Positions 1 through 64,000 of a stretch of 64,000 nt of DNA are shown in pieces. The stretch comes from Lautropia sp. (lineage in GTDB: Bacteria; Pseudomonadota; Gammaproteobacteria; Burkholderiales; Burkholderiaceae_E). The first letter of the stretch is position 1. The number at the start of each line of letters is the position of its first letter. The position numbers and the translations under genes were made by a program. Below the pieces are notes generated by a model. It had not been told where the DNA came from, did not search any database, and worked only from the letters and a program-made list of their open reading frames with translations. The stretch is taken from positions 955,464 through 1,019,463 of the forward strand of contig JAUNAC010000001.1 in assembly GCA_030527825.1 (NCBI GenBank). Reading direction: 5' to 3'.

Positions 1-174
1 GCCATGGTGGCGGAGGCGGCCCCGGTCCGCCGCACTCGCAAGGTGAAAGCAGAGGTGGCCCCGGTGGCGGCACCTGCACGGCGTACTCGCACATCCAATC
101 CCCAGACCAAGGCTACAGTGGAGAGTCACGCGACCCAGGCCGTCTGGCCTTTCCCTGTAGGGCGTCGTCCCTGA
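1..174 (+). CDS. 3' end of an unidentified Ala/Pro/Arg/Lys-rich protein
   Basis: An open frame enters from the left edge and stops at a TGA at 172-174, giving 57 residues. The tail is rich in Ala, Pro, Val and basic residues, with repeated RRTR-type patches, and ends in VWPFPVGRRP. Such a basic, low-complexity tail is typical of nucleic-acid-binding proteins (histone-H1-like proteins, RNase E-like tails), but no domain is visible, so I do not name it. It is read in the same direction as the following yggT gene, about 155 bp away. Coding status rests only on the open frame and its composition. Confidence 0.4.
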   Translation, partial: AMVAEAAPVRRTRKVKAEVAPVAAPARRTRTSNPQTKATVESHATQAVWPFPVGRRP

Positions 175-329
175 TGAGGTAGACGTTGTCCGTTTGATCA
201 TAGCCTGCAGCCGCTGCGAATTTTTCGGGCGGCTGTTGGTTTTTGGGGAAATGGTATGCTTTGCAGGCTAGACCACACGACACCAGATGGGATGTCCTGG
301 GCTAATCCATATTTTTGCAGGGGACGGGA

Positions 330-890
330 ATGCAGGCGATTCTTTGGATGCTGATACAGACAGTGGCTTCTCTGCTGGCCAGTGCCTGCCTGTTGCGTGT
401 CTACGCGTGCTGGTTGGGTATGTCACCGCACAGCAATCCATTGGTGGGCTTTGCTGTTGCTTTGACTCAGTGGCTCGTTCGTCCAGTAGGACGTCTGATC
501 AAGCCATCACGGGGATTGGACTGGCCAAGTGTCGTTGCTGCAGTTGTGGTCGGCCTGACGGCAGCGCTGGCCTTTTCGCTGGTGTGGGATGTGATGTTCA
601 GCCCGGTCTATGTTGTGTTGCTCGGGTTGCTATGGGTGGTGCGCTGGGGGCTATATTTGGCCATGATGCTGATCATTATGTCTGCCGTACTGACGATCAT
701 TAACCCGCAGGCACCGCTTGCATGGCCACTGGCAGCGCTGACTGCTCCCTTGCTTAAACCGTTTCGGCGGATTGTGCCCTTGGTTGGCCAGTTTGATCTT
801 TCACCGCTTGTTGCCTTGCTGGTGATTCAGGTTGTTCTGGTCCTGTTTGATCCTACAGTGGTACTGGCGTTGCTGAGCCGGCCCGGATGA
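330..890 (+). CDS. yggT: YggT family integral membrane protein
   Basis: A 186-residue, very hydrophobic protein with at least four membrane segments in two halves, as in the duplicated YGGT domain. The second half holds the family pattern NPxAPxxxP, then PFRRIVPxxGxxDLSPLVALL near the C-terminus. YggT proteins are small inner-membrane proteins without a settled biochemical role; links to osmotic tolerance and cell-envelope assembly are reported for relatives. I chose the ATG at 330 because GGGGA lies just upstream; a TTG at 315 would add five residues. Convergent with the pfkB-type gene, with a 155-bp gap (891-1045) in which I see no strong terminator. Confidence 0.9.
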   Translation: MQAILWMLIQTVASLLASACLLRVYACWLGMSPHSNPLVGFAVALTQWLVRPVGRLIKPSRGLDWPSVVAAVVVGLTAALAFSLVWDVMFSPVYVVLLGLLWVVRWGLYLAMMLIIMSAVLTIINPQAPLAWPLAALTAPLLKPFRRIVPLVGQFDLSPLVALLVIQVVLVLFDPTVVLALLSRPG

Positions 891-1045
891 ATTGGCGACT
901 GAGGTCTCCTGGATATAGGGTGCGAGAGGGCTAGGCTCTATACACCAAGGGGCGTGTTGGCTTAGCCCGTAACCCGGACCATGGATGCGCCATCCCGCCA
1001 CGTCCTGCAGTAGGGCTAGGGGGCTTAGGCGGCAGCTCGGAGTTT

Positions 1046-1993
1046 TCACCAGGGGCGTTCGCCATAGGCACTGGCGAAACGGTCAGCAATATCGGTCCGC
1101 GAAGGGCGATGGTTTTGCGGACCGGCAGATTCAATCTTGATAGCCCCCAGGACGCTGCCCAGTTTTGCCGCCTTGTCCCAGTCCCATTGATGGGTTAATC
1201 CATAAAGCAGCCCGGCACGGTAGGCGTCGCCGCAACCGGTAGGATCGGTGGCTTGACTGATCGGGGCTGCTTTGATGGTGCTGATCTGACCGTTTTTGTG
1301 CAGGCGGGATCCATCTCCTCCCAGGGTAACGATCATGATGCCGGCTACCGAGGCGGCTTCAGCCTCGCTCCAGCCGGTTTTATTGCATAACAGGCCAAAT
1401 TCGTAGTCATTGACAGTCAATGCGCTGGCCTGCTCGAGTAGAGCTTTCAGCTCCTCTCCTGAAAACATGGGCAGAGCCTGACCTGGATCGAAAATGAAGG
1501 GAATGTTAGCGGCCGCAAGCTGGCGGGCATGTTCTTGCATCGCCTGTTTGCCGTTGGGTGAAACAATGGCCCAGGAAATATCGCTGGCAGGGAATGCGTC
1601 GATACGGGCGCGATGTGCTTCGCTCATGGCGCCTGGATGAAAGGCCGTGATCTGGTTGGCGGCCTTGTCAGTCGTAACGAAGGCCTGCGGCGTAAAGTAA
1701 TCAGGCAATACGAGCAACTGGCGGGTATCGATTCCATATTGTTTTAACTGCTCGACATACGCCGATCCATCAGTTCCTACCGCGCCCAGAATGGCAGGAT
1801 GCTCGCCCAGTAGGGTGAGATTGTAGGCAATGTTGGCTGCACAGCCACCTGCTTCACGCTTGAGTTGCGGCGTGAGCATGGAAATGTTGATCTGGTGAAC
1901 CCGCTCGGGCAGGATGTGGTCCTTGAAATAGCCATCAAAGACCATGATGGTATCGAAAGCGACGGAACCGCTGATCAGGGCGTATCGGGACAT
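1046..1993 (-). CDS. PfkB-family carbohydrate (adenosine/ribokinase-like) kinase
   Basis: A 315-residue soluble sugar or nucleoside kinase of the ribokinase fold. The N-terminal signature with the substrate-binding di-glycine (REAGGCAANIAYNL) lies at about residues 46-59. The C-terminal ATP/anion-hole motif DPTGCGDAYRAG is at 250-261, with Asp256 as the expected catalytic base. Substrate cannot be fixed by eye; Burkholderiales orthologues in this position are usually called adenosine kinase or generic carbohydrate kinase. It is the last gene of the minus-strand run that begins upstream of tlpA, 55 bp after the DUF3426 gene, and so may be co-transcribed with it. Confidence 0.85.
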   Translation of the reverse strand: MSRYALISGSVAFDTIMVFDGYFKDHILPERVHQINISMLTPQLKREAGGCAANIAYNLTLLGEHPAILGAVGTDGSAYVEQLKQYGIDTRQLLVLPDYFTPQAFVTTDKAANQITAFHPGAMSEAHRARIDAFPASDISWAIVSPNGKQAMQEHARQLAAANIPFIFDPGQALPMFSGEELKALLEQASALTVNDYEFGLLCNKTGWSEAEAASVAGIMIVTLGGDGSRLHKNGQISTIKAAPISQATDPTGCGDAYRAGLLYGLTHQWDWDKAAKLGSVLGAIKIESAGPQNHRPSRTDIADRFASAYGERPW

Positions 1994-2048
1994 GGTTTAC
2001 CTGTAATGAGTGAGGCCGGATTATGCTGGCGGGTATTGCGGCGAATTG

Positions 2049-3512
2049 TCAGGGATAAAACAGGCCGACGGAATAGCCAGCGAGATTCAGGTCATTGGTT
2101 TCCAGTAGCAAATCGAGGGGTTGCTCACTGTTGGGCGGCATGCCGGCAGCAAGTACCTGCAGGTTGGGGAGGTACTGAGCAGGTTGTAGCACCTTACGCA
2201 CGACGATGGCGTTGGATGGGCCGGTGAGGGTTAGCTCCATGGCCGGCCACCTCGTTGGCAGTGTGCTGCGATTACGCAGGATGGCTGTCATGCGGGTTTT
2301 GCCTGGATGCCGGGTATTGCGCAATTCAAAGGACTCGATAGACAGGGCGCCCAGATTCATGGGGGGGCTGATGTCCTGGCCGGTGAGAACGCTGGCTACC
2401 CTGGCTATGGGACGCAGAAACGGTGTGTTGTAGGCAATCTCGGTGCGAAAGACCGCTAATAACTGAATGATGGCAATTGCTGTCAGCGCAACGAGAAGTG
2501 GTCGCCGCCGGGACGCAGTCAGCCAGCCTGTCTGGCGATGGTTGCGGCTGCCTTCGCTGGAGCGTGGGCTGCGATGGCTACGCCGGCGGCCGTGCCCGGA
2601 GCGACGGCTGGTTGCGCGGTTGGAACCAGATGACGCGGTTGACGGAGGCGGGGATGTCTGCCCTTCGATGCCATGAGAAGGGCTATCGACGGAGGGGTCA
2701 TGCGGGGTTTCACCATGGGGCGTTGCTATCGGGCCAGCTTCAGCCTGGCGTGGTTTCTGCTGACGCCAGATGCGGTTGGCTGCGTCGATCAGGGCACCGG
2801 CAGCCCGTGTGTCCGGATCGAGAGGATCGTCTTTCGATGGCCGGGTGTGGGTATTGCGCAGAGATGATGGAAGCTGAACGTTAGCTTCGCTATTGTGTCC
2901 CGGCAGCGGCAAGTCACTATCGGCCATGAAGAAGACGGTTTTGATGTCGTCATCTTCCACTGGTTCAAGTGGTGCCCGGGTCGCTGTCTGGGGTGATGCA
3001 GGGGGGGGGGAAGGGAGGGTCCCTGTACGCTGCGTTGCATCCGCGCTGCGATTGCGTCCCCGGCGTTTTCCCTTTTCAGCAGGGCTGGCAGCGGAGGTGG
3101 GTGGCTGTTGGGCAGGGGGAGATGCGGTGGTCTCGGGAGCATGTTTGCTGCCCGTTGCCGGTGCAAGAGGGGGGGCAGGTTCTGACTGCTCTGTCTGTGA
3201 GCCGATGTCTGAAGGCGTTGTGGCCAGCGGATCAGCCGGTTGCGAGACGGCCGTTGTCTGGGTGCCGGTTTCCTGAGAAGGTGATGAATGGCCGGAAATT
3301 TTGGTGGTACCGCCATCCGGGCCACTGGATGGGCTAGTGGCCTGATCCGGCTGTTCTGCGTTTTCATCCCGATCAACATATCGCAGGTGTTCTACGCCGG
3401 AAAACACATGCTGGCAGACACCGCAACGAACCAGACCACGCCGCAGTTTGAGCTGGTCGGGCACGACCTTGAAACTGGTCTTGCATTGTGGACAAGTGGT
3501 GGCGAGCGCCAT
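2049..3512 (-). CDS. Zinc-ribbon DUF3426 membrane protein
   Basis: 487 residues. The N-terminus is an MJ0042-type zinc ribbon with CxxC pairs at Cys7/Cys10 and Cys30/Cys33 (TTCPQCKTSF and VRCGVCQHVF). A long Pro/Ser/Thr/Gln-rich linker follows (about 45-325), then one membrane segment (LLVALTAIAIIQLLAVF, about 335-352) and a C-terminal DUF3426 domain, probably periplasmic. Function of the family is unknown; it is conserved beside prmA in Burkholderiales. The linker coding region holds a run of ten C residues on the coding strand (G10 on the plus strand at 3001-3010), which could slip. Gap 3513-3761 upstream holds no gene I can support. Confidence 0.85.
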   Translation of the reverse strand: MALATTCPQCKTSFKVVPDQLKLRRGLVRCGVCQHVFSGVEHLRYVDRDENAEQPDQATSPSSGPDGGTTKISGHSSPSQETGTQTTAVSQPADPLATTPSDIGSQTEQSEPAPPLAPATGSKHAPETTASPPAQQPPTSAASPAEKGKRRGRNRSADATQRTGTLPSPPPASPQTATRAPLEPVEDDDIKTVFFMADSDLPLPGHNSEANVQLPSSLRNTHTRPSKDDPLDPDTRAAGALIDAANRIWRQQKPRQAEAGPIATPHGETPHDPSVDSPSHGIEGQTSPPPSTASSGSNRATSRRSGHGRRRSHRSPRSSEGSRNHRQTGWLTASRRRPLLVALTAIAIIQLLAVFRTEIAYNTPFLRPIARVASVLTGQDISPPMNLGALSIESFELRNTRHPGKTRMTAILRNRSTLPTRWPAMELTLTGPSNAIVVRKVLQPAQYLPNLQVLAAGMPPNSEQPLDLLLETNDLNLAGYSVGLFYP

Positions 3513-3761
3513 GTCGCTATCTTGATGATCAGGGAGAAATGTCGGAAAACAGCAGATCGTAGCCGGGAACGACGCCGGTCAGGCGTCCGACCCCTCGGTA
3601 GCTGCCGCGGATCGTCGCTAGAACCATGATGATACGGGACTCGTGGCGAGTTGCCGGCGGATATGCAAGTTTACCGGCGCGAAGATCGCATATTGTGGGA
3701 AAGCGTGCAAACGCCGTGAATCCGATACCGACTGGATGTCGGATTTTCCGTCGCATGGTGA

Positions 3762-4769
3762 TCAACGCTGTCCGCTCAGGCAGGCCCAGCCGTCCCGAGT
3801 TCGCCAGGCTTGCACATGCAGGGCGGGATCGTAGCATTGTGCGACCTCGTCAATCTGCCGTTCCAGGACGCCGGACAAAACCAGCCGTCCACCAGGGGCT
3901 ACGAGTGAGGACAGGATGGGAGCGAGTAGCTTGAGCGGGGTGGAGAGAATGTTCGCAATGACCAGATTGGCAGCGGAAGGCAAGGGAGTCTCGCCCCCGC
4001 GTGCCTGGATATCGACGCGATTGATGCGTGCGTTTTCTGTGGTGCTGATCACAGCCTGCGGGTCGATGTCGATGCCAATAACATCGGTGGCGCCAAGGCG
4101 TGCTGCAGCTATGGCCAAAATACCGGATCCACAGCCATAGTCTATGACGCGAAGACCGCGGGGTGGATGTTCATCCAGCCATTCAAGACACAGGCGGGTT
4201 GTTGGATGGCTCCCGGTTCCAAACGCAAGGCCGGGGTCAATGATCAGCGCTTCTCGTTGGTCACCCTGTTTGTCGGCGACGTGCCAGCTTGGCAGGATGA
4301 GCAGATGTTGTCCAACCGGAATGGGATCGAATTGAGCCTGGGTGATTCGAACCCAGTCCTGATCGTCCAGCCAACGGACATCCAGCAAGGTGGGCAACGG
4401 ACGCTCAAGACGCTCGGCCCCTGCCAGCAGAATGGCGTATTGATGGGCAGAGATTCCCGTGATGATGTGTGGACTTGCCTTCTGGTCTTCACTGGGAGAG
4501 GGATGAACAGCCGGACTGTCTCGCTCTTGATCAAGTAGGATGGTCAGACGGGTACGCCGCCATCCGAATGTCTGGGGAAGGTAGCCTTCGCCAGTCCCGG
4601 GTAGGCCTGCCGGAATGGGTTCGCCAAAGAGAGGCTGCTCGTCTGGAGAATCAGCATCGGCATCTTCTGCTTGGACCGAGAGTGCGCCCGCTGCCAGCAG
4701 GGCGTCAGCCCAGTCTTCGGCATCGGCCTTATCTACCTCGATGGCAACTTCAATCCAGGACTGGGTCAT
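3762..4769 (-). CDS. prmA: Ribosomal protein L11 methyltransferase
   Basis: 335 residues, somewhat longer than the usual ~295 because of an insert after the N-terminal domain (around residues 40-100). The N-terminus MTQSWIEVAIEVDKADAEDW matches the PrmA substrate-recognition domain. The C-terminal class I methyltransferase domain carries the SAM-binding motif VIDYGCGSGILAIAAARLG and, further on, LVIANILSTPL, the PrmA form of the N-x-L motif IV region. It trimethylates L11 on the ribosome using S-adenosylmethionine. It lies 11 bp downstream of accC on the same strand, the common betaproteobacterial arrangement, so co-transcription is likely. Confidence 0.95.
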   Translation of the reverse strand: MTQSWIEVAIEVDKADAEDWADALLAAGALSVQAEDADADSPDEQPLFGEPIPAGLPGTGEGYLPQTFGWRRTRLTILLDQERDSPAVHPSPSEDQKASPHIITGISAHQYAILLAGAERLERPLPTLLDVRWLDDQDWVRITQAQFDPIPVGQHLLILPSWHVADKQGDQREALIIDPGLAFGTGSHPTTRLCLEWLDEHPPRGLRVIDYGCGSGILAIAAARLGATDVIGIDIDPQAVISTTENARINRVDIQARGGETPLPSAANLVIANILSTPLKLLAPILSSLVAPGGRLVLSGVLERQIDEVAQCYDPALHVQAWRTRDGWACLSGQR

Positions 4770-4780
4770 GGGGCGTCTCG

Positions 4781-6136
4781 TTACGCTGACCGCTGAATTT
4801 GGGACAGCAGTTTTTCCAGATAGTGAATGGAGGTTCCGCCGTCATTGAAGTGCGGGTCTTCCATCAGATCCCGGTGCAGGGCAATGTTGGTGTTGATGCC
4901 CTCCACCACCATTTCGGACAAGGCGATTTTCATGCGCTGGATGGCCTGATGGCGGCTGTCGCCATAGCAGATGACCTTGCCGATCATGGAGTCATAGAAC
5001 GGGGGGACAAAATAGTTGTTGTAGACATGCGAGTCCACCCGTGTACCAGGGCCTCCGGGTGGGTGCCAATTGGTGATGCGTCCCGCCGAAGGGGTGAACT
5101 TGTAGGGATCCTCGGCATTGATCCTGCACTCGATGGCGTGTCCCTTGATCCGGATGTCGTCCTGGGTGATCGAGAGTTTTTCCCCCGCAGCGATACGTAT
5201 CTGTGCCTGAACCAGATCAATACCGGTAATCAGCTCGGTCACCGGATGCTCCACCTGCAGCCGGGTGTTCATCTCGATGAAAAAAAATTCACCATTTTCA
5301 TAGAGAAACTCAAATGTGCCAGCGCCACGATAGCCAATAGCTTGACAGGCGTGGACGCAACGCATTCCGATCTGATGGATGAGGTCGCGGGAAATGCCTG
5401 GAGCAGGGGCTTCTTCAATAATTTTCTGGTGGCGGCGTTGCATCGAGCAGTCGCGTTCGCCAAGATAGACGGCATTGCCGTATTCATCAGCTAGTACCTG
5501 GATCTCGATATGACGCGGATTCTCCAGGTAACGTTCCATGTAGACCGAGCCGTTGTTGAAAGCGGCCTGGGCCTCGCTGCGCGTGGTGGCGACAGCCCCA
5601 AGGAGGGATGCTTCATCGTGTACAACGCGCATCCCGCGACCACCACCTCCGCCTGCAGCTTTGACGATGATCGGATAACCGACTTTGCGAGCGGCTGCGA
5701 TGATTTCCTTGGGGTCATCCGGCAAGGCTCCATCAGAGCCAGGCACTACAGGAACCCCCGCCTTCTCCATGGCATTCTTGGCCGAAATCTTGTTGCCCAT
5801 CAGACGGATGGACTCTGGCCGAGGGCCGATAAATACAAATCCACTGCGTTCAACCTGTTCGGCGAAATCCGCGTTTTCTGACAGGAACCCATAGCCAGGA
5901 TGTATGGCGCCAGCATCTGTCAGTTCGGCTGCGCTGATGATGGCAGGAATGTTCAGGTAGCTGCTGCGCGAGGGGGGGGGGCCGATACAGACCGATTCGT
6001 CGGCAAGACGGACATATTTAGCTTCGGTGTCAGCTTCGGAATGAACCACCACGGTACGGATGCCCATTTCACGACAGGCGCGCTGGATACGCAGGGCAAT
6101 TTCGCCCCGGTTGGCGATAAGGATCTTTTCGAACAT
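4781..6136 (-). CDS. accC: Acetyl-CoA carboxylase, biotin carboxylase subunit
   Basis: 451 residues, standard length. The N-terminal biotin carboxylase domain begins [17 protein letters not shown]; the ATP-grasp domain contains the glycine loop [13 protein letters not shown] and the [14 protein letters not shown] catalytic segment; the C-terminal domain follows. It carboxylates the biotin on AccB with ATP and bicarbonate in the first step of fatty-acid synthesis. It follows accB by 17 bp on the same strand, the classical accBC operon. Odd point: codons near residue 52 (GPPPSRSS) are written with ten consecutive C residues on the coding strand (G10 on plus at 5972-5981), unusual for an essential gene. 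Confidence 0.97.
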
Positions 6137-6153
6137 GCTAGTTGCCCGGGACG

Positions 6154-6621
6154 TTATTCGATGATGAACAGCGGCTGGCCGTATTCGATGGGCTGTCCGT
6201 TTTCAACGAGAACTTCTACGATGGTGCCGCTGAATTCCGAGTCGATTTCGTTCATCAGTTTCATGGCCTCGATGATGCACAGTGTGTCACCGACTTTGAC
6301 GGTGCTGCCGACAGACACGAAAGGTTCGGCTTCGGGGGTCGGCGCACGGTAGAGGGTGCCAACCATGGGGGATTTAACGGTTTTGCCCCGTGTAGCAGCG
6401 GGGGCGGCAGCGGGTTGGACTGGATCCGCTGCGGGCTGGGGGGCTGCCGCCGGTGGCTGGCTGGCGGGAATCTGCACGACCTGAGCGACGGGGGGCTGAG
6501 TGGCTACCGGCGGGGCTGCTTTCACGATGCGAACCCGACCTTCGGCTTCGGTGATTTCCAGTTCGGAAATGCTGGACTCGGCAACAAGATCAATCAAGGT
6601 TTTCAGTTTGCGCAAATCCAT
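6154..6621 (-). CDS. accB: Acetyl-CoA carboxylase, biotin carboxyl carrier protein
   Basis: 155 residues with the usual three parts: a short N-terminal domain ([18 protein letters not shown]), an Ala/Pro-rich flexible linker (about 35-77), and the C-terminal biotinyl domain. The biotin attachment motif EAMKLMNEI places the biotinylated lysine at Lys121. The protein carries carboxybiotin between AccC and the carboxyltransferase. An AGGA box lies about nine bases before the ATG. First gene of the accBC pair; the 171-bp gap upstream (6622-6792, towards aroQ) probably holds its leader or an internal promoter, but I could not identify one with confidence. Confidence 0.97.
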
Positions 6622-6792
6622 GCTGGATGTTCCTGATATATGTGGATGGCCTGAGGGCCGGGTTGTCAGTAAAGAAAAACGGTCTGCTGTCCCTGAGAGA
6701 TAACAGGCCGACGGTGCAATGGGTGGGGCATGAGCGGTTGACGATACATGAATTGCCTGCTGTCAGGAAACTATCAGGATTGTGTCCCTTTT

Positions 6793-7299
6793 TCAGCCAG
6801 AGACCTGGATTTCCGGTGAAAAACCTGATGTGCAAACCGATGCCCGACCCAGGCGGTGCAGGATATGCAGCAGTGCTGCTTCATAGCCATAGGCACCCAT
6901 GCCAACGACCGTGGCATCGGCAAGGTCGGAAAAATAGGAGTGGTGGCGAAAGGGCTCCCGTCGGTGCACGTTGGACAGATGCACTTCAACGAAGGGGATC
7001 GCCACCGCAGCCAGTGCATCACGCAGCGCCACGCTGGTATGGGTATACGCGGCAGGATTGATGATGATGAACGCGGTGTTCTCGGCACGGGCGGCCTGAA
7101 TGCGGTCGATCAGTGCCCCCTCATGATTGCTCTGGAAATGCGCCAGCTGCATCCCGTGCTGGCGGGCGATATCGGTCAGTCGATGGTTAATGTCGGCCAG
7201 CGTTGTGTGGCCGTACACATCGGGCTCCCGGGTGCCCAGCAGATTGAGGTTGGGCCCGTGTATGAGCAGCAGGCTGTTTTTGGTGGCAGATGCGTTCAA
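6793..7299 (-). CDS. aroQ: Type II 3-dehydroquinate dehydratase
   Basis: 168 residues, a little longer than the usual ~145-150. Characteristic type II motifs are present: the N-terminal active-site loop [14 protein letters not shown], the central [18 protein letters not shown] segment with the catalytic histidine region, and EVHLSN towards the C-terminus. The enzyme dehydrates 3-dehydroquinate to 3-dehydroshikimate in the shikimate pathway, forming a dodecamer. It starts 12 bp after tlpA and precedes accB on the same strand, the conserved betaproteobacterial order. Together with aroE at 13.3 kb this window supplies two consecutive shikimate steps. Confidence 0.96.
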
Positions 7300-7311
7300 G
7301 ATCGTGCAAAC

Positions 7312-7968
7312 TCAATGCATTTCGCCGGATTTTAGCATTGAACGGAGCATGTCGATATCCAGGGTGCCGCTGTGCCGCCACTGAATCTGGCCATGTGCAT
7401 TCAGTACTACCGTAAACGGGAGGCCATTGCGGGTGTTGCCCCAGTCGCGGGCCAGATGCAGCGCGTTGTAGCCGGCCAGCAGCAACGGGAAGTCGATGGT
7501 CGGGTTCTGGGTTGCGAAGCGGCGGACATTGGCCGGCGTATCGGCGGCGATACCGACGAAGGTGGCGCGATTGCCGGTTTCATGGGCAAGAGCGGCCAGG
7601 GCTGGCATTTCCTTGATGCAGGGAGCACACCATGTGGCCCAGAAATTGATCACGACGGGCCGGCCCTGCCAGGCGGTGATGTCCGGCGCCTCGGGATTCA
7701 GGCTGGGAAAACCCTTGTTGGCCAGCTGCGTCAGTGCAGTGGGCGAGGGTGCGGAAGCAATCGCTTCGGTCGTGGGGGCGGGGTCGTGATCGGCAGACGC
7801 CAGCGCCGGGCCATGGGCCAGGACGCCGGTCATCAGCAGGGCTGCCCAGAGGCGGTAACGATTGTGTGAGTGATGTGAGAGCATGACAGGATGTTTGATG
7901 TCAGGAAAAACAGCGGGAGGCTGCTTCGATCCCATGGTGTTTGCCTGGGTCGGGCTTTCAGTGTGCAT
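7312..7968 (-). CDS. TlpA/ResA-like periplasmic thioredoxin-fold protein
   Basis: 218 residues. After an N-terminal region with one hydrophobic segment (LWAALLMTGVLAHGPALASA, a signal peptide or anchor) comes a thioredoxin-fold domain with the redox motif WCAPC in FWATWCAPCIKEMPAL. Such proteins reduce or isomerise disulfides in the periplasm, often for cytochrome c maturation. The start is uncertain: the ATG at 7968 overlaps the end of the upstream gene by 11 bp and gives a long pre-signal stretch, while the ATG at 7884 gives a normal signal peptide; neither has a good ribosome binding site. Confidence 0.88.
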   Translation of the reverse strand: MHTESPTQANTMGSKQPPAVFPDIKHPVMLSHHSHNRYRLWAALLMTGVLAHGPALASADHDPAPTTEAIASAPSPTALTQLANKGFPSLNPEAPDITAWQGRPVVINFWATWCAPCIKEMPALAALAHETGNRATFVGIAADTPANVRRFATQNPTIDFPLLLAGYNALHLARDWGNTRNGLPFTVVLNAHGQIQWRHSGTLDIDMLRSMLKSGEMH

Positions 7969-8788
7969 CAGGTAGGCTGTGCCCGTCCGATTGCATTAAC
8001 CGGCGCAGGGCGGGCAGATCGCCGCGTTCGGTGCCATGGGCGCGTTTGAGCGCTCCGCGCAGATCATCGTGGTCGTAGACGGAAATCATGATGGACAGGC
8101 CCTGGGCGTCGGTGAACAGCAGGGCCGGGACAGTCCGGTTGTGGCTCGAGAAATGGCCCACCTCGGCCACGTCGTAGTGAACGCCCTGATCCAGCAGGAG
8201 CATTTCGAGCTCTTTGGCTTCATCGGTGAAGCACTGGATGTGCAGTATGGCATGCGCCGTCACAACCCCTTTCCAGGCTGCGCCGGCCAGATAGGGGTGG
8301 TAGTCGGCCAGCCGCTCCATCCAGGTCAGCGCCGCCTGCCGGAATAGCTGAACCCGTTCCGCATGCTGGGGGTCGAAAAGATCGAGATGCTGGCGCAGCG
8401 CCTGATCGATCTCCTCGTTGGTTGGTACCAGACCTGCGGGCGGCGTGCCGCCGGCATAGGTGCGGCGAAGCGCCTTTTGCTTGGCGCTCTGGTAGTCCAG
8501 CCCGCCATCGGCGATCAGGCGGGCGGCCTGATCGGCAAGATCGGCACGTAGATCATTGCGGCCATCGCCGGGAAGAGACATGACAGAAGATTCGGACATG
8601 GATGCCATAGGGGCCAGGAGGATTGGCTGGTCAGACACAACGTCTGTCGTTTGCAACAAGTTTACCGGGACAGGCGCCGGCGTGTGCGGATCCGCTTGCC
8701 GGATGACCCCGATTTGTTGTGGATCCGGGGCAGTCGTGGCATACGCGGCGATTCTTGGGCGGTTTTTGGCGAATGCAGATAATGGCAT
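7958..8788 (-). CDS. Conserved hypothetical protein next to mpl
   Basis: 276 residues from the first ATG. I do not recognise a named family with certainty. The C-terminal half (PYLAGAAWKGVVTAHAILHI, later ELEMLLLDQGVHYDVAE) resembles a stretch found in nucleotidyltransferase-like hypothetical proteins encoded beside mpl in other Burkholderiales. No signal peptide or membrane segment. The true start may be one of the ATGs at 8608, 8599 or 8581, because residues 1-60 are low in conservation-like character and the first ATG is only 17 bp from the divergent mpl start. It overlaps tlpA by 11 bp, suggesting coupled expression. Confidence 0.7.
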   Translation of the reverse strand: MPLSAFAKNRPRIAAYATTAPDPQQIGVIRQADPHTPAPVPVNLLQTTDVVSDQPILLAPMASMSESSVMSLPGDGRNDLRADLADQAARLIADGGLDYQSAKQKALRRTYAGGTPPAGLVPTNEEIDQALRQHLDLFDPQHAERVQLFRQAALTWMERLADYHPYLAGAAWKGVVTAHAILHIQCFTDEAKELEMLLLDQGVHYDVAEVGHFSSHNRTVPALLFTDAQGLSIMISVYDHDDLRGALKRAHGTERGDLPALRRLMQSDGHSLPDAH

Positions 8789-8805
8789 GCCTCTAGAATC
8801 GGCAC

Positions 8806-10182
8806 ATGCACATACATATTCTTGGTATTTGCGGCACCTTCATGGGAGGGATAGCCGCCATTGCCCGTGAGGCAGGTCACAAAGTCACCGGTTGCGACAG
8901 CAATGTATATCCACCGATGAGCGATCAGCTGCGCAGTCTGGGGATTGATCTGATAGAAGGTTATGACCCGGCCCAGCTCGTGCTCAAGCCGGATGTCTGG
9001 GTCATAGGCAATGTGGTTCGGCGGGGTAACCCGCTCATGGAGGCCATTCTGGATGCCGGGCTGAATTACGTGTCTGGGCCGCAATGGCTGGCTGAGCAGG
9101 TGCTGGCCGGGCGCTGGGTGCTGGGCGTGGCCGGCACACATGGCAAGACGACGACGGCTTCGCTGCTGGCCTGGATACTGGAAGCCAATGGCCTGCGTCC
9201 CGGTTTCCTGATCGGCGGGGTGCCGGGGAATTTCCCCGTATCGGCCCGTTTGGGTCAGGCGCCCTATTTCGTCATTGAGGCGGATGAATACGACACGGCT
9301 TTCTTCGACAAACGCTCGAAGTTCGTGCATTACCGTCCACGGACTGCGGTGCTGAATAATCTGGAATACGATCACGCTGATATCTTTCCGGATCTGGCTG
9401 CCATCGAAACGCAATTCCACCATTTGGTGCGCACCGTGCCGGGTCAGGGAAGGATCATCTGGCCCGACGATTCCGAGCCTCTGCAACGCGTCATGGCCCG
9501 GGGGTGCTGGAGCTGTACGGAAACTATGGGGCTGAAGGGTTGGCATGCGCGTGATGTAGCTGATCTGCCAGATGCAACCCTGTTCACCCTGTGGCGCGGA
9601 GATGTCGAGCAGGGCAGCGTCCGTCTGCCGCTGGCCGGTGCGCATAACCGTGCCAACGCAATTTCGGCGATCGTGGCAGCGGAGCATCTCGGCATCACAC
9701 CGGCAGATGCCATCACGGCCCTGTCCGGGTTCAAAGGGGTCAAGCGCCGCCTGGAGGTGAGGGGGACGGCCGGGGGGGTGACCGTGATTGACGACTTCGC
9801 CCACCATCCCACGGCCATCGCCACCACCATCGCGGGTCTGCGTGATCGCATGCGCGCTGCCGCTGCCCCCGCCGGGCGTCTGCTGGCTGTACTGGAGCCG
9901 CGCTCCAACACCATGCGGACTGGTGCGATGAAGGCACAGCTGCCAGCCAGCTTGGCCGAGGCTGATCAGGTGTTCTGTTATGCGGGCGGGGTGGACTGGG
10001 ACGTTGCCCAGACCCTGGCTCCGCTCGGCGGAAAGGCTGCGGCCTATCAGGATATGGCGGCGCTGGAGGCTGGCGTCCTGGCGGCTGCACGTCCAGGTGA
10101 TCAGATCCTCGTGATGAGCAATGGTGGTTTTGGCGGTATTCATGGCCGTCTGCTGTCGGCGCTGACAGCCCGCGCCGGCTAG
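8806..10182 (+). CDS. mpl: UDP-N-acetylmuramate:L-Ala-gamma-D-Glu-meso-DAP ligase
   Basis: 458 residues, normal for Mpl. The Mur-ligase N-terminal domain opens with HILGICGTFMGGIAAIAREAG; the central ATP-binding P-loop is AGTHGKTTTASLL near residue 109, and FVIEADEYDTAFFDKRSKF is the Mpl-type active-site segment; the C-terminal domain contains VIDDFAHHPTAI. The enzyme reattaches the tripeptide salvaged from murein turnover to UDP-MurNAc. No Shine-Dalgarno is visible before the ATG; a TAGAAT hexamer at 8794-8799 lies only six bases upstream, so a leaderless message is possible. Divergent from the hypothetical gene, with almost no intergenic space. Confidence 0.96.
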   Translation: MHIHILGICGTFMGGIAAIAREAGHKVTGCDSNVYPPMSDQLRSLGIDLIEGYDPAQLVLKPDVWVIGNVVRRGNPLMEAILDAGLNYVSGPQWLAEQVLAGRWVLGVAGTHGKTTTASLLAWILEANGLRPGFLIGGVPGNFPVSARLGQAPYFVIEADEYDTAFFDKRSKFVHYRPRTAVLNNLEYDHADIFPDLAAIETQFHHLVRTVPGQGRIIWPDDSEPLQRVMARGCWSCTETMGLKGWHARDVADLPDATLFTLWRGDVEQGSVRLPLAGAHNRANAISAIVAAEHLGITPADAITALSGFKGVKRRLEVRGTAGGVTVIDDFAHHPTAIATTIAGLRDRMRAAAAPAGRLLAVLEPRSNTMRTGAMKAQLPASLAEADQVFCYAGGVDWDVAQTLAPLGGKAAAYQDMAALEAGVLAAARPGDQILVMSNGGFGGIHGRLLSALTARAG

Positions 10183-10467
10183 ATGCGGGACACAGGCGCT
10201 TGCATCCTGTCCGGGAGGCGGTGCCGCCCGTCGGGTGTCTGGCACAGCACGGCATCGGACAACGATCATGTACAGCCTGCGACTGCCCGATGCTTTCCGA
10301 ACCGGGAATGGGGCTCGCCCGTATAATGACTGGTTGTCTTTACCGTGCAACAGTGCAGTAGGCCGAAGGGTTTCGGCTCTGCCGCTGCCGGGCGGATGCC
10401 GGCCTGGGCCGGGCTGCCCTTCACGGCATTTCCCCAACCGGCGGACCGCCCCCATTCAATCTTTTTG
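10183..10467 (+). other. Intergenic region upstream of the RNB-tonB-aroE run
   Basis: 285 bp without a gene I can support. It contains GC-rich imperfect inverted repeats after mpl and a TATAAT hexamer at 10322-10327. No RNA gene was recognised. Confidence 0.5.
10322..10327 (+). promoter_or_regulatory. Candidate -10 box (TATAAT)
   Basis: A consensus TATAAT lies about 140 bp upstream of the RNB ribonuclease start in a GC-rich setting where such a hexamer is unlikely by chance. No good -35 box is found at 16-18 bp, so this is a candidate only. Confidence 0.3.
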
Positions 10468-12450
10468 ATGAGTCAACATTACCTGTTATTTGAGGAGGCC
10501 GGTCAGTTCAAGACGGGCACCATTCTGCAGGACACAGGAGCTAGCCTGCAGGTGGAGATCACCAGTGGCAAGCGCGTCAAGGTCAAGCAGTCCAACGTCA
10601 TGCTGCGTTTCGGCTCGCCTGGCCCGGCCGAGATGCTGGCGCAGGCGATGCAGGAGGCTGAGTCGATCGACATCGACTTTCTGTGGGAGGTCGCTCCCCA
10701 GGAAGAGTTCGATTACCAGCTTCTGGTGACCGAATACTACGGAGAGAATGCCAGCGTTGTGCAGCAGACGGCAATGTTGATGCGGCTGCACGGCACGCCT
10801 GTTTATTTCTACCGGAAGGGGCGTGGCAGGTACCGGCCTGCCCAGCCGGATACATTGAAAGCGGCTCTGGCCGCCATCGAACGCAAACATCGGCAGGAGG
10901 CTGAAATACAGACGCTGGCCGATGAGCTCGCCGCTGGCAGCTTTCCCGCTGTTTTGACCGGGCATGTGCCGGATCTGCTGGTGGCTGCTGACCGCCAGTC
11001 GGTTGTCTGGCGCGCACTGGATCTGGCCTGCCAGCAGACAGGGCTCTCGCCAGAGCGGCTGCTGCTGAATGTAGGCGCTCTGGCGGACGCGCGGGCTGTG
11101 CATGAACAGCGTTTCCTGCGCTCGCATTTCCCTGCAGGTACGGGATTCCCTGCTGCTCTTGCCCAATATCAGCCGCCGGATCTGGGGCATCTGCCAGAAA
11201 GCCCTGTGGAAGCGTTCTCTATCGACGATGCCAGTACGACCGAGATTGATGACTGCCTGTCGGTTCAGTGGCTGGGTGACGGCATTGCCCGTGTCGGTGT
11301 GCACATTGCTGCCCCGGCCCTGGGAATCCGTCCGGGTGACGCCGTGGATCATGTGGCACGGGAACGCATGACCACGGTCTACAGCCCAGGTGCAAAGATC
11401 ACCATGTTGCCCGAATCCGTGGTGCGCAGCTTTTCCCTGGATGAAGGGCAGGTGCGCCCAGCGCTGTCGCTGTATCTGGACATCAACATCGCCACGCTGC
11501 AGGTCGCCAATGAGTTCAGCCAGGTGGACCGCATCCGGGTGGCACGCAATATCCGTCATGACGATCTGATCCCCTACGACCAGGAGGCGTTCCTGGAAAG
11601 TCAGCCTGCCGATGGTGAGCCAGATCCACTGGCGGGCCTGCCTTTTGCTGATGCCTTCCGGCTGCTCTGGCGTCTGACGCTCTCTCTGTCGGCTGAACGT
11701 GACAAGGTGCGTGGCCGTCCGGAGTTGCGCTCCCGTGTCGACTTCACTTTCCGCATTGATGGTGATCATGTGGACATCCTGCCGCGGCGGCGCGATGCCC
11801 CCTTTGACCGTATCGTGGCCGAGATGGCCATTCTGGCAAACTCCCGCTGGGGACGTCTGCTGGCTGACCATGCGGTGTCCGGTCTGTACCGTTCGCAAAG
11901 TTTCGGCCGGGTCAAGATGTCGACACACCCGGCCATTCATCAGGGATTGGGTGTACCCCAGTATGCATGGAGCACGTCGCCCCTGCGGCGCTATGTTGAT
12001 CTGATCAATCAGATGCAGCTGGTTGCGGTGCTGGAGGCTGAAGTGCCGCCCTTCACCATGAATGACACATCCCTGTATGCAATTGTGTCTGCTTTTGAGG
12101 CGCGCTATGGCACCGTGAATGAATATCAGCAGACAATGGAGCGTTACTGGTGTCTGCGCTGGATGGCACAACAGCCGGAAAAACGTTTCCAGGCGGTAGC
12201 CATTCGTGACGAGACTGTGCGACTGGCGGCAGCGCCCCTGTATTTTCAGGTGATGGGCCTGCCGCCCATGAGTGCAGGCCAGCCACTGCTGGTGGATGTG
12301 CTCGCATGGGACGAGCTGGATCTGACTGTCCAGGCACATGCGGTAAGACTGATTGCCAATCCCGATGACTCTGACCCGGTTGGGGCAGAGGCAATGCCTG
12401 CGCCGCAGATGCCTTCGACGGTGTCTGCGGACTCGACTGATACGGAGTGA
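10468..12450 (+). CDS. RNB-domain ribonuclease (RNase II family)
   Basis: 660 residues from the ATG at 10468 (MSQHYLLFEEAGQFKTG), the usual N-terminus of this betaproteobacterial subfamily; upstream in-frame codons lack support. The central RNB catalytic domain has the acidic metal-binding motif DDASTTEIDDCLS, then YSPGAKITMLPESVVRSFSL and SPLRRYVDL late in the domain. It should be a processive 3'-5' exoribonuclease. It lacks the C-terminal S1 length of classical RNase R. It heads a plus-strand run with the tonB-like gene 9 bp downstream and aroE, an order conserved in Burkholderiales. Confidence 0.9.
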   Translation: MSQHYLLFEEAGQFKTGTILQDTGASLQVEITSGKRVKVKQSNVMLRFGSPGPAEMLAQAMQEAESIDIDFLWEVAPQEEFDYQLLVTEYYGENASVVQQTAMLMRLHGTPVYFYRKGRGRYRPAQPDTLKAALAAIERKHRQEAEIQTLADELAAGSFPAVLTGHVPDLLVAADRQSVVWRALDLACQQTGLSPERLLLNVGALADARAVHEQRFLRSHFPAGTGFPAALAQYQPPDLGHLPESPVEAFSIDDASTTEIDDCLSVQWLGDGIARVGVHIAAPALGIRPGDAVDHVARERMTTVYSPGAKITMLPESVVRSFSLDEGQVRPALSLYLDINIATLQVANEFSQVDRIRVARNIRHDDLIPYDQEAFLESQPADGEPDPLAGLPFADAFRLLWRLTLSLSAERDKVRGRPELRSRVDFTFRIDGDHVDILPRRRDAPFDRIVAEMAILANSRWGRLLADHAVSGLYRSQSFGRVKMSTHPAIHQGLGVPQYAWSTSPLRRYVDLINQMQLVAVLEAEVPPFTMNDTSLYAIVSAFEARYGTVNEYQQTMERYWCLRWMAQQPEKRFQAVAIRDETVRLAAAPLYFQVMGLPPMSAGQPLLVDVLAWDELDLTVQAHAVRLIANPDDSDPVGAEAMPAPQMPSTVSADSTDTE

Positions 12451-12459
12451 TTTTTCCAT

Positions 12460-13329
12460 ATGGCCGTTGCTTCGCCATGGGCCCGTGCCTTCAACCGGAT
12501 GGACCCGCTTACCATTGGTATTGCTGTGTCACTTGTGGCACATGCCGTCATGCTGGCAGTCCGCTTCACGGCGGCTGATCCGGATCGTTTTCTGCCTGCC
12601 GAATCGCAGTTGGAGGTCGTGCTGCTCAACGCCTCGACCCGCGCCAAGCCCGTCAAGGCAGAAGTGCTGGCACAGGTCAACATGGAAGCCGGTGGAGACC
12701 ATGACAAAGGGCGGGCCCGCTCCCCCCTGCCAGCGTCTGCGCAGGCGCACGATGGGGAAACTTTGGAACAGCAGCAGGCCCGCATCCGGCAGCTGGAGGC
12801 TGAACAGCAGCAGCTGCTGGCCCTGAATAACCAGAATGCCGCGACTGCCCAGACCAAGCCGCAGCCGGATCAGCCTGCACAGGGGGCGGATCAGGAAGCG
12901 TTGCAAAAGCAGATTGCCCGCATGCAGGCACAGATTGATCGTCAGCTGGAAGACTATGCCAAGCGTCCCCGACGGCTGACCTATGGGGTTAACGCCACCG
13001 GGGTCAACTATGCGCGCTATGTCAGTGCCTGGGCCGACCGGATAGAGAAAATCGGTACGGAACGCTTCCCTGAGGAAGCCCGCGGGAAGATGTATGACGC
13101 GCTCACTGTCACGGTCGAGGTTGATCGCTATGGCAATGTGGTGGATGTCCTGATCAATAAAAAGTCCCGTTTTGACGTCCTGAATCGTAAAGTCAAGGAA
13201 ATTGTGCTGGCAGGCGCACCCTATGAACCCTTTACGTCGGAGATGCGCAAGGATGGTGACATCCTGCAGATTGTGCGGACATGGCGCTTTACCAATGGCA
13301 GTCTGCAGACTGATGCTGCCAAACAATGA
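12460..13329 (+). CDS. TonB-like energy transducer / TonB C-terminal domain protein
   Basis: 289 residues. A short cytoplasmic N-terminus is followed by one membrane anchor (IGIAVSLVAHAVMLAVRF, about 16-34), a Gln/Ala-rich, partly coiled-coil periplasmic region (about 95-165, with QQQARIRQLEAEQQQLLAL) and a TonB-type C-terminal domain (about 190-280, ALTVTVEVDRYGNVVDVLI then YEPFTSEMRKDGDILQIVRTW). It probably spans the periplasm and couples inner- to outer-membrane energy use, though ExbB/ExbD genes are not nearby, so a structural or scaffolding role is also possible. The stop overlaps the aroE start (ATGA), indicating translational coupling. Confidence 0.85.
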   Translation: MAVASPWARAFNRMDPLTIGIAVSLVAHAVMLAVRFTAADPDRFLPAESQLEVVLLNASTRAKPVKAEVLAQVNMEAGGDHDKGRARSPLPASAQAHDGETLEQQQARIRQLEAEQQQLLALNNQNAATAQTKPQPDQPAQGADQEALQKQIARMQAQIDRQLEDYAKRPRRLTYGVNATGVNYARYVSAWADRIEKIGTERFPEEARGKMYDALTVTVEVDRYGNVVDVLINKKSRFDVLNRKVKEIVLAGAPYEPFTSEMRKDGDILQIVRTWRFTNGSLQTDAAKQ

Positions 13330-14195
13330 TTCATATGGCTCCCGATGAGCAGCCCGGGCGTTATCTGGTGGTGGGCAATCCGATTGCCCATAGCCGTTCG
13401 CCCGAGATTCACGCTGCCTTTGCAGAACAGACCGGACAGCGCATCGCTTACACACGGCGTCTGATCGACACCGAACCCGCAGATGCTTTTACGCATGAGA
13501 TGCGGCGTTTTTTCACTGAAGAAGGTGGTCTGGGCGCCAATGTCACACTACCGTTCAAGGAGGCGGCTTGCCGCCTGGCTGATGTCCTGAGTTCGCGAGC
13601 CGAAGCGGCAGGCGCTGCCAACACCTTGAGCTGGGTGGATGGCCAGATCGTGGCGGACAATACTGACGGTGTGGGATTGGTCAACGATATCGAGCAGCGC
13701 CTGAAGGTTGCGCTTGTCGGTCGGCGGATCACTGTTCTGGGGGCAGGGGGGGCCGCGCGTGGCCTGATGCTGCCCTTGGCTCAGGCTGGAGCCGATCGCC
13801 TGGTTGTTGCCAATCGCACGCTGTCACGGGCGCAGGCACTGGCGGAAGATATCAACCGTTATTTATATGCGGAACGGATAGCTGTTCGTGTCGAGGCCGT
13901 TTCGCTGTCTGATGCGCCTTGTGCCGACATCCTTATCAACGCGACCTCCGCCGGATTGAAGGACGAAGGGCCGGGACTGCCCGACACGCTGTTCACTGGC
14001 TGTCGGTTGGCCTATGACTGCATTTATGCGGATCGTCCCACACCTTTTCTCAGGCGGGCTGTTTCAGCGGGAGTTGCGCTGTGCAGCGATGGCCTGGGCA
14101 TGCTTGTCGGACAGGCAGCAGAAAGCTTTCGCATCTGGCGTGGCGTCATGCCTGATGTTGCTTGTGTGCTGGCACGCCTGCGCCCGGATGGTTGA
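13326..14195 (+). CDS. aroE: Shikimate dehydrogenase (NADP+)
   Basis: 289 residues, normal length. Substrate-binding NPIAHSRSP near the N-terminus, the catalytic lysine in GANVTLPFKEAA, the conserved NTDGVGLVNDI, and the NADP-binding glycine loop LGAGGAARGLMLPLA are all present. It reduces 3-dehydroshikimate to shikimate. The start overlaps the stop of the tonB-like gene by four bases (ATGA); an internal ATG four codons later is also possible. Works one step after AroQ, encoded 6 kb away on the other strand. Confidence 0.96.
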   Translation: MIHMAPDEQPGRYLVVGNPIAHSRSPEIHAAFAEQTGQRIAYTRRLIDTEPADAFTHEMRRFFTEEGGLGANVTLPFKEAACRLADVLSSRAEAAGAANTLSWVDGQIVADNTDGVGLVNDIEQRLKVALVGRRITVLGAGGAARGLMLPLAQAGADRLVVANRTLSRAQALAEDINRYLYAERIAVRVEAVSLSDAPCADILINATSAGLKDEGPGLPDTLFTGCRLAYDCIYADRPTPFLRRAVSAGVALCSDGLGMLVGQAAESFRIWRGVMPDVACVLARLRPDG

Positions 14196-14304
14196 TGCGC
14201 TACTATCCTGTGGCGCAGTCGGCTCCACGCCAGACCCCCATTAGTCTGTCTGCGTTACCACCTGGTGGGGACTTTCCTTTACTGTTTTGATTTCGCAGCC
14301 GCTT

Positions 14305-16269
14305 ATGAACAAGCCTTCCGTTGATTCCAGACCGGCTGCCTCTTCGCCTGACACGTCATCCGTTGCTAGCCAGATAAGCCATGTCGTGCCCGGCAGCGGG
14401 GAAGCAATGCCGGGATCGCAATCAGGGAAAGCTGCCGGGGAATCAGGGGCAGTGCTGGCGGGAGATCTTTCCGGGCGAGGTAATAATCCCGTAGCTTCCC
14501 AGGAAACCGTGCAGGCTGAAAGTATGCCGTCCCAGGTGCCACGCGTTCTGCCGCGCGATGCCGAAGAAGCGCAACATGCATTGGCTGAGGTCCAGTTATT
14601 GCTGGAACGCCATGCATTTGCGCAGGAAACGGCCCGTCATCATGCCGAAACAGTCCGTCAGGCAGCCCGGGTAGTGGATGACGATATCGAAGATGATGCG
14701 CCTGCTACCAATGAGCCCACCACGCAGGCGGCCGCTGCCGCTGATACAGCTATGGGGGAGGGAACATCCCCTCCGGTCGAGGAGCGAACAGATTCTGATC
14801 AACTCATTCGGCCATCCGGTGGTGCGTCGGCATCGGCTCAGGCCAGTGACGGGAAGGAGGCCGTCTCTGGAAATGTTAATGCGGTAGGTATGGGGCCGAC
14901 ACGGCCTTCTGACTCGTTGCCTGGCCGGACGGAGCCGTCCGAAACGGCTGAATCGGAAGAGGGGGAGTCTGCATACCTCGCCCAGTTGCGACAGCGACTG
15001 GCCAATCTGCACCCGGCCGATATTGCTTACATACTGGAAGCGTTGCCGCCGGATGAGCGGCGGCTCGTCTGGGACTCGGTCAAGAGCGAAGCTGACGGCG
15101 CGGTGCTGCTGGAAGTTTCCGAGCCCGTGCTGGAAGACCTGATCGACTCGATGAGCGAGGCGGATCTGGTTGCCGCCGTCAAGGATCTGGACACGGATGA
15201 TGTGGCCGATCTGGTGGAGTACCTGCCACCCGCCGTCGTGGAAAAAGTGCAGCATGAGTTGACCCCGGCGGAGCGTGAGCAGTTGCGGGCGGCGATGTCC
15301 TATCCGGAAGATTCGGTCGGGGCTCGAATGGACTTCGAGTTCGTTCGCGTGCGTGAAGATGTGACGCTGGAAGTCGTGCTGCGCTATCTGCGCCGTTTTG
15401 AGGAGCTGCCCCAGCATACCGACCAGGTGTTTGTCGTTGACCGGAACGGCATACTCATGGGCAGTCTGTCCATTGAGCAGGTACTGATCAACGAGCCGGA
15501 TACCGAGGTATCGGCAGTCATGCACCGCGACATCCTGTCGCTGGATGTCGACGATGATGTCGGCGAGGCTGCGCAGGCATTCGAACGCTATGACCTGATT
15601 TCTGCGCCGGTGGTCGATCCCCATCACAAACTGATCGGGCGGTTGACGGTAGACGAAGTGGTGGATGTCATCCGGGAAGAAAGCGAGGCCGACGCCCTGA
15701 ATCAGGCGGGTCTGCAGGAAGAAGAGGATCTGTTCGGTTCGGTCTGGCAGTCCGCTCGCAACCGCTGGCTCTGGCTGGCCATCAACCTGGTTACCGCTTT
15801 TCTGGCGTCGCGGGTGATTGGCCTGTTCGATGGCACCATTCAGAAAATCGTTGCACTGGCGACCCTGATGCCCATTGTGGCTGGTCTGGCGGGTAATTCC
15901 GGCAACCAGACCATGGCACTGGTCATCCGTTCACTGGCTCAGGGCCAGATCACCGGCAGCAATTTTGGTCGCATCATGCGCAAGGAGCTGACCGTGGCGC
16001 TGCTGAACGGTGTTGTATGGGGCGGCGTTGCAGGTCTGGCCACCTGGTTGCTGTATCACGATAGCCCCAGCGCTTCGCTGCTGGGCACGGCCATGGGGGT
16101 CGCCATCATTCTCAATCTGCTGGTCGGTGCAACGCTGGGCGTCACGGTTCCGTTTGTGCTCACCCGGTTTGGACGCGACCCGGCATTGGGGTCTTCCGTC
16201 TTGCTCACTTTTTCCACCGATGGCCTGGGCTTCCTGATTTTCCTCGGACTGGCGACGATGCTGTTCTGA
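14305..16269 (+). CDS. mgtE: MgtE-type magnesium transporter with long N-terminal extension
   Basis: 654 residues; family members are usually about 450-480. Residues 1 to about 225 are a low-complexity Ser/Ala/Glu/Gln-rich extension. The MgtE N domain follows (RQRLANLHPADIAYILEALP, then DLDTDDVADLVEYLPP), then two CBS domains (DQVFVVDRNGILMGSLSI; SAPVVDPHHKLIGRLTVDEV) and the five-helix membrane domain with the pore signature LMPIVAGLAGNSGNQTMALV. The CBS/N domains normally gate the Mg2+ pore by sensing cytosolic Mg2+. I start at the ATG at 14305; a TTG at 14287 is alternative. The function of the extension is unknown. Confidence 0.93.
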   Translation: MNKPSVDSRPAASSPDTSSVASQISHVVPGSGEAMPGSQSGKAAGESGAVLAGDLSGRGNNPVASQETVQAESMPSQVPRVLPRDAEEAQHALAEVQLLLERHAFAQETARHHAETVRQAARVVDDDIEDDAPATNEPTTQAAAAADTAMGEGTSPPVEERTDSDQLIRPSGGASASAQASDGKEAVSGNVNAVGMGPTRPSDSLPGRTEPSETAESEEGESAYLAQLRQRLANLHPADIAYILEALPPDERRLVWDSVKSEADGAVLLEVSEPVLEDLIDSMSEADLVAAVKDLDTDDVADLVEYLPPAVVEKVQHELTPAEREQLRAAMSYPEDSVGARMDFEFVRVREDVTLEVVLRYLRRFEELPQHTDQVFVVDRNGILMGSLSIEQVLINEPDTEVSAVMHRDILSLDVDDDVGEAAQAFERYDLISAPVVDPHHKLIGRLTVDEVVDVIREESEADALNQAGLQEEEDLFGSVWQSARNRWLWLAINLVTAFLASRVIGLFDGTIQKIVALATLMPIVAGLAGNSGNQTMALVIRSLAQGQITGSNFGRIMRKELTVALLNGVVWGGVAGLATWLLYHDSPSASLLGTAMGVAIILNLLVGATLGVTVPFVLTRFGRDPALGSSVLLTFSTDGLGFLIFLGLATMLF

Positions 16270-16387
16270 GAAGTGGAGCACACACCATGCCCCCGTGGAT
16301 GATCCCTGTGGGATGGCGCGTGTCCTGAACCTGCGGTGTGCTCTCAGCCTGCGGTGGCAGGCCGATGTCCGTTCCTGGCCAGACTGC

Positions 16388-16406
16388 CGGCCCGCCTGCC
16401 GGGCCG
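16388..16406. other. GC-rich hairpin between convergent genes
   Basis: A perfect 7-bp inverted repeat (CGGCCCG / CGGGCCG, 5-base loop) in the 171-bp gap between the convergent mgtE and PEBP-like genes. No T-run follows on either strand, so its role as a terminator is uncertain. Confidence 0.3.
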
Positions 16407-16440
16407 AAACATGCGGCCGGACGGCAGCGCGCGTCGTCCG

Positions 16441-17007
16441 TCAGCGAGCGTGGATGACCGTGACCCTTGCCCGGCCCAGCGCGTTGGCACCGGTCATGAA
16501 ACCGATCAGCGCTGGCATGGATTCTGCGGTAATGCCTGGAAGCTCGGCAACCTTGAGGGCGGTCAGCGTGATGACATATCGGTGCTTCTGGCCCTTGGGG
16601 GGGCATGCGCCCATATAGCCCGGTTTGCCACCGTCGGTGCGGGTCTGCAGTGCACCTGCCGGAAGGTTTTTACCATCGGCCGTGATGCCAGCAGGCAGAC
16701 TGCGCGCAGAGGCAGGAATGTTGGCAATCACCCAGTGCATCCAGCCGATGCCAGTGGGGGCATCCGGGTCGTGGATGGTCAGCACGAAGCTTTTCGTGCC
16801 TGCCGGGGGATTCTTCCAGGACAGCGCGGGTGACTGGTTGCCCCCTTCGCAGCCAAAACCATAGTCGGCGCTGAGAACCTGGCTAGGCAGGAAATGCCCA
16901 TGATTCAGGTCATCTGCCCGCAGGGTGAAAGGAGATGCGGCCAATGCTGAACCTGCCGCTGTCATCAGAGCTATGGTGAGCAGGACTTTTTTCCTCATGG
17001 ATGTCAT
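16441..17007 (-). CDS. YbhB/YbcL (PEBP) family protein, exported
   Basis: 188 residues. A clear signal peptide (KKVLLTIALMTAAGSALA, cleaved near residue 23) precedes a phosphatidylethanolamine-binding-protein fold. The family motif is seen in TIHDPDAPTGIGWMHWVIANIP (split in the protein around residues 80-101), followed by GMGACPP-like and HRYVITLTAL segments. Bacterial PEBP-like proteins have no settled role; Raf-kinase-inhibitor naming is by homology only. Convergent with mgtE, and 18 residues from moaC on the same strand but separated by a promoter-sized 33-64 bp gap. Confidence 0.88.
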   Translation of the reverse strand: MTSMRKKVLLTIALMTAAGSALAASPFTLRADDLNHGHFLPSQVLSADYGFGCEGGNQSPALSWKNPPAGTKSFVLTIHDPDAPTGIGWMHWVIANIPASARSLPAGITADGKNLPAGALQTRTDGGKPGYMGACPPKGQKHRYVITLTALKVAELPGITAESMPALIGFMTGANALGRARVTVIHAR

Positions 17008-17071
17008 GTTCCTGTAAGGTACGACGTTGACGGTGGAGTCTATTTCAGATGCCGGTGGAGGAGCGGTCTGC

Positions 17072-17545
17072 TCAATGGTGATGCCAGTCCGACTTGCCTC
17101 CCTGCTTTTCCAGCAGGCGGATGCCTTCCATCACCATGCCCCGGTCGACTGCCTTGCACATGTCGTAGATGGTCAGCAGCCCAACCTGCACAGCGGTGAG
17201 GGCTTCCATCTCGACACCTGTCCGGCCCGTGCATTCAGCGATCACCTCGCAACGTACCCGGCTGTCGGCATCATCCAGTGTGAACGCTACGCTCACCTTG
17301 GCGAGCGGGATGGGATGGCAGAGTGGAATCAGGTCTGCCGTACGCTTGGCGGCCATGATCGCTGCCAGCCGGGCTACGCCCAGAACATCGCCCTTGGCGG
17401 AAGTTCCTGTACGGATGAGCGCCAATGTTGCTGGCTGCATACGGATCAGACCCTCAGCGACCGCCCGGCGGCGTGTTTCGGTTTTGGCGCCGACATCCAC
17501 CATGTGGGCCTGGCCGCTGGCATCAAAATGCGTCAATTTATTCAT
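17072..17545 (-). CDS. moaC: Cyclic pyranopterin monophosphate synthase
   Basis: 157 residues, standard for MoaC. Motifs: [20 protein letters not shown] at the N-terminus, [12 protein letters not shown] in the centre, and [20 protein letters not shown] near the C-terminus with the conserved active-site residues. It converts the MoaA product to cyclic pyranopterin monophosphate in molybdenum cofactor synthesis. No other moa gene is in the window. Divergent from the M48 protease gene with a 95-bp shared upstream region. Confidence 0.96.
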
Positions 17546-17640
17546 CGTGTCATCATAGCAGGCAGACAGTGCATAGCTGTCATAGCCGGCGAATTAGCCG
17601 GTGTCCGCGGGGTATGCAACCAACAGAAGGAGAATTCCTG

Positions 17641-19170
17641 ATGAGGTGTCGTTCGCCAGTCAGTACCCAGATGTCCAATAGATCCGGTGGACTAGCTCGA
17701 TGGGGGCGGGCGCTAACGGCCTGTCTGCTCCTGTCCTGTATTGCGCCTGCGTCGTTGCAGGCTCAGATAGAACATCTGCCGGATTTGGGATCAGCCGACA
17801 GCGACGAGCTTTCCAATACCGCGGAGCGGCGCCTGGGCGACTCGGTGATGCGGCAGTTGCGTGCGGATGGCACGGTCTACGACGATGCCGAAATGACGGA
17901 TTTCATGGGCCGTTTCGGTGGGCGCCTGATCGGTACCGGGCCGGCACGCGGGAAGCCTTTTGAATTTTTCGTGGTCAGGGATGAGAGCATCAACGCCTTT
18001 GCCCTTCCGGGAGGGCATATCGGGGTACACACTGGTCTGCTGGCCATTGCGGGTAGCGAGTCTGAGCTGGCAGGCGTGCTCGGGCATGAAATGGGCCATG
18101 TTACCCAGCATCATATCGCCCGCATGCTGAAGAATCAGAAGCACGCCAGCATGCTGGCCATGGCCGGCATGATGATGGGCATTCTGGCAGCCCGAAATAA
18201 TCCGGATGCAGGAATAGGGGCCCTGGCGCTGGGCGACAGCATGGCCACGCGTGCCATTCTGTCCTTTTCCCGGGATGCAGAGCGGGAGGCAGACCGAATC
18301 GGTTTGCAAGTTATGTATGAAGCAGGTTTTGATGTTAATGGTGCCCCCGTTTTTTTTGGCCGTTTGCAGCAGCAGAACCGCTTCAATGAAGGCGGCGATG
18401 CTACGGCATTTCTCCGGACGCATCCGGTCACGGCGGAACGCATCAATGATCTCAAGCTACGTATTCAGCAGTTGGCGGCAACCGCGCGTCCGCCAGCTGA
18501 CTCTATCGATTTTCGCCTGGTCAGAGCCCGGGCACGTGCAGTCAGTGCCGCGGGTGTGGATCAGCAGACCGAAGTCCGACGCTATTTTGAAGCGCAGCTA
18601 AAGACCGAAGGTGGCGCAAAGGATCCGGCCACCTGGTTTGGCTTGGCCAATGTTGCCTACGCACGGCACGATGCCATGGCAACCGAGCATGCGTTGGCCC
18701 AGACTGAACAGCTGCTGGGTAGCCCGCATCCCTACGTGGCCCGGTTGCGCATTGCCAATCTTCTGGCCAGTGGCAAGACGGCTCTGGCAGACCAGGCGTC
18801 GGCTGAGGCACGCAAGGCTTTCCCCAACTCCCGTGCGCTGCTCCGCCAGCGTGCTGAAGTGTTGAACGCAGCAAAAAAGTGGGATGAGTCCATAACATTG
18901 CTACGCAATGAAACTCGCCTCTACAAGAGCGATGCCGAGCTTTGGCGCATGCTCGGCGAGGCTTATCAGGCCAGGGGAGAAAAGGGCATGTCCCATCTTG
19001 CTGCCGCAGAAGGCTATCTGGTTCAAGGGTATTTGCAACAGGCGATCGAACAGCTCCGTCTTGCCAGAAACGACGGTGATCTGGATTTCTACAATGGCTC
19101 CATTGCGGATGCCAAACTGAGCGATGCCGAAGCGGCCTGGGCGCAGGAGCAGCATGACGACGGGCGCTGA
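17641..19170 (+). CDS. bepA: BepA/YfgC-like M48 metalloprotease with TPR domain
   Basis: 509 residues from an ATG preceded by a strong AGAAGGAGA at 8-base spacing. A signal peptide (ALTACLLLSCIAPASLQA) directs it to the periplasm. The M48 protease domain has the zinc motif HEMGH (149-153) and the third-ligand helix AEREADRIGLQVM. A C-terminal helical TPR region (from about 300) matches the BepA layout. BepA-type enzymes are periplasmic proteases/chaperones that help or clear stalled outer-membrane proteins such as LptD. Divergent from moaC, an arrangement I recall from other Burkholderiales. Confidence 0.9.
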   Translation: MRCRSPVSTQMSNRSGGLARWGRALTACLLLSCIAPASLQAQIEHLPDLGSADSDELSNTAERRLGDSVMRQLRADGTVYDDAEMTDFMGRFGGRLIGTGPARGKPFEFFVVRDESINAFALPGGHIGVHTGLLAIAGSESELAGVLGHEMGHVTQHHIARMLKNQKHASMLAMAGMMMGILAARNNPDAGIGALALGDSMATRAILSFSRDAEREADRIGLQVMYEAGFDVNGAPVFFGRLQQQNRFNEGGDATAFLRTHPVTAERINDLKLRIQQLAATARPPADSIDFRLVRARARAVSAAGVDQQTEVRRYFEAQLKTEGGAKDPATWFGLANVAYARHDAMATEHALAQTEQLLGSPHPYVARLRIANLLASGKTALADQASAEARKAFPNSRALLRQRAEVLNAAKKWDESITLLRNETRLYKSDAELWRMLGEAYQARGEKGMSHLAAAEGYLVQGYLQQAIEQLRLARNDGDLDFYNGSIADAKLSDAEAAWAQEQHDDGR

Positions 19171-19222
19171 ACCGCGCGTGTCCCATGGCATCGCGGTCTT
19201 GATGCGTATTAGAGCGATGTTG

Positions 19223-21001
19223 TCAGGATGGCAGCAGGACTGCTCCAGCCCAAGGGTGCAGCACAAGGTGGCCACGGCGGATTTCAGCTTCTGACAGGCC
19301 GCTATCGGGGTCCACCATCGCATTCGCCCACCCACGCGGCAGTGGTAAGCGTGCGGGCTTGGCGCTGAAATTGAAGACGCACAGTAGTGCATCGTTGCTC
19401 AGCCTGCGCTCGAAGGCAATCAACTGTCGATTGGCTGGTAACAGTTTCAACCGGCCGGTCAACAGTGCGGGATGGGTCTTGCGCCAGGCAAGAAGATGGC
19501 GGTAGAAATTGAGCATGGACTTTGGGTCGCGCACCTGCTGGTCAACGGCCAGCGCCCGGTGCTCGGCCGGGATGGGTAACCAGGTTTGAGGCGCACTGGA
19601 GAAGCCTGCATGGGGACCCCGTTTTTTCCAGGGGAAGGGGGTACGGCAGCCATCACGGCCCTTGAATTCAGGCCACATCCGGATACCGTAAGGATCCTGG
19701 AGCTGCTCGAATGTCAGCTCGGCCTCCGGTAGTCCCAGCTCATCTCCCTGATAGATGCAAGGGCTGCCTCGCAGTGTCATTTGTAGTGCGGCCGCCAGGC
19801 GGGCCAGTGCATCGCCTCCTTTCTGACCAGCCCAGCGCGTGCGTACCCGTTGGCAATCATGGTTGGAGATGGCCCATGATGGCCAACCATCCTTGACGAT
19901 CCGGCCAAAACGCCCAAAGACGTGATGCAGATAGTCTGCGGTATGGCGTTCATTTAGCAGATCGAAGCTGTAGGCCATATGCAGCTTGTCACCATCGGCT
20001 GTGTATTGGGCAATCACTTCCAGCGCGTGCTCATCACCTACCTCTCCCACTGTGGTTGTGTTGGGGAACAGATCCAGCAGAGCTCGCAGGCGTTTCAGGA
20101 AGGCGAGATTTTCAGGCTGTGTTTTGTCATACACATGGCTTTGCCAGGTGTAGGGATTGATGATGTCAGTGCCGGGGTCCCGTTTGCCTCGTCGATTGCG
20201 TGGCGGGTTGTCCTTGAGTGACTGATTGTGAAAATAGAAATTGACGGTATCCAGCCGGAAACCGTCAACGCCCAGTTCCAGCCAGAAGCGCATGTCTGCC
20301 AGCAGGGCGTCTTGCACTTTCCGGTTATGCAGATTGAGATCAGGCTGACTGGGCAGAAAATTGTGCAGGTAATACTGCATCCGTCGCGTATCCCATCGCC
20401 AGGCGCTGCCTCCAAAGACCGATTGCCAGTTGTTGGGTGGCGAGCCATCGGGCTTTGCATCGGCCCATACATACCAGTCCGCCTTGGCCTGTTTGTTGCT
20501 TTGCCGGCTGTCAATGAACCAGGGGTGCTGGTCGGATGTATGTGACAGAACCTGGTCGATGATGACTTTCAGACCCAGCTGGTGTGCACGGGCAAGGAGT
20601 GCCTTGAAGTCGTCCAAAGTGCCAAAGATGGGGTCGACGGCACGGTAGTCTGAAATGTCATAGCCAAAATCCTGCATCGGGCTCTGAAAAAAGGGGGACA
20701 GCCAAATGCCATCAACCCCCAGGGCGGCCACGTAATCCAGCCGCTGTGTGATACCGTTCAGATCACCGATGCCGCTACCTCGGCTATCCTGAAAACTGCG
20801 CGGATATATCTGATAGAGGACACCACCCCGCCACCACTCATCATTGGGGGCTTTGCCAGAACCTCTGTTGTCTCGAATGGGAGTATCAGTCGGGCGTTTT
20901 TGCCTGACCCGCGAAGCCGGTGTACCGGACGACGTGGGTGATACTTTGTTTCGATGCTGTGCGGTGGGGCGGGGCTGCGATGCGGATGAGCGGGTTGCCA
21001 T
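19223..21001 (-). CDS. GH13 alpha-glucosidase (paralogue 1)
   Basis: 592 residues. After a basic, Ser/Pro-rich N-terminal extension of about 50 residues the GH13 barrel begins (WWRGGVLYQIYPRSFQD). Conserved regions: DQVLSHTSDQHPWF; the nucleophile Asp in DGFRLDTVNFYF; the acid/base Glu in TTVGEVGDEH; the stabilising Asp in WAISNHDCQRVRTRW. This is the pattern of oligo-1,6- or alpha-glucosidases (GH13_23 type), releasing glucose from maltose-like sugars. No signal peptide, so cytoplasmic. GAGGA lies five bases before the ATG. It lies 252 bp downstream of a close paralogue on the same strand and probably acts with the sugar-binding protein at 23.3 kb. Confidence 0.92.
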   Translation of the reverse strand: MATRSSASQPRPTAQHRNKVSPTSSGTPASRVRQKRPTDTPIRDNRGSGKAPNDEWWRGGVLYQIYPRSFQDSRGSGIGDLNGITQRLDYVAALGVDGIWLSPFFQSPMQDFGYDISDYRAVDPIFGTLDDFKALLARAHQLGLKVIIDQVLSHTSDQHPWFIDSRQSNKQAKADWYVWADAKPDGSPPNNWQSVFGGSAWRWDTRRMQYYLHNFLPSQPDLNLHNRKVQDALLADMRFWLELGVDGFRLDTVNFYFHNQSLKDNPPRNRRGKRDPGTDIINPYTWQSHVYDKTQPENLAFLKRLRALLDLFPNTTTVGEVGDEHALEVIAQYTADGDKLHMAYSFDLLNERHTADYLHHVFGRFGRIVKDGWPSWAISNHDCQRVRTRWAGQKGGDALARLAAALQMTLRGSPCIYQGDELGLPEAELTFEQLQDPYGIRMWPEFKGRDGCRTPFPWKKRGPHAGFSSAPQTWLPIPAEHRALAVDQQVRDPKSMLNFYRHLLAWRKTHPALLTGRLKLLPANRQLIAFERRLSNDALLCVFNFSAKPARLPLPRGWANAMVDPDSGLSEAEIRRGHLVLHPWAGAVLLPS

Positions 21002-21253
21002 GGTGGTTCCTCATGTCGCTGTTTTCCCGCAGTCATTCTATAGGGAGATGTTTTTGTCTCCGAATATCCTGTTGTCAGAATCCGCCGCGGGGTTCGGTAT
21101 CAGGTTGTGCACGACCTCTTGCAGCTGCCTCTACTGGCAGAATGACAGTCCGGTAACAGCGGTTGTCTGCCTGTTCAAAGAGAGGCGAATGGGTGCTGCG
21201 CAATTTTTTTACCGAGCTGATTCGAAGGCCGAGGCTCATGCTGTCGCGAATGG
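21002..21253. other. Gap between the two GH13 genes
   Basis: 252 bp. I see a short inverted repeat GGAGA/TCTCC with an 8-base loop around 21043-21061 and no gene. Whether paralogue 1 has its own promoter here is unresolved. Confidence 0.4.
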
Positions 21254-22921
21254 TTATGGGGAGGTTGGCGCCAGAATGGCCCCTCCGTAGGGGGCCAGTA
21301 ACAGCAGATCGTCGTCGAGAACCGCACCGGCCAGTCCGCAACGGGTGTCCAGCACGCTGTCTGTCCAGCGTTTGGGCAGTCGAAACGAGGCGCTTTCCGG
21401 ACTGAAGTTCAGGACACACAGGACATGCTGATCCGCATATGTACGTTCATAGGCAAGAATTTGCGCGTGTTCCGGCAGCAAGCGTATGTTGCCTTTAACC
21501 AGAGCAGGTTTGTTTTTGCGCCAAGCCAGCAGCTGCCGGTAAAAATTGAGTAATGAATCGGGGTCCGCTTCCTGTTGGTCGACGGCCAGGGCCCGATGCG
21601 AGGGGCAAACGGGGAGCCAGGTTTTTTCGGCTCTAGAAAAGCCTGCCTGAGGCATCTCTTTTGACCAGGGAAAGGGGGTGCGACAGCCGTCCCTACCCTT
21701 GAACTTGGGCCACATGGTTTTTCCGTAAGGATCCTGCAGTTCCTCATATTTCAGCTCCGCTTCAGGCAGTCCCAGCTCATCGCCCTGATAGATGCAGGGC
21801 GATCCACGCATGGTCATCTGCAGAACCGCCGTCAGGCGCAACAGCCGAGGGTCAGGCTTTGCGCCGCCCCAACGTGAAGCGACGCGCATGCAGTCATGAT
21901 TGGTGATAGCCCAGGAAGGCCAGCCATCACCCACAATGCGGATGAATCGTGCGAACAGTTGGTGCAGGTAGTCGGCGCCATGCTCTTTCCCTAGCAGGTC
22001 AAAGCTATATGCCATGTGTAGTTTGTCTGCACCGCTGGTGTATTCGGCAATGACTTTCAGGCTATCGTCGTCACCGACTTCACCCACCATAGTGGTGTGT
22101 GGATATCGGTTGAGCAGTGCCCGGACACGCTGGAGGAAAAGCAGGTTTTCAGGCTGGGTCTTGTCGTATTTGTGTCGTTGCCAGGCATAGGGATTGCCGG
22201 CGCTTACAGCAGGATTGTCGATTCTGGGGGGGCCTTTGCCAGGGTTGTTTTTCAGGCTTTGACTATGAAAATAAAAATTGACTGTATCCAGCCGGAAGCC
22301 GTCTACGCCGAGTTCCAGCCAGAATTCAATATCAGACAGAAGTTGCGCCTGGACTTCAGGGTGGTGCAAATTCAGGTCAGGCTGGCTGACCAGAAAATTA
22401 TGCAGGTAATATTGCATGCGGCCGGTATCAAACTGCCAGGCGCTTCCACCGAAGATGGACAGCCAGTTGTTGGGTGGTGTTCCATCTTTTTTGGGATCGG
22501 CCCATACATACCAGTCTGCCTTTGGATTGTCTCGACTGCTTCTGCTCTGGGAAAACCAGGGATGTTGATCCGACGTGTGGGAGAGAACCTGGTCGATCAT
22601 GACCTTCAGGCCCAGGGAATGGGCACGCGTGATCAGCTGACGAAAATCATCAAGCGTTCCGAACATGGGGTCAACTGCCCGATAATCGGATACGTCGTAG
22701 CCGAAGTCCTTCATGGGGCTTTTGAAAAAAGGCGACAGCCAAATGGCATTGACACCCAGCCGGGCCACATATTCCAGGCGCTGCGTGATGCCTTTCAGAT
22801 CACCGATGCCGTCGCCAGTGGTGTCCTGATAGCTTCGAGGGTAGATTTGGTAGATGACTCCGCCACGCCACCATTCGTCGTTGGGCGCGACAGGTGACTC
22901 TGCAGGATGAGGTCGGGTCAT
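21254..22921 (-). CDS. GH13 alpha-glucosidase (paralogue 2)
   Basis: 555 residues from the ATG at 22921, which has AAGGA at about 8 bases; an in-frame ATG at 23068 would add 49 residues of non-coding character. The same GH13 blocks occur as in paralogue 1: DQVLSHTSDQHPWF, DGFRLDTVNFYF (nucleophile), TTMVGEVGDDDS (acid/base) and WAITNHDCMRVASRW. The two proteins align along nearly their whole length, so this is a tandem duplication; differences are spread evenly, including in the insert after the nucleophile (KGPPRIDNPAVSAGN here). Cytoplasmic; substrate probably maltose/isomaltose-type oligosaccharides. Confidence 0.93.
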   Translation of the reverse strand: MTRPHPAESPVAPNDEWWRGGVIYQIYPRSYQDTTGDGIGDLKGITQRLEYVARLGVNAIWLSPFFKSPMKDFGYDVSDYRAVDPMFGTLDDFRQLITRAHSLGLKVMIDQVLSHTSDQHPWFSQSRSSRDNPKADWYVWADPKKDGTPPNNWLSIFGGSAWQFDTGRMQYYLHNFLVSQPDLNLHHPEVQAQLLSDIEFWLELGVDGFRLDTVNFYFHSQSLKNNPGKGPPRIDNPAVSAGNPYAWQRHKYDKTQPENLLFLQRVRALLNRYPHTTMVGEVGDDDSLKVIAEYTSGADKLHMAYSFDLLGKEHGADYLHQLFARFIRIVGDGWPSWAITNHDCMRVASRWGGAKPDPRLLRLTAVLQMTMRGSPCIYQGDELGLPEAELKYEELQDPYGKTMWPKFKGRDGCRTPFPWSKEMPQAGFSRAEKTWLPVCPSHRALAVDQQEADPDSLLNFYRQLLAWRKNKPALVKGNIRLLPEHAQILAYERTYADQHVLCVLNFSPESASFRLPKRWTDSVLDTRCGLAGAVLDDDLLLLAPYGGAILAPTSP

Positions 22922-23328
22922 TGGCGTATTCCTTCTTGGACGGCCTATATTGTCTCGGTGTTTATGGCATACGTATACGGTAGCGGTCCTCTGCCTTTGG
23001 GGGGGGCATTGACGAGGATAGAAGAGATCCTTTGTCTGGAAGACACGTACGACTGTGATATGGGGCAACGTGACACATCACGGATGTCTTCATGATTTTT
23101 TCCCAAGGAGCGTCATATCCGCTGCTCACGTATCACCAGACGATCGAGCAGGCTCCGCCTGTTGTTTTATAAAGGCCGCTGGTTTGAATCCCTTCATTGC
23201 TGCCAAGAAGCCGTGGGAATGCCTGGAACGACAGACAGCGGTATCCATGGGTGTTGGCGCAGTATCCGGTTCGGTGTGCAAATAACAGTGAACAATGGCT
23301 GGAGGGGCTTGGTGTTGAGGCAGTTGCA
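22922..23328. other. 407-bp gap between GH13 paralogue 2 and the binding protein gene
   Basis: No gene supported. It should hold the promoter of the GH13 pair. An 8-bp palindrome CGTATACG sits at 22972-22979, about 50 bp upstream of the start, and could be part of an operator; a run of eight G follows near 22999-23006. No classical LacI-type operator was recognised. Confidence 0.4.
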
Positions 23329-24591
23329 TCACCATTTGTCACGTTTAATGTGTTTGAGCCAGCTTTCCAGTTTTTTGACTGATTCAGCACCCGTATGGTG
23401 CCCGCTCAGGACATCGTGGGCGGCATTCCAAAAATTCTGGCTGACTTCATTGTATTTGAGACCGGTAACCGAGGATGGCCGGAGCGTTGCGTTCATGAGT
23501 ACATCATATAGTTCGGTATAGAAAGGATTGGCGCGGAGGACTTCTGTATCCTTGTATAGAGCTGGGTAGGTCGGGTTGTAGGAGGATTCAATAGCCCGAC
23601 GCTTCTGCATGGTCTCGCTCGTCAGATACATGACAAGCTCTGCTGCGACAGCGGGGTGTCGGGAGTATTTGGAGACAGCCAGTTGCCAGCCGCCCAATGT
23701 CGCACTCTGGCCGCCTGCACCGCCAGGCATTTGTGTTATACCGACCTTGTTCTTGACGCGGCTATCTGCGCTCTGTGCCAGTGACCAGGCATAGGGCCAG
23801 TTGCGCATGAACGCAGCCTTGCCATTCTGGAATACGCCGCGGGCGTCTTCTTCTGCGTAGTTCAAGACGCTCTGAGGTGATATGGTGCCTATCCACCTGG
23901 CCGCCATATCGAATGCCTTGGCGGCCTGGTCGTTGTTGATGGTGATTTCACCAGTGTCTGAATCAATGATGCTCCCGCCTCCCATGCTGTGTACCCATTC
24001 CAGAGCGGCGCATGAAAGACCTTCATATGCCTTTCCTTCCCAGACAAATCCCTGGAAGTCGGCGTGGCCTGCCCTGCGTTCGCCATCCTGGATGGTTGCC
24101 GCGGCCCTGGCAAATTCATCCCATGTTTTGGGAACGGAAAGACCATATTTCTTGAGCAGATCCTTACGGTAATAAAGTACGCCGGCATCCGTAAACCAGG
24201 GCATGGCGATCAGTTTGCCATCTACCGTATTGTTTTTGATAATGGCCGGAAAGTGTTTTTTCTCCTGTCCCTTGGTATAGGGTAACAAGTCAAGCAGATG
24301 CTTGCCGACCATGCCGGGCCATACCACGTCCACCATGACGATGTCGACATCGCTGGATTTGGCAGCGAACATTTTTTGGTAAAGTCCAAGAGTGTCGGTG
24401 CTGGTAGGGGGGATGGATAGTTGTTTGACCTGGTTACCCGTCTTTTTGGCCCATGCATCAGTGGCACGTTTGCAGGTCTCGAAATCTTGCCCAACAGATC
24501 CACAGGAAATGGTCAGGGTGGTTGCATGCACCGTGCCAGTGCCTGCAGTGAGAAAGGCGAGGACTGTTACCAGCCGGATGGCGCGTCTCAT
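23329..24591 (-). CDS. Extracellular sugar-binding protein (ABC family 1), orphan
   Basis: 420 residues. A signal peptide (LVTVLAFLTAGTGTVHA) precedes a family 1 solute-binding protein: EGKAYEG and FMRNWPYAWSLA segments, GGWQLAVSKYSRHP and a C-terminal Trp-rich region resemble the trehalose/maltose/alpha-glucoside binders ThuE and AglE. It would deliver an alpha-glucoside to an ABC permease. No permease or ATPase genes are next to it, so it must use components encoded elsewhere. Same strand as, and 407 bp upstream of, the two alpha-glucosidases, which suggests a shared substrate. Confidence 0.88.
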   Translation of the reverse strand: MRRAIRLVTVLAFLTAGTGTVHATTLTISCGSVGQDFETCKRATDAWAKKTGNQVKQLSIPPTSTDTLGLYQKMFAAKSSDVDIVMVDVVWPGMVGKHLLDLLPYTKGQEKKHFPAIIKNNTVDGKLIAMPWFTDAGVLYYRKDLLKKYGLSVPKTWDEFARAAATIQDGERRAGHADFQGFVWEGKAYEGLSCAALEWVHSMGGGSIIDSDTGEITINNDQAAKAFDMAARWIGTISPQSVLNYAEEDARGVFQNGKAAFMRNWPYAWSLAQSADSRVKNKVGITQMPGGAGGQSATLGGWQLAVSKYSRHPAVAAELVMYLTSETMQKRRAIESSYNPTYPALYKDTEVLRANPFYTELYDVLMNATLRPSSVTGLKYNEVSQNFWNAAHDVLSGHHTGAESVKKLESWLKHIKRDKW

Positions 24592-24784
24592 AGAAGTATC
24601 TCCGGATCATGACGTATGTTGGTATTTAACCGGCACGGACCCGTGATTGACATCTGGCTGGGCCATGTCACATGGTTGCCCTGTACACGCCAATAGAACT
24701 ACGGCGATCATAGCCGGATTTGCAAACTCATGTGATTTGTCCAGGATAGGGGATTTTCCCAAGACAATCACAGGACAGGCCATT

Positions 24785-25330
24785 TCAATGCAATTGGGCT
24801 GGAGCAGGCGTACTCAGTTCGATATCGTCGCCCGCCTGAGACGCATGATGTAGCATCAGTTGCCATCCCAGGGACGTCCGGAGGAATACGTTGGTAGCAT
24901 AGGCAAGAAAGCGCTGGGGGGCCTCATCGGGCGGATTAAAATCGAACTGCTCGATGACGTGATGTACCGAGACGGTCGCAGTCTCGAATGACTGAAGCTC
25001 ATGCCAGGTGACATGGACACCACCCTGGGAAAAGACTTCTTCGTGAGTCTCGCGAATGGCCTCTAGACCGGACAGCCTTTCCCCGGAAGGCAAAATGCAC
25101 AGAACGGCATCATCATTGACCCAAACTGACATCAGCGCGTCCAGATCTGCATCGACCATAGCCTGATAGTAGGAGTCCTGGGCAAGGTTTGCACTTTGGT
25201 GAAGGAAGGGGTCTGGGGTCATGGATGAGAAAAAAGAGAGAAAGTCGGGCGGTGTCCGAAGATCGGTCAGTGCCCGTGCGGCAGCCTGACGCCGGGTTTT
25301 AGTCGATATAGGGTGCTGCAGTAAGGACAT
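24785..25330 (-). CDS. NTF2/SnoaL-like protein (YybH type)
   Basis: 181 residues from the longest start, or 145 from the ATG at 25222 (MTPDPFLHQS). The conserved part is a nuclear-transport-factor-2 fold: YYQAMVDADLDALMSVW, then WVNDDAVLCILPSGERLSGLEAI and WHELQSFETATVSVHHVIEQ, ending FLRTSLGWQLMLHHAS. Such small alpha+beta cones bind small ligands or act as isomerases; no catalytic set is visible. The longer start would overlap the zf-CHCC gene by 64 bp, so I favour the shorter product, though neither start has a strong ribosome binding site. Confidence 0.75.
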   Translation of the reverse strand: MSLLQHPISTKTRRQAAARALTDLRTPPDFLSFFSSMTPDPFLHQSANLAQDSYYQAMVDADLDALMSVWVNDDAVLCILPSGERLSGLEAIRETHEEVFSQGGVHVTWHELQSFETATVSVHHVIEQFDFNPPDEAPQRFLAYATNVFLRTSLGWQLMLHHASQAGDDIELSTPAPAQLH

Positions 25331-25470
25331 CGTGCAGATCCATCGTGGGTGACATCAAGATAGACGCGGGGATGCTGGCTCCACAGATTCATATTAGGAT
25401 TGGGACAAAATGCGGGCAAATCGGCCGCATCCAGTTCGACAGGGGGGCACTGTTGGGGTGTCTGGCTCAT
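25267..25470 (-). CDS. zf-CHCC zinc-finger protein (NDUFS6-like)
   Basis: 67 residues. A CHCC zinc site is visible: Cys in AFCPNPNMNLW, His in QHPRVYLDV, and CxxC in ARCPYCSTLYRL. This matches the small bacterial proteins related to the complex I subunit NDUFS6; their function is unknown. In betaproteobacteria the gene commonly sits next to ilvE, as here (74 bp downstream of ilvE, same strand). Confidence 0.88.
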   Translation of the reverse strand: MSQTPQQCPPVELDAADLPAFCPNPNMNLWSQHPRVYLDVTHDGSARCPYCSTLYRLKPGVRLPHGH

Positions 25471-25510
25471 GATTGCATTGAAACGGGGGGGATGGGGAAC
25501 CGTTAGGCAG

Positions 25511-25534
25511 GGGAAGCCCTTTCAGGGACTTCCC
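25511..25534 (-). terminator. Hairpin downstream of ilvE
   Basis: A 10-bp stem with one bulged base (plus-strand GGGAAGCCCT ... AGGGACTTCCC, 3-base loop) begins 11 bp after the ilvE stop. No U-tract follows in the minus direction, so it may be an attenuator or stability element rather than a full terminator; the zf-CHCC gene starts just beyond it. Confidence 0.4.
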
Positions 25535-25544
25535 GAGCGCTCTT

Positions 25545-26471
25545 TTATGCGTTGACTGACTGAAGCCAGTGACGGTAGGCAGGGGTTTTCCCCTGTACGG
25601 CATCAAAAAAGGCCGTCTGGATTTTTTCGGTGATGGGGCCTCGTTGGCCTTTCCCGATCACGCGTCTGTCCAGTTCACGGATCGGGGTCACCTCTGCCGC
25701 CGTGCCAGTGAAAAATGCCTCGTCGGCGCAATACACTTCATCGCGGGTGATGCGCTTTTCTCGGGTTTCTATTCCGAGATCATGGGCGATAGTCAGTACT
25801 GAGTCGCGGGTGATGCCATCCAGACAGGATGCCAGGTCGGGGGTATACAGTTTGCCTTTTTTGACAATAAACAGATTTTCACCCGAACCTTCGGAGACAT
25901 AGCCTTCGGTATCCAGAAGTAGCGCTTCGTCATAGCCATCAGCAAGCGCTTCGCTGTTGGCAAGGATGGAATTGATGTAGTGTCCCCCGGCCTTGGCACG
26001 CACCATGGAGACATTTACGTGGTGGCGGGTGAAGGATGCCGTTTTGACGCGGATGCCCTTGCTGATGCCTTCTTCACCCAGATACGCACCCCATGGCCAG
26101 GCGGCAATCATGACGTGTACTTTGTTACCAGCAGGAGAAATACCCAGTTTGTCATCGCCCAGCCAGATGAGAGGTCTGATATAGCAACTATGAAGGTGGT
26201 TTTCTCTTACTACCGCCTTTTGGGCTGCTTCCAGGGTAGGCGCATCGAAAGGAACCTTCATCTGAAAGATCTTGGCCGAATTGAGCAGGCGCTGAGTGTG
26301 TTCGGACAGACGAAAAATTGCTGTGCCCTGTGCGGTGTGGTAGGCACGGACGCCTTCGAAAACACTCATCCCATAATGCAGGCTGTGAGTGAGGACGTGG
26401 ATTTTTGCATCCCGCCAGTCGATAAACTGGCCATCGAACCAGATCTTTCCATCACGATCGGCCATTGACAT
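25545..26471 (-). CDS. ilvE: Branched-chain amino acid aminotransferase
   Basis: 308 residues, standard for IlvE. PLP fold-type IV features: HSLHYGMSVFEGVRAYHT near the N-terminus, SEGSGENLFIVKKG with the conserved Glu, and DEAFFTGTAAEVTPIREL near the C-terminus; the PLP lysine is in AKAGGHYINSILANSEA. It transaminates Leu, Ile and Val with 2-oxoglutarate. GGAG lies ten bases before the ATG. It is downstream of glnE on the same strand and upstream of the zf-CHCC gene. Confidence 0.97.
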   Translation of the reverse strand: MSMADRDGKIWFDGQFIDWRDAKIHVLTHSLHYGMSVFEGVRAYHTAQGTAIFRLSEHTQRLLNSAKIFQMKVPFDAPTLEAAQKAVVRENHLHSCYIRPLIWLGDDKLGISPAGNKVHVMIAAWPWGAYLGEEGISKGIRVKTASFTRHHVNVSMVRAKAGGHYINSILANSEALADGYDEALLLDTEGYVSEGSGENLFIVKKGKLYTPDLASCLDGITRDSVLTIAHDLGIETREKRITRDEVYCADEAFFTGTAAEVTPIRELDRRVIGKGQRGPITEKIQTAFFDAVQGKTPAYRHWLQSVNA

Positions 26472-26537
26472 GATTCAATATCTCCGGAACAAGGTAGGTG
26501 GGTAAATGCCTGGCAGGGAAGGTTACAGTATGCGGCA

Positions 26538-26562
26538 TCAGGATCGTCGCCACTGATCCTGA
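26538..26562 (-). terminator. Hairpin downstream of glnE
   Basis: A perfect 8-bp inverted repeat TCAGGATC/GATCCTGA with a 9-base loop in the 162-bp gap between glnE and ilvE. It has no following U-tract; it could end the glnE message by factor-dependent means or lie in the ilvE leader. Confidence 0.35.
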
Positions 26563-26633
26563 CGTCCCCTTTGCCCTCCGGATAACTGCTTCGTTCTGCA
26601 TGTTTACCGGTTGAACAATAAGGGGAAACCATT

Positions 26634-29342
26634 TTAGCAGTGGAATAGATACTTCCAGAGTGAACGCACGGCTGCTGATTCGATTGCGACGCTGGCCGAT
26701 GGCACCCGGGCGCGCTCAGTGTCGTTAAGCCGGATTTCATGTTGCAACTGCCGATAGTGCCGATAGGCATTACCAACGGTTATAGCATTTTCCATTGGTA
26801 TCAGTCCGGCATCGGCCGCCCGGCGCAGTAGCTCAATGTTACCTTTGTTGTCGATCAAGGATGGGTGGTGGTGGCTGTGGGCGAGAACCAGGTACTGCAC
26901 CATGAATTCGATATCGACCATACCGCCCGTGTCGTGTTTCAGGTCGAACAGACCGGACGAGTTGGGGTGGCCATCATGCATTTTCTGTCGCATGGCTTGA
27001 ATTTCGGCCCGCAGGGTGGCGTGGTCGCGATGGCGTGACAGGATGTCGGCGCGCAGTGTTTCAAAGGTAGCCCCGATGGCAGGACTGCCGGCCACATAGC
27101 GGGCGCGGGTCAGTGCCTGGTGCTCCCAGACCCAGGCGGACTCCGTCTGGTACAGGCGAAAGGCATTCTGGCTGGAAACCAGCAAGCCGGCATTGCCGTT
27201 GGGGCGCAGGCGAAGATCCACTTCGAAGAGTGTTCCTGCTGCTGTGCGGGTCTGCAGCCATCCGGCCATGCGCTGCGCCAGTTGGGCATAGACGCGCGGA
27301 GCATCTTCGTGTGCGTCATCGTATAGAAAGACCAGATCCAGGTCAGAGGAGTAGCCCAATTCCTTGCCGCCGAGCCGTCCGTAGGCGATGACGGCAAACT
27401 GTGGTGCCGCCTGGTGGCGTCGTGGCAGGTTGGCCCAGCAGTGTTCGAGTGTGATTTCCAGGATTTCGTCCGCCAGGGCGCTGAGATGGTCGCTGAGTTT
27501 TTCCACGGTCAGCCGCTTTTCGAGGTCCTGACCGAGCAGGCGGAAAACCGCGCCGTGGTGTGCTTCACGCATGGCGTCCATTTGCCGTTCTATATCCGGG
27601 GCAGGCTTGCCCTCATCATCCAGTACGCCTGCCAGCACGGTGGCGTTGAGCTGTTCGCGCAGTGCCTGCGCCCAGTGTGGGATGTTCAGCGGTTCCAGCA
27701 ACTGGCCATTGGCCAGTTCGTCAATCACCACCGGGTGGCTGCGTAGATAGTCGCCGGCCCAGCGGGCCTGGGCCATCATGCGCAGCAGATGCAGGAATGC
27801 AGCAGGATGCTGGATCAGGATGTCCAGATAGACAGATCGCCCGGCAATTGATTCGAGGAAGTCACAGAGCCTGCCGGTGAGTTCGGAGCGGGAGCAGGTC
27901 CCGGGGGCTGCCTGGGCGTGCAGGGCGTGGTCAAGCAGCTGGTCTACCTTGTCCCGGGTCGTGTCACGAGCCAGGCGATAGGCGCGTGATTCGCGCAGTG
28001 CGTCGACTCTGCGCTGGCTTTCGGGATCCTGGATGGCGTTTGCGGCGGCCGGGGCCAGGGCTGTTTCCTGGCCTTTCGCTCTGGTGGAGGGTGTCACCGG
28101 AGCCATCAGCTCGTCGAAGATTCGTTCGACATTGGCCCGGGCTGTCTGCAGGCGATCATCGAAGTCGCTGGTGGCCAGTCCGAGCATGGCAGCGATGGCT
28201 GCTTTCTGTGCCGGATCATCCGACAGCCAATGGGTTTGGGCGTCCTCCTGGTACTGCAGGGCGTGCTCGATCCGGCGCAGCAGCCGCCATGCTGACAGGA
28301 GCTGTTCGACGGCATCTTCCTCCAGAAAGCGCCGTCTGGCCAGCAGTTGCAGGGCCTTGGGGGTACTGCGTTCGCGCAGTGAGGGATCCTGGCCTCCTCG
28401 CACGATCTGGAACATCTGGGCACAGAACTCGATCTCGCGTATGCCGCCGCGGCCGAGCTTGACGTCAAATCCAGCATTGTCGCTGAGCGCCTTGCGGCTT
28501 TCCCGCTTGCTGGCCTCGCTGCGGATCAGGTCGTGAAGGCGCGCAAGTGCAGCAAATGCAGGGAAATCGAGGTAGGGGCGGAACACGAACGGGATAACCT
28601 GTTGCATCAGTTGCTGTTCATCGGCACGGGTGCTGTTGAAGGGGGCTAGCCCGGTATGGGCAATCACCCGTCCCTTGAGCCAGGCGAAGCGCTCCCATTC
28701 TCGCCCCTGCTCGTGGAAGTAGCTTTCCAGGGCGGGAAGGGTGGCGATTAGGGGGCCTACGTCGCCATAGGGGCGCAGGCGCGTGTCGACGCGGAACACG
28801 AAACCATCGGCAGTGACATGGGAGAGTAGCTGGCTGAGACGTCTGGCGATGCGTTCCATGTAGCGGGGATCCTCGCCGCCGCTGCGTGCTACGTAGATCA
28901 GGTCGATGTCGGAGGATACATTCAGTTCACAGCCGCCCAGTTTGCCCATGCCGACGACCAGCATGTCCTGCGGGCGGCCGTGACCGTCAAGCAGGCGGCG
29001 TCCCTGCTGCTGAAGGTCCATGGCGGCGACTTGCAGGGCATAACATACAGCTACCTCGGCCCAGTGGGTGATGGCCCCCATGACCTCCTCCAGTGGAGCC
29101 TCGGCCCGCAGATCCCGTTCCATGATCGCCATCATGAGCAGGTTGCGAAAGCTTCGCAGGGCAACTTCCGGGGGCTGCCCCAGTGTCTGGTGGCGGGCCC
29201 ACGCTTCGTCGATGGCAACGGATGTGAGAGGAATGCCGATCAGGGCATCCAGACTGCGTGTACCTGCTTCGGTACGGTTGCCGATGGCCTGCAGGTTACG
29301 GCGAAAGAAGGCACTGTGACGATCGGCAATGTAGGCAGTCAT
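26634..29342 (-). CDS. glnE: Bifunctional glutamine synthetase adenylyltransferase/adenylyl-removing enzyme
   Basis: 902 residues from the ATG at 29342 (MTAYIADRHSAFFRR), which has CAGGGA upstream; 19 more residues are possible. Two nucleotidyltransferase domains are present: the deadenylylating one with GGCELNVSSDIDLIYV and the adenylylating one with LGGKELGYSSDLDLVFLYDD, joined by the glutamine synthetase adenylyltransferase helical regions; a C-terminal GGMVDIEFMVQYLVL follows. It switches glutamine synthetase on and off under PII control. In many Burkholderiales the next gene upstream is a yhdP-type gene leading to a nitrilase gene and tldD; here surface-protein genes occupy that space. 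Confidence 0.96.
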   Translation of the reverse strand: MTAYIADRHSAFFRRNLQAIGNRTEAGTRSLDALIGIPLTSVAIDEAWARHQTLGQPPEVALRSFRNLLMMAIMERDLRAEAPLEEVMGAITHWAEVAVCYALQVAAMDLQQQGRRLLDGHGRPQDMLVVGMGKLGGCELNVSSDIDLIYVARSGGEDPRYMERIARRLSQLLSHVTADGFVFRVDTRLRPYGDVGPLIATLPALESYFHEQGREWERFAWLKGRVIAHTGLAPFNSTRADEQQLMQQVIPFVFRPYLDFPAFAALARLHDLIRSEASKRESRKALSDNAGFDVKLGRGGIREIEFCAQMFQIVRGGQDPSLRERSTPKALQLLARRRFLEEDAVEQLLSAWRLLRRIEHALQYQEDAQTHWLSDDPAQKAAIAAMLGLATSDFDDRLQTARANVERIFDELMAPVTPSTRAKGQETALAPAAANAIQDPESQRRVDALRESRAYRLARDTTRDKVDQLLDHALHAQAAPGTCSRSELTGRLCDFLESIAGRSVYLDILIQHPAAFLHLLRMMAQARWAGDYLRSHPVVIDELANGQLLEPLNIPHWAQALREQLNATVLAGVLDDEGKPAPDIERQMDAMREAHHGAVFRLLGQDLEKRLTVEKLSDHLSALADEILEITLEHCWANLPRRHQAAPQFAVIAYGRLGGKELGYSSDLDLVFLYDDAHEDAPRVYAQLAQRMAGWLQTRTAAGTLFEVDLRLRPNGNAGLLVSSQNAFRLYQTESAWVWEHQALTRARYVAGSPAIGATFETLRADILSRHRDHATLRAEIQAMRQKMHDGHPNSSGLFDLKHDTGGMVDIEFMVQYLVLAHSHHHPSLIDNKGNIELLRRAADAGLIPMENAITVGNAYRHYRQLQHEIRLNDTERARVPSASVAIESAAVRSLWKYLFHC

Positions 29343-29513
29343 GGTGCTGTTCCCTGAGGGAATCGAGTCTCCGGTTGGTAGATGGCTCAAGCGTAGCACT
29401 ATGGTGCCATCTCCGTGTCGGTTTCGTGCTCCATGGCAGGCATAACCGTACCAGGGAGCTGGAAAGTGGATAGGGTGTTACTCTTTCAGCGACGTTAATC
29501 AGGAGTCAGGGGT

Positions 29514-30743
29514 GTGATTCGATCGATTGAGGGGCTGCGTGGCCTGGCTGCGCTGATGGTGGTGTTCTTCCACGCCTTTGTCCTGGCCCGCTGGGGTGGC
29601 GCTCCCGCTGACTGGGGGATCGTCCAGAACGCCTGGCTGTTTGTCGATTTATTCTTCGTGATCAGCGGAGCCATTATGGCGGCGGTGTACGGCGATCGAC
29701 TCCGAGATGGCGGCCAGTTGCGGGCCTTTTTTATCAAAAGAGTATTTCGCCTTTATCCGTTGCATCTGATAACGACCTTCACGGCCATCGGTGCAGTGAT
29801 CGTGGTGCAGGGGGCCAAGTGGGCGGCAGCCCGGATGGGCGTCCACCTGGGCGGTGAGGAGCCTTTTGCGGTCGAATTCTTCAAACTGTCCTATTTTCTG
29901 CTGGAGTTGGTGATGCTGCAGGGTGTGGGCATCATGACCGAGGCATTGCACAACTACCCGTCCTGGTCGCTGTCGGTCGAATTCTGGATGTACCTGATTT
30001 TTGCGGTTTTCTTCTTCAGGATTCGAAGTGTTCGCTGGCGCCTCGTGGTCAGCGTGCTGCTGGTGGTCCTTTGCCTGCTGTATTTTTTTAGGCCAGGGTC
30101 GGGGCTGCCAGCCCTCGCACTGGCTCCCGATACTCACAGTTTGCCCCGAGGACTGTTCAGTTTTTTCATCGGTGTGCTGGTCTGGCATGGTTGGCAGCGG
30201 ATACAGCGTGACGCCGCCTGCCCGTCCCGGAAGGGGACGGCCCGGCAGGAATGGCCGGGGCTTTCGTTGATGCAACTGGGGCTGGCTCTGATGGCGCTAG
30301 GTCTGGTGGCCAGCCGTGCGGTGCTCGGGCAATGGGTCTACTGCATTCCATTCATCTTCGGTCTGTGGGTTTTGTCACTGCTGCCTGACCGGGGGGCGGT
30401 GGCCTGGGTGCTGCAGACGCGCCCGCTGCAGTGGCTAGGCGTACACAGTTATTCCATCTATCTCGTGCACGTCACCGTGCTGACATTCTTCGACTGGCCG
30501 GGCCGTCATGTCAGTGTTCCGGGTAAGTATGGTGTTGTGGTGGTCTATCTCATCGTGGTGATACTGGCCTCGGCCTTCAGCTATCGCTTCATTGAGGTGC
30601 CGTGGCGAGAACGGGGGCGCCGCCTGGCCGGGAAGGGAAACAGGCGACAGGAACCGGCCGGAGAGATTCCGGCTGGTCCTTGCAGCAGTTTCACACCCCT
30701 CGCTACAGCCAAGGCTGATGATGGTGCAGGTCGTCGTCCATGA
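29514..30743 (+). CDS. Acyltransferase 3 (OafA/YrhL-type) membrane protein
   Basis: 409 residues with about ten membrane segments. The family motif is at the N-terminus (IEGLRGLAALMVVFFHAFVL), followed by FVDLFFVISGAIM and RVFRLYPLHLITTFTA, and a C-terminal VHSYSIYLVHVTVLTFF. These integral membrane enzymes O-acylate sugars of LPS, capsule or exopolysaccharide. It starts with GTG at 29514, with AGGAG eight bases upstream. Divergent from glnE, and its last 41 bp overlap the 3' end of the repeat surface protein gene on the other strand. A role in decorating the cell surface that the adhesin contacts is inference. Confidence 0.88.
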   Translation: MIRSIEGLRGLAALMVVFFHAFVLARWGGAPADWGIVQNAWLFVDLFFVISGAIMAAVYGDRLRDGGQLRAFFIKRVFRLYPLHLITTFTAIGAVIVVQGAKWAAARMGVHLGGEEPFAVEFFKLSYFLLELVMLQGVGIMTEALHNYPSWSLSVEFWMYLIFAVFFFRIRSVRWRLVVSVLLVVLCLLYFFRPGSGLPALALAPDTHSLPRGLFSFFIGVLVWHGWQRIQRDAACPSRKGTARQEWPGLSLMQLGLALMALGLVASRAVLGQWVYCIPFIFGLWVLSLLPDRGAVAWVLQTRPLQWLGVHSYSIYLVHVTVLTFFDWPGRHVSVPGKYGVVVVYLIVVILASAFSYRFIEVPWRERGRRLAGKGNRRQEPAGEIPAGPCSSFTPLATAKADDGAGRRP

Positions 30744-33700
30744 GGCTGGTCGGGATGCTCTTGACGACATGGACGTTGCCGCCTTCTTCCGAGAGGGCGA
30801 CGTCAGTTTCTGTCGTGTTGGGTTTTTGCGTGTTGCCTGGCGCGTGTGGGTCGTCCCGGTTGGACTGTTCTCCTTCGTAGCGAACCCGTCGGCCTTCGAC
30901 TTCGATGAAGCTGAAATGTCCGCCACTGTTCAGAAGCGAGTTCCAGTGGATGTGGGAGAGTTCGTGCTCACCCACTACGGTACCGACCCAGAGGATCTCG
31001 GACTTTTCTCCCTCTTGCAGCCTTAGCGGCTCCTCGTAGTTTTCGTACTCAATGACGAATCCGGATAGTGTTTGTGCCGTGCTTCCTGTGTGGAAATATT
31101 GCTCGGCTGTTTCGTGGAACCTGTCGAACAGGTTGAGCTTGAGCCAGCCCTTTTCTTCATCGTTATCAAGCGAGAGCAAATGCCCGTGCAGGGACTCGGC
31201 CAAAGCGCTCGCCTGCGTTTTGGTGATTGCATGGTCGGTGTGGATGATTTCGTAGGCGGTTGGTTTTATGTTGCTGACGTTTTCGTGCCAATTGATGACA
31301 CGCTGTTTTGTCGGGCTTTCATAGGATTCCACGCCTTGAATCTTGAAGAATCGTCCAGTCGTTGATGCGTTGCCGACAAAGGTGGCGGGATCAATAAAAG
31401 TGATGGCGTCATGGGCCAATACCGGAGCATGTGGTGTGCCCTTGGCCACTGGGTCTTCGGTGATGGTGATGGTCTGCGGAGTAGTTCCGGCAATGGCTAT
31501 GTCGAAAGCGTCCAGCGCTTCAAAGCTGAATGTTCCCCCGGTGTTATGACTGGCGTCCCAGGCAAGGTTGTCCAGATCCTCGGCTTTCACTCTGTCTCCA
31601 ACGTGCAATTCGGTCTGGATGGCATTGCCGGATGACAGGCCCAGGGCGGAGTGGCTGGTTGCTGTATCGCCGTCTTCATGGATGGCGGTGATGCGAATGC
31701 CGCCGGCTGGAGCACGAGCAGGAGTATTCCCAGCGGTCAGTTCGTGATTGAAATGCAAGAGTTGGTTGAATGGCGCCTTGATAGGCGCGAGTGTGGCCGG
31801 ATACAAGGGGGTAATAGGTGATTCATGAATGGTGACGGTGCGTAGTTGAGCGCCTTTAATGGGCTGGTTACTTGCATCAAGCGCGATGAAGGACAATGAA
31901 CCGCCGTTGTTGTGGCTGGCATCCCAGTGGAGGTGGGCGAAGTCAGCGGCGGAGATGATCTGTTCGGCCTTGACTTCGGTGGTAGTGGCGCCTTGTACGA
32001 GGGTCAGTGCCGAGTGAGCGGTGTCGGTATCGTTTTGCTCATTGACTTGCGTGATGAGGACAGCGGAAGGCTGGTGAGCGGCATTGGCCCCCTGGAACAC
32101 CTGGGCGTCGATCGCTCTAGACTGGTCATGGGCGACGGTCTGGGTGGCGGCGCCACTGTAATCAGGGGCGACAGGTGATTCGTGAACCGTGAGGGTGCGA
32201 GGAACGCTACCCTCAATCGGCAGGTTATCCGCATCCAGGGCGGTGAAGGAGAAGGAGCCGCCGTCGTTGTGGCTGGCGTCCCAGCGGAGTTTGTCGAAGT
32301 CGGCGGCGGAGATGGTCTGGCCAGTCCTGACTTCGGTGGTGGTGGCACCCTGGAGGGTCAGTGCCGAGTGGTTGGTGTCGGTATCGTTTTGCTCGTTGAT
32401 CTGGGAGATGCGGACAGCGGCAGGCTTGTGAGCGATGTTGCCGCCTTCGAACACACGTTTATGGATCTCGATGGTCTGGTCGTGGGCGACGGTCTGGGTG
32501 GCAGAGCCGCTGTAGTCAGGTGCAACGGGTGATTCGTGAACCGTGACATGCTGTGCTGTCGCTCCCAGGACAGGAGAATAGGATGCGTCGGCGGCACCGG
32601 CCTTTTCTGGGTTGTCGGGAACCACCGGGGTGAAGTCGAAATGGCCACCGTTGTTGCCGGCGGAGTCCCAGCGGATGTTGCCGAAGTCCTGCCGGGAGAT
32701 GATGCTGCCGTCCTGCAGGGGGGTGTCTGCGCCGGTGTTGTGATGCAGGCGCAGGGCAGCGGGAGCGCCGGAGAGTGCGTCGGCCGGGTTGAGGTTTGAG
32801 ATCCTGATGTAGTCGGGCTGGTGATCGGGATCCGTGCCATTGAAGGTGGCGGCACTGAATGTCAGTGTAGCGTCGTGGGCGACGATCTGCTGGGGCTGAC
32901 CGGCATCGTAGTGGGGTGGCTGCGGGTGCTCGTGAACCGTGACGGTGCGTGACTGGCTGCCTTCGATGTGCTGGCCGTCAGCATCCAGGGCGGTGAAGGA
33001 GAAGGAGCCGCCGTCGTTGTGGCTGGCATCCCAGCGGAGTTTGTCGAAGTCGGCGGCGGAGATGGTCTGTCCGGCCTTGACCTCAGTAGCCGTGGCACCG
33101 TGCATGAGGGTCAGTGCCGAGTGGTTGGTGTCGGTATCGTTTTGCTCATTGATCCGGGAGATGCGGACAGCGGCAGGCTTGTGAGCGATGTCACCGCCTT
33201 CGAACACACGTTTATGGATCTCGATGGTCTGATCGTGGGCGACGGCCTGGGTGGCAGGTGCGCTGTAGTCGGGTGCGACAGGGGATTCGTGAACGATGAT
33301 GGTACGAGGTGCACTGCCTTCGATGGGCTGGTTCCTTGCATCAAGCGCGATGAGGGAGAAGGAGCCGCCGTCGTTGTGGCTGGCGTCCCAGCGGAAGTTG
33401 GCGAAGTCGGCTGCGGTGAAGATCTGTCCGGCCTTGACTTCGGTGGTGGTGGCACCACGTACGACGGTCAGCGCTGAATGAGCGGAGTCGGTATCGCTTT
33501 TCTCATCGACATGAAAGATGCGAACCGCAGCGGGCTTGTGCGCGGGATTCGTCCCTTCGAACATCTGGACGTCGATCGCTTTGGATTGGTCATGAGGGAG
33601 GGTCTGCGTGACAGGGCTTGTGTAGTCAGGTGGAATGGGCGACTCGTGAATCGTGACGGTACGAGCTGCGCTGCCTTCGATCGGCAGATTGTCCGCATCA

Positions 33701-36700
33701 AGCGCAGTGAAGGAGAAGGAGCCACCGTCGTTCTGGCCGCTGTCCCAGCGGAGATTGGCGAAGTCAGCGGCGGAGATGGTCTGTCCAGCCTTGACTTCGG
33801 TGGTGGTGGCGCCCTGCACGAGGGTCATGGCAGAGTGATCTGTGTCTGTGTCGTTAAGTTCATTGACCTTAGAGATGCGGATAGCGGCAGGCTTGCGAGC
33901 GATGTCGCTGCCTTCGAACAAACGGGCGTGAATCGTGGTGACCTGGTTATGGGCGACGGTCTGGGTGGCAGAGCCGCTGTAGTCAGGTGCAACGGGTGAT
34001 TCGTGAACCGTGACATGCTGTGCTGTCGCTCCCAGGACAGGAGAATAGGATGCGTCGGCGGCACCGGCCTTTTCTGGGTTGTCGGGAACCACCGGGGTGA
34101 AGTCGAAATGGCCACCGTTGTTGCCGGCGGAGTCCCAGCGGATGTTGCCGAAGTCCTGCCGGGAGATGATGCTGCCGTCCTGCAGGGGGGTGTCTGCGCC
34201 GGTGTTGTGATGCAGGCGCAGGGCAGCGGGAGCGCCGGAGAGTGCGTCGGCCGGGTTGAGGTTTGAGATCCTGATGTAGTCGGGCTGGTGATCGGGATCC
34301 GTGCCATTGAAGGTGGCGGCACTGAATGTCAGTGTAGCGTCGTGGGCGACGATCTGCTGGGGCTGACCGGCATCGTAGTGGGGTGGCTGCGGGTGCTCGT
34401 GAACCGTGACGGTGCGTGACTGGCTGCCTTCGATCGGCAGGTTGTCTGCATCCAGGGCGGTGAAGGAGAATGAACCGCCGTTGTTATGGCTGGCATCCCA
34501 GTGGAGTTTGTCGAAGTCAGCGGCGGAGATGGTCTGTCCAGCCTTGATTTCGGTGGAGGTCGAACCTTGTACGAGAGTTAGTGCTGAGTGATCTGCCTCG
34601 GTATCGTTTTGTTCGTTGACCTGAGTGATGCGAACCGCAGCGGGTTTGTGTGCAGCATCTGACCCGTCGAGGAGGCTGCTGCTGATGGTTGCAACCTGAT
34701 CATGAGCGATAGTCTGGGTGGCAGAGCCACTGTAGTCAGGTACGACGGGTGATTCGTGAACCGTGACGGTGCGTGACTGGCTGCCTTCGATCGGCAGGTT
34801 GTCTGCATCCAGGGCGGTGAAGGAGAATGAACCGCCGTTGTTATGGCTGGCATCCCAGTGGAGTTTGTCGAAGTCAGCGGCGGAGATGGTCTGTCCAGCC
34901 TTGATTTCGGTGGAGGTCGAACCTTGTACGAGAGTTAGTGCTGAGTGATCTGCCTCGGTATCGTTTTGTTCGTTGACCTGAGTGATGCGAACCGCCGCGG
35001 GTTTGTGCGCAGCATCTGAGCCCTCGAGGAGGCTGCTGTTGATGGCTGCGACCAGATCATGGGCGACGGTCTGGGTGGCAGGTGCACTGTAGTCAGGCGC
35101 GACAGGGGATTCGTGAACTGTGACGGTGCGTGACTGGCTGCCTTCGATCGGCAGGTTGTCTGCATCCAGGGCAGTGAAGGAGAAGGAGCCGCCGTCGTTG
35201 TGGCTGGCGTCCCAGCGGAGTTTGTCGAAGTCGGCGGCGGAGATGGTCTGTCCGGTCTTGACTTCGGTGACGGTGGCACCCTGCACGAGGGTCAGAGCCG
35301 AGTGAGCGGTGTCGGTGTCGTTTTGCTCATTGATCTGGGAGATGCGAACTGCAGCAGGTTTGTGCGCAGCATCGGATCCGTCGATCAGGTTGCTGTTGAT
35401 GGCTGCGACCAGATCATGGGCGACGGTCTGGGTGGCAGGTGCACTGTAGTCAGGTGCGACAGGGGATTCGTGAACCGTGACACGCTGTGCTGTCGCTCCC
35501 AGGACAGGGGAATAGGATGCGTCGGCGGAACCGGCCTTTTCTGGGTTGTCGGGAACCACCGGGGTGAAGTCGAAATGGCCACCGTTGTTGCCGGCGGAGT
35601 CCCAGCGGATGTTGCCGAAGTCCTGCCGGGAGATGATGCTGCCGTCCTGCAGGGGGGTGTCTGCGCCGGTGTTGTGATGCAGGCGCAGGGCAGCGGGAGC
35701 GCCGGAGAGTGCGTCGGCCGGGTTGAGGTTTGAGATCCTGATGTAGTCGGGCTGGTGATCGGGATCCGTGCCATTGAAGGTGGCGGCACTGAATGTCAGT
35801 GTAGCGTCGTGGGCGACGATCTGCTGGGGCTGACCGGCATCGTAACTGGGTGGGTGCGGGTGCTCCAGAATCGGTACGATATGTGACATGGCACCCGGCA
35901 AGGGTTCATGGCTATCGGCATCTACTGCTATGAACTGGAAACTGCCCCCGGCATTGTGTCGGCTGTCCCAGGACAGCTTATCGAAATCGCTGGCCAGGAC
36001 CAGGCTCCCCTCGGCAAGAGGGATTGCGTTGCGGCCATTCTCCTGTCGAAGCATCAATGCAGGTTCGGATGTATCGCTGCTGTTTGGGCTGGCAAATACA
36101 TTGATTTTCTGGATCAGGATGGCTCTTACAGTCGCGCCGTTCGCGGCTGTAGAAAAAGTTGTTGCATCCAGCACGGTTTCCGCGTTGTGCGAAACCGCCC
36201 GTGGTTGATCCGTCACCTCTGGTGTTGCGGGGCTGGAAGCGGGGGGTGCAGGAGGGGGGGCTTCGGATGAAGGCGGTGTTGCGGGCGCAGGCGAGGGGTG
36301 TGGCGCGGGCGTTTCTAAAGCAGGTGGCGGGGTCGGTACGGGCTTTCCACCCGGCATGTCATGATGATCTGGATTGGACTGGGCCAGTGTGTGCGTGGCG
36401 CTATCGTCCCGGGCGACATCCTTGCTGCCGCCTGCAGCAGCCGCAGCCCCGGCTGCTGCGAGCCCGGCCAGACCGGCACCCAGCATCCAGGGGCTGGCAG
36501 CCATGCCAGAAGCAGCGCCATTGGCTGCGAGAGGGAGCGCCGCAGTTGACCCAGTTGCCGGTAGTAACGGCAAAATGCCATGTCCATCCGGCATACCCAG
36601 GACGGCTTCCTGATAATCAATGGATGCAGCGGATTGCTGTCCGCTGGACAGCAGATCCGAAGCTGGCTCGTCGACCAGCACGGCCTCCTGGTAGTCGATC

Positions 36701-36768
36701 CGGGAAATGTCATCCAGCTGCGGCTGTTTTGCCTGCTGGTTTTCCGACGTTTCCTGGGTATGGGGCAT
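30703..36768 (-). CDS. Giant Bap-like repeat surface protein with lectin-like C-terminus
   Basis: 2021 residues from the ATG at 36768, which has AAGGAGA 11 bases upstream (a further ATG at 36954 has none). Order: acidic N-terminus with the octapeptide IDYQEAVL twice (24-31, 50-57); a hydrophobic Ala/Gly segment (92-113) as in Bap-type adhesins; a Pro-rich linker (about 125-180); a first divergent unit; then twelve beta-sandwich-like units of about 119 residues (type A) or 133 (type B). Type A units contain HKPAAVRIxxxNEQNDT, GQTISAADFDKLRWDASHNDGGSFSF and VTVHESP. Near the C-terminus one unit is interrupted by a shortened C-type-lectin-like domain (about 1837-1908, ending GFVIEYENYEEPL). The last residues, LMDDDLHHHQPWL, match the relatives. 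Probably a secreted or surface adhesin; no signal peptide is seen, so type I secretion is likely but unproven. Confidence 0.85.
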   Translation of the reverse strand: MPHTQETSENQQAKQPQLDDISRIDYQEAVLVDEPASDLLSSGQQSAASIDYQEAVLGMPDGHGILPLLPATGSTAALPLAANGAASGMAASPWMLGAGLAGLAAAGAAAAAGGSKDVARDDSATHTLAQSNPDHHDMPGGKPVPTPPPALETPAPHPSPAPATPPSSEAPPPAPPASSPATPEVTDQPRAVSHNAETVLDATTFSTAANGATVRAILIQKINVFASPNSSDTSEPALMLRQENGRNAIPLAEGSLVLASDFDKLSWDSRHNAGGSFQFIAVDADSHEPLPGAMSHIVPILEHPHPPSYDAGQPQQIVAHDATLTFSAATFNGTDPDHQPDYIRISNLNPADALSGAPAALRLHHNTGADTPLQDGSIISRQDFGNIRWDSAGNNGGHFDFTPVVPDNPEKAGSADASYSPVLGATAQRVTVHESPVAPDYSAPATQTVAHDLVAAINSNLIDGSDAAHKPAAVRISQINEQNDTDTAHSALTLVQGATVTEVKTGQTISAADFDKLRWDASHNDGGSFSFTALDADNLPIEGSQSRTVTVHESPVAPDYSAPATQTVAHDLVAAINSSLLEGSDAAHKPAAVRITQVNEQNDTEADHSALTLVQGSTSTEIKAGQTISAADFDKLHWDASHNNGGSFSFTALDADNLPIEGSQSRTVTVHESPVVPDYSGSATQTIAHDQVATISSSLLDGSDAAHKPAAVRITQVNEQNDTEADHSALTLVQGSTSTEIKAGQTISAADFDKLHWDASHNNGGSFSFTALDADNLPIEGSQSRTVTVHEHPQPPHYDAGQPQQIVAHDATLTFSAATFNGTDPDHQPDYIRISNLNPADALSGAPAALRLHHNTGADTPLQDGSIISRQDFGNIRWDSAGNNGGHFDFTPVVPDNPEKAGAADASYSPVLGATAQHVTVHESPVAPDYSGSATQTVAHNQVTTIHARLFEGSDIARKPAAIRISKVNELNDTDTDHSAMTLVQGATTTEVKAGQTISAADFANLRWDSGQNDGGSFSFTALDADNLPIEGSAARTVTIHESPIPPDYTSPVTQTLPHDQSKAIDVQMFEGTNPAHKPAAVRIFHVDEKSDTDSAHSALTVVRGATTTEVKAGQIFTAADFANFRWDASHNDGGSFSLIALDARNQPIEGSAPRTIIVHESPVAPDYSAPATQAVAHDQTIEIHKRVFEGGDIAHKPAAVRISRINEQNDTDTNHSALTLMHGATATEVKAGQTISAADFDKLRWDASHNDGGSFSFTALDADGQHIEGSQSRTVTVHEHPQPPHYDAGQPQQIVAHDATLTFSAATFNGTDPDHQPDYIRISNLNPADALSGAPAALRLHHNTGADTPLQDGSIISRQDFGNIRWDSAGNNGGHFDFTPVVPDNPEKAGAADASYSPVLGATAQHVTVHESPVAPDYSGSATQTVAHDQTIEIHKRVFEGGNIAHKPAAVRISQINEQNDTDTNHSALTLQGATTTEVRTGQTISAADFDKLRWDASHNDGGSFSFTALDADNLPIEGSVPRTLTVHESPVAPDYSGAATQTVAHDQSRAIDAQVFQGANAAHQPSAVLITQVNEQNDTDTAHSALTLVQGATTTEVKAEQIISAADFAHLHWDASHNNGGSLSFIALDASNQPIKGAQLRTVTIHESPITPLYPATLAPIKAPFNQLLHFNHELTAGNTPARAPAGGIRITAIHEDGDTATSHSALGLSSGNAIQTELHVGDRVKAEDLDNLAWDASHNTGGTFSFEALDAFDIAIAGTTPQTITITEDPVAKGTPHAPVLAHDAITFIDPATFVGNASTTGRFFKIQGVESYESPTKQRVINWHENVSNIKPTAYEIIHTDHAITKTQASALAESLHGHLLSLDNDEEKGWLKLNLFDRFHETAEQYFHTGSTAQTLSGFVIEYENYEEPLRLQEGEKSEILWVGTVVGEHELSHIHWNSLLNSGGHFSFIEVEGRRVRYEGEQSNRDDPHAPGNTQKPNTTETDVALSEEGGNVHVVKSIPTSLMDDDLHHHQPWL
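32484..32967 (-). repeat. 484-bp identical repeat, copy 1
   Basis: Read line by line, this stretch is identical to 33951-34434 (copy 2, offset 1467 bp). It covers a complete type B unit and its borders. A third copy at about 35483-35846 differs at only a few positions. Confidence 0.85.
33951..34434 (-). repeat. 484-bp identical repeat, copy 2
   Basis: Second copy of the repeat at 32484-32967, with no difference seen. Identity at all codon positions points to recent duplication or gene conversion. Confidence 0.85.
34398..34998 (-). repeat. Tandem ~240-bp identical stretch, 357-bp period
   Basis: The stretch 34398-34638 recurs at 34755-34995 with no difference seen (offset 357 bp, 119 codons). 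A third, slightly diverged copy starts at about 35112, again 357 bp further. These are adjacent type A units of the adhesin. Confidence 0.8.
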
Positions 36769-37255
36769 CCGGGTTTCGTCTCCTTGTCGGGCAATCTGCC
36801 TGGTCTGTTCCCCTGGATGCGTCAGGTGCCTGGAAAGGACGTCGCGGTGCCCGGCACTGTCTGCCCCGACTGATGTGTCATCTGTCTTTCCGTGAATTGT
36901 CCTGGTGTTGGCTGCTTTGCTTGATACGGACGGATATACGCGGTGGGATGTCATGATGATCAGTGCCAGAAGGCGGTTTCTTCGCGAGTGTTAGTGATGT
37001 TGCCGAAGGGGGAAGGGGGGATATGGGAGAACGGCACGGACGGCGGACGGGAGCTGTCCGGTGACACGATGATGTATGGCGCTTGCAACGGAACCTTCGT
37101 GATGTGCTGGCCCGAGGCATCTGCGGATCAAAAAAGGCCGCTTACCGAAGGCAAGGGGCCTTTGTGAAACTTGCCCCGGACCGGCGGCGCGTGCTTTTTT
37201 CTGATCCTGTCACTGTCGGCTGGCTGGCGCAGCCGTGAGCAGGGAAGATGGCGGA
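36769..37255. other. 487-bp region upstream of the giant adhesin gene
   Basis: No supported gene. It should carry the adhesin promoter and leader. A 7-bp inverted repeat AAAGGCC/GGCCTTT (37133-37139 and 37157-37163) with a 17-base loop is visible, along with several G-runs. No clear -35/-10 pair was found. Confidence 0.4.
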
Positions 37256-38605
37256 TCAGATCAGGTTGGTGTGCATCAGTTGATCGTCGAGTAGCGTTTT
37301 GATGACATGGGAGGAATCCACCGCATGGAACGACTGCTGCTCCATGGCAGGGGGCCTGTCACTCCGCTCGGCGCTGCGTTCACTGATGGCGGGGTGCCGA
37401 CCTCTTGATCATGACCGGCTTGTGGGGCAGGAGCAGTAGCCTCTGTTACGGTGACGGTCTGGGTGGTATGTCCGGCCATAGGTTGTCTGTCACCGCCCAG
37501 TGCGATGAATTTGAAGCTGCCACCTTCATTGTGTGCGCCGTCCCAATGCAGCTGAGCGTACTCTGTGTAATCCAGCGTGCTTTGGGAATCATCGCCTGGG
37601 ATGATATTGATGCCCTGGGCCTGATCTCTGGTCAGATACAGCGCACGCTGGCCAGCGCCATTCGTCGGAGAGATTTTGGTGATCTGGATGTAGACCAGCT
37701 CCTTGGTTGCATCCGTGCCCTTGAAGAGGGTATCGGTGTCGTAACCATTGATGCCGTGAATATGTAGGATTTTCAGTGCATCAGGCGCCTTGGCCTCGTC
37801 TTGGCCCATGAAGATTGATTTGTCCAGTTGGTGTCCGGCTTCGTCATACGCAACCTGGACAGTTTCATGCTTGTCTGGATAGACGCCGACCTTCGCATCT
37901 GAAGGGGGTGCGGCAGCAGGCGGGCTGGCGGGTGCGGCAGCCGCCTCGGTGATGGTGGCGGTCTGCTCATCAGAGCCCAGAATGGGGACGCCATCCGCAT
38001 CCGGTATCGAGCTGGTGAACCGCATCGTGAGCTGCCTGAAGGCATGGGCGTGACTGTCTGGGTAGACGGGCGATGGTGCCTGTTTCACGACGGGAACGAT
38101 GTAGTGGGTTGCGCCATTGATGGCCGTGCCCTGGGCATCTGAGACGGCGACGAACTTGATTGACGAATGCCGGCGCTGGAGTGCCAGCCTTGTCGTCCAA
38201 GAAGACTTTTGCATCGATCTCGTGCGACTGATCGTGGCCCACATGCTGCTTCATTCCGTCCAGGGTGACATTCTTCGATGATTCCTGTGTGTTGTCAGGT
38301 TGGTGGCCTCCTGTGCCGGGCCTGGTGTCCGCACCCGGTGTGTCCTGATGAACGGTGCCGCTCGGAGGTGTCGGATTCGTTGCAGATGGGGCGTCGGCGC
38401 CTGACTCGGAAATGGTCGGTGTCCGTATGGGGCCATTCTCGATGAGCTGGAGCTGGTCGCCGACCAGATACGCCGCCTGGAACTGGATGGCGCCATGAGC
38501 ATTTTGTGAAGCGCTGAATTCATCCTTGGTCAGGAAATCGTCCGCATTCACCGGCCTGGCGTCTGAACCGCTACCAATGGTCAGTGGTGATTTGTAGTTG
38601 TTGTG
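37256..38605 (-). pseudogene. Decayed remnant of a third lectin/repeat adhesin
   Basis: On the minus strand the frame opens without a start at NNYKSPL (about 38605), the end of the lectin-like domain of the neighbours, runs as VNADDFLTKDEFSASQN to about 38170, then shifts frame to continue as SIKFVAVSDAQGTAINGAT to about 37390, and shifts again to end PPAMEQQSFHAVDSS ... KTLLDDQLMHTNLI with a TGA at 37256-37258. That tail aligns with the C-terminus of the 1502-residue paralogue. Within it, two repeat units are fused start-to-end, each missing its middle (VFLDDKAGTPAP joined to SIKFVAVSD; AHAFRQLTMRF joined to TSSIPDADGVPILGS). No N-terminus, no start codon context and two frameshifts make this a non-functional relic. 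Confidence 0.8.
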
Positions 38606-38842
38606 TTTTGCTGCCGCTCGATTCCTATGCTGGTAGTCTTGCTTCGAACCAGAGAGGGAAGGGGACGGCTGCTCGTTTTGGCCCGTTCAACGTGTTCTTG
38701 GCGTCGGCTTGGCGCATCGGGTCTGTCGTCCCGCTCGGATCGCGGGCTATGTTCTCTGGCCCGGCGGTATACTGGGCTGCCTGTCGAGCGTGGCAGCGCG
38801 CTCCCTGGCAGGGGTCGAGGGATGAGGAATGGTGATCAGAAT

Positions 38843-39691
38843 ATGAAGGTCAGACTTGCAGCGGTACAGATGGTTTCGGGGCCGGACGTGGCGGCCAATC
38901 TGGGGACAGCTGAACGATTGATTGGTGAGGCTGCGCAGCAGGGGGCACAGCTGGTGCTGTTGCCGGAGTATTTCTGTCTGATGGGCAGTCAGGATCGTGA
39001 CAAGCTGGGGATCATGGAGGCAGATGCGGGTGATGCGTTTCCCGTGACTGGCGAGGCACCTCTGCAAGCCTTTCTGGCGGAGATGGCCCATCGCTACGGA
39101 TTGGTGCTTGTCGGTGGTACCGTGCCGCTGAGGTCGCCGAAGATCAATCGGGTCTGCAACAGCTGCCTGGTGCATGGCCCTGATGGCCGGCGGCTGGCAC
39201 GTTACGACAAGATTCATCTGTTCGGTTTCCGCAAGGGTGAGGAGTCGTATGACGAGTCGCTCAGCATCTTCCCCGGGCGTACGCCGGTGGTGGTGGACGT
39301 GCCGGTGCCAGAGGGGGCGGACAATGCCTCACTGCGGGTTGGTCTTTCGGTCTGCTATGACCTGCGCTTTCCGGAGCTTTACCGGCAGATGGCGCCGCTG
39401 GATCTGATCGTGATGCCGGCCGCATTCACCCATACGACAGGCAGGGCGCATTGGGAGATGCTGCTGCGTGCCCGTGCGGTGGAAAACCAGTGCTACGTGC
39501 TGGCTGCGGGGCAGGGCGGCGAGCATCCTTCCGGTCGGCGTACCTGGGGTCATTCAATGCTGGTAGATCCCTGGGGGGAGATCCTGGCAGTCCTGCCCGA
39601 GGGTGAAGGGGTGGTGCTGGCCGAACTGGATACCGACCATATGGCGAGCGTGCGCGAGAACCTGCCGGCCTTGCGGCACCGCGTTATCTAG
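38843..39691 (+). CDS. Carbon-nitrogen hydrolase, nitrilase superfamily (Nit1-like)
   Basis: 282 residues from the ATG at 38843 (MKVRLAAVQMVSG); an ATG at 38822 adds seven. The catalytic triad is seen: Glu in LLPEYFCLMG, Lys in RYDKIHLFGF, and Cys in GLSVCYDLRFPE. Length and motifs fit the Nit1/NitFhit branch, whose members hydrolyse deaminated glutathione. The 237 bp upstream, between the adhesin relic and this gene, show no clear promoter. In other Burkholderiales this gene is followed by tldD, as here. Confidence 0.92.
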   Translation: MKVRLAAVQMVSGPDVAANLGTAERLIGEAAQQGAQLVLLPEYFCLMGSQDRDKLGIMEADAGDAFPVTGEAPLQAFLAEMAHRYGLVLVGGTVPLRSPKINRVCNSCLVHGPDGRRLARYDKIHLFGFRKGEESYDESLSIFPGRTPVVVDVPVPEGADNASLRVGLSVCYDLRFPELYRQMAPLDLIVMPAAFTHTTGRAHWEMLLRARAVENQCYVLAAGQGGEHPSGRRTWGHSMLVDPWGEILAVLPEGEGVVLAELDTDHMASVRENLPALRHRVI

Positions 39692-39908
39692 GTCTGGAGG
39701 CAGAACCGCGTCTGGCAGGGGAGCCTGTGAGCGATGCCCCTGACAGGGGCGATGCGGAGTATATCCGGGCTGGAGAGCCGACGGCATGCGTGATACAGTG
39801 GCTGACTGCCCATGGTGGCAGCGGTTGTCCATATCCCGGGGCCTGTGCAGGTGTCCGGGGGACGGAGATGAAACACGGCTACGAAGATCCGAAAGGGTAT
39901 ATTGATTG
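39692..39908 (+). other. Gap between the nitrilase gene and tldD
   Basis: 217 bp. It contains a 6-bp hairpin GCCCCT/AGGGGC at 39736-39750, and a GTG-started 60-codon open frame (39727-39909) whose TGA overlaps the tldD ATG as TGATG. I do not call that frame a gene. Confidence 0.35.
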
Positions 39909-41375
39909 ATGAATATGAATGATCCGGGGTTGCAGCCGATGGTGGTGGCCAGAGCAACCCTGCTGGAGCCCTATGGGCTGGACGAGGCGGACCTGGAGCG
40001 GGCGATGGCCCGGATTTTCGAGCACCGGGTGGATTATGCAGACCTGTACTTCCAGTACACGCGCAGCGAGGGCTGGAGCCTTGACGAGGGGATCGTGAAG
40101 GCGGGGAGCTTCTCGATTGGCCAGGGGGTGGGGGTGCGTGCCGTTTCCGGGGAGCGCTCTGCCTTTGCCTATTCGGACGAGATCAACGGGCCGGCGCTGA
40201 TGTCGGCGGCAGATGCCACCCGCACGATCGCCCGTGCCGGCAGAAGTGGTCGGACCAGGATATCGGGGGGGCAGGGGGGCATCCTGTCCGCACACCGGCT
40301 GTATCCCATGCGTGATCCGATTGCTTCGCTGGAGGCTCGGGAAAAGGTCGGCATGCTGCAGCGTATAGAGGCTTATGCCCGAAAGCGGGACCCTCGGGTC
40401 ACGCAGGTGATGGCGGGGCTGGCGGCAGAGCATGATGTCGTCATGATCATGCGATCCGATGGTGTGCTGGTTGCTGATGTGCGGCCGCTGGTACGGGTGT
40501 CCGTGCAGGTGATTGTGGAGCAGGGGGGGCGGCGCGAGCAGGGGCATGCTGGCGGCGGAGGCCGGTTTGATCTGGATTACTTCAGTGATGAATGCGTGTA
40601 TGGCTATGTGGACGAGGCTGTGCGGCAGGCGCTGGTCAATCTGGAGGCACGCCCTGCGCCTGCCGGTGTGATGAGTGTCGTACTGGGGCCAGGCTGGCCA
40701 GGGGTCTTGCTGCACGAGGCCGTGGGCCATGGTCTGGAGGGCGACTTCAATCGCAAGAAATCCTCGGTATTTGCAGGACGGATCGGTGAGCGGGTGGCGG
40801 CGAAGGGTGTGACGGTTCTGGATGATGGGTCCATTCCGGATCGCCGTGGCTCGCTGAACGTGGATGACGAGGGCAACCCCACTCAGCGCAATGTGCTGAT
40901 CGAGGACGGGATCCTGAAAGGGTATCTGCAGGACTCGCTGAATGCCCGGTTGATGAAGGTGCCGGTGACCGGCAATGGCCGTCGAGAGTCTTTTGCGCAT
41001 CTGCCCATGCCGCGGATGACCAATACGTTCATGCTGGCCGGTGACAAGGCGCCGGGCGAAATTCTGGATTCGCTGGAGCGCGGTCTGTACGCCGTGAATT
41101 TCGGCGGAGGGCAGGTTGACATCACGAACGGGAAATTCGTTTTTTCTGCGTCAGAGGCTTATTGGGTTGAGAATGGCCGCATTCAGTATCCGGTGAAGGG
41201 CGCGACGATTATCGGCAACGGGCCGGATGCGCTGACCCGGGTGACGATGATTGGCGATGACCTGGCGCTGGATCCGGGCATCGGGGTGTGTGGCAAGGAT
41301 GGGCAGAGTGTTCCCGTCGGCGTGGGGCAGCCAACCTTGCGTATCGAGGGGCTGACGGTGGGGGGGACGGCCTGA
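39909..41375 (+). CDS. tldD: TldD metalloprotease subunit
   Basis: 488 residues, normal for TldD. The zinc-binding HExxxH motif is present as LLHEAVGHGLEGD in the centre, followed by FAGRIGERVAAKGVTVLDDG and, late, GGGQVDITNGKFVFSASEAYWVENG. TldD pairs with PmbA/TldE to degrade unfolded peptides and mature small RiPPs such as microcin B17; pmbA is not in this window. I start at ATG 39909; the TTG just before it (39906) is in frame but unnecessary. Confidence 0.96.
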   Translation: MNMNDPGLQPMVVARATLLEPYGLDEADLERAMARIFEHRVDYADLYFQYTRSEGWSLDEGIVKAGSFSIGQGVGVRAVSGERSAFAYSDEINGPALMSAADATRTIARAGRSGRTRISGGQGGILSAHRLYPMRDPIASLEAREKVGMLQRIEAYARKRDPRVTQVMAGLAAEHDVVMIMRSDGVLVADVRPLVRVSVQVIVEQGGRREQGHAGGGGRFDLDYFSDECVYGYVDEAVRQALVNLEARPAPAGVMSVVLGPGWPGVLLHEAVGHGLEGDFNRKKSSVFAGRIGERVAAKGVTVLDDGSIPDRRGSLNVDDEGNPTQRNVLIEDGILKGYLQDSLNARLMKVPVTGNGRRESFAHLPMPRMTNTFMLAGDKAPGEILDSLERGLYAVNFGGGQVDITNGKFVFSASEAYWVENGRIQYPVKGATIIGNGPDALTRVTMIGDDLALDPGIGVCGKDGQSVPVGVGQPTLRIEGLTVGGTA

Positions 41376-41390
41376 TCCGTTTCGTTGCAC

Positions 41391-41409
41391 CGCAGACCCG
41401 GTGTCTGCG
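41391..41409 (+). terminator. Small hairpin after tldD
   Basis: A 7-bp perfect stem CGCAGAC/GTCTGCG with a 5-base loop, 15 bp after the tldD stop. No T-run follows, so termination here is uncertain. Confidence 0.35.
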
Positions 41410-41428
41410 AGGTATGTCCAGACACGAA

Positions 41429-41463
41429 AACGGCCCCTGCCGCATGACGCGACAGGGGCCGTT
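41429..41463 (-). terminator. Rho-independent terminator of the 1502-residue adhesin gene
   Basis: An 11-bp perfect stem (AACGGCCCCTG/CAGGGGCCGTT) with a 13-base loop lies 23 bp past the adhesin stop. Read on the minus strand it is followed by a short T-run (TTTTC). The stem can also serve tldD from the other side. Confidence 0.8.
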
Positions 41464-41485
41464 GTGACATCAGCTGATCAAGGTA

Positions 41486-44400
41486 TTACAGCACCGGCTG
41501 ATGATGGTGGAGCAGGTCCTGTTCCAGCGTATCGACCAGCGTTGTCAGCTGGGCAGCATGGTATGACAGCGACTTCGACTCGGGTCCCATGGCGGCAGGG
41601 GCATCGGCTTCGGTCACCGTCACTGTCTGTTCAGGCGAGTCTGAGATGGCTTTGAAGTCGCCATCCAGTGCCTGGAACTTGAACGTACCGCCTTTGTTGT
41701 GCGCGGCGTCCCAGTGCAGTTTGCCGAATTGATCGCTGCTCAGGACTGAGCTCTTGTCACTCGGATCGCTATTGGCCACTATGTTGTGGTGGTGGTCACT
41801 ATCTCCCTTGTCGAGGTACAGGGCTGTCTTCGCATCCGCAGTCTGGCCGTCATCCGCAGTTGGCAGAATTTCAGTGATCTTGATGTACATCGGTGCCTTG
41901 TTGGCATCTGTACCTATGAACAGGCTCTTGTCAAACTGAAGGTCGCCATCGTGCGTGCTGACTTTCTGCTCTGCCAGCGGCGACGAGTAGACGGGCGCCT
42001 CTGCCACTTCATGAACATTGAAGGTATGCTCAGTAGCGCCAGTGATCTCCTGGTGGCTCGCGTCGACTGGTTTGAAGGTGACCGTATAGGTACCACTTTC
42101 GTGGTTTGATGCGCTGGCATCCCAATACAGTTTACCGAAATCAGCCTTGTCAACGTATTGCCCACCGTTCAGCGTCACGTCCGCTGCTCCGCCTTTGTCA
42201 AGCTTCAGCACAGCACCGGTATCCTGATGTCCCGGATCTTTGACGGAGATGATTTCCACCGCATCGGGGATCTTCGCGTCAGTATCGCCACTTAGCAGCT
42301 TGGCTTCCAGATTATGATGGGCTTCGGCGATCTTGACGTCGACTTTTACCGGGGCGGCAGGATATTCACCTGTGTGTGCTGCCGCTTGGGGTGGTGCGGC
42401 TTCGTGGGCGCCTTGTTGATTGGCGTGTTCATCACCGCTGGGGTGTCCATCAGCCTGAGCCTTACCTGATTGGTCAGCAGGGGTTTCGCTGCCAGCCTGG
42501 CTGCTGGGGTCGTTTGCGGGCGGCTGGGTTACGTTGCCCTGTTGTTTCTGATCACCCGATTGTGCATTGCTATCAGCCTGTCCGCCTGGGTTGCTGTGGT
42601 CAGCTGCAGGAGGATCGCTCTGCTGATTGGTTTGTTCGCTACCGGCCTTGGGTTGCCCGTCAGCCTGAGCTTTGCCTGCCTGGTCAGTGGGGGCTCCGCT
42701 ACCAGCCGGGCTGCTGGGGCCGCTGGCTGCAGGTGGGGTTCCGCTGCCCTGCTGAGCCGAGTGCTCTCCACCGGTTTGGGATGAGTCACCTGCTTGTGCC
42801 TTGTCACCCTGGGTGGGATCTTTGCCAGCCCCTTGATCAGCGCCCTGGGAAGCGGGGGCTTCGTGAATGCTGACAATGTGGTGGCCGGCAAATGCGGCAC
42901 CAGTTTTGTCAAGGGCGTCAAATGTGAAGGAGGATCCACTGTCAGCGGATTTGCTGGCATCCCAGACGAGTTTGCCGAAATCCTCTTTCTTGATGACCTG
43001 ATTCTCCTGAACGGGGCTGATGGTACCGTCGTCAGCCTTGAGAGACAGCGCGCCTGGGCTAACGGTTCCGACGATCTTGATAGCGTCTGGCGGTGTGCCA
43101 GTACCTTTGAAAATGTCGGCACTGATGTTGGCTTTGGCATCATGCCCCACGTCCACTTTCAGGCTATTGCCGTCCCCATAGGTGGGGGGCGTTGGCTCGT
43201 AGATGGTGACAGTCTGTACCTCGGAACCCTTGATGGCGGCTTCGTGTTTATCGAGTGCCTGGAAGGAGAATGAACCACCTTCGGTTTTGCTGGCGTCCCA
43301 TTCAATCCGGCCTAAGTCATCGTGAGAGATGATGCTACCGGTCTTCAGTATTTTCGGTGTCCCCTCGCCAATGACGGCAGCGGCCGCACTGGGTTTCAGT
43401 AGCAAAACAGGTTGGGTTGTGTCGGCGTTGGCACCATCTTTGATGGCTGTAATCTTGATGAAAGCGGGTTCTGCCTTCGAATCGCTGCCAGTGAAGATGG
43501 TTTTGCTCAGATCAGTGGTCTGGTCATGAGTGACGGACTGTTCGGGCTGGTGTGCTGGATAGTCAGGCGCGGCGGGTTGTTCGAAAATGGTGATGACCTG
43601 TTTATCAGCATCGACGAACGGGTGCCCATCCTTATCAAGTGCGGTGAAGCTCAATGTCGTGCCAATGCCGCTACCTTTGCTTGCTTCCCAGACGAGTTTT
43701 CCAAAATCCGCAGCCATGACTTTGTCGCCGTTATGGAGCGATGTTTCCTGTGCGCCATCGACTTTAAGCAATGATCCCGAGTGGATATCGTCAATACGAA
43801 CGGCTGCCGGTGAATGACCATCCTTGCCCTGGAATTCAGTTGCGGCGATTTTGACCTTGCCGCCGTGTTCAACCGTTATTTCCGGGTGTCCCGCCGAGTA
43901 GTCAGGCTTGACCGGTTGCTCGTAGATGGAGATGGTCTGTTCCTTGACATCAGCGACGGGGTGTTCGCCTTTTGCGTCACTGACGACCTGGAACTTGATG
44001 GTGCCGCCTTCGTTCTTGGAGGCATCCCAGAACAGTTTGTCGAAGTTGGCCTTGTTGATGATCGAGCCATCGGCCTGGGGGATGGTTTCGTTGCCATCGC
44101 GCATCGACAGCGGATTGGCACCATCGTCACCGGACGTGGGTTTCACTTCGATGATCTTGATGTATTCCGGCCCCTTGGCAGCATCCGCGCCCTGGAAGAT
44201 GGCTGCGTCCAGTTTGTGCGCGGCGTTGTCGTGAGACGTGACGCTTTCTGCAGCATTTGAGTCTGGGTAGGCGGGGTGCGGGGTGTTGGTGTTGGTGTTG
44301 GTGCCACCTGGCTGGCCACCTGCCGCGCCGGAGGCATCCGGGTTACCGTCCGTGTTCGCCGGGCCGGTCTGGCTGGCATTGCCAGCATGCTTGATATCTG

Positions 44401-45994
44401 CCGACTCTGTCAGGACGAAGGAGTGTTCCTTGCTGCCTTCCAGCGGCTTGGCGGTTTGTGCATCGTCGCTGCTGACGGCCTGGAAGGAGATCTTGCCGGT
44501 GCTGTTGGTGGTGCTGTTCCAGACCAGTTTGCTGAAGTCTTCGGCCTTGATGATCTGCCCTTCGGCGACTGGCTGGCCGTTCAGGCTGAGCGGCAGTTTG
44601 TAGTTGTTGTATTCGATGACAAATTGGCTGAGCTTGCCGCTGTAGTCATAGAGGCCGGCCTTGGCATCCTCGGTGTTGCCATTGAGGATCATGGCGCCGA
44701 AATCCGCTTTGTGGGTTTCCGCACCGGGGGTAGCGTTTCCGTCGAAGGGGCCGTGCTTGTCGTTGACGCTGGCGCCATAGGCTTTCCAGCTGTCTGCCGA
44801 GAGGGGCTTGCCGTTGACCCAGTTCCAGCCGGTATCGGGTTTCTCTGCGCTGGGGTCCTGTTTCAGGCCGACCCAGGCACCGTTCTTCAGGTCATCGAGG
44901 TTAGCCGGGTTGGCGCCGACTTTGCCTGCCAGCCCGCTCAGGACGAAGTCAGCTTCGGCCTTGCTGTCGAATGCCACCAGTTTGCCACCCAGTTCCTGTG
45001 CTTTCTTGGCGGCTTCTTCCCAGGTCATGCTCTGTCCGGCAGGAAGCTTGTAGACCTCATAGGCGGTGTTGGAGGCAAGGGCATCATGTGTTGCGATGGG
45101 CGCACCGTCGGCAGGAAACTCGCCGAAATGGACGATCCGGGATCCGGTTTCGCTGCTCTGGGCTGCATCAATATGCGTAATCTTGACGAATTGAACTGCT
45201 GTGCCCTGCGGGGCGGAGTTCTTGAGAGCCGATCCGAGGGTGTCGCCGAGGTCTGTGTAGCCTTCAGATGCGACGTGTGCCCCTTTTTGGTCTGCGGAGG
45301 CATTAGCCTGGGCGTGTGGAAGCGTGTCAGGGTCAGCCGGGGAGGTTTGTGGGTCAGTGTGGTCTGCACCTGCGGGTGGTTTGCTGCCAGATTGATCAGC
45401 GCCAGGTTGCGCGTTGCCGGATTGCGTGTTGTCAGGTTGATTGATGCCGAGGCCTTGCTGGTCTGCCCCCTGGCTGTTGGTCGTGCCGGATGGGTTGGTG
45501 GTTTCGTGCTGGTGGCCGTCGCTGTTTGGTTTGTTCAGGGTGGGCTGATGCTGGGCCAGTGGCTGGCTGCTGCTGCTACCGCCGCCGCTGCCACCACCAC
45601 CTGCTGCTGCTGCGACGGCAACCACGCCCAGAACGCCTGCGCCGATGGCCAGCGGACTAATGGCGGCTGCGCCGGTTGCGGCGCCTGCAGCAGCACTCTC
45701 GGCTGTGCCGACAGCGGCCACTTCAGCGGCTGAGGCTTGCACGTCAACAGCTGGTGCCACGGCTTCGGTAGCGTCTACAGCTTTGACGGCGTTTTCTGTA
45801 TGGACGATATGATGAGCAGAATCTGCTTGGGCCGTTTCAGCATGAGCTACCGGATGTTTGGCATGTTCCTTGTCCAGTACCGATTTTTGCGCGCTGGCCG
45901 GTTTGGCTGTTGGTGCGGAATGAGAGACTCCGGAAGACGAGGCAGTCGCGTGTTTTACTGGCGAATGTTTCGTCATTTGATTCTTGCTTGCCAT
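41486..45994 (-). CDS. Bap-like surface protein with C-type-lectin-like domain and repeats
   Basis: 1502 residues from the ATG at 45994, which has AAGGA about ten bases upstream; the frame extends a further 76 codons without support. Order: basic/Ala-rich N-terminus; hydrophobic Ala/Gly segment with a poly-Gly/Ser end (about 101-142); Gln/Gly/Asn-rich linker (to 240); the first half of a repeat unit (245-285); a full C-type-lectin-like domain (about 310-462: SMTWEEAAKKAQELGGKLVAF, AWVGLKQD, TGWNWVNGKPLSADSW, ending FVIEYNNY); the second half of that unit (to 530); four units (about 575-1050); a Gln/Ser/Gly/Pro linker; two more units; and the tail DTLEQDLLHHHQPVL. Units contain VWDASKxxGGxxSFxALD and VTIxE. 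Probably a secreted adhesin binding glycans; no secretion genes are adjacent. Divergent from the cNMP-binding gene. Confidence 0.86.
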   Translation of the reverse strand: MASKNQMTKHSPVKHATASSSGVSHSAPTAKPASAQKSVLDKEHAKHPVAHAETAQADSAHHIVHTENAVKAVDATEAVAPAVDVQASAAEVAAVGTAESAAAGAATGAAAISPLAIGAGVLGVVAVAAAAGGGGSGGGSSSSQPLAQHQPTLNKPNSDGHQHETTNPSGTTNSQGADQQGLGINQPDNTQSGNAQPGADQSGSKPPAGADHTDPQTSPADPDTLPHAQANASADQKGAHVASEGYTDLGDTLGSALKNSAPQGTAVQFVKITHIDAAQSSETGSRIVHFGEFPADGAPIATHDALASNTAYEVYKLPAGQSMTWEEAAKKAQELGGKLVAFDSKAEADFVLSGLAGKVGANPANLDDLKNGAWVGLKQDPSAEKPDTGWNWVNGKPLSADSWKAYGASVNDKHGPFDGNATPGAETHKADFGAMILNGNTEDAKAGLYDYSGKLSQFVIEYNNYKLPLSLNGQPVAEGQIIKAEDFSKLVWNSTTNSTGKISFQAVSSDDAQTAKPLEGSKEHSFVLTESADIKHAGNASQTGPANTDGNPDASGAAGGQPGGTNTNTNTPHPAYPDSNAAESVTSHDNAAHKLDAAIFQGADAAKGPEYIKIIEVKPTSGDDGANPLSMRDGNETIPQADGSIINKANFDKLFWDASKNEGGTIKFQVVSDAKGEHPVADVKEQTISIYEQPVKPDYSAGHPEITVEHGGKVKIAATEFQGKDGHSPAAVRIDDIHSGSLLKVDGAQETSLHNGDKVMAADFGKLVWEASKGSGIGTTLSFTALDKDGHPFVDADKQVITIFEQPAAPDYPAHQPEQSVTHDQTTDLSKTIFTGSDSKAEPAFIKITAIKDGANADTTQPVLLLKPSAAAAVIGEGTPKILKTGSIISHDDLGRIEWDASKTEGGSFSFQALDKHEAAIKGSEVQTVTIYEPTPPTYGDGNSLKVDVGHDAKANISADIFKGTGTPPDAIKIVGTVSPGALSLKADDGTISPVQENQVIKKEDFGKLVWDASKSADSGSSFTFDALDKTGAAFAGHHIVSIHEAPASQGADQGAGKDPTQGDKAQAGDSSQTGGEHSAQQGSGTPPAASGPSSPAGSGAPTDQAGKAQADGQPKAGSEQTNQQSDPPAADHSNPGGQADSNAQSGDQKQQGNVTQPPANDPSSQAGSETPADQSGKAQADGHPSGDEHANQQGAHEAAPPQAAAHTGEYPAAPVKVDVKIAEAHHNLEAKLLSGDTDAKIPDAVEIISVKDPGHQDTGAVLKLDKGGAADVTLNGGQYVDKADFGKLYWDASASNHESGTYTVTFKPVDASHQEITGATEHTFNVHEVAEAPVYSSPLAEQKVSTHDGDLQFDKSLFIGTDANKAPMYIKITEILPTADDGQTADAKTALYLDKGDSDHHHNIVANSDPSDKSSVLSSDQFGKLHWDAAHNKGGTFKFQALDGDFKAISDSPEQTVTVTEADAPAAMGPESKSLSYHAAQLTTLVDTLEQDLLHHHQPVL

Positions 45995-46491
45995 TAGAAC
46001 TGCATCCTTTTGAAAGATGTGAATATCGGAACGATGAAAATGTGACCGATCGGATTGCGCGTCTCTGGTTTCTGGATGATCCGGTTTGAACGGCGCGCTG
46101 TGCTCATGTTGGCAGTGGCGTGTTTGATTGTGTAACAGCCAATGGCCATGCGGTCGTTTCCAGCAGCCAGGTGACGGCCAGTCTGTTTTGGCGCAGTCAG
46201 CGGTAAGCGACAGGCGTTGCAAAAAAATCTTTCATTGTTAATTAATATTAAAAAAAAATGACTGTTTTTTGGTGATTCTGGATGGCGACATTTGTGGCCG
46301 TTTGTCACATATGTCGGGTCGGTTGTCGGTCTGTTGTCGGGGCAGGGTGTTAAACATTCGTATTCGGACGCAATATGGGTAGATAGTTGGCGTCAGATTT
46401 CAGGATGCCGATGGATGTCTGCGGCAGGCGGGGTGTACAGGTGTTAGTTACCGGGCTTCGTAGCTTGTCGGGTTGATTACAGGTGCGTTTG
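45995..46491. promoter_or_regulatory. Divergent regulatory region with an A/T-rich island
   Basis: 497 bp between the adhesin and the cNMP-binding protein gene. At 46221-46262 lies a striking A/T island in a GC-rich chromosome: seven A, TTAATTAA (46238-46245), TAATATTA (46243-46250) and eight A. It could supply the adhesin promoter and UP element or be a site for an H-NS-like silencer. No coding frame here is supported. Confidence 0.5.
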
Positions 46492-47175
46492 ATGAATGAC
46501 GGTAAGAGCGAGGTGTTGGAGTCGCAGGTGCCGGACGACAAGGCGGATGCGGGTCAGCAGGTCAAGGAACTGCCCATGGATGAGCAGGGGCTGTCCACGG
46601 TGGATGAGAGTGATGCCCTTTTAGGGGGGCGCCGTCTGAAGCTGCTGGGCAAAGGCGCGCAGTATGCGGAAGATCTGCATTTGCTGCTGGCCCGGACAGC
46701 CCTGTTTTCAGGGCTGGGAAGAACGGAATCTCGCCTGCTCGGCGCCATGATGCATGTCTATCAGGCGATGCCCGGCCAGACGCTGATTACAGAAGGTGAT
46801 ACGGGGAATTACATGATGCTGGTCATGACCGGCCAGGTGGAGGTGATCCGGCGCGATGCACATGATTTCCCGGTGCGCATCTCTATGGCCATGCCGGGAC
46901 AGACGTTGGGCGAGATGTCGATGGTGGACGGGATGAGGCGTTTTGCGTCCTGCGTGGCGATGGACGATTGCCGGGTGGCGGTACTGACGAGGACAGGGCT
47001 GCTGGCGCTGTTGCGCAGGGAACCGGCACTAGGCAACAAGATTTTGTTGAAGCTGGTGAGTCTGCTGTCAGACCGTTTGCGGGAAACCAGTGAGCAGCTG
47101 GTAAATTGCCTGACGGTTGGCCGCAGGCAACTGGATGAGCGCGTTAATGCAGCTCAATGCTGCCCTGGGCGCTGA
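46492..47175 (+). CDS. Cyclic-nucleotide-binding domain protein without DNA-binding domain
   Basis: 227 residues (ATG 46492; a GTG at 46483 is alternative). After an acidic N-terminus comes one cNMP-binding domain: LFSGLGRTESRLLGAM, AMPGQTLITEGDTGNYMMLVMTGQVEV, and the phosphate-binding cassette GQTLGEMSMVDGMRRFASC, then a C-helix region. No helix-turn-helix follows, so it is not a Crp-type regulator; it may bind cAMP or cGMP and act through protein contacts. It is divergent from the 1502-residue adhesin and its last 32 bp overlap the end of the SIMPL-domain gene on the other strand. Confidence 0.85.
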   Translation: MNDGKSEVLESQVPDDKADAGQQVKELPMDEQGLSTVDESDALLGGRRLKLLGKGAQYAEDLHLLLARTALFSGLGRTESRLLGAMMHVYQAMPGQTLITEGDTGNYMMLVMTGQVEVIRRDAHDFPVRISMAMPGQTLGEMSMVDGMRRFASCVAMDDCRVAVLTRTGLLALLRREPALGNKILLKLVSLLSDRLRETSEQLVNCLTVGRRQLDERVNAAQCCPGR

Positions 47176-47959
47176 GTGTGATCGTGGTATCGCCACCAGC
47201 CGTTGCCAGGCCGCTGGTGCTTTCCCCCGCGTCGGCACTGCGTGCGGAGGCAGCCAGTGGCATGATGGTGCTGTCACTATCGGATTGGTACTGGGTGCTT
47301 ATCTGAAGGTGTTTGATGTCGTAGCGTTTGTAGCCGAAGGCTTCCGCCGTGATGCGCGCTTTGGCACGAAATGCATCGGCCACTTGCTGAATAAGCTGTT
47401 TTTCTTCTGCCTGCCGGCGTGGCGTGCTGAGACGGTATGAAACGTCTTCAATTTGCAGGCTGCGGGCCAGGCTGGTGGCAAGCTTGCTGATGGCTTCGGT
47501 ATCGGTGCTTTCCAGTGTCAGTGTACCGCGCACGATCCATTGATCTGTACGCTGACCGTTGTTGCGATGCAGGGGGGCAGTATTGATGCTGCCGGCCCAT
47601 GCCCGGACAGATGGGTACGCCCGGGCCTGTTGCAGTGCCCCGTCGATGGTTTTCAGAATCTGGCTGTTGAGCTGCTCCAGAGCGCTGCCCCTGCTTTCGC
47701 TGACCAGGTGAACGCGCATCTGGTCGTTGGCGGTTTGCTGGCTAACACTGGCTTCCAGCTCCAGGATGGGAGAGGTGTCTGCCCAGCTGATGTTGCTGCT
47801 GGCTGCGGCGGTGAGGGCAGCCAGCAGGCTGATGGCGCGGTGGCGAAAGCGATGACAGGGCATGTGATGGTTCTGGCGTTTCATGGTCGGGCGCGTCATG
47901 GTCAGGGGGCGAAGGAGCTGTTTCATTGTGCCGCGGGTACGGCCGCGAGGCAAGGTCAT
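47144..47959 (-). CDS. SIMPL-domain (DUF541) exported protein
   Basis: 271 residues from the first ATG; the signal peptide (HRAISLLAALTAAASSNISWA) suggests a later start at 47884 or 47863, although none has a clear ribosome binding site. The rest matches SIMPL/DUF541 proteins: LELEASVSQQTANDQMRVHL, then ARAYPSVRAWAGSINTAPLH and VRGTLTLESTDTEAISKLA, ending TTITLSAQGSIELH. These periplasmic proteins form ring-like oligomers of unknown function. 25 bp downstream of the sensor kinase gene on the same strand. Confidence 0.85.
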   Translation of the reverse strand: MTLPRGRTRGTMKQLLRPLTMTRPTMKRQNHHMPCHRFRHRAISLLAALTAAASSNISWADTSPILELEASVSQQTANDQMRVHLVSESRGSALEQLNSQILKTIDGALQQARAYPSVRAWAGSINTAPLHRNNGQRTDQWIVRGTLTLESTDTEAISKLATSLARSLQIEDVSYRLSTPRRQAEEKQLIQQVADAFRAKARITAEAFGYKRYDIKHLQISTQYQSDSDSTIMPLAASARSADAGESTSGLATAGGDTTITLSAQGSIELH

Positions 47960-47984
47960 TTCTGGTCGCTAGGCGTAGATGTGG

Positions 47985-49412
47985 TTATTTGTCCGGACAT
48001 GGGCGGGGCAGACGGATTTCTGCTATCAGGCCACCGTCAGGTGCGTTGTCCAGCATGATGTCGCCACGATGCCAGCGGACGATGTTCCGGGTAATGGCCA
48101 GTCCGATGCCGGAGCCGCCGCTGTCACGGTTGCGGGAGGGTTCGAGGCGGACAAAGGGTTCGAAGACGCGTTCCCGGTCGGCGGCCGGGATACCTGGGCC
48201 GTGATCCCGGATGGCGATGCGGAGCTGGTGACGCGTGTCGGTGATGCTCATCTCCACCTGTTGTCCGTAGCGGATGCCGTTGGAGACAAGGTTGTTGATG
48301 GCCCGTCGCAGCATGGCTGGCTCGCAGGGATAGGCTGAATGGGATCTGCCGCTGATCTGGATACGGTGGCCGGTGTCGCTCCAGTCGGTCTGGATGCTGT
48401 CGAGGAGGGCGTTGATGTCGACGGGATAGCGCTGGCGGGATTTTCCCAGGTCTGCAAAGAGATCCAGGGAGGAGCCGACCAGGTCTTCCATTTCCTGCAG
48501 GTCATGGATGAATTTGTTGCGCTGTGGATCGGGCAGCAGTTCGGCCCGCAGCCGCATGCGGGTGATGGGAGTGCGCAGGTCGTGCGAGATGGCAGCCAGC
48601 AGGCTGGAACGCTCGATGATGTAGCGTCTGATGCGTTCCTGGGTTTCATTGAACCGGGCTATCAGCCTTTGTAATTCTATGGGGCCGTGTTCGGGAATGA
48701 CGACGGGCTGGTCGTTGTCACCGGCGGGATTGTTGCCCATGTTGCGTACGGCACGATCAAGCTGGCGCAGTGAGCGGGTAATCATCCGCGCGATGAGCAG
48801 CGACATCAGGAAGATGATGGCCGCCCACATGAGGAGCTGTGGCAGCAAGGCTTCGAGTTTGCTGAGTGGTTCCTGGGGCATCCGTACGAAGAAGATGACG
48901 GAGGTGCTGTCTTCCAGTTCGATCTGGACGATGACGGAAAAGGTGGCCGGCAGCATGAAATAGAAGCGGCGGGCTACCCAGTTTTCGAAGGCATTTGCGC
49001 TCGGTGGGGCGACTTCGTCCGGGGTTTCAGCCCGAGCGGCACGCGTGATTTCTACGGTGGTCAGCAGAGGTGGGTTCATGCTGTCACGCACGGCGGCAGC
49101 AAAATTTTTTTCGTATTGGTCAAGTTCGATGAAACCGCTTTCGATTTCAATGGGCTGGTTGGCCAGCTGGATACGGAAATCCGGTCGCGCACCGAGTTCG
49201 GTGGCGACGGCGTTGCGCGCGTCTTTAGGTAGTCGGTTGATCAGGCTGGCGGTTCTGGCAACCCGTTGAGCCATTTGCTCGGCGTTGAGGCGATAGATGG
49301 AGCTGCCCCGGTCAAAGAAGTTGACCACCAGGCTGACTGCCTGCGACAGCAGCAGCGAGATGGCCAGCACCAGCACCATGCGGCCGTAGAGAGAGCGGGG
49401 TAACAGTTTCAC
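47985..49412 (-). CDS. EnvZ-like membrane sensor histidine kinase
   Basis: 475 residues. Two membrane segments (VLVLAISLLLSQAVSLVV near the N-terminus and MWAAIIFLMSLLIARMI near residue 200) enclose a periplasmic sensor of about 160 residues; HAMP follows. The phospho-acceptor is in LAAISHDLRTPITRMR; ATP-binding boxes are RRAINNLVSNGIRYG (N), DHGPGIPAADRERVFEPF (F/G1) and GSGIGLAITRNIVRWH (G2). It is paired with the OmpR-type regulator 39 bp upstream, which it should phosphorylate. Signal unknown; the EnvZ-like pattern suggests envelope or osmotic stress. Confidence 0.94.
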   Translation of the reverse strand: MKLLPRSLYGRMVLVLAISLLLSQAVSLVVNFFDRGSSIYRLNAEQMAQRVARTASLINRLPKDARNAVATELGARPDFRIQLANQPIEIESGFIELDQYEKNFAAAVRDSMNPPLLTTVEITRAARAETPDEVAPPSANAFENWVARRFYFMLPATFSVIVQIELEDSTSVIFFVRMPQEPLSKLEALLPQLLMWAAIIFLMSLLIARMITRSLRQLDRAVRNMGNNPAGDNDQPVVIPEHGPIELQRLIARFNETQERIRRYIIERSSLLAAISHDLRTPITRMRLRAELLPDPQRNKFIHDLQEMEDLVGSSLDLFADLGKSRQRYPVDINALLDSIQTDWSDTGHRIQISGRSHSAYPCEPAMLRRAINNLVSNGIRYGQQVEMSITDTRHQLRIAIRDHGPGIPAADRERVFEPFVRLEPSRNRDSGGSGIGLAITRNIVRWHRGDIMLDNAPDGGLIAEIRLPRPCPDK

Positions 49413-49451
49413 ATGATTTCTCTACGTGACCAGGCTGGTGGATAGTGCGGG

Positions 49452-50189
49452 TTAACCCACGCGTTCAACATGGGCGGCTAGTATGTAGCCCTCGTTACGG
49501 ATCGTCTTGATGATTCGGGGTTCTCGGGCGTCATCATTGAGCCGGTTCCGAAGCCGGCTGATCTGGACGTCTATGCTGCGGTCAAAGGGAGTGGCTTCCC
49601 GGCCCAGGGTGAGATCCATCAGCTGGTTGCGATCCAGTACCCGGTTGGGGTGCTGGATCAGCACGGACAGGAGACGGTATTCGGCACCGGACAGGGGCAC
49701 AATAACGTTGTCGGGGGAAATGAGGTGGCGGGCTCCCGCGTCTAGCGTCCAACCGGCAAAGCGCATCTGCTGGGCATCGCCCAGGCTGGGGGGCAGTGTT
49801 CGGGTTCGGCGCAGTACCCCTTTGATGCGCGCTAGCAGTTCTCGCGGACTGAAGGGCTTGCCCAGATAGTCGTCCGCCCCCATTTCAATGCCGATGATGC
49901 GATCCACTTCATCGGCCCGCGCGGTCAGCATGATGACAGGGACATTCGAACGGGAGCGCAGTTCACGACAGACGGTCAGGCCGTCTTCACCGGGCATCAT
50001 GACATCCAGGATGATGATGTCGGGGCGCGACTCGTCAAAAATCTGCCGCATTTCAGCGGCATCCCGGGCCACAGAGACCTGTATGCCATTCTGGCTGAGG
50101 TATTCCGCCAGTAGTGTACGGATCTCTGCATCATCGTCCACCACCAGGACATGATCGGGGGTTTCTTGGTTGGGCTGTTGGTTTTCCAT
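49452..50189 (-). CDS. ompR: OmpR-family response regulator
   Basis: 245 residues from the ATG at 50189 (MENQQPNQETPDHVLVVDDD) with GGAG just upstream; the frame extends 83 codons further without support. The receiver domain has acidic residues in VVDDDAEIR, phospho-acceptor Asp in IIILDVMMPGEDGLTV, and Lys in GADDYLGKPFSPRELLARI. The winged-helix DNA-binding domain contains GAEYRLLSVLIQHPNRVLDR and SIDVQISRLRNRL. Shares a strand with the sensor kinase; probably regulates porins or envelope genes. Gene symbol is by best resemblance. Confidence 0.93.
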   Translation of the reverse strand: MENQQPNQETPDHVLVVDDDAEIRTLLAEYLSQNGIQVSVARDAAEMRQIFDESRPDIIILDVMMPGEDGLTVCRELRSRSNVPVIMLTARADEVDRIIGIEMGADDYLGKPFSPRELLARIKGVLRRTRTLPPSLGDAQQMRFAGWTLDAGARHLISPDNVIVPLSGAEYRLLSVLIQHPNRVLDRNQLMDLTLGREATPFDRSIDVQISRLRNRLNDDAREPRIIKTIRNEGYILAAHVERVG

Positions 50190-50627
50190 GAACTCCACCA
50201 GGACGAGAAAGGTTCCCTGACAGGGGGGCTTCTCTTTATATGGGATGTTGTCACCGATATTAAACCCCTCGCTGGCGTGACAGGTGGCCGACATGGGGAA
50301 GCGCAGATATTTCCCTGACAGGGCGGCGATGTATGAAGGTAGATAGGGGAAACCGAAGCGGCCACCGGGCCTTTTTGAGGTGTTGCTACTTGATCCGTTA
50401 CCATTGCATTCAAGATTTGGCCAGTGGGTGTGTGGCAAAAGTCACATCCGGTAAATGCACAGGTCGGAGCCCATGGCGTTTTATCGGGCTGGGCTGGGTG
50501 TTTGTGCCGGAACCGGGCATGCTGATGGGCATGCGTTGGTCTGTCTGTCGCGTCGACACTGCGGGTTGCAGCGTCGATATTGTTGACTCGATTCAGATGG
50601 GGCGGCGATGCCTCGTCGGTGTGTTAC
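50190..50627. other. 438-bp divergent region with two hairpins
   Basis: Between ompR and the methyltransferase-like gene. GCATGC tgatgg GCATGC forms a hairpin at 50517-50534, and a 10-bp stem with one mismatch (TCGACACTGC/GCAGCGTCGA, 5-base loop) spans 50553-50577, some 50 bp before the plus-strand start. They may be operators or leader structures. No gene supported. Confidence 0.4.
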
Positions 50628-51275
50628 ATGAGCTATCTGAAGCGGTTTTCCGTCACGGGCAGTGTTTGCCCGTCTTCACCTGTATTTGGCCAGCGGGCTG
50701 CCCATGAAGTGCGGCGCCTGGCGGCTGGCTATGACCAGGTTGTGCTGGCAGGCATTGGCAGCGGAGTAGTGGCCTCCCGGGTACATCAGCTGTTGCCGGA
50801 TGCGCCGCTGTTTGAGATCGAGGAAGAGTTTGCCCGGCAGTTTCAGCTGCGGCATCCGACGGCTACAGTGATTGCGGATGGAATCGAAAAAATGTTCGAG
50901 CATTTTCCCGAGTTTCGGGAACAGCGGGTGCTGCTTGCATCGTTCATTCCGACAGCAGGACTGTTCTATTCCGACGATGTGGCGGATTTTTTTACCTGTC
51001 TCTGTCGATGTGGCGGTTATGTCATGCAGATGCGTTATTTGCCGCATCGCATGAGCGCACGTTTTTTCGATGGCATGCGTGACCGTGGAGTGGAAAACGA
51101 GCGCCTGTTTACGGTGGCGCGCAATCTTCCTCCTGTGTCGATGTTCGGCATGTATGCCGTATCCCATCTGGTGCAGCAGGGTTCAGCTGGCAGCGGGAGG
51201 GGCAGCACTTCCAAAGCCCGGCGTGAGGAAGAGGATGTGCTGATTGCGCAGGCCGTCCTGCGCTCATCGTTGTAG
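50628..51275 (+). CDS. Methyltransferase-like protein (PmtA-type fold), function unknown
   Basis: 215 residues from the ATG at 50628 (MSYLKRFSVTGSV). A Rossmann-like core is visible: QVVLAGIGSGVVASRVHQLL as a glycine-rich motif I, then PLFEIEEEFARQFQLRHPTATVIADG as motif II and post-II, and RVLLASFIPTAGLFYSDDVA in the motif IV position. This resembles small phospholipid N-methyltransferases (PmtA) but the match is partial and the motif IV residues differ, so substrate and even activity are unsure. Basic/Ser tail at the C-terminus. Convergent with the VirB9/OmpA-like lipoprotein, 17 bp away. Confidence 0.6.
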   Translation: MSYLKRFSVTGSVCPSSPVFGQRAAHEVRRLAAGYDQVVLAGIGSGVVASRVHQLLPDAPLFEIEEEFARQFQLRHPTATVIADGIEKMFEHFPEFREQRVLLASFIPTAGLFYSDDVADFFTCLCRCGGYVMQMRYLPHRMSARFFDGMRDRGVENERLFTVARNLPPVSMFGMYAVSHLVQQGSAGSGRGSTSKARREEEDVLIAQAVLRSSL

Positions 51276-51292
51276 CACCCTGAGGCAGAGTT

Positions 51293-52327
51293 TTAGGCCG
51301 GAGATAGCGGGGTACCGCTACGCAGAAGCAGGATGCGTACGGCTGAAGCTCCTGTCGATGCAGTATGCGCCGCTGCGGTGCCGGACGTATCTGTCCGTAT
51401 GATGTTGTCGGGAACTGCTTGCTCATTGAGCAGGTGCCGGATTGCGGCCAGGCGGGCCTGGGAGAGCAGGTCATGCCCGGGTATGTCGATCCGGATGCTG
51501 TCAGCCTGCGGCAATTGCTGGAGAAGTCTGGCAACGACCGGGTGATGTGCGTTCAGCTGGGCGCTGTTGTCAGGAAATGGCAGGGTTACCCAGGCAGTGG
51601 AGGCAGCAGACCCCGCCTGGCTGGGGTGTGCATGTATGGGTGGGGGTGCAGACCGCGCCGAGCGGCCGTCGTCCGTCCTGATGCGTGGGGCTGCTGGTGC
51701 AGTGCCGGGCAGGTGTGCTGACTGCGTGACCGGAAGTTTCAGGCCCGCGGCCTGGTTCAGGTTGGGGTCGGCTTTTGCCGTTGCGCTGTTTTCTAGTGCC
51801 TCACGCAAGGGGGCCTTGAGCATGACACGGTTACGCGCTTGTGCGTGGGCACTCCATTGGGGGGCATGCCCAATCCGTCGCAGCGGTGGGGGGAGCGCCT
51901 TGGGGTTGGGCGCGACGAAGGCGGCGTTGTCTGCCTGTCGAAGCAGAATGCCCGTATGTGTGCCCTGCACGGCGAGCACGTTTCCCACCGCCTCGCAGCC
52001 GAGCGGGGCACCCGCGTCGTCATAGCAGCTAAGATCATTCGGGACAGCGTGCTTAAACTCGATGTAGGTATAGCTGCCGTCGTCAAAGGCATTTTCCAGA
52101 TCGGTGTCGCCAACCTGGTAATTGAGATAGTAGGGCTCGCCGTTGGCATCAGCGGGGCCTGCATCCTGCAGCGTTTCGGGGGTCAGCATCTGCTCAGGAA
52201 TGCCGTCGGGCCGGTTCATGGCGCAGCCGCCCAGCGTCAGTGCCATGAACAGGCCGGTCAGGGGGAGCAAGGCCGGGTTTTTACGGGGGTTGATGCTACC
52301 CCGATGGGCAGTGGATGATGGGGTCAT
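51293..52327 (-). CDS. Lipoprotein with VirB9-like and OmpA-like parts
   Basis: 344 residues. A lipobox (TLGGCAMN, Cys35) marks an outer- or inner-membrane lipoprotein. Residues about 65-145 resemble the C-terminal beta-domain of VirB9/TrbG/CagX: FDDGSYTYIEFKHAVPND, then GNVLAVQGTHTGILLRQADN. A Pro/Ala-rich linker follows. The C-terminus (about 240-340: TLPFPDNSAQLNAHHPVVARLL, RLAAIRHLLNEQAVPDNIIR) looks like an OmpA/TcpQ-type peptidoglycan-associating domain, with a short HTASTGASAVRI end. No other type IV secretion or pilus gene is near, so the protein is an orphan in this window. Family assignment is by pattern only. Confidence 0.6.
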   Translation of the reverse strand: MTPSSTAHRGSINPRKNPALLPLTGLFMALTLGGCAMNRPDGIPEQMLTPETLQDAGPADANGEPYYLNYQVGDTDLENAFDDGSYTYIEFKHAVPNDLSCYDDAGAPLGCEAVGNVLAVQGTHTGILLRQADNAAFVAPNPKALPPPLRRIGHAPQWSAHAQARNRVMLKAPLREALENSATAKADPNLNQAAGLKLPVTQSAHLPGTAPAAPRIRTDDGRSARSAPPPIHAHPSQAGSAASTAWVTLPFPDNSAQLNAHHPVVARLLQQLPQADSIRIDIPGHDLLSQARLAAIRHLLNEQAVPDNIIRTDTSGTAAAHTASTGASAVRILLLRSGTPLSPA

Positions 52328-52539
52328 GGGCGTCTCGTGTTCAAGGCTATCAGGTGTGCTTCAGATGCCGGCCCAGGGGCCGATGGATGCCAGTCAGCAT
52401 ATGTACCTTGATGTGTCAGATCGAGGATATTTGGTATGGGTTCGTCTGATGTCCTAGGCCAGACGGTGCGCGGCGAATGTTTTGTGCAGGGCCGGGATCA
52501 AGGCGGGTCGCACCCTATGGCCCTTTCGAAGGAGAAAGC

Positions 52540-53352
52540 ATGAGTCTTGTGACATTGGCCATCCTGGTGTTGATGGGGTGCGTGGGTGGGTTTTTGGCTG
52601 GACTGCTTGGCGTGGGTGGTGGCATGATCCTCGTGCCGGTGCTGGTCATGTTGTTTGACCGCGAAGGCTACGGGGCGGGTAGCGTGATGCAGATGGCGCT
52701 GGCGACGGCGTTGGCCACCATCATGTTCACGTCATTGTCCAGTATGCGCGCACACCATCGCACCGGGGCGGTGCAGTGGCCGCTAGTCTGGAGACTGGTG
52801 CCGGGGATACTGCTGGGAGGACAGCTAGGATCCAGGCTGGTGGTCTGGTTGCCTGGCCGGCAGCTGGCGCTGGTGTTCGCCCTGTTTGTTGGCTGGATGG
52901 CGACGAAGATGGTTCGTGGCGCCCGGCAGGTCCCGCGTGACAGTCAGGTGTCGTTACCGGGGAGTGTCGGTCTAGCGATTGTGGGTGCCGGTATTGGCGT
53001 GCTGTCGGCGTTATTTGGAGCCGGGGGAGCTTTCGTGACAGTACCATACCTGAGCGGTCATGGAGTTCCGATGCAGCGTGCGATCGGAACCAGCGCGGCC
53101 TGCGGGTTTCCGATTGCGCTGTCCGGTACGCTCGGCTATCTAGTGATGGGGTGGTGGCAGGGGGGAGCAGGTGGTGCGCTGACCTATCTTAATCTGCATG
53201 CACTATTTACGATCGTGCCAATGAGCATGCTGTTTGCCCCGCTAGGAGCCCGTATGGCACACCGCCTGCCGGTGGCGCATTTGAAGCGCGCCTTTGGCTG
53301 CTTGATGTATGGCCTAGCTGGTTACATGTTCGTCAGGTCTATCCGGGGCTGA
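52540..53352 (+). CDS. TauE/SafE-family anion permease
   Basis: 270 residues from an ATG with a strong AAGGAGA upstream. Eight or so membrane segments in two similar halves; each half has the family Gly/Pro pattern: FLAGLLGVGGGMILVPVLVMLF and VLSALFGAGGAFVTVPYLSGHG. TauE/SafE proteins export sulfite, sulfoacetate or other organic anions across the inner membrane. Neighbouring cysK supports a sulfur link but is not proof. The gap upstream (52328-52539, 212 bp) should hold its promoter. Confidence 0.9.
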   Translation: MSLVTLAILVLMGCVGGFLAGLLGVGGGMILVPVLVMLFDREGYGAGSVMQMALATALATIMFTSLSSMRAHHRTGAVQWPLVWRLVPGILLGGQLGSRLVVWLPGRQLALVFALFVGWMATKMVRGARQVPRDSQVSLPGSVGLAIVGAGIGVLSALFGAGGAFVTVPYLSGHGVPMQRAIGTSAACGFPIALSGTLGYLVMGWWQGGAGGALTYLNLHALFTIVPMSMLFAPLGARMAHRLPVAHLKRAFGCLMYGLAGYMFVRSIRG

Positions 53353-53365
53353 TCTGCCCTGCCGC

Positions 53366-53383
53366 GCAGGCAGTCACGCCTGC
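53366..53383. other. Hairpin between the convergent tauE-like and cysK genes
   Basis: A 6-bp perfect stem GCAGGC/GCCTGC with a 6-base loop in the 64-bp convergent gap. Without a T-run, terminator function is only possible. Confidence 0.3.
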
Positions 53384-53416
53384 CATGCGTGGTAGACGTG
53401 ACCGTATGCGGGCCTG

Positions 53417-54334
53417 TTACGAGGGCAGGAAGCCGTCGATGGACAGGTAGCGTTCCCCTGTGTCATAGGAAAAGCCCAGTATCCGGCTATTCTTGGGCAG
53501 ATCAGGCAGTTTCTGGCCAATGGCCGCCAGTGTTGCCCCGGAGGAAATGCCGACCAGGAGACCTTCCTTGGCGGCGGCTTCACGGGCCAGACGCTTGGCA
53601 TCTTCTCCATCGACTGGAATGACGCCATCCAGCAAACTGGTATCCAGGTTTTTGGGGATGAAGCCGGCACCAAGGCCCTGGATCGGGTGTGGGCCAGGTT
53701 TCCCACCAGAGATCACCGCAGAGGCGGCCGGTTCGACAGCAAAGACTTTCAGTGCAGGCCAGGCTTTTTTCAGCACCCGGCCCACGCCGGTCAGATGCCC
53801 ACCGGTACCCACGCCGGTGATCAGGACATCCAGCCCATCAGGGAAGTCGGCGAGAATTTCCTGGGCGGTACTGTCTGAATGAATGGCCGGGTTGGCAGGG
53901 TTATCGAATTGTTGAGGCATCCACGCGTTAGGGGTTTCCGCAAGGAGTTCCCGTGCCCGTTCGATGGCGCCCGGCATTCCCCGTTCACGGGGGGTCAGTT
54001 CGAAGCGTGCCCCATAGGCAAGCATGAGCCGCCGCCTTTCCAGCGACATGGATTCAGGCATGACCAGTACGATTTTGTAGCCCTTGACGGCTGCCACCAT
54101 GGCCAGGCCGACGCCGGTGTTGCCGGATGTGGGTTCGATAATGGTCCCTCCCGGTTTGAGTTTGCCGGATTTTTCGGCATCTTCAATCATGGCCAGGGCA
54201 ATCCGATCCTTGATCGAGCCGCCGGGGTTGGCCTGTTCTGCCTTGACCCAGACCTGATGGTCGGAGCCGAACAGCCGGTTGATGCGGATATGGGGCGTGT
54301 TGCCGATCGTGGCGAGAATATTGTTGGCTTTCAT
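53417..54334 (-). CDS. cysK: Cysteine synthase (O-acetylserine sulfhydrylase)
   Basis: 305 residues, normal length. PLP-dependent fold type [14 protein letters not shown], the PLP lysine in [15 protein letters not shown] (about Lys42), the substrate loop [18 protein letters not shown], the phosphate loop [13 protein letters not shown] and the C-terminal SSGATLAAI. It makes cysteine from O-acetylserine and sulfide. A-type (CysK) rather than B-type from the overall pattern, but CysM is not excluded. Weak ribosome binding site. Divergent from the lipoate-ligase-like gene. Confidence 0.92.
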
Positions 54335-54480
54335 GATGGATGATCTATTCCTTGTACGAGAGCATATCGTACCGGTTGATGGGCCGGTGTGGGTTATACC
54401 GGCTCAGGTGGGGTCAGGACAAAGGGAGCATTTTGGCGCATTATCTCTGTCCGGACGATAGATGGGTATTCAGAAAACGT

Positions 54481-55290
54481 ATGAACAATTTTCGCCTGAC
54501 GCAGGACGATGTACCGGTCACGATACCCGGGGGACGTTCACCGGAGGGGATAGGCATGGCCTCCCGTGCCGCGTTTCAAGGGGGGGGCGGGCAGGTCCTG
54601 GATGCAGTCCGGGAACAGCACTGGAATGAGTCTCAGCTGGCTTCCCCTGTTGTACAGCCATTGATGAAGGTCTGGTGCTATCGGCAGGGGGCCATTGTAT
54701 TGGGGCGCTCCCAGCATGCACTGGCTGCTGCCAGCGGGCATGCCGGTGTCACAGGTCTGGCGCTGGTCAAGCGTGGCGCAGGCGGAGGGGCGGTGTTGGT
54801 GGGGCCTTGGTTGCTGAGCGTGTCGTTCCTGTTGCCGCTGAATGACCCGCGGATGATGACCGCATCGGTAGCCGACAGTTATCGTTGGCTAGGTGAGGCG
54901 ATGGTGGCAACATTGGCTGATATCGGGCTTAGCGCACGGGCAGTTCCACCGGCGCAGCGTATTGCAGCACCGCAACGACTGGCCTGGGCGTGTTTTGCGG
55001 GTGTAGCGCCATGGGAGGTGGTAGTGGATGATCCGGTGCTGGGCATTTCCCGCAAGCTGGTTGGTTTCGCACAACGTCGGAGCCGGTATGGCGTTTTGCT
55101 GGCCATGGGAGTTTTGATGGACAGGGCACCATGGTCGTTGCTGACAGGCACGCTGGGACATTCGCCAGATCTGGCGGCGGAGTTGGCGACAGTGACGGTT
55201 GATTTGGCTTCACTGACGAAGGTCACTGTAACGGCTGAGGCATTGTTGGCCAGGCTGATACCACGTTTGCAGCCTATGCAGTTATGTTGA
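54481..55290 (+). CDS. Lipoate/octanoate protein ligase-like protein
   Basis: 269 residues from the ATG at 54481. The LplA/LipB fold is indicated by VWCYRQGAIVLGRSQHALAAA, the glycine loop ALVKRGAGGGAVLVGPWLLSVSF, and the catalytic-lysine segment GISRKLVGFAQRRSRYGVLL. The usual RRxSGGGAVYHD loop is altered here (KRGAGGGAVLVG), so the acyl substrate could be lipoate, octanoate or biotin. Compact, no signal peptide. Divergent from cysK; its stop overlaps the upstream part of the frame of the BMP gene but not its chosen start. Confidence 0.8.
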   Translation: MNNFRLTQDDVPVTIPGGRSPEGIGMASRAAFQGGGGQVLDAVREQHWNESQLASPVVQPLMKVWCYRQGAIVLGRSQHALAAASGHAGVTGLALVKRGAGGGAVLVGPWLLSVSFLLPLNDPRMMTASVADSYRWLGEAMVATLADIGLSARAVPPAQRIAAPQRLAWACFAGVAPWEVVVDDPVLGISRKLVGFAQRRSRYGVLLAMGVLMDRAPWSLLTGTLGHSPDLAAELATVTVDLASLTKVTVTAEALLARLIPRLQPMQLC

Positions 55291-55421
55291 GCTATTTTAG
55301 GCATAACGTCCGATTTCGATACAGGTTGTCAGCGTGGTTTGAAAGCCGCACTGTTAGAATCAGTCTTTTGACTTTTTCGACGTTTTGGGTTTGGGCATTG
55401 CCCATTTCGGAGCCGCTTCGC

Positions 55422-56696
55422 ATGAATCCTGTTCGCCGATGTAAGACTGTATCGTTGACCATGGCATTGACACTGGCTCTGGCTGGCCCGTCGTTCGCGG
55501 CGCCGTCTGGTCAGGAGGTACCTGCTGGAGGGGAAGCTGACGGGCCGGGGAAAGGTGGCGGTCAGTCGCAGATATCCGGGACGGCCGGGGCGTCAGCGGG
55601 CAGCCATGGGCCAGACCGCGGGGCAGATCATGTGGCAGGGGATATCACGTCGCCTGTCCATCCCGCGGAAGGGGCGTCCGAGCGGGCAGAGGCCGCTTTG
55701 AAGGTCGGATTCGTGTTGCCCACTACCGTACAGGGCAGTGGCTGGTCACGCTCGCATCAGGAGGGCATTGATGCCTTGCGTCAAGCGTTGGGAACGCGTG
55801 TGGAGGTGACGGTGTTGCCCGATGTCAAGGATGCCGATGCAGAATCGGCGTTTCGTCAGCTGGTCAAGCAGGGCAATCGGCTCATTTTTGGTGCCGGGGC
55901 CAGCTATGAGGCGTTGATGAAGCGGTTGGCGCTCGAATTTCCGGATGTACGCTGGGAAGTGGTCGGACTGGGGACATCAGCGGGCAATATCCGGTCGTAT
56001 GGCGTACGTGCCTATGAGGGGGTTTATCTGGCCGGTGTCGCGGCAGGCAAGATGACGAAAACCGATACCCTGGGTTTTGTGGCACCGGTGCCGATTCCGG
56101 AAGTAATCCGCAATATTGATGCCTTTGCCCTGGGAGCGCAGTCCGTCAATCCGACGGCACGGGTGAAGGTGGCCTGGGTGAATGGCTGGTCGGATCCGGT
56201 GCGGGAAACCGAGGCGACACAGACGCTGATCAATGGCGGAGCGGATGTCCTGCTTTACAACACGGCCACGGCCGACCCGCTGAAGCAGGCAGAGCGGGAA
56301 GGCAAATATGCCTTTGGCTGGGGTGCCGACATGAGTGGTGTCGCGCCGAAGGCTCATCTGGGGTCGGTAGCCTTTGCATGGGGTGACTACTATGTGCAGG
56401 CGGCGCGTCAGGTGATGGATCGGGCATGGCGACCTGTCGCTACCTGGCAGGGCATGCAGGAAGGGCGCGTCGATCTGGTGGCGCTGTCTGACAAACTGAC
56501 GCCAGAGGCCCGCTCGGCCGTGGAAGAAAAGCGGCGGGCATTGCGCAGCGGCGCGTTGCAGATCTGGAAGGGTCCGCTGGTCACGGTGGATGATCGGGAG
56601 CTGTTGCCTGCGGGCAAGGTTGCAGAAGATGGTTTTCTGGAAAGTCTGATGACCTATGTCAAGGGGGTTGACGGGCAGGTTCCTGCCGGTCGCTGA
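55422..56696 (+). CDS. BMP-family ABC substrate-binding protein, long linker
   Basis: 424 residues from the ATG at 55422 (MNPVRRCKTVSLTMALTL), which gives a proper signal peptide cleaved after PSFA. Residues about 30-115 are a Gly/Ser/Ala-rich linker, then a BMP/PnrA-type domain: LKVGFVLPTTVQGSGWSRSH, GRHLIFGAGASYEALM-type, NIRSYGVRAYEGVYLAGVAA and VRNGWSDPVRETEATQTLI. The family binds nucleosides or other ligands for ABC importers. It is followed 42 bp later by a paralogue; no permease or ATPase is adjacent. Confidence 0.85.
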   Translation: MNPVRRCKTVSLTMALTLALAGPSFAAPSGQEVPAGGEADGPGKGGGQSQISGTAGASAGSHGPDRGADHVAGDITSPVHPAEGASERAEAALKVGFVLPTTVQGSGWSRSHQEGIDALRQALGTRVEVTVLPDVKDADAESAFRQLVKQGNRLIFGAGASYEALMKRLALEFPDVRWEVVGLGTSAGNIRSYGVRAYEGVYLAGVAAGKMTKTDTLGFVAPVPIPEVIRNIDAFALGAQSVNPTARVKVAWVNGWSDPVRETEATQTLINGGADVLLYNTATADPLKQAEREGKYAFGWGADMSGVAPKAHLGSVAFAWGDYYVQAARQVMDRAWRPVATWQGMQEGRVDLVALSDKLTPEARSAVEEKRRALRSGALQIWKGPLVTVDDRELLPAGKVAEDGFLESLMTYVKGVDGQVPAGR

Positions 56697-56738
56697 GTCA
56701 CTTTTGTCCATCACGGATCTTCACGGAAAATATCGCAC

Positions 56739-57860
56739 ATGAATCGTCGTCAACTGTTGTTGGCTGCCGGCAGCGGATTGTTACTTTCACAGACTGCGCG
56801 GGCCGCTGCGGCCCGGCCGACTCCTCCGTCGGAGGCATCGGGATCCGGCAGAGGACCTGGGCAGCCTTTGCGGGTGGGCGTCCTGTACGATGGCCCTATT
56901 GATCCATTTTCTGCCAGTCATCTGCATGCACTCAGTGCGCAATATCTGAAAAAGCAGCTGGGTGGCAAGGTTGAGCTGGTACCTGCCGAGCGGGTGACGG
57001 AAGGCAAGGACGCTGACCAGGTTTTGCGCAAAATGTGCGCGGATGGCTGTCAACTGGTGTTTGGCACTGCCTATGGGTTTATGGACGCCATCATCCGGGT
57101 GGCAAGGGATTACCCGGCGGTTCATTTCGAAAGCAATGCCGGTTTCAAGACAGCCGACAATGTGGGGGTCTACAACGCGCGCTACTACCAGGCCCGCTAC
57201 CTGGCTGGCATGCTGGCAGCGCATGCCAGTCGCGCTGGGGTGCTGGCTTACATTGCACCTGTACCGGTGGCCGAGGTGCTGCAGGGCATCAATGCCTATG
57301 CCTTGGGGGCCCGGGCCGTGAACCCTCGGGCAACGGTGCGTGTGTATTGGACGAACAACTGGCGGGATCCGGCGCTGGAACGCGAGGCGGCTTATAGCTT
57401 GTTGTCGCAAGGGGCGGATGTTTTTACGCAGCATACCGATACGGTGGCGGTAGCCGAAGTGGTCAGGGACCGAAAGCTCAAGATGATCGGTTTCCAGGGA
57501 GACTACAGCAGGATCGTGCCCCGGGCGCTCCTTTTGGGTAGTGTGATACCCAGCTGGAATGCGTACTATCTGGCACGTGCCCGCGCTCTGATGCAAGGTA
57601 AATGGGAACCGGATCACACCTGGGGCGGGCTGGCTGAGGGGATGGTGCGTTTCCATATCGGGCCGGCTGCGAGCGCCCCGGCGATCCGCCACCAGCTGAA
57701 TACGACGCGCCATCAGCTGGTGCGGGGGCAGCGCCATGTTTTTGGTGGCGAGCTTCGGGACAATGATGGAAAAATCCGTCAGCTTGGCGGATTCATGTCC
57801 GACACAGTCATGCAGAAAATGGACTGGCTGGTGGAAGGGGTCATTGGCCGGATCAGCTGA
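56739..57860 (+). CDS. BMP-family ABC substrate-binding protein (paralogue)
   Basis: 373 residues. The N-terminus MNRRQLLLAAGSGLLLSQTARA is a signal peptide with twin-Arg but not a canonical Tat motif. The BMP domain follows: LRVGVLYDGPIDPFSASHLH, CQLVFGTAYGFMDAII, NVGVYNARYYQARYLAGMLA and RVYWTNNWRDPALEREAAYSL. It aligns over most of its length with the preceding gene but lacks the long linker. Probably binds a nucleoside-like ligand in the periplasm. Plus strand, likely co-transcribed with its paralogue. Confidence 0.87.
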   Translation: MNRRQLLLAAGSGLLLSQTARAAAARPTPPSEASGSGRGPGQPLRVGVLYDGPIDPFSASHLHALSAQYLKKQLGGKVELVPAERVTEGKDADQVLRKMCADGCQLVFGTAYGFMDAIIRVARDYPAVHFESNAGFKTADNVGVYNARYYQARYLAGMLAAHASRAGVLAYIAPVPVAEVLQGINAYALGARAVNPRATVRVYWTNNWRDPALEREAAYSLLSQGADVFTQHTDTVAVAEVVRDRKLKMIGFQGDYSRIVPRALLLGSVIPSWNAYYLARARALMQGKWEPDHTWGGLAEGMVRFHIGPAASAPAIRHQLNTTRHQLVRGQRHVFGGELRDNDGKIRQLGGFMSDTVMQKMDWLVEGVIGRIS

Positions 57861-57880
57861 TTTTTGCCGTTTTGTACCAG

Positions 57881-57906
57881 CCACGGCCGTTTCCTGATGG
57901 CCGTGG
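57881..57906. terminator. Hairpin between the BMP genes and glgB
   Basis: A perfect 8-bp stem CCACGGCC/GGCCGTGG with a 10-base loop sits in the 82-bp convergent gap, 20 bp after the BMP stop and 37 bp past the glgB stop. No long T-run follows on either side, so it is a probable but unproven bidirectional terminator. Confidence 0.5.
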
Positions 57907-57942
57907 CGCTGGCCCCGCACAAGGCGGGCCTAGCCCTGTGAC

Positions 57943-60267
57943 CTATGCCTTGCCGGACGTCGGGCGTCCTGCCGAAGATTGGGCTGTCCGGCTTCTGGTT
58001 GTGGTGCTCCCTGTCGCTCGTGGTGTACTGGCTCGTGTTCGGGAGCTGCCTGGGCTGGTGGCAGAGGTGCGGCGCTTTTTCCCTTTGTCGCCTTTGTCGG
58101 CCGCTTCCGCTGTGCTGGTCACTTTGGATGCGGTTTGGGCTGCTCGGGCCTGGCCAGCGTCTGGAGCCAGCGCTGCTCCGGCTATGGGCGAGGAGGATGC
58201 CTTGGTGCTGCCCTCCGCGGACTCTGTTGACGGCGGTGTGAGTGCAGCGGCGGATGTCTGAACGGGTTTGAGTACCAGGATACCCAGTGGTGGCAATGTC
58301 AGCTCCAGTGAGTAAGGGCGCCCGTGCATGCTTTCTTCTGTTGCATCGATGAAGCCCTGGTTACCGACTTCAGTGCCGCCGTAGATCGAGGCGTCACTGT
58401 TGAAGAGTTCCTGCCATCGCCCTCCCTGTGGTGCACCGAGGCGATAGTTATGCCGGGGTATGGGGGTTCCGTTGAAAACAACCATCAGGGTGTCATCAGG
58501 GTTGTTGCCGTGGCGCAGGAAGGCCAGCACGCTTTGGGCGCTGTCATCCGCACTGATCCATTCGAAGCCGTTGCTGTCGAAGTCGCGCTGATGAAGGGCG
58601 GGCTGAGTCCGCATCAGGTGGTTCAGTGCGCCGATCAGGTGCTTGATTCCCACGTGGTAATAGGTGTCAGCGGCGTCCCAGCTGATGCTGCCTTCGTGGG
58701 CCCATTCGGTCCATTGGCCAAATTCACCCCCCATGAACAGCAGTTTCTTGCCTGGGTGTGTCCACATCAGGCTGTAGAGCAGGCGCAGGTTGGCAAATTT
58801 TTGCCAGTCATCGCCAGGCATCTTGTTCAGCAGGCTGCCTTTGCCGTAGACGACCTCATCATGGGACAGGGGCAGGACAAAGTTTTCGTTGAATGCGTAG
58901 TACAGGCTGAAACTGAGTGCGTTCTGGTGGTAGCTGCGATGTACCGGGTCCTTTTCGAACCATGAGAGGGTATCGTGCATCCAGCCCATGTTCCATTTCA
59001 TGCCGAAACCCAGCCCATTGAGGGTTTCGGGATTGTCGTTGCTGTGGCCGTCCCATGCAACCGGCCGTGAGACGCCTGGCCAGGCGGTGGACTCTTCTGC
59101 GATGGTCTGCACATCCGGAAAGTCGCGGTAGACGCTTTGGTTGAGCTGACGCAGGAAATGGATGGCTTCCAGATTCTCGCGGCCGCCGAAGCGGTTGGGA
59201 ATCCATTGGCCGTCCTTGCGCGAGTAGTCAAGGTAGAGCATGGATGCGACAGCATCAACCCGCAGGCCGTCAATATGGTATTGGTCAAGCCAGAAAGCGG
59301 CGCTTGAGAGCAGGAAGCTGCGTACTTCGTGCCGCCCGTAATTGAAAATCCAGCTGTTCCATTCCGGATGGAAGCCCTGACGGTGGTCTGCGTGCTCGTA
59401 CAGTGCGGTGCCGTCAAAACGGGCCAGTCCATGCGCGTCACCCGGGAAATGGGAGGGTACCCAGTCCAGGATGACGCCAATGTCATGCTGGTGCAGATAA
59501 TCGACAAATGCCTTGAAGTCGGCCGGACTGCCGTAGCGGGAGGTGGGAGCAAAGTAGCCTACGGTCTGGTAGCCCCATGAGCCATAGAACGGATGCTCGG
59601 TGATCGGCATCAGCTCGACGTGCGTAAAGCCAAGCGACTGTACATGTTGTACCAGTTTGGGGGCGATTTCGCGATAGTTCATGAAGCCGCCGGGGTTGTC
59701 TGCTGGCCGCATCCACGAACCCAGGTGGCATTCATAGATGCTGATGGGGGCGTTGAAGGCATTGACCTGGCCGCGGCGCTGCATCCAGTGTTCGTCCTGC
59801 CATTCATAGGATATATCGACAATCCGGGTGGCGGTACGCGGCGGCTCCTCCCAGGCGAAGCCGAAAGGGTCACCTTTTTCCAGCCATTCTCCAGTGGGGG
59901 CGGAGTGGATGCGGTATTTATAGCAATCGCCAGCTGATGCATGGGGGATGAAGCCCTCCCAGATACCGGAACTGTCACCCCGGGCCGCGAGCGGGTTGAT
60001 TCCGTGCTGCCAGCCATTGAAGTCGCCGATGACTTCGACTTCGCGGGCGTTGGGGGCCCAGACGGCAAACCAGCAACCGGGCTCGGGTCTGGCATCTTGT
60101 CGGGTGGCGAAGCTGCAGGGATGTGCGCCCAGCCAGCGATACAGCCGGTTGTTGGTACCTTCGCGGAAGTAGTAGATATCGTCTGGGGTACAGACGGGGG
60201 GGGCCTGGAGTGCCTGTACCAGGCCGGTTGAGCCTTGTTTGTCAGGCGAGTTGTTCACCGTAGTCAT
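57943..60267 (-). CDS. glgB: 1,4-alpha-glucan branching enzyme
   Basis: 774 residues from the ATG at 60267, which has GGAGG at about 7 bases. The N-terminal GlgB-type CBM48 region (about 90-180) precedes the GH13 barrel: [20 protein letters not shown], the nucleophile Asp in [19 protein letters not shown], the acid Glu in [13 protein letters not shown], and [15 protein letters not shown]. The C-terminus carries an unusual 105-residue Ser/Thr/Ala/Arg tail (SKASSSP ... RPTSGKA) not found in standard GlgB. It introduces alpha-1,6 branches into glycogen. The start overlaps the sbcB end by 26 bp, and no other glg gene is in the window. Confidence 0.93.
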
Positions 60268-61747
60268 AGAGAGCCTCCAGCAGCCGTTGGCTGTGTTCAT
60301 CGTCTTGGGACAGCGACTGGTTAAGCACGTCCAGACGATCGGCGTAAGACGCTAAGGTCATGGTGCTGCCGGCCCCCTGATGGAGTCTGGCGTGACAGTG
60401 GGTCAGCCAGCGCTGTTTTTCTGCAGCATTGAGAATAGCCGGAAATTGCCTGGCGCGGTACCGGAAAGACAATTCCTCAAGTCGGGGATCTTCAAAAGAT
60501 GGCGTCGGAACGTATTCAGGTGAGACGCGATCCGGGCCAGTGCTGTCGGCGGATAGCTGCGCGGAATCGGCAGCGGCTGATCCGGCGCTAGCGTTCTGCC
60601 GGTTGCGCCATTCATCCAGCCTGCGACGATCGGCACTGCTGATGAACCCGCCATACAGGTCGATGTCTACATCCAGAGTGCATGGGCAAGCCGGGCGAGA
60701 TTCGTAAACCTGCGACCAGTGTCCGGCGAGCCTGGCGGTTATGCGGCGTGCTATGTCAGTGTGACGCTGGATGGCTGCCATGTCGATCTGCCAGCGCTGG
60801 ATGATCTGGTGGTTCAGGATTTTCAGGTTACTGATGACAATCGGGGATCGGTTGACATGGATGCTCCTGATTGGCAGGCGCGGTGTATCTGGAGGCAGCT
60901 CATCCCGGCTGGCAAACAGGCGCGTCCGCATCTGCTCGACACTGAGGTCGGTCAGCAGGTTCGGGTCGAATGCGAGATCCCAGACCAGCAGTTCATTTCG
61001 GTTGGTGGGATGGGGGGCCAGAGGCCATACCACGGCCATGCCTCCCCGGTCCGGGCCGTACATGGCGGAAATGTGGATGAAGGGACGATGGTGACCGATT
61101 TCTTCCAGAACCCGGTGCTTGTGGCGCAGTGCCAGACAGAAGTCCCACAGACGTGGCTGGCGTGAGCGGATGAGCTGGGCCAGAGCAATGGTCGCACGAA
61201 CATCCGAGAGTGCATCATGCGCCTGCTCATGGGCCAGATGATTGGCGATGCTCAGGTCTTCGAGACGGAAAGATGGACGGCCGTCGTCATAATGCGGCCA
61301 TTCGATGCCCTCTGGACGCAGGGCTGCGGCACAACGCACGACATCCAGCAGGTCCCAGCGGCTGCATCCATTGCGCCACTCCCGATCATAGGGGGGCAGC
61401 AGCGTTCGCCAGAACAGATGGCGGCTGACTTCGTCATCAAAGCGGATGGAGTTGTAACCGGCACCGATCGTGCCACTACGGCCCAGCTCAGCCAGGATAC
61501 GTTCTGCAAAACGGTATTCAGGCAGCCCTTTGTGCAAGCAGAGCTGAGGCAGAATGCCTGTGAGCAGGCAGGCCCCGGGATCAGGAAGATAGTCGGGCGC
61601 CGGTTGACAGTGCAGCATGACCGGTGCGTCAATCTCCCTTAGGTCGAGGTCGGTACGGATGCCGGCGAACTGCGCCGGCCGGTCCATACGCGGGTTGCGC
61701 CCGAAGGTTTCGTAGTCGTGCCAGAAAAAGCTGGTGGTTTCGCTCAC
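60242..61747 (-). CDS. sbcB: Exodeoxyribonuclease I
   Basis: 501 residues. The N-terminal DnaQ-like exonuclease domain has the DEDD residues in [38 protein letters not shown] and [14 protein letters not shown]; the ExoI SH3-like and helical C-terminal domains follow ([10 protein letters not shown], then [17 protein letters not shown]). It degrades single-stranded DNA 3' to 5' in recombination and mismatch repair. It starts with GTG, overlapping the lldD stop (GTGA), without an own ribosome binding site, which indicates translational coupling to lldD. Confidence 0.95.
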
Positions 61748-62901
61748 GTTGGGTAGGTGCCGGGCACGAGGATGTTCTTGTTCACATCCTTGATGTTACG
61801 TAATCCGCAGAATGCCATGGTCAGATCAGCTTCGTTGCGGATGATTTCCAGGGCTCGGGTAACGCCTGGCTCGCCCATGGCACCCAATCCGTAGATGAAG
61901 GAGCGTCCGATGAATACGCCATGGGCGCCCATGGCGACTGCACGGATCACGTCCTGCCCTGAACGGATGCCACTGTCGAGGAAAATTTCAATCTTTTCAT
62001 TGCCGACCGCATTGACAATGGGGGGGAGGGCCTCAATGGAGGTGAGGGCACCGTCAAGCTGGCGGCCACCATGGTTGGAAACGATCAGGGCGTCTGCGCC
62101 GGACTTGACGGCCAGGTGCGCGTCCTCTGGTTCCATGATGCCCTTGATGATGATTTTGCCGCCCCACTTATCCTTGATCCAGGCGACGTCATCCCATGAC
62201 AGGGCGGGGTCGAACTGCTGGCTGGTCCAGGCCGACAGTGAGCTGGTGTCGCTGACGTCACTGGCGTGGCCGACGATGTTGCCGAAGGTACGACGCTTGG
62301 TGTGGAGCATATTCCAGCACCAATAGGGCTTGGTCGACAGATTGAGGAGGTTGCGCAGCGTGGGTTTCGGAGGTGATGACAGACCGTTCTTGATATCCTT
62401 GTGCCGCTGGCCGAGGATTTGCAAATCCAGCGTGATGACCAGGGCGGAGCATCTGGCAGCCTTGGCCCGGTTGATCAGGCGCTCGACAAACCCCTTGTCT
62501 TTCATGACGTACAGCTGGAACCAGAAAGGCCGGCTGGTGTTCTCTGCGACATCCTCGATTGAGCAGATGCTCATGGTCGACAGGGTGAAGGGGACGCCGA
62601 ACTTCTCGGCAGCCCGGGCAGCCAGGATTTCGCCATCGGCGTGTTGCATGCCGGTTAGTCCCACCGGGGCCAGTGCAACGGGCATGGTGACGTTCTCGCC
62701 GATCATCGTGCTTTCCAGCGTGCGGTTCTCCATGTTGACGGCGACCCGCTGGTGGAATTTGATCTTCTGGAAGGCAGATTCGTTGGCTCGATAGGTCGAT
62801 TCTGTCCAGGAGCCGGAATCCGCATAATCGTAGAACATACGCGGCACACGGCGCTTGGCGAGAATTCGGAGATCTTCGATGTTGGTAATGACCGGGGCCA
62901 T
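61744..62901 (-). CDS. lldD: FMN-dependent L-lactate dehydrogenase
   Basis: 385 residues, standard for LldD. Motifs: PRMFYDYADSGSWTEST at the N-terminus, the FMN/substrate region ALAPVGLTGMQHADGEI, FWFQLYVMKDKGFVERL, and the active-site pattern SNHGGRQLDGALTSIEALP with the catalytic His and Arg. It oxidises L-lactate to pyruvate, feeding electrons to the quinone pool at the membrane. AAGGA lies about nine bases before the ATG. First of the lldD-sbcB-glgB run; divergent from the D-lactate/glycolate oxidase-like gene, so both isomers may be handled from this site. Confidence 0.95.
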   Translation of the reverse strand: MAPVITNIEDLRILAKRRVPRMFYDYADSGSWTESTYRANESAFQKIKFHQRVAVNMENRTLESTMIGENVTMPVALAPVGLTGMQHADGEILAARAAEKFGVPFTLSTMSICSIEDVAENTSRPFWFQLYVMKDKGFVERLINRAKAARCSALVITLDLQILGQRHKDIKNGLSSPPKPTLRNLLNLSTKPYWCWNMLHTKRRTFGNIVGHASDVSDTSSLSAWTSQQFDPALSWDDVAWIKDKWGGKIIIKGIMEPEDAHLAVKSGADALIVSNHGGRQLDGALTSIEALPPIVNAVGNEKIEIFLDSGIRSGQDVIRAVAMGAHGVFIGRSFIYGLGAMGEPGVTRALEIIRNEADLTMAFCGLRNIKDVNKNILVPGTYPT

Positions 62902-63141
62902 GGAGAAAATCCTTGAAGAGCGGCAGGCTGCAGCCAGTTAGCAGGAATAGTGATAGCTTGGCCAGATTCTACAATTCATGACAAACATAGGGCCAGATGG
63001 ATACGCCCACAGGATGGGCTAGGGATTGCCCTGTCTTGCGGACCGCAAGATGAAGGAAGATGCAGCCGGTTTTCCGGATCTTGGTGCGGGAGAATGGGGG
63101 TCTGGATCGTAGGCAATGACGACCATGGGAAGGAACCGAGG
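62902..63141. other. Divergent promoter region of lldD and the FAD-linked oxidase gene
   Basis: 240 bp between the two oxidase genes. It must hold promoters for both, but I found no clear -35/-10 pair or operator. Confidence 0.4.
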
Positions 63142-64000
63142 ATGGTGCAGACAGAGGAGGCGGTCCGGCAGGGACAGGCCAGGTTGGACACAGTGCTGGC
63201 GGCCAGGTTACAACAGCGTTTCGGTGAGCGTTTTTCGGTGAACCAGTCGGTGCGAGAGCACCATGGCCGGGATGAATCCATTTATCCCCCGGCATTGCCG
63301 GAGGGCGTGGTGTTTGCCGAGCGGATCGAAGATGTGGTTGATCTGGTCAACCTCTGCCGCGAACATCGCTGCCCGATTATTCCCTGGGGAGCCGGTTCGT
63401 CCATCGAAGGGCAGCTCTTGCCCGTTCAGGGCGGCATCACGCTGGACATGTCGCGGATGAACCGGGTGGTATCGGTAGCTGCCGATGATCTGCTGGTCAC
63501 CGTGCAGGCCGGGGTGAGCCGCAAGCAGCTCAACCAGGAGATCCGGGATACGGGGCTCTTTTTTCCGATTGATCCCGGGGCGGATGCCACGATCGGCGGG
63601 ATGGTCTCTACCCGTGCGTCGGGCACGAACGCCGTTCGCTACGGCACCATGCGCGAGAACGTGCTGGCGCTGACCGTAGTCACGGCAGACGGGCAGGTGG
63701 TGCAGACGGGCACACGCGCGCGCAAGTCATCGGCGGGCTATGATCTGACCCGGCTTTTCGTGGGGGCTGAGGGCACGCTGGGCGTGATCGTCGAGGTCAC
63801 GCTCCGATTGTATCCGCAGCCCGAGGCGGTACGGGCTGCCGTCGTCAATTTCCCGTCGGCGGTGCAGGCCGTCAACGTGGTCATGCAGGCGGTGCAGCTG
63901 GGGGTGCCACTGGCTCGCTGTGAGTTTCTGGATCCATCGGCCATCCGGGCCATCAATGCCTACAGCAAACTGGCCCTGCGTGATGCGTATACGCTGTTTT
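63142..64000 (+). CDS. FAD-linked oxidase, D-lactate dehydrogenase/GlcD type (5' part)
   Basis: 286 codons are visible before the right edge, starting at an ATG with AGGA seven bases upstream. The N-terminal part of a FAD-binding type 4 oxidase is clear: GRDESIYPPALPEGVVFAER, the FAD-binding PIIPWGAGSSIEGQLLPVQG, IDPGADATIGGMVSTRASGTNA and GAEGTLGVIVEVTLRLYPQP. The C-terminal substrate domain is missing beyond the window. The pattern fits cytochrome-type D-lactate dehydrogenase (Dld) or glycolate oxidase GlcD. Divergent from lldD, supporting a lactate role. Confidence 0.88.
   Translation, partial: MVQTEEAVRQGQARLDTVLAARLQQRFGERFSVNQSVREHHGRDESIYPPALPEGVVFAERIEDVVDLVNLCREHRCPIIPWGAGSSIEGQLLPVQGGITLDMSRMNRVVSVAADDLLVTVQAGVSRKQLNQEIRDTGLFFPIDPGADATIGGMVSTRASGTNAVRYGTMRENVLALTVVTADGQVVQTGTRARKSSAGYDLTRLFVGAEGTLGVIVEVTLRLYPQPEAVRAAVVNFPSAVQAVNVVMQAVQLGVPLARCEFLDPSAIRAINAYSKLALRDAYTLF

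Follow-up and report, generated by a model that had tools for sequence, protein, structure and literature searches.

A 64,000-nucleotide stretch of a Lautropia genome – the window – encodes large repeat proteins in which a C-type-lectin-like domain (CTLD) sits inside a single beta-rich stalk repeat. This nesting of a CTLD within a bacterial repeat protein is genuine and conserved, and in sequence comparisons, at the sensitivity used, it is specific to the genus Lautropia. We think it rather likely that these proteins make up a family of large repeat adhesins, restricted to Lautropia and probably displayed on the surface, in which the nested CTLD serves as a docking domain. The most unusual piece of the family is a mini-CTLD reduced to the lower lobe. 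The host genome of the window (Lautropia; Burkholderiaceae, Burkholderiales) comprises 2.8 Mb in six contigs.

The gene at 41486..45994, on the minus strand like all the features described here, encodes a 1502-residue protein with an N-terminal hydrophobic segment, a linker, one nested full-length CTLD unit, six plain repeats, a low-complexity linker and a C-terminal tail. The hydrophobic segment (the SPLAIGAGVLGVVAVAAAA region, 45614..45670), followed by poly-Gly, was recognized in a hydropathy survey of the family ORFs. The interrupted repeat begins at 45158..45280 with its first half, which extends through the third strand and is seen in profile-profile comparison and as model strands, and resumes at 44405..44596 with its second half. 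Four plain repeats follow at 42860..44278 (43919-44278, 43580-43915, 43196-43576 and 42860-43195), and two more lie beyond the low-complexity linker at 41609..42370 (42008-42370 and 41609-42001). The full CTLD is therefore on the N-terminal side, ahead of all six repeats.

That residues ~310-462 of this protein form a C-type-lectin-like domain, as the initial annotation proposed, is borne out by both a profile match and a predicted structure. The Pfam model PF00059 matches residues 321-403 with an E-value of 4.1e-6 and a score of 27.9 bits, above its curated cut-off of 22.6, covering only positions 1-71 of the 107 in the model; it is the sole match in the window's genome, and none was found in the control genomes (0/14). 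The conserved core, from AYE to FVIEY (residues 311-462, window 44609..45064), contains in order beta1-alpha1-alpha2, WVGL, WNW, a divergent long loop and FVIEY, and is recognizable by alignment, modelling and structural matches alike. The predicted structure of a full unit has the overall CTLD fold, with Mincle, CL-K1 and DC-SIGNR among its best structural matches; the long loop is variable in sequence and modelled with low confidence. Compared with PF00059 CTLDs such as the CRDs of Mincle, DC-SIGNR, PLA2R and DEC-205, the Lautropia domain lacks cysteines (none in 36 size-classified units), EPN/QPD and WND, has a longer and divergent loop, lies inside a beta repeat, and in its mid and mini forms loses the loop or the upper lobe.

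The insert extends somewhat beyond this core. Structural alignments to CTLDs begin upstream of it, at unit residue 42 (protein residue 274), and a strand at about 45119-45139 starts with an arginine, residue 286, that is found in seven of the eight full units. The strand from R286 probably belongs to the CTLD insert, which would then probably span about residues 280 to 464.

The lectin fold had been described as flanked by two halves of one repeat (residues 245-285 and 464-530), and we indeed find complementary halves on both sides of the insert. We used a plain-repeat profile of 121 positions, built on 187 complete plain repeats that were taken from 33 frames in Lautropia genomes. Behind the CTLD, all eight full units match the second half with 24.8-46.3 bits, from model 55-68 to 109-121. 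The first half is weak in single sequences (4.5-20.1 bits, with E <0.02 in four of eight), and that of the window's own unit is not significant (4.5 bits, E 4). Profile-profile comparison recovers it at E 1.7e-6 and a score of 33.6 over model positions 16-65, the best of 100 column shuffles reaching 17.2, and recovers the second half at E 1.6e-20 over positions 57-121. The CTLD profile itself has no match to the repeat profile. Among all 39 CTLD units, at a lax 4 bits, the second half lies behind 38 and the first half ahead of 26; the one unit with no second half in its frame is at residue 1107 of the L035 frame.

Structure prediction agrees with this arrangement. A model spanning a plain repeat and the nested unit at the C-terminus of the second protein, a 2083-aa ORF (pLDDT 81, pTM 0.53), has the same strand order in the plain and the nested repeat; in the latter, the CTLD elements come after the third strand and before the LxL strand. 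Strand order and homology together point to the two halves forming one sandwich. It is very improbable that the CTLD is instead an independent tandem domain between two ordinary repeats: the low score of the window's first half would fit such a layout, as would the first-half matches that run past the split point to model 60-93 and overlap the second half, but the eight full units show only a second half behind the CTLD and no complete repeat ahead of it, the two half-profiles are complementary except for about nine columns, the shuffle controls for the first half score far lower, and the modelled strand order around the insert is that of an intact repeat. The two ends of a CTLD lie close together, so that insertion of the nested domain could leave the stalk unbroken.

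The stalk repeat is a beta-rich domain of roughly 120 aa. Its best Foldseek matches are cadherin EC domains, which are weak (E 0.01-0.06, probability up to 0.84), and no Pfam or NCBIfam stalk-repeat model – Bap or other named families – matches the repeats; the earlier term 'Bap-like' thus stands as a resemblance and not as a family assignment. SAF, SatD and DUF7419 score over the Pfam cut-off on the 2083-aa ORF, although at most one stretch reaches significance by itself; these hits probably add up short matches to the repeats, and none of the three models describes a stalk-repeat family. In structural searches with nested units the match lists were filled by CTLDs, and a missing stalk match there is uninformative.

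The second repeat protein, the 2083-aa ORF (30703..36954; previously taken as 2021 aa), carries 13 plain repeats (31456-36234) followed by a C-terminal nested unit with a mini-CTLD. The first half of the interrupted repeat (31315..31410) is assigned from the model's secondary structure, its profile score being only 2.4 bits, and the second half (30898..31029) from both the profile (23.4 bits) and the model. The mini-CTLD core between them (31045..31257) consists of beta1-alpha1-alpha2-beta5, with an extra strand ahead at 31291-31308. Aligned with the full CTLD, its first 63 columns match at E 2.7e-17 (score 95.5, where 60 shuffles reach 18.0 at most), and a second stretch, running to the end, matches weakly (E 2.2e-4). 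Within the 13-repeat array some units appear to be exact or near-exact copies of one another, such as the 132-aa pair at ORF residues 866-997 and 1355-1486, a pattern that suggests recent duplication or gene conversion.

Across the genus the inserts fall into three size classes – full (158-170 aa), mid (101-136 aa) and mini (77-98 aa) – that share one common junction. The classes take in 36 of the 39 units, the others being two with no end motif in range and one with a 235-aa gap. The modelled mini retains only the lower part of the CTLD, lacking WIGL, the long loop and the upper lobe; the mid class also lacks the long loop. In each of their 12 frames the mini is the final domain, and the class is present in seven of nine Lautropia genomes. 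The shortened copy noted earlier near the end of the second protein is thus genuine, and looks like a member of a conserved class, not a decayed one. Full units, by comparison, stand alone in short frames with no repeat array in seven of eight cases.

In a tree of the units, minis fall on one side of one supported branch, and the window's full unit groups among mid units (a 13-row group, 95/96), so that the tree neither divides full from mid units nor shows in which direction size changed; G005_L040 sits on a long branch. The common junction in all copies suggests one insertion, later duplicated and resized into three forms: full, mid without the long loop, and mini without the upper lobe. On the models we give about even chances to the proposal that the mini is a self-standing folded half-CTLD, comprising the lower lobe and leading strand, set in a cadherin-like repeat as the last domain of the stalk, and that mini, mid and full forms are one insert trimmed to three sizes. 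If this is true, the three forms are a natural experiment on which part of a CTLD can stand alone and be reused as an adhesin tip.

A C-type-lectin match is easily read as Ca2+-dependent sugar binding, and the Lautropia domains correct that reading. In canonical C-type lectins, the residues described as binding sugar at Ca2+ site II are those of EPN or QPD, another glutamate, and WND (PMC7618208). Among the full CTLDs, an [EQ]P[ND] (EPN/QPD) motif and a WND motif on beta4 were each found in 0/8, and the classical Ca2+/sugar site is therefore not predicted. The EPN position aligns with LPxD or variants, its glutamate replaced by L, I, M or G in all eight, and the WND position reads (Y/F/S)D, its asparagine replaced by Y, F or S, again in all eight. 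Four residues (P184, D186, E194 and D218 in window-unit numbering) are invariant in 8/8 full units. An [EQ]P[ND] string does occur in one of the 12 minis, but not within a long loop. The canonical motifs are thus lost, with some acidic residues left, and a modified metal site is possible.

The initial annotation suggested a displayed glycan-binding head on a variable-length stalk; we regard a classical Ca2+-dependent lectin in that position as unlikely. Besides the structural matches to Mincle, CL-K1, DC-SIGNR and others, such a lectin would account for the retained WVGL and WxW, for the aspartate kept in the LPxD aligned with EPN, and for E194 and D218, plausible counterparts of the additional glutamate and of the aspartate in WND at site II (site residues as given in PMC7618208). 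The substituted EPN glutamate and WND asparagine in every full unit argue against it, as do the lack of a long loop in the mid and mini classes and the N-terminal-side position of the window protein's domain. The earlier proposal of a displayed glycan-binding head finds support only in part: the C-terminal mini does fit a tip, but the motifs are absent in 8/8 full CTLDs, and the window's own copy, on the N-terminal side, would not be at the tip of a protein anchored by its N-terminus.

A doubtful reading is that the CTLD and its shortened forms are a structural spacer or cap, stiffening or ending the array and binding nothing specific. The mini, conserved as the array's last domain yet devoid of WIGL, long loop and upper lobe, is what a cap might look like, and a long loop of variable sequence and low model confidence would suit a spacer; the invariant loop residues of the full class would be unexpected in one, and seven of eight full units are solitary, with no array to stiffen or end. 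In our reading, non-canonical ligand binding by the nested CTLD is most likely. A diversity-generating retroelement was considered as the source of the loop variation and rejected, as the window's genome has no match to the reverse transcriptase profile PF00078 at E 0.001 (controls 3/14).

Between the 2083-aa ORF and a CN hydrolase gene lies a broken adhesin paralogue, a pseudogene split over frames (37276..38608). It has clear repeat pieces at 37441-37890 and, at 38405-38608, a low-scoring match to the second half of the repeat (9.2 bits), where a post-lectin junction, NNYK.PL, is seen by eye. A relic of the lectin had been reported here, a claim we could not reproduce: searching three frames with CTLD and repeat profiles gave no CTLD match (best -4.1 bits), leaving a half-repeat only. 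Genes flanking the cluster – glnE, an acyltransferase, the CN hydrolase, tldD and a cNMP protein – are found beside the cluster in seven of eight congeners; in the fetched stretches they are on both sides in G001, G007 and G008 and not in G002, and their order differs in G005 and G006. Rfam at the gathering threshold gave nothing over the window. Elsewhere in the window (19223-23068 and 57943-60300) are two alpha-amylase-family proteins and a branching-enzyme-like CBM48/alpha-amylase-C protein.

The window's nested unit has matches in 11 of 101 genomes, namely all nine Lautropia genomes and two family members matching in the CTLD part only. Its profile matches 6 of 399 genomes of the order (four Lautropia and two with the CTLD part only), and of 369 genomes in the class one, that of the window, contains the plain repeat. 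Candidate nested units outside Lautropia (G010, G051, G152 and G362) were rejected, as each matches in the CTLD part only, this being known for G362 (L076) from the profile match range only. By eye, four contigs, one each from a Poribacteria, a Saprospiraceae, an uncultured bacterium and a Ruminiclostridium, have CTLDs without the Lautropia stalk repeat. A CTLD from the same order (L075 of G152, 1501-1806) keeps EPD and WND and lies outside any such repeat.

The plain repeat is present in four of five further Lautropia genomes, and additional frames carrying it lie beyond the fetched clusters (G003:C90, G003:C54, G006:C10, G006:C86, G002:C158 and G001:C1:1530866). G004 (81% complete) is the genome without it: there we find one full nested unit (L036) in a short frame adjoining glnE, no plain repeat at E 1e-5, and the most diverged glnE among the Lautropia compared (54% over one stretch). 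This arrangement is possibly the ancestral state.

An LssB-type exporter scores above cut-off in all nine Lautropia genomes, and in the window's genome it adjoins OEP and HlyD genes about 210 kb from the window's adhesins. A hydrophobic stretch (19 residues, mean hydropathy at least 1.5) occurs within the first 450 residues of 28 of 34 inspected family ORFs, themselves a selection from the family frame list. The N-terminal hydrophobic segment shared across the family is of the SPxxIGxGVLG..AAAAGG type; short C-terminal tails of LLDD or LLHHHQPxL type also recur, and many of the inspected ORFs end in a short tail that is acidic or leucine-rich. N-terminal segment and C-terminal tail are possibly a secretion and retention signature. 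From the exporter, the hydrophobic stretches and the tails we infer type I export and N-terminal retention; with such an anchor, the C-terminal mini would be at the tip and the window's full CTLD near the base. A LapA-type release under LapG control was rejected, since no LapG (Peptidase_C93, PF06035) match was found in the window's genome at E 0.001 (controls 1/14).

The large Lautropia repeat proteins resemble LapA/BapA-type adhesins in having no evident signal peptide (by eye) and an LssB exporter in the genome. An N-terminal hydrophobic and glycine-rich segment is also a feature of LapA/BapA-type adhesins. They differ from these in that the genome encodes no LapG, Pfam finds no RTX repeats, and the stalk repeats match no Pfam or NCBIfam stalk model. 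In intimin and invasin the CTLD is appended behind an Ig-like domain and an outer-membrane barrel is present, whereas the Lautropia CTLD lies inside a repeat and no barrel is detected by Pfam. The intimin/invasin C-terminal domain (Intimin_C) is described as a distant relative of C-type lectin domains (PMC8286594). As with Intimin_C, a CTLD-like domain is found here within a bacterial adhesin. The lectin domain of Bap1/RbmC is inserted in a scaffold. These Vibrio cholerae biofilm adhesins are described as modular, pairing lectin-fold domains with a separate scaffold (PMC10102183). They combine a beta-prism with a beta-propeller and have no repeat array, whereas the Lautropia CTLD lies in a stalk repeat. 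CSPG-repeat proteins of the CBCP/FREM1 type with a CTLD are animal proteins. By its description, CBCP unites an NG2/CSPG4-like ectodomain, a Calx-beta domain and one CTLD in a single protein (PMC514892), and the likeness to Lautropia, on that description, is that of a CTLD and repeats in one protein.

We propose that the stalk would be built of ~120-aa, weakly cadherin-like beta-rich repeats, into one or a few of which, per protein, a CTLD is spliced in the loop between the third and the LxL strand. The adhesins would be exported by an LssB/HlyD/TolC-type type I system and retained through the N-terminal hydrophobic segment. Long proteins would carry the C-terminal mini as a distal cap, with full domains in short proteins or, in the 1502-aa protein, on the N-terminal side, and the nested CTLD may dock a partner cell, a protein or a non-canonically bound glycan in mixed-species oral biofilm.

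A literature search (titles and abstract openings) gave no paper about a Lautropia adhesin among the matches listed, and no description of a CTLD nested in an adhesin. The family adds a predicted reduced form of a much-studied fold, and clearly exemplifies the resizing of a domain at a single insertion point. Cauliflower-like plaque consortia of Lautropia, Streptococcus, Haemophilus/Aggregatibacter and Veillonella are reported to have Lautropia at their centre (PMC8306857), and the family is a concrete candidate for how Lautropia holds its partners.
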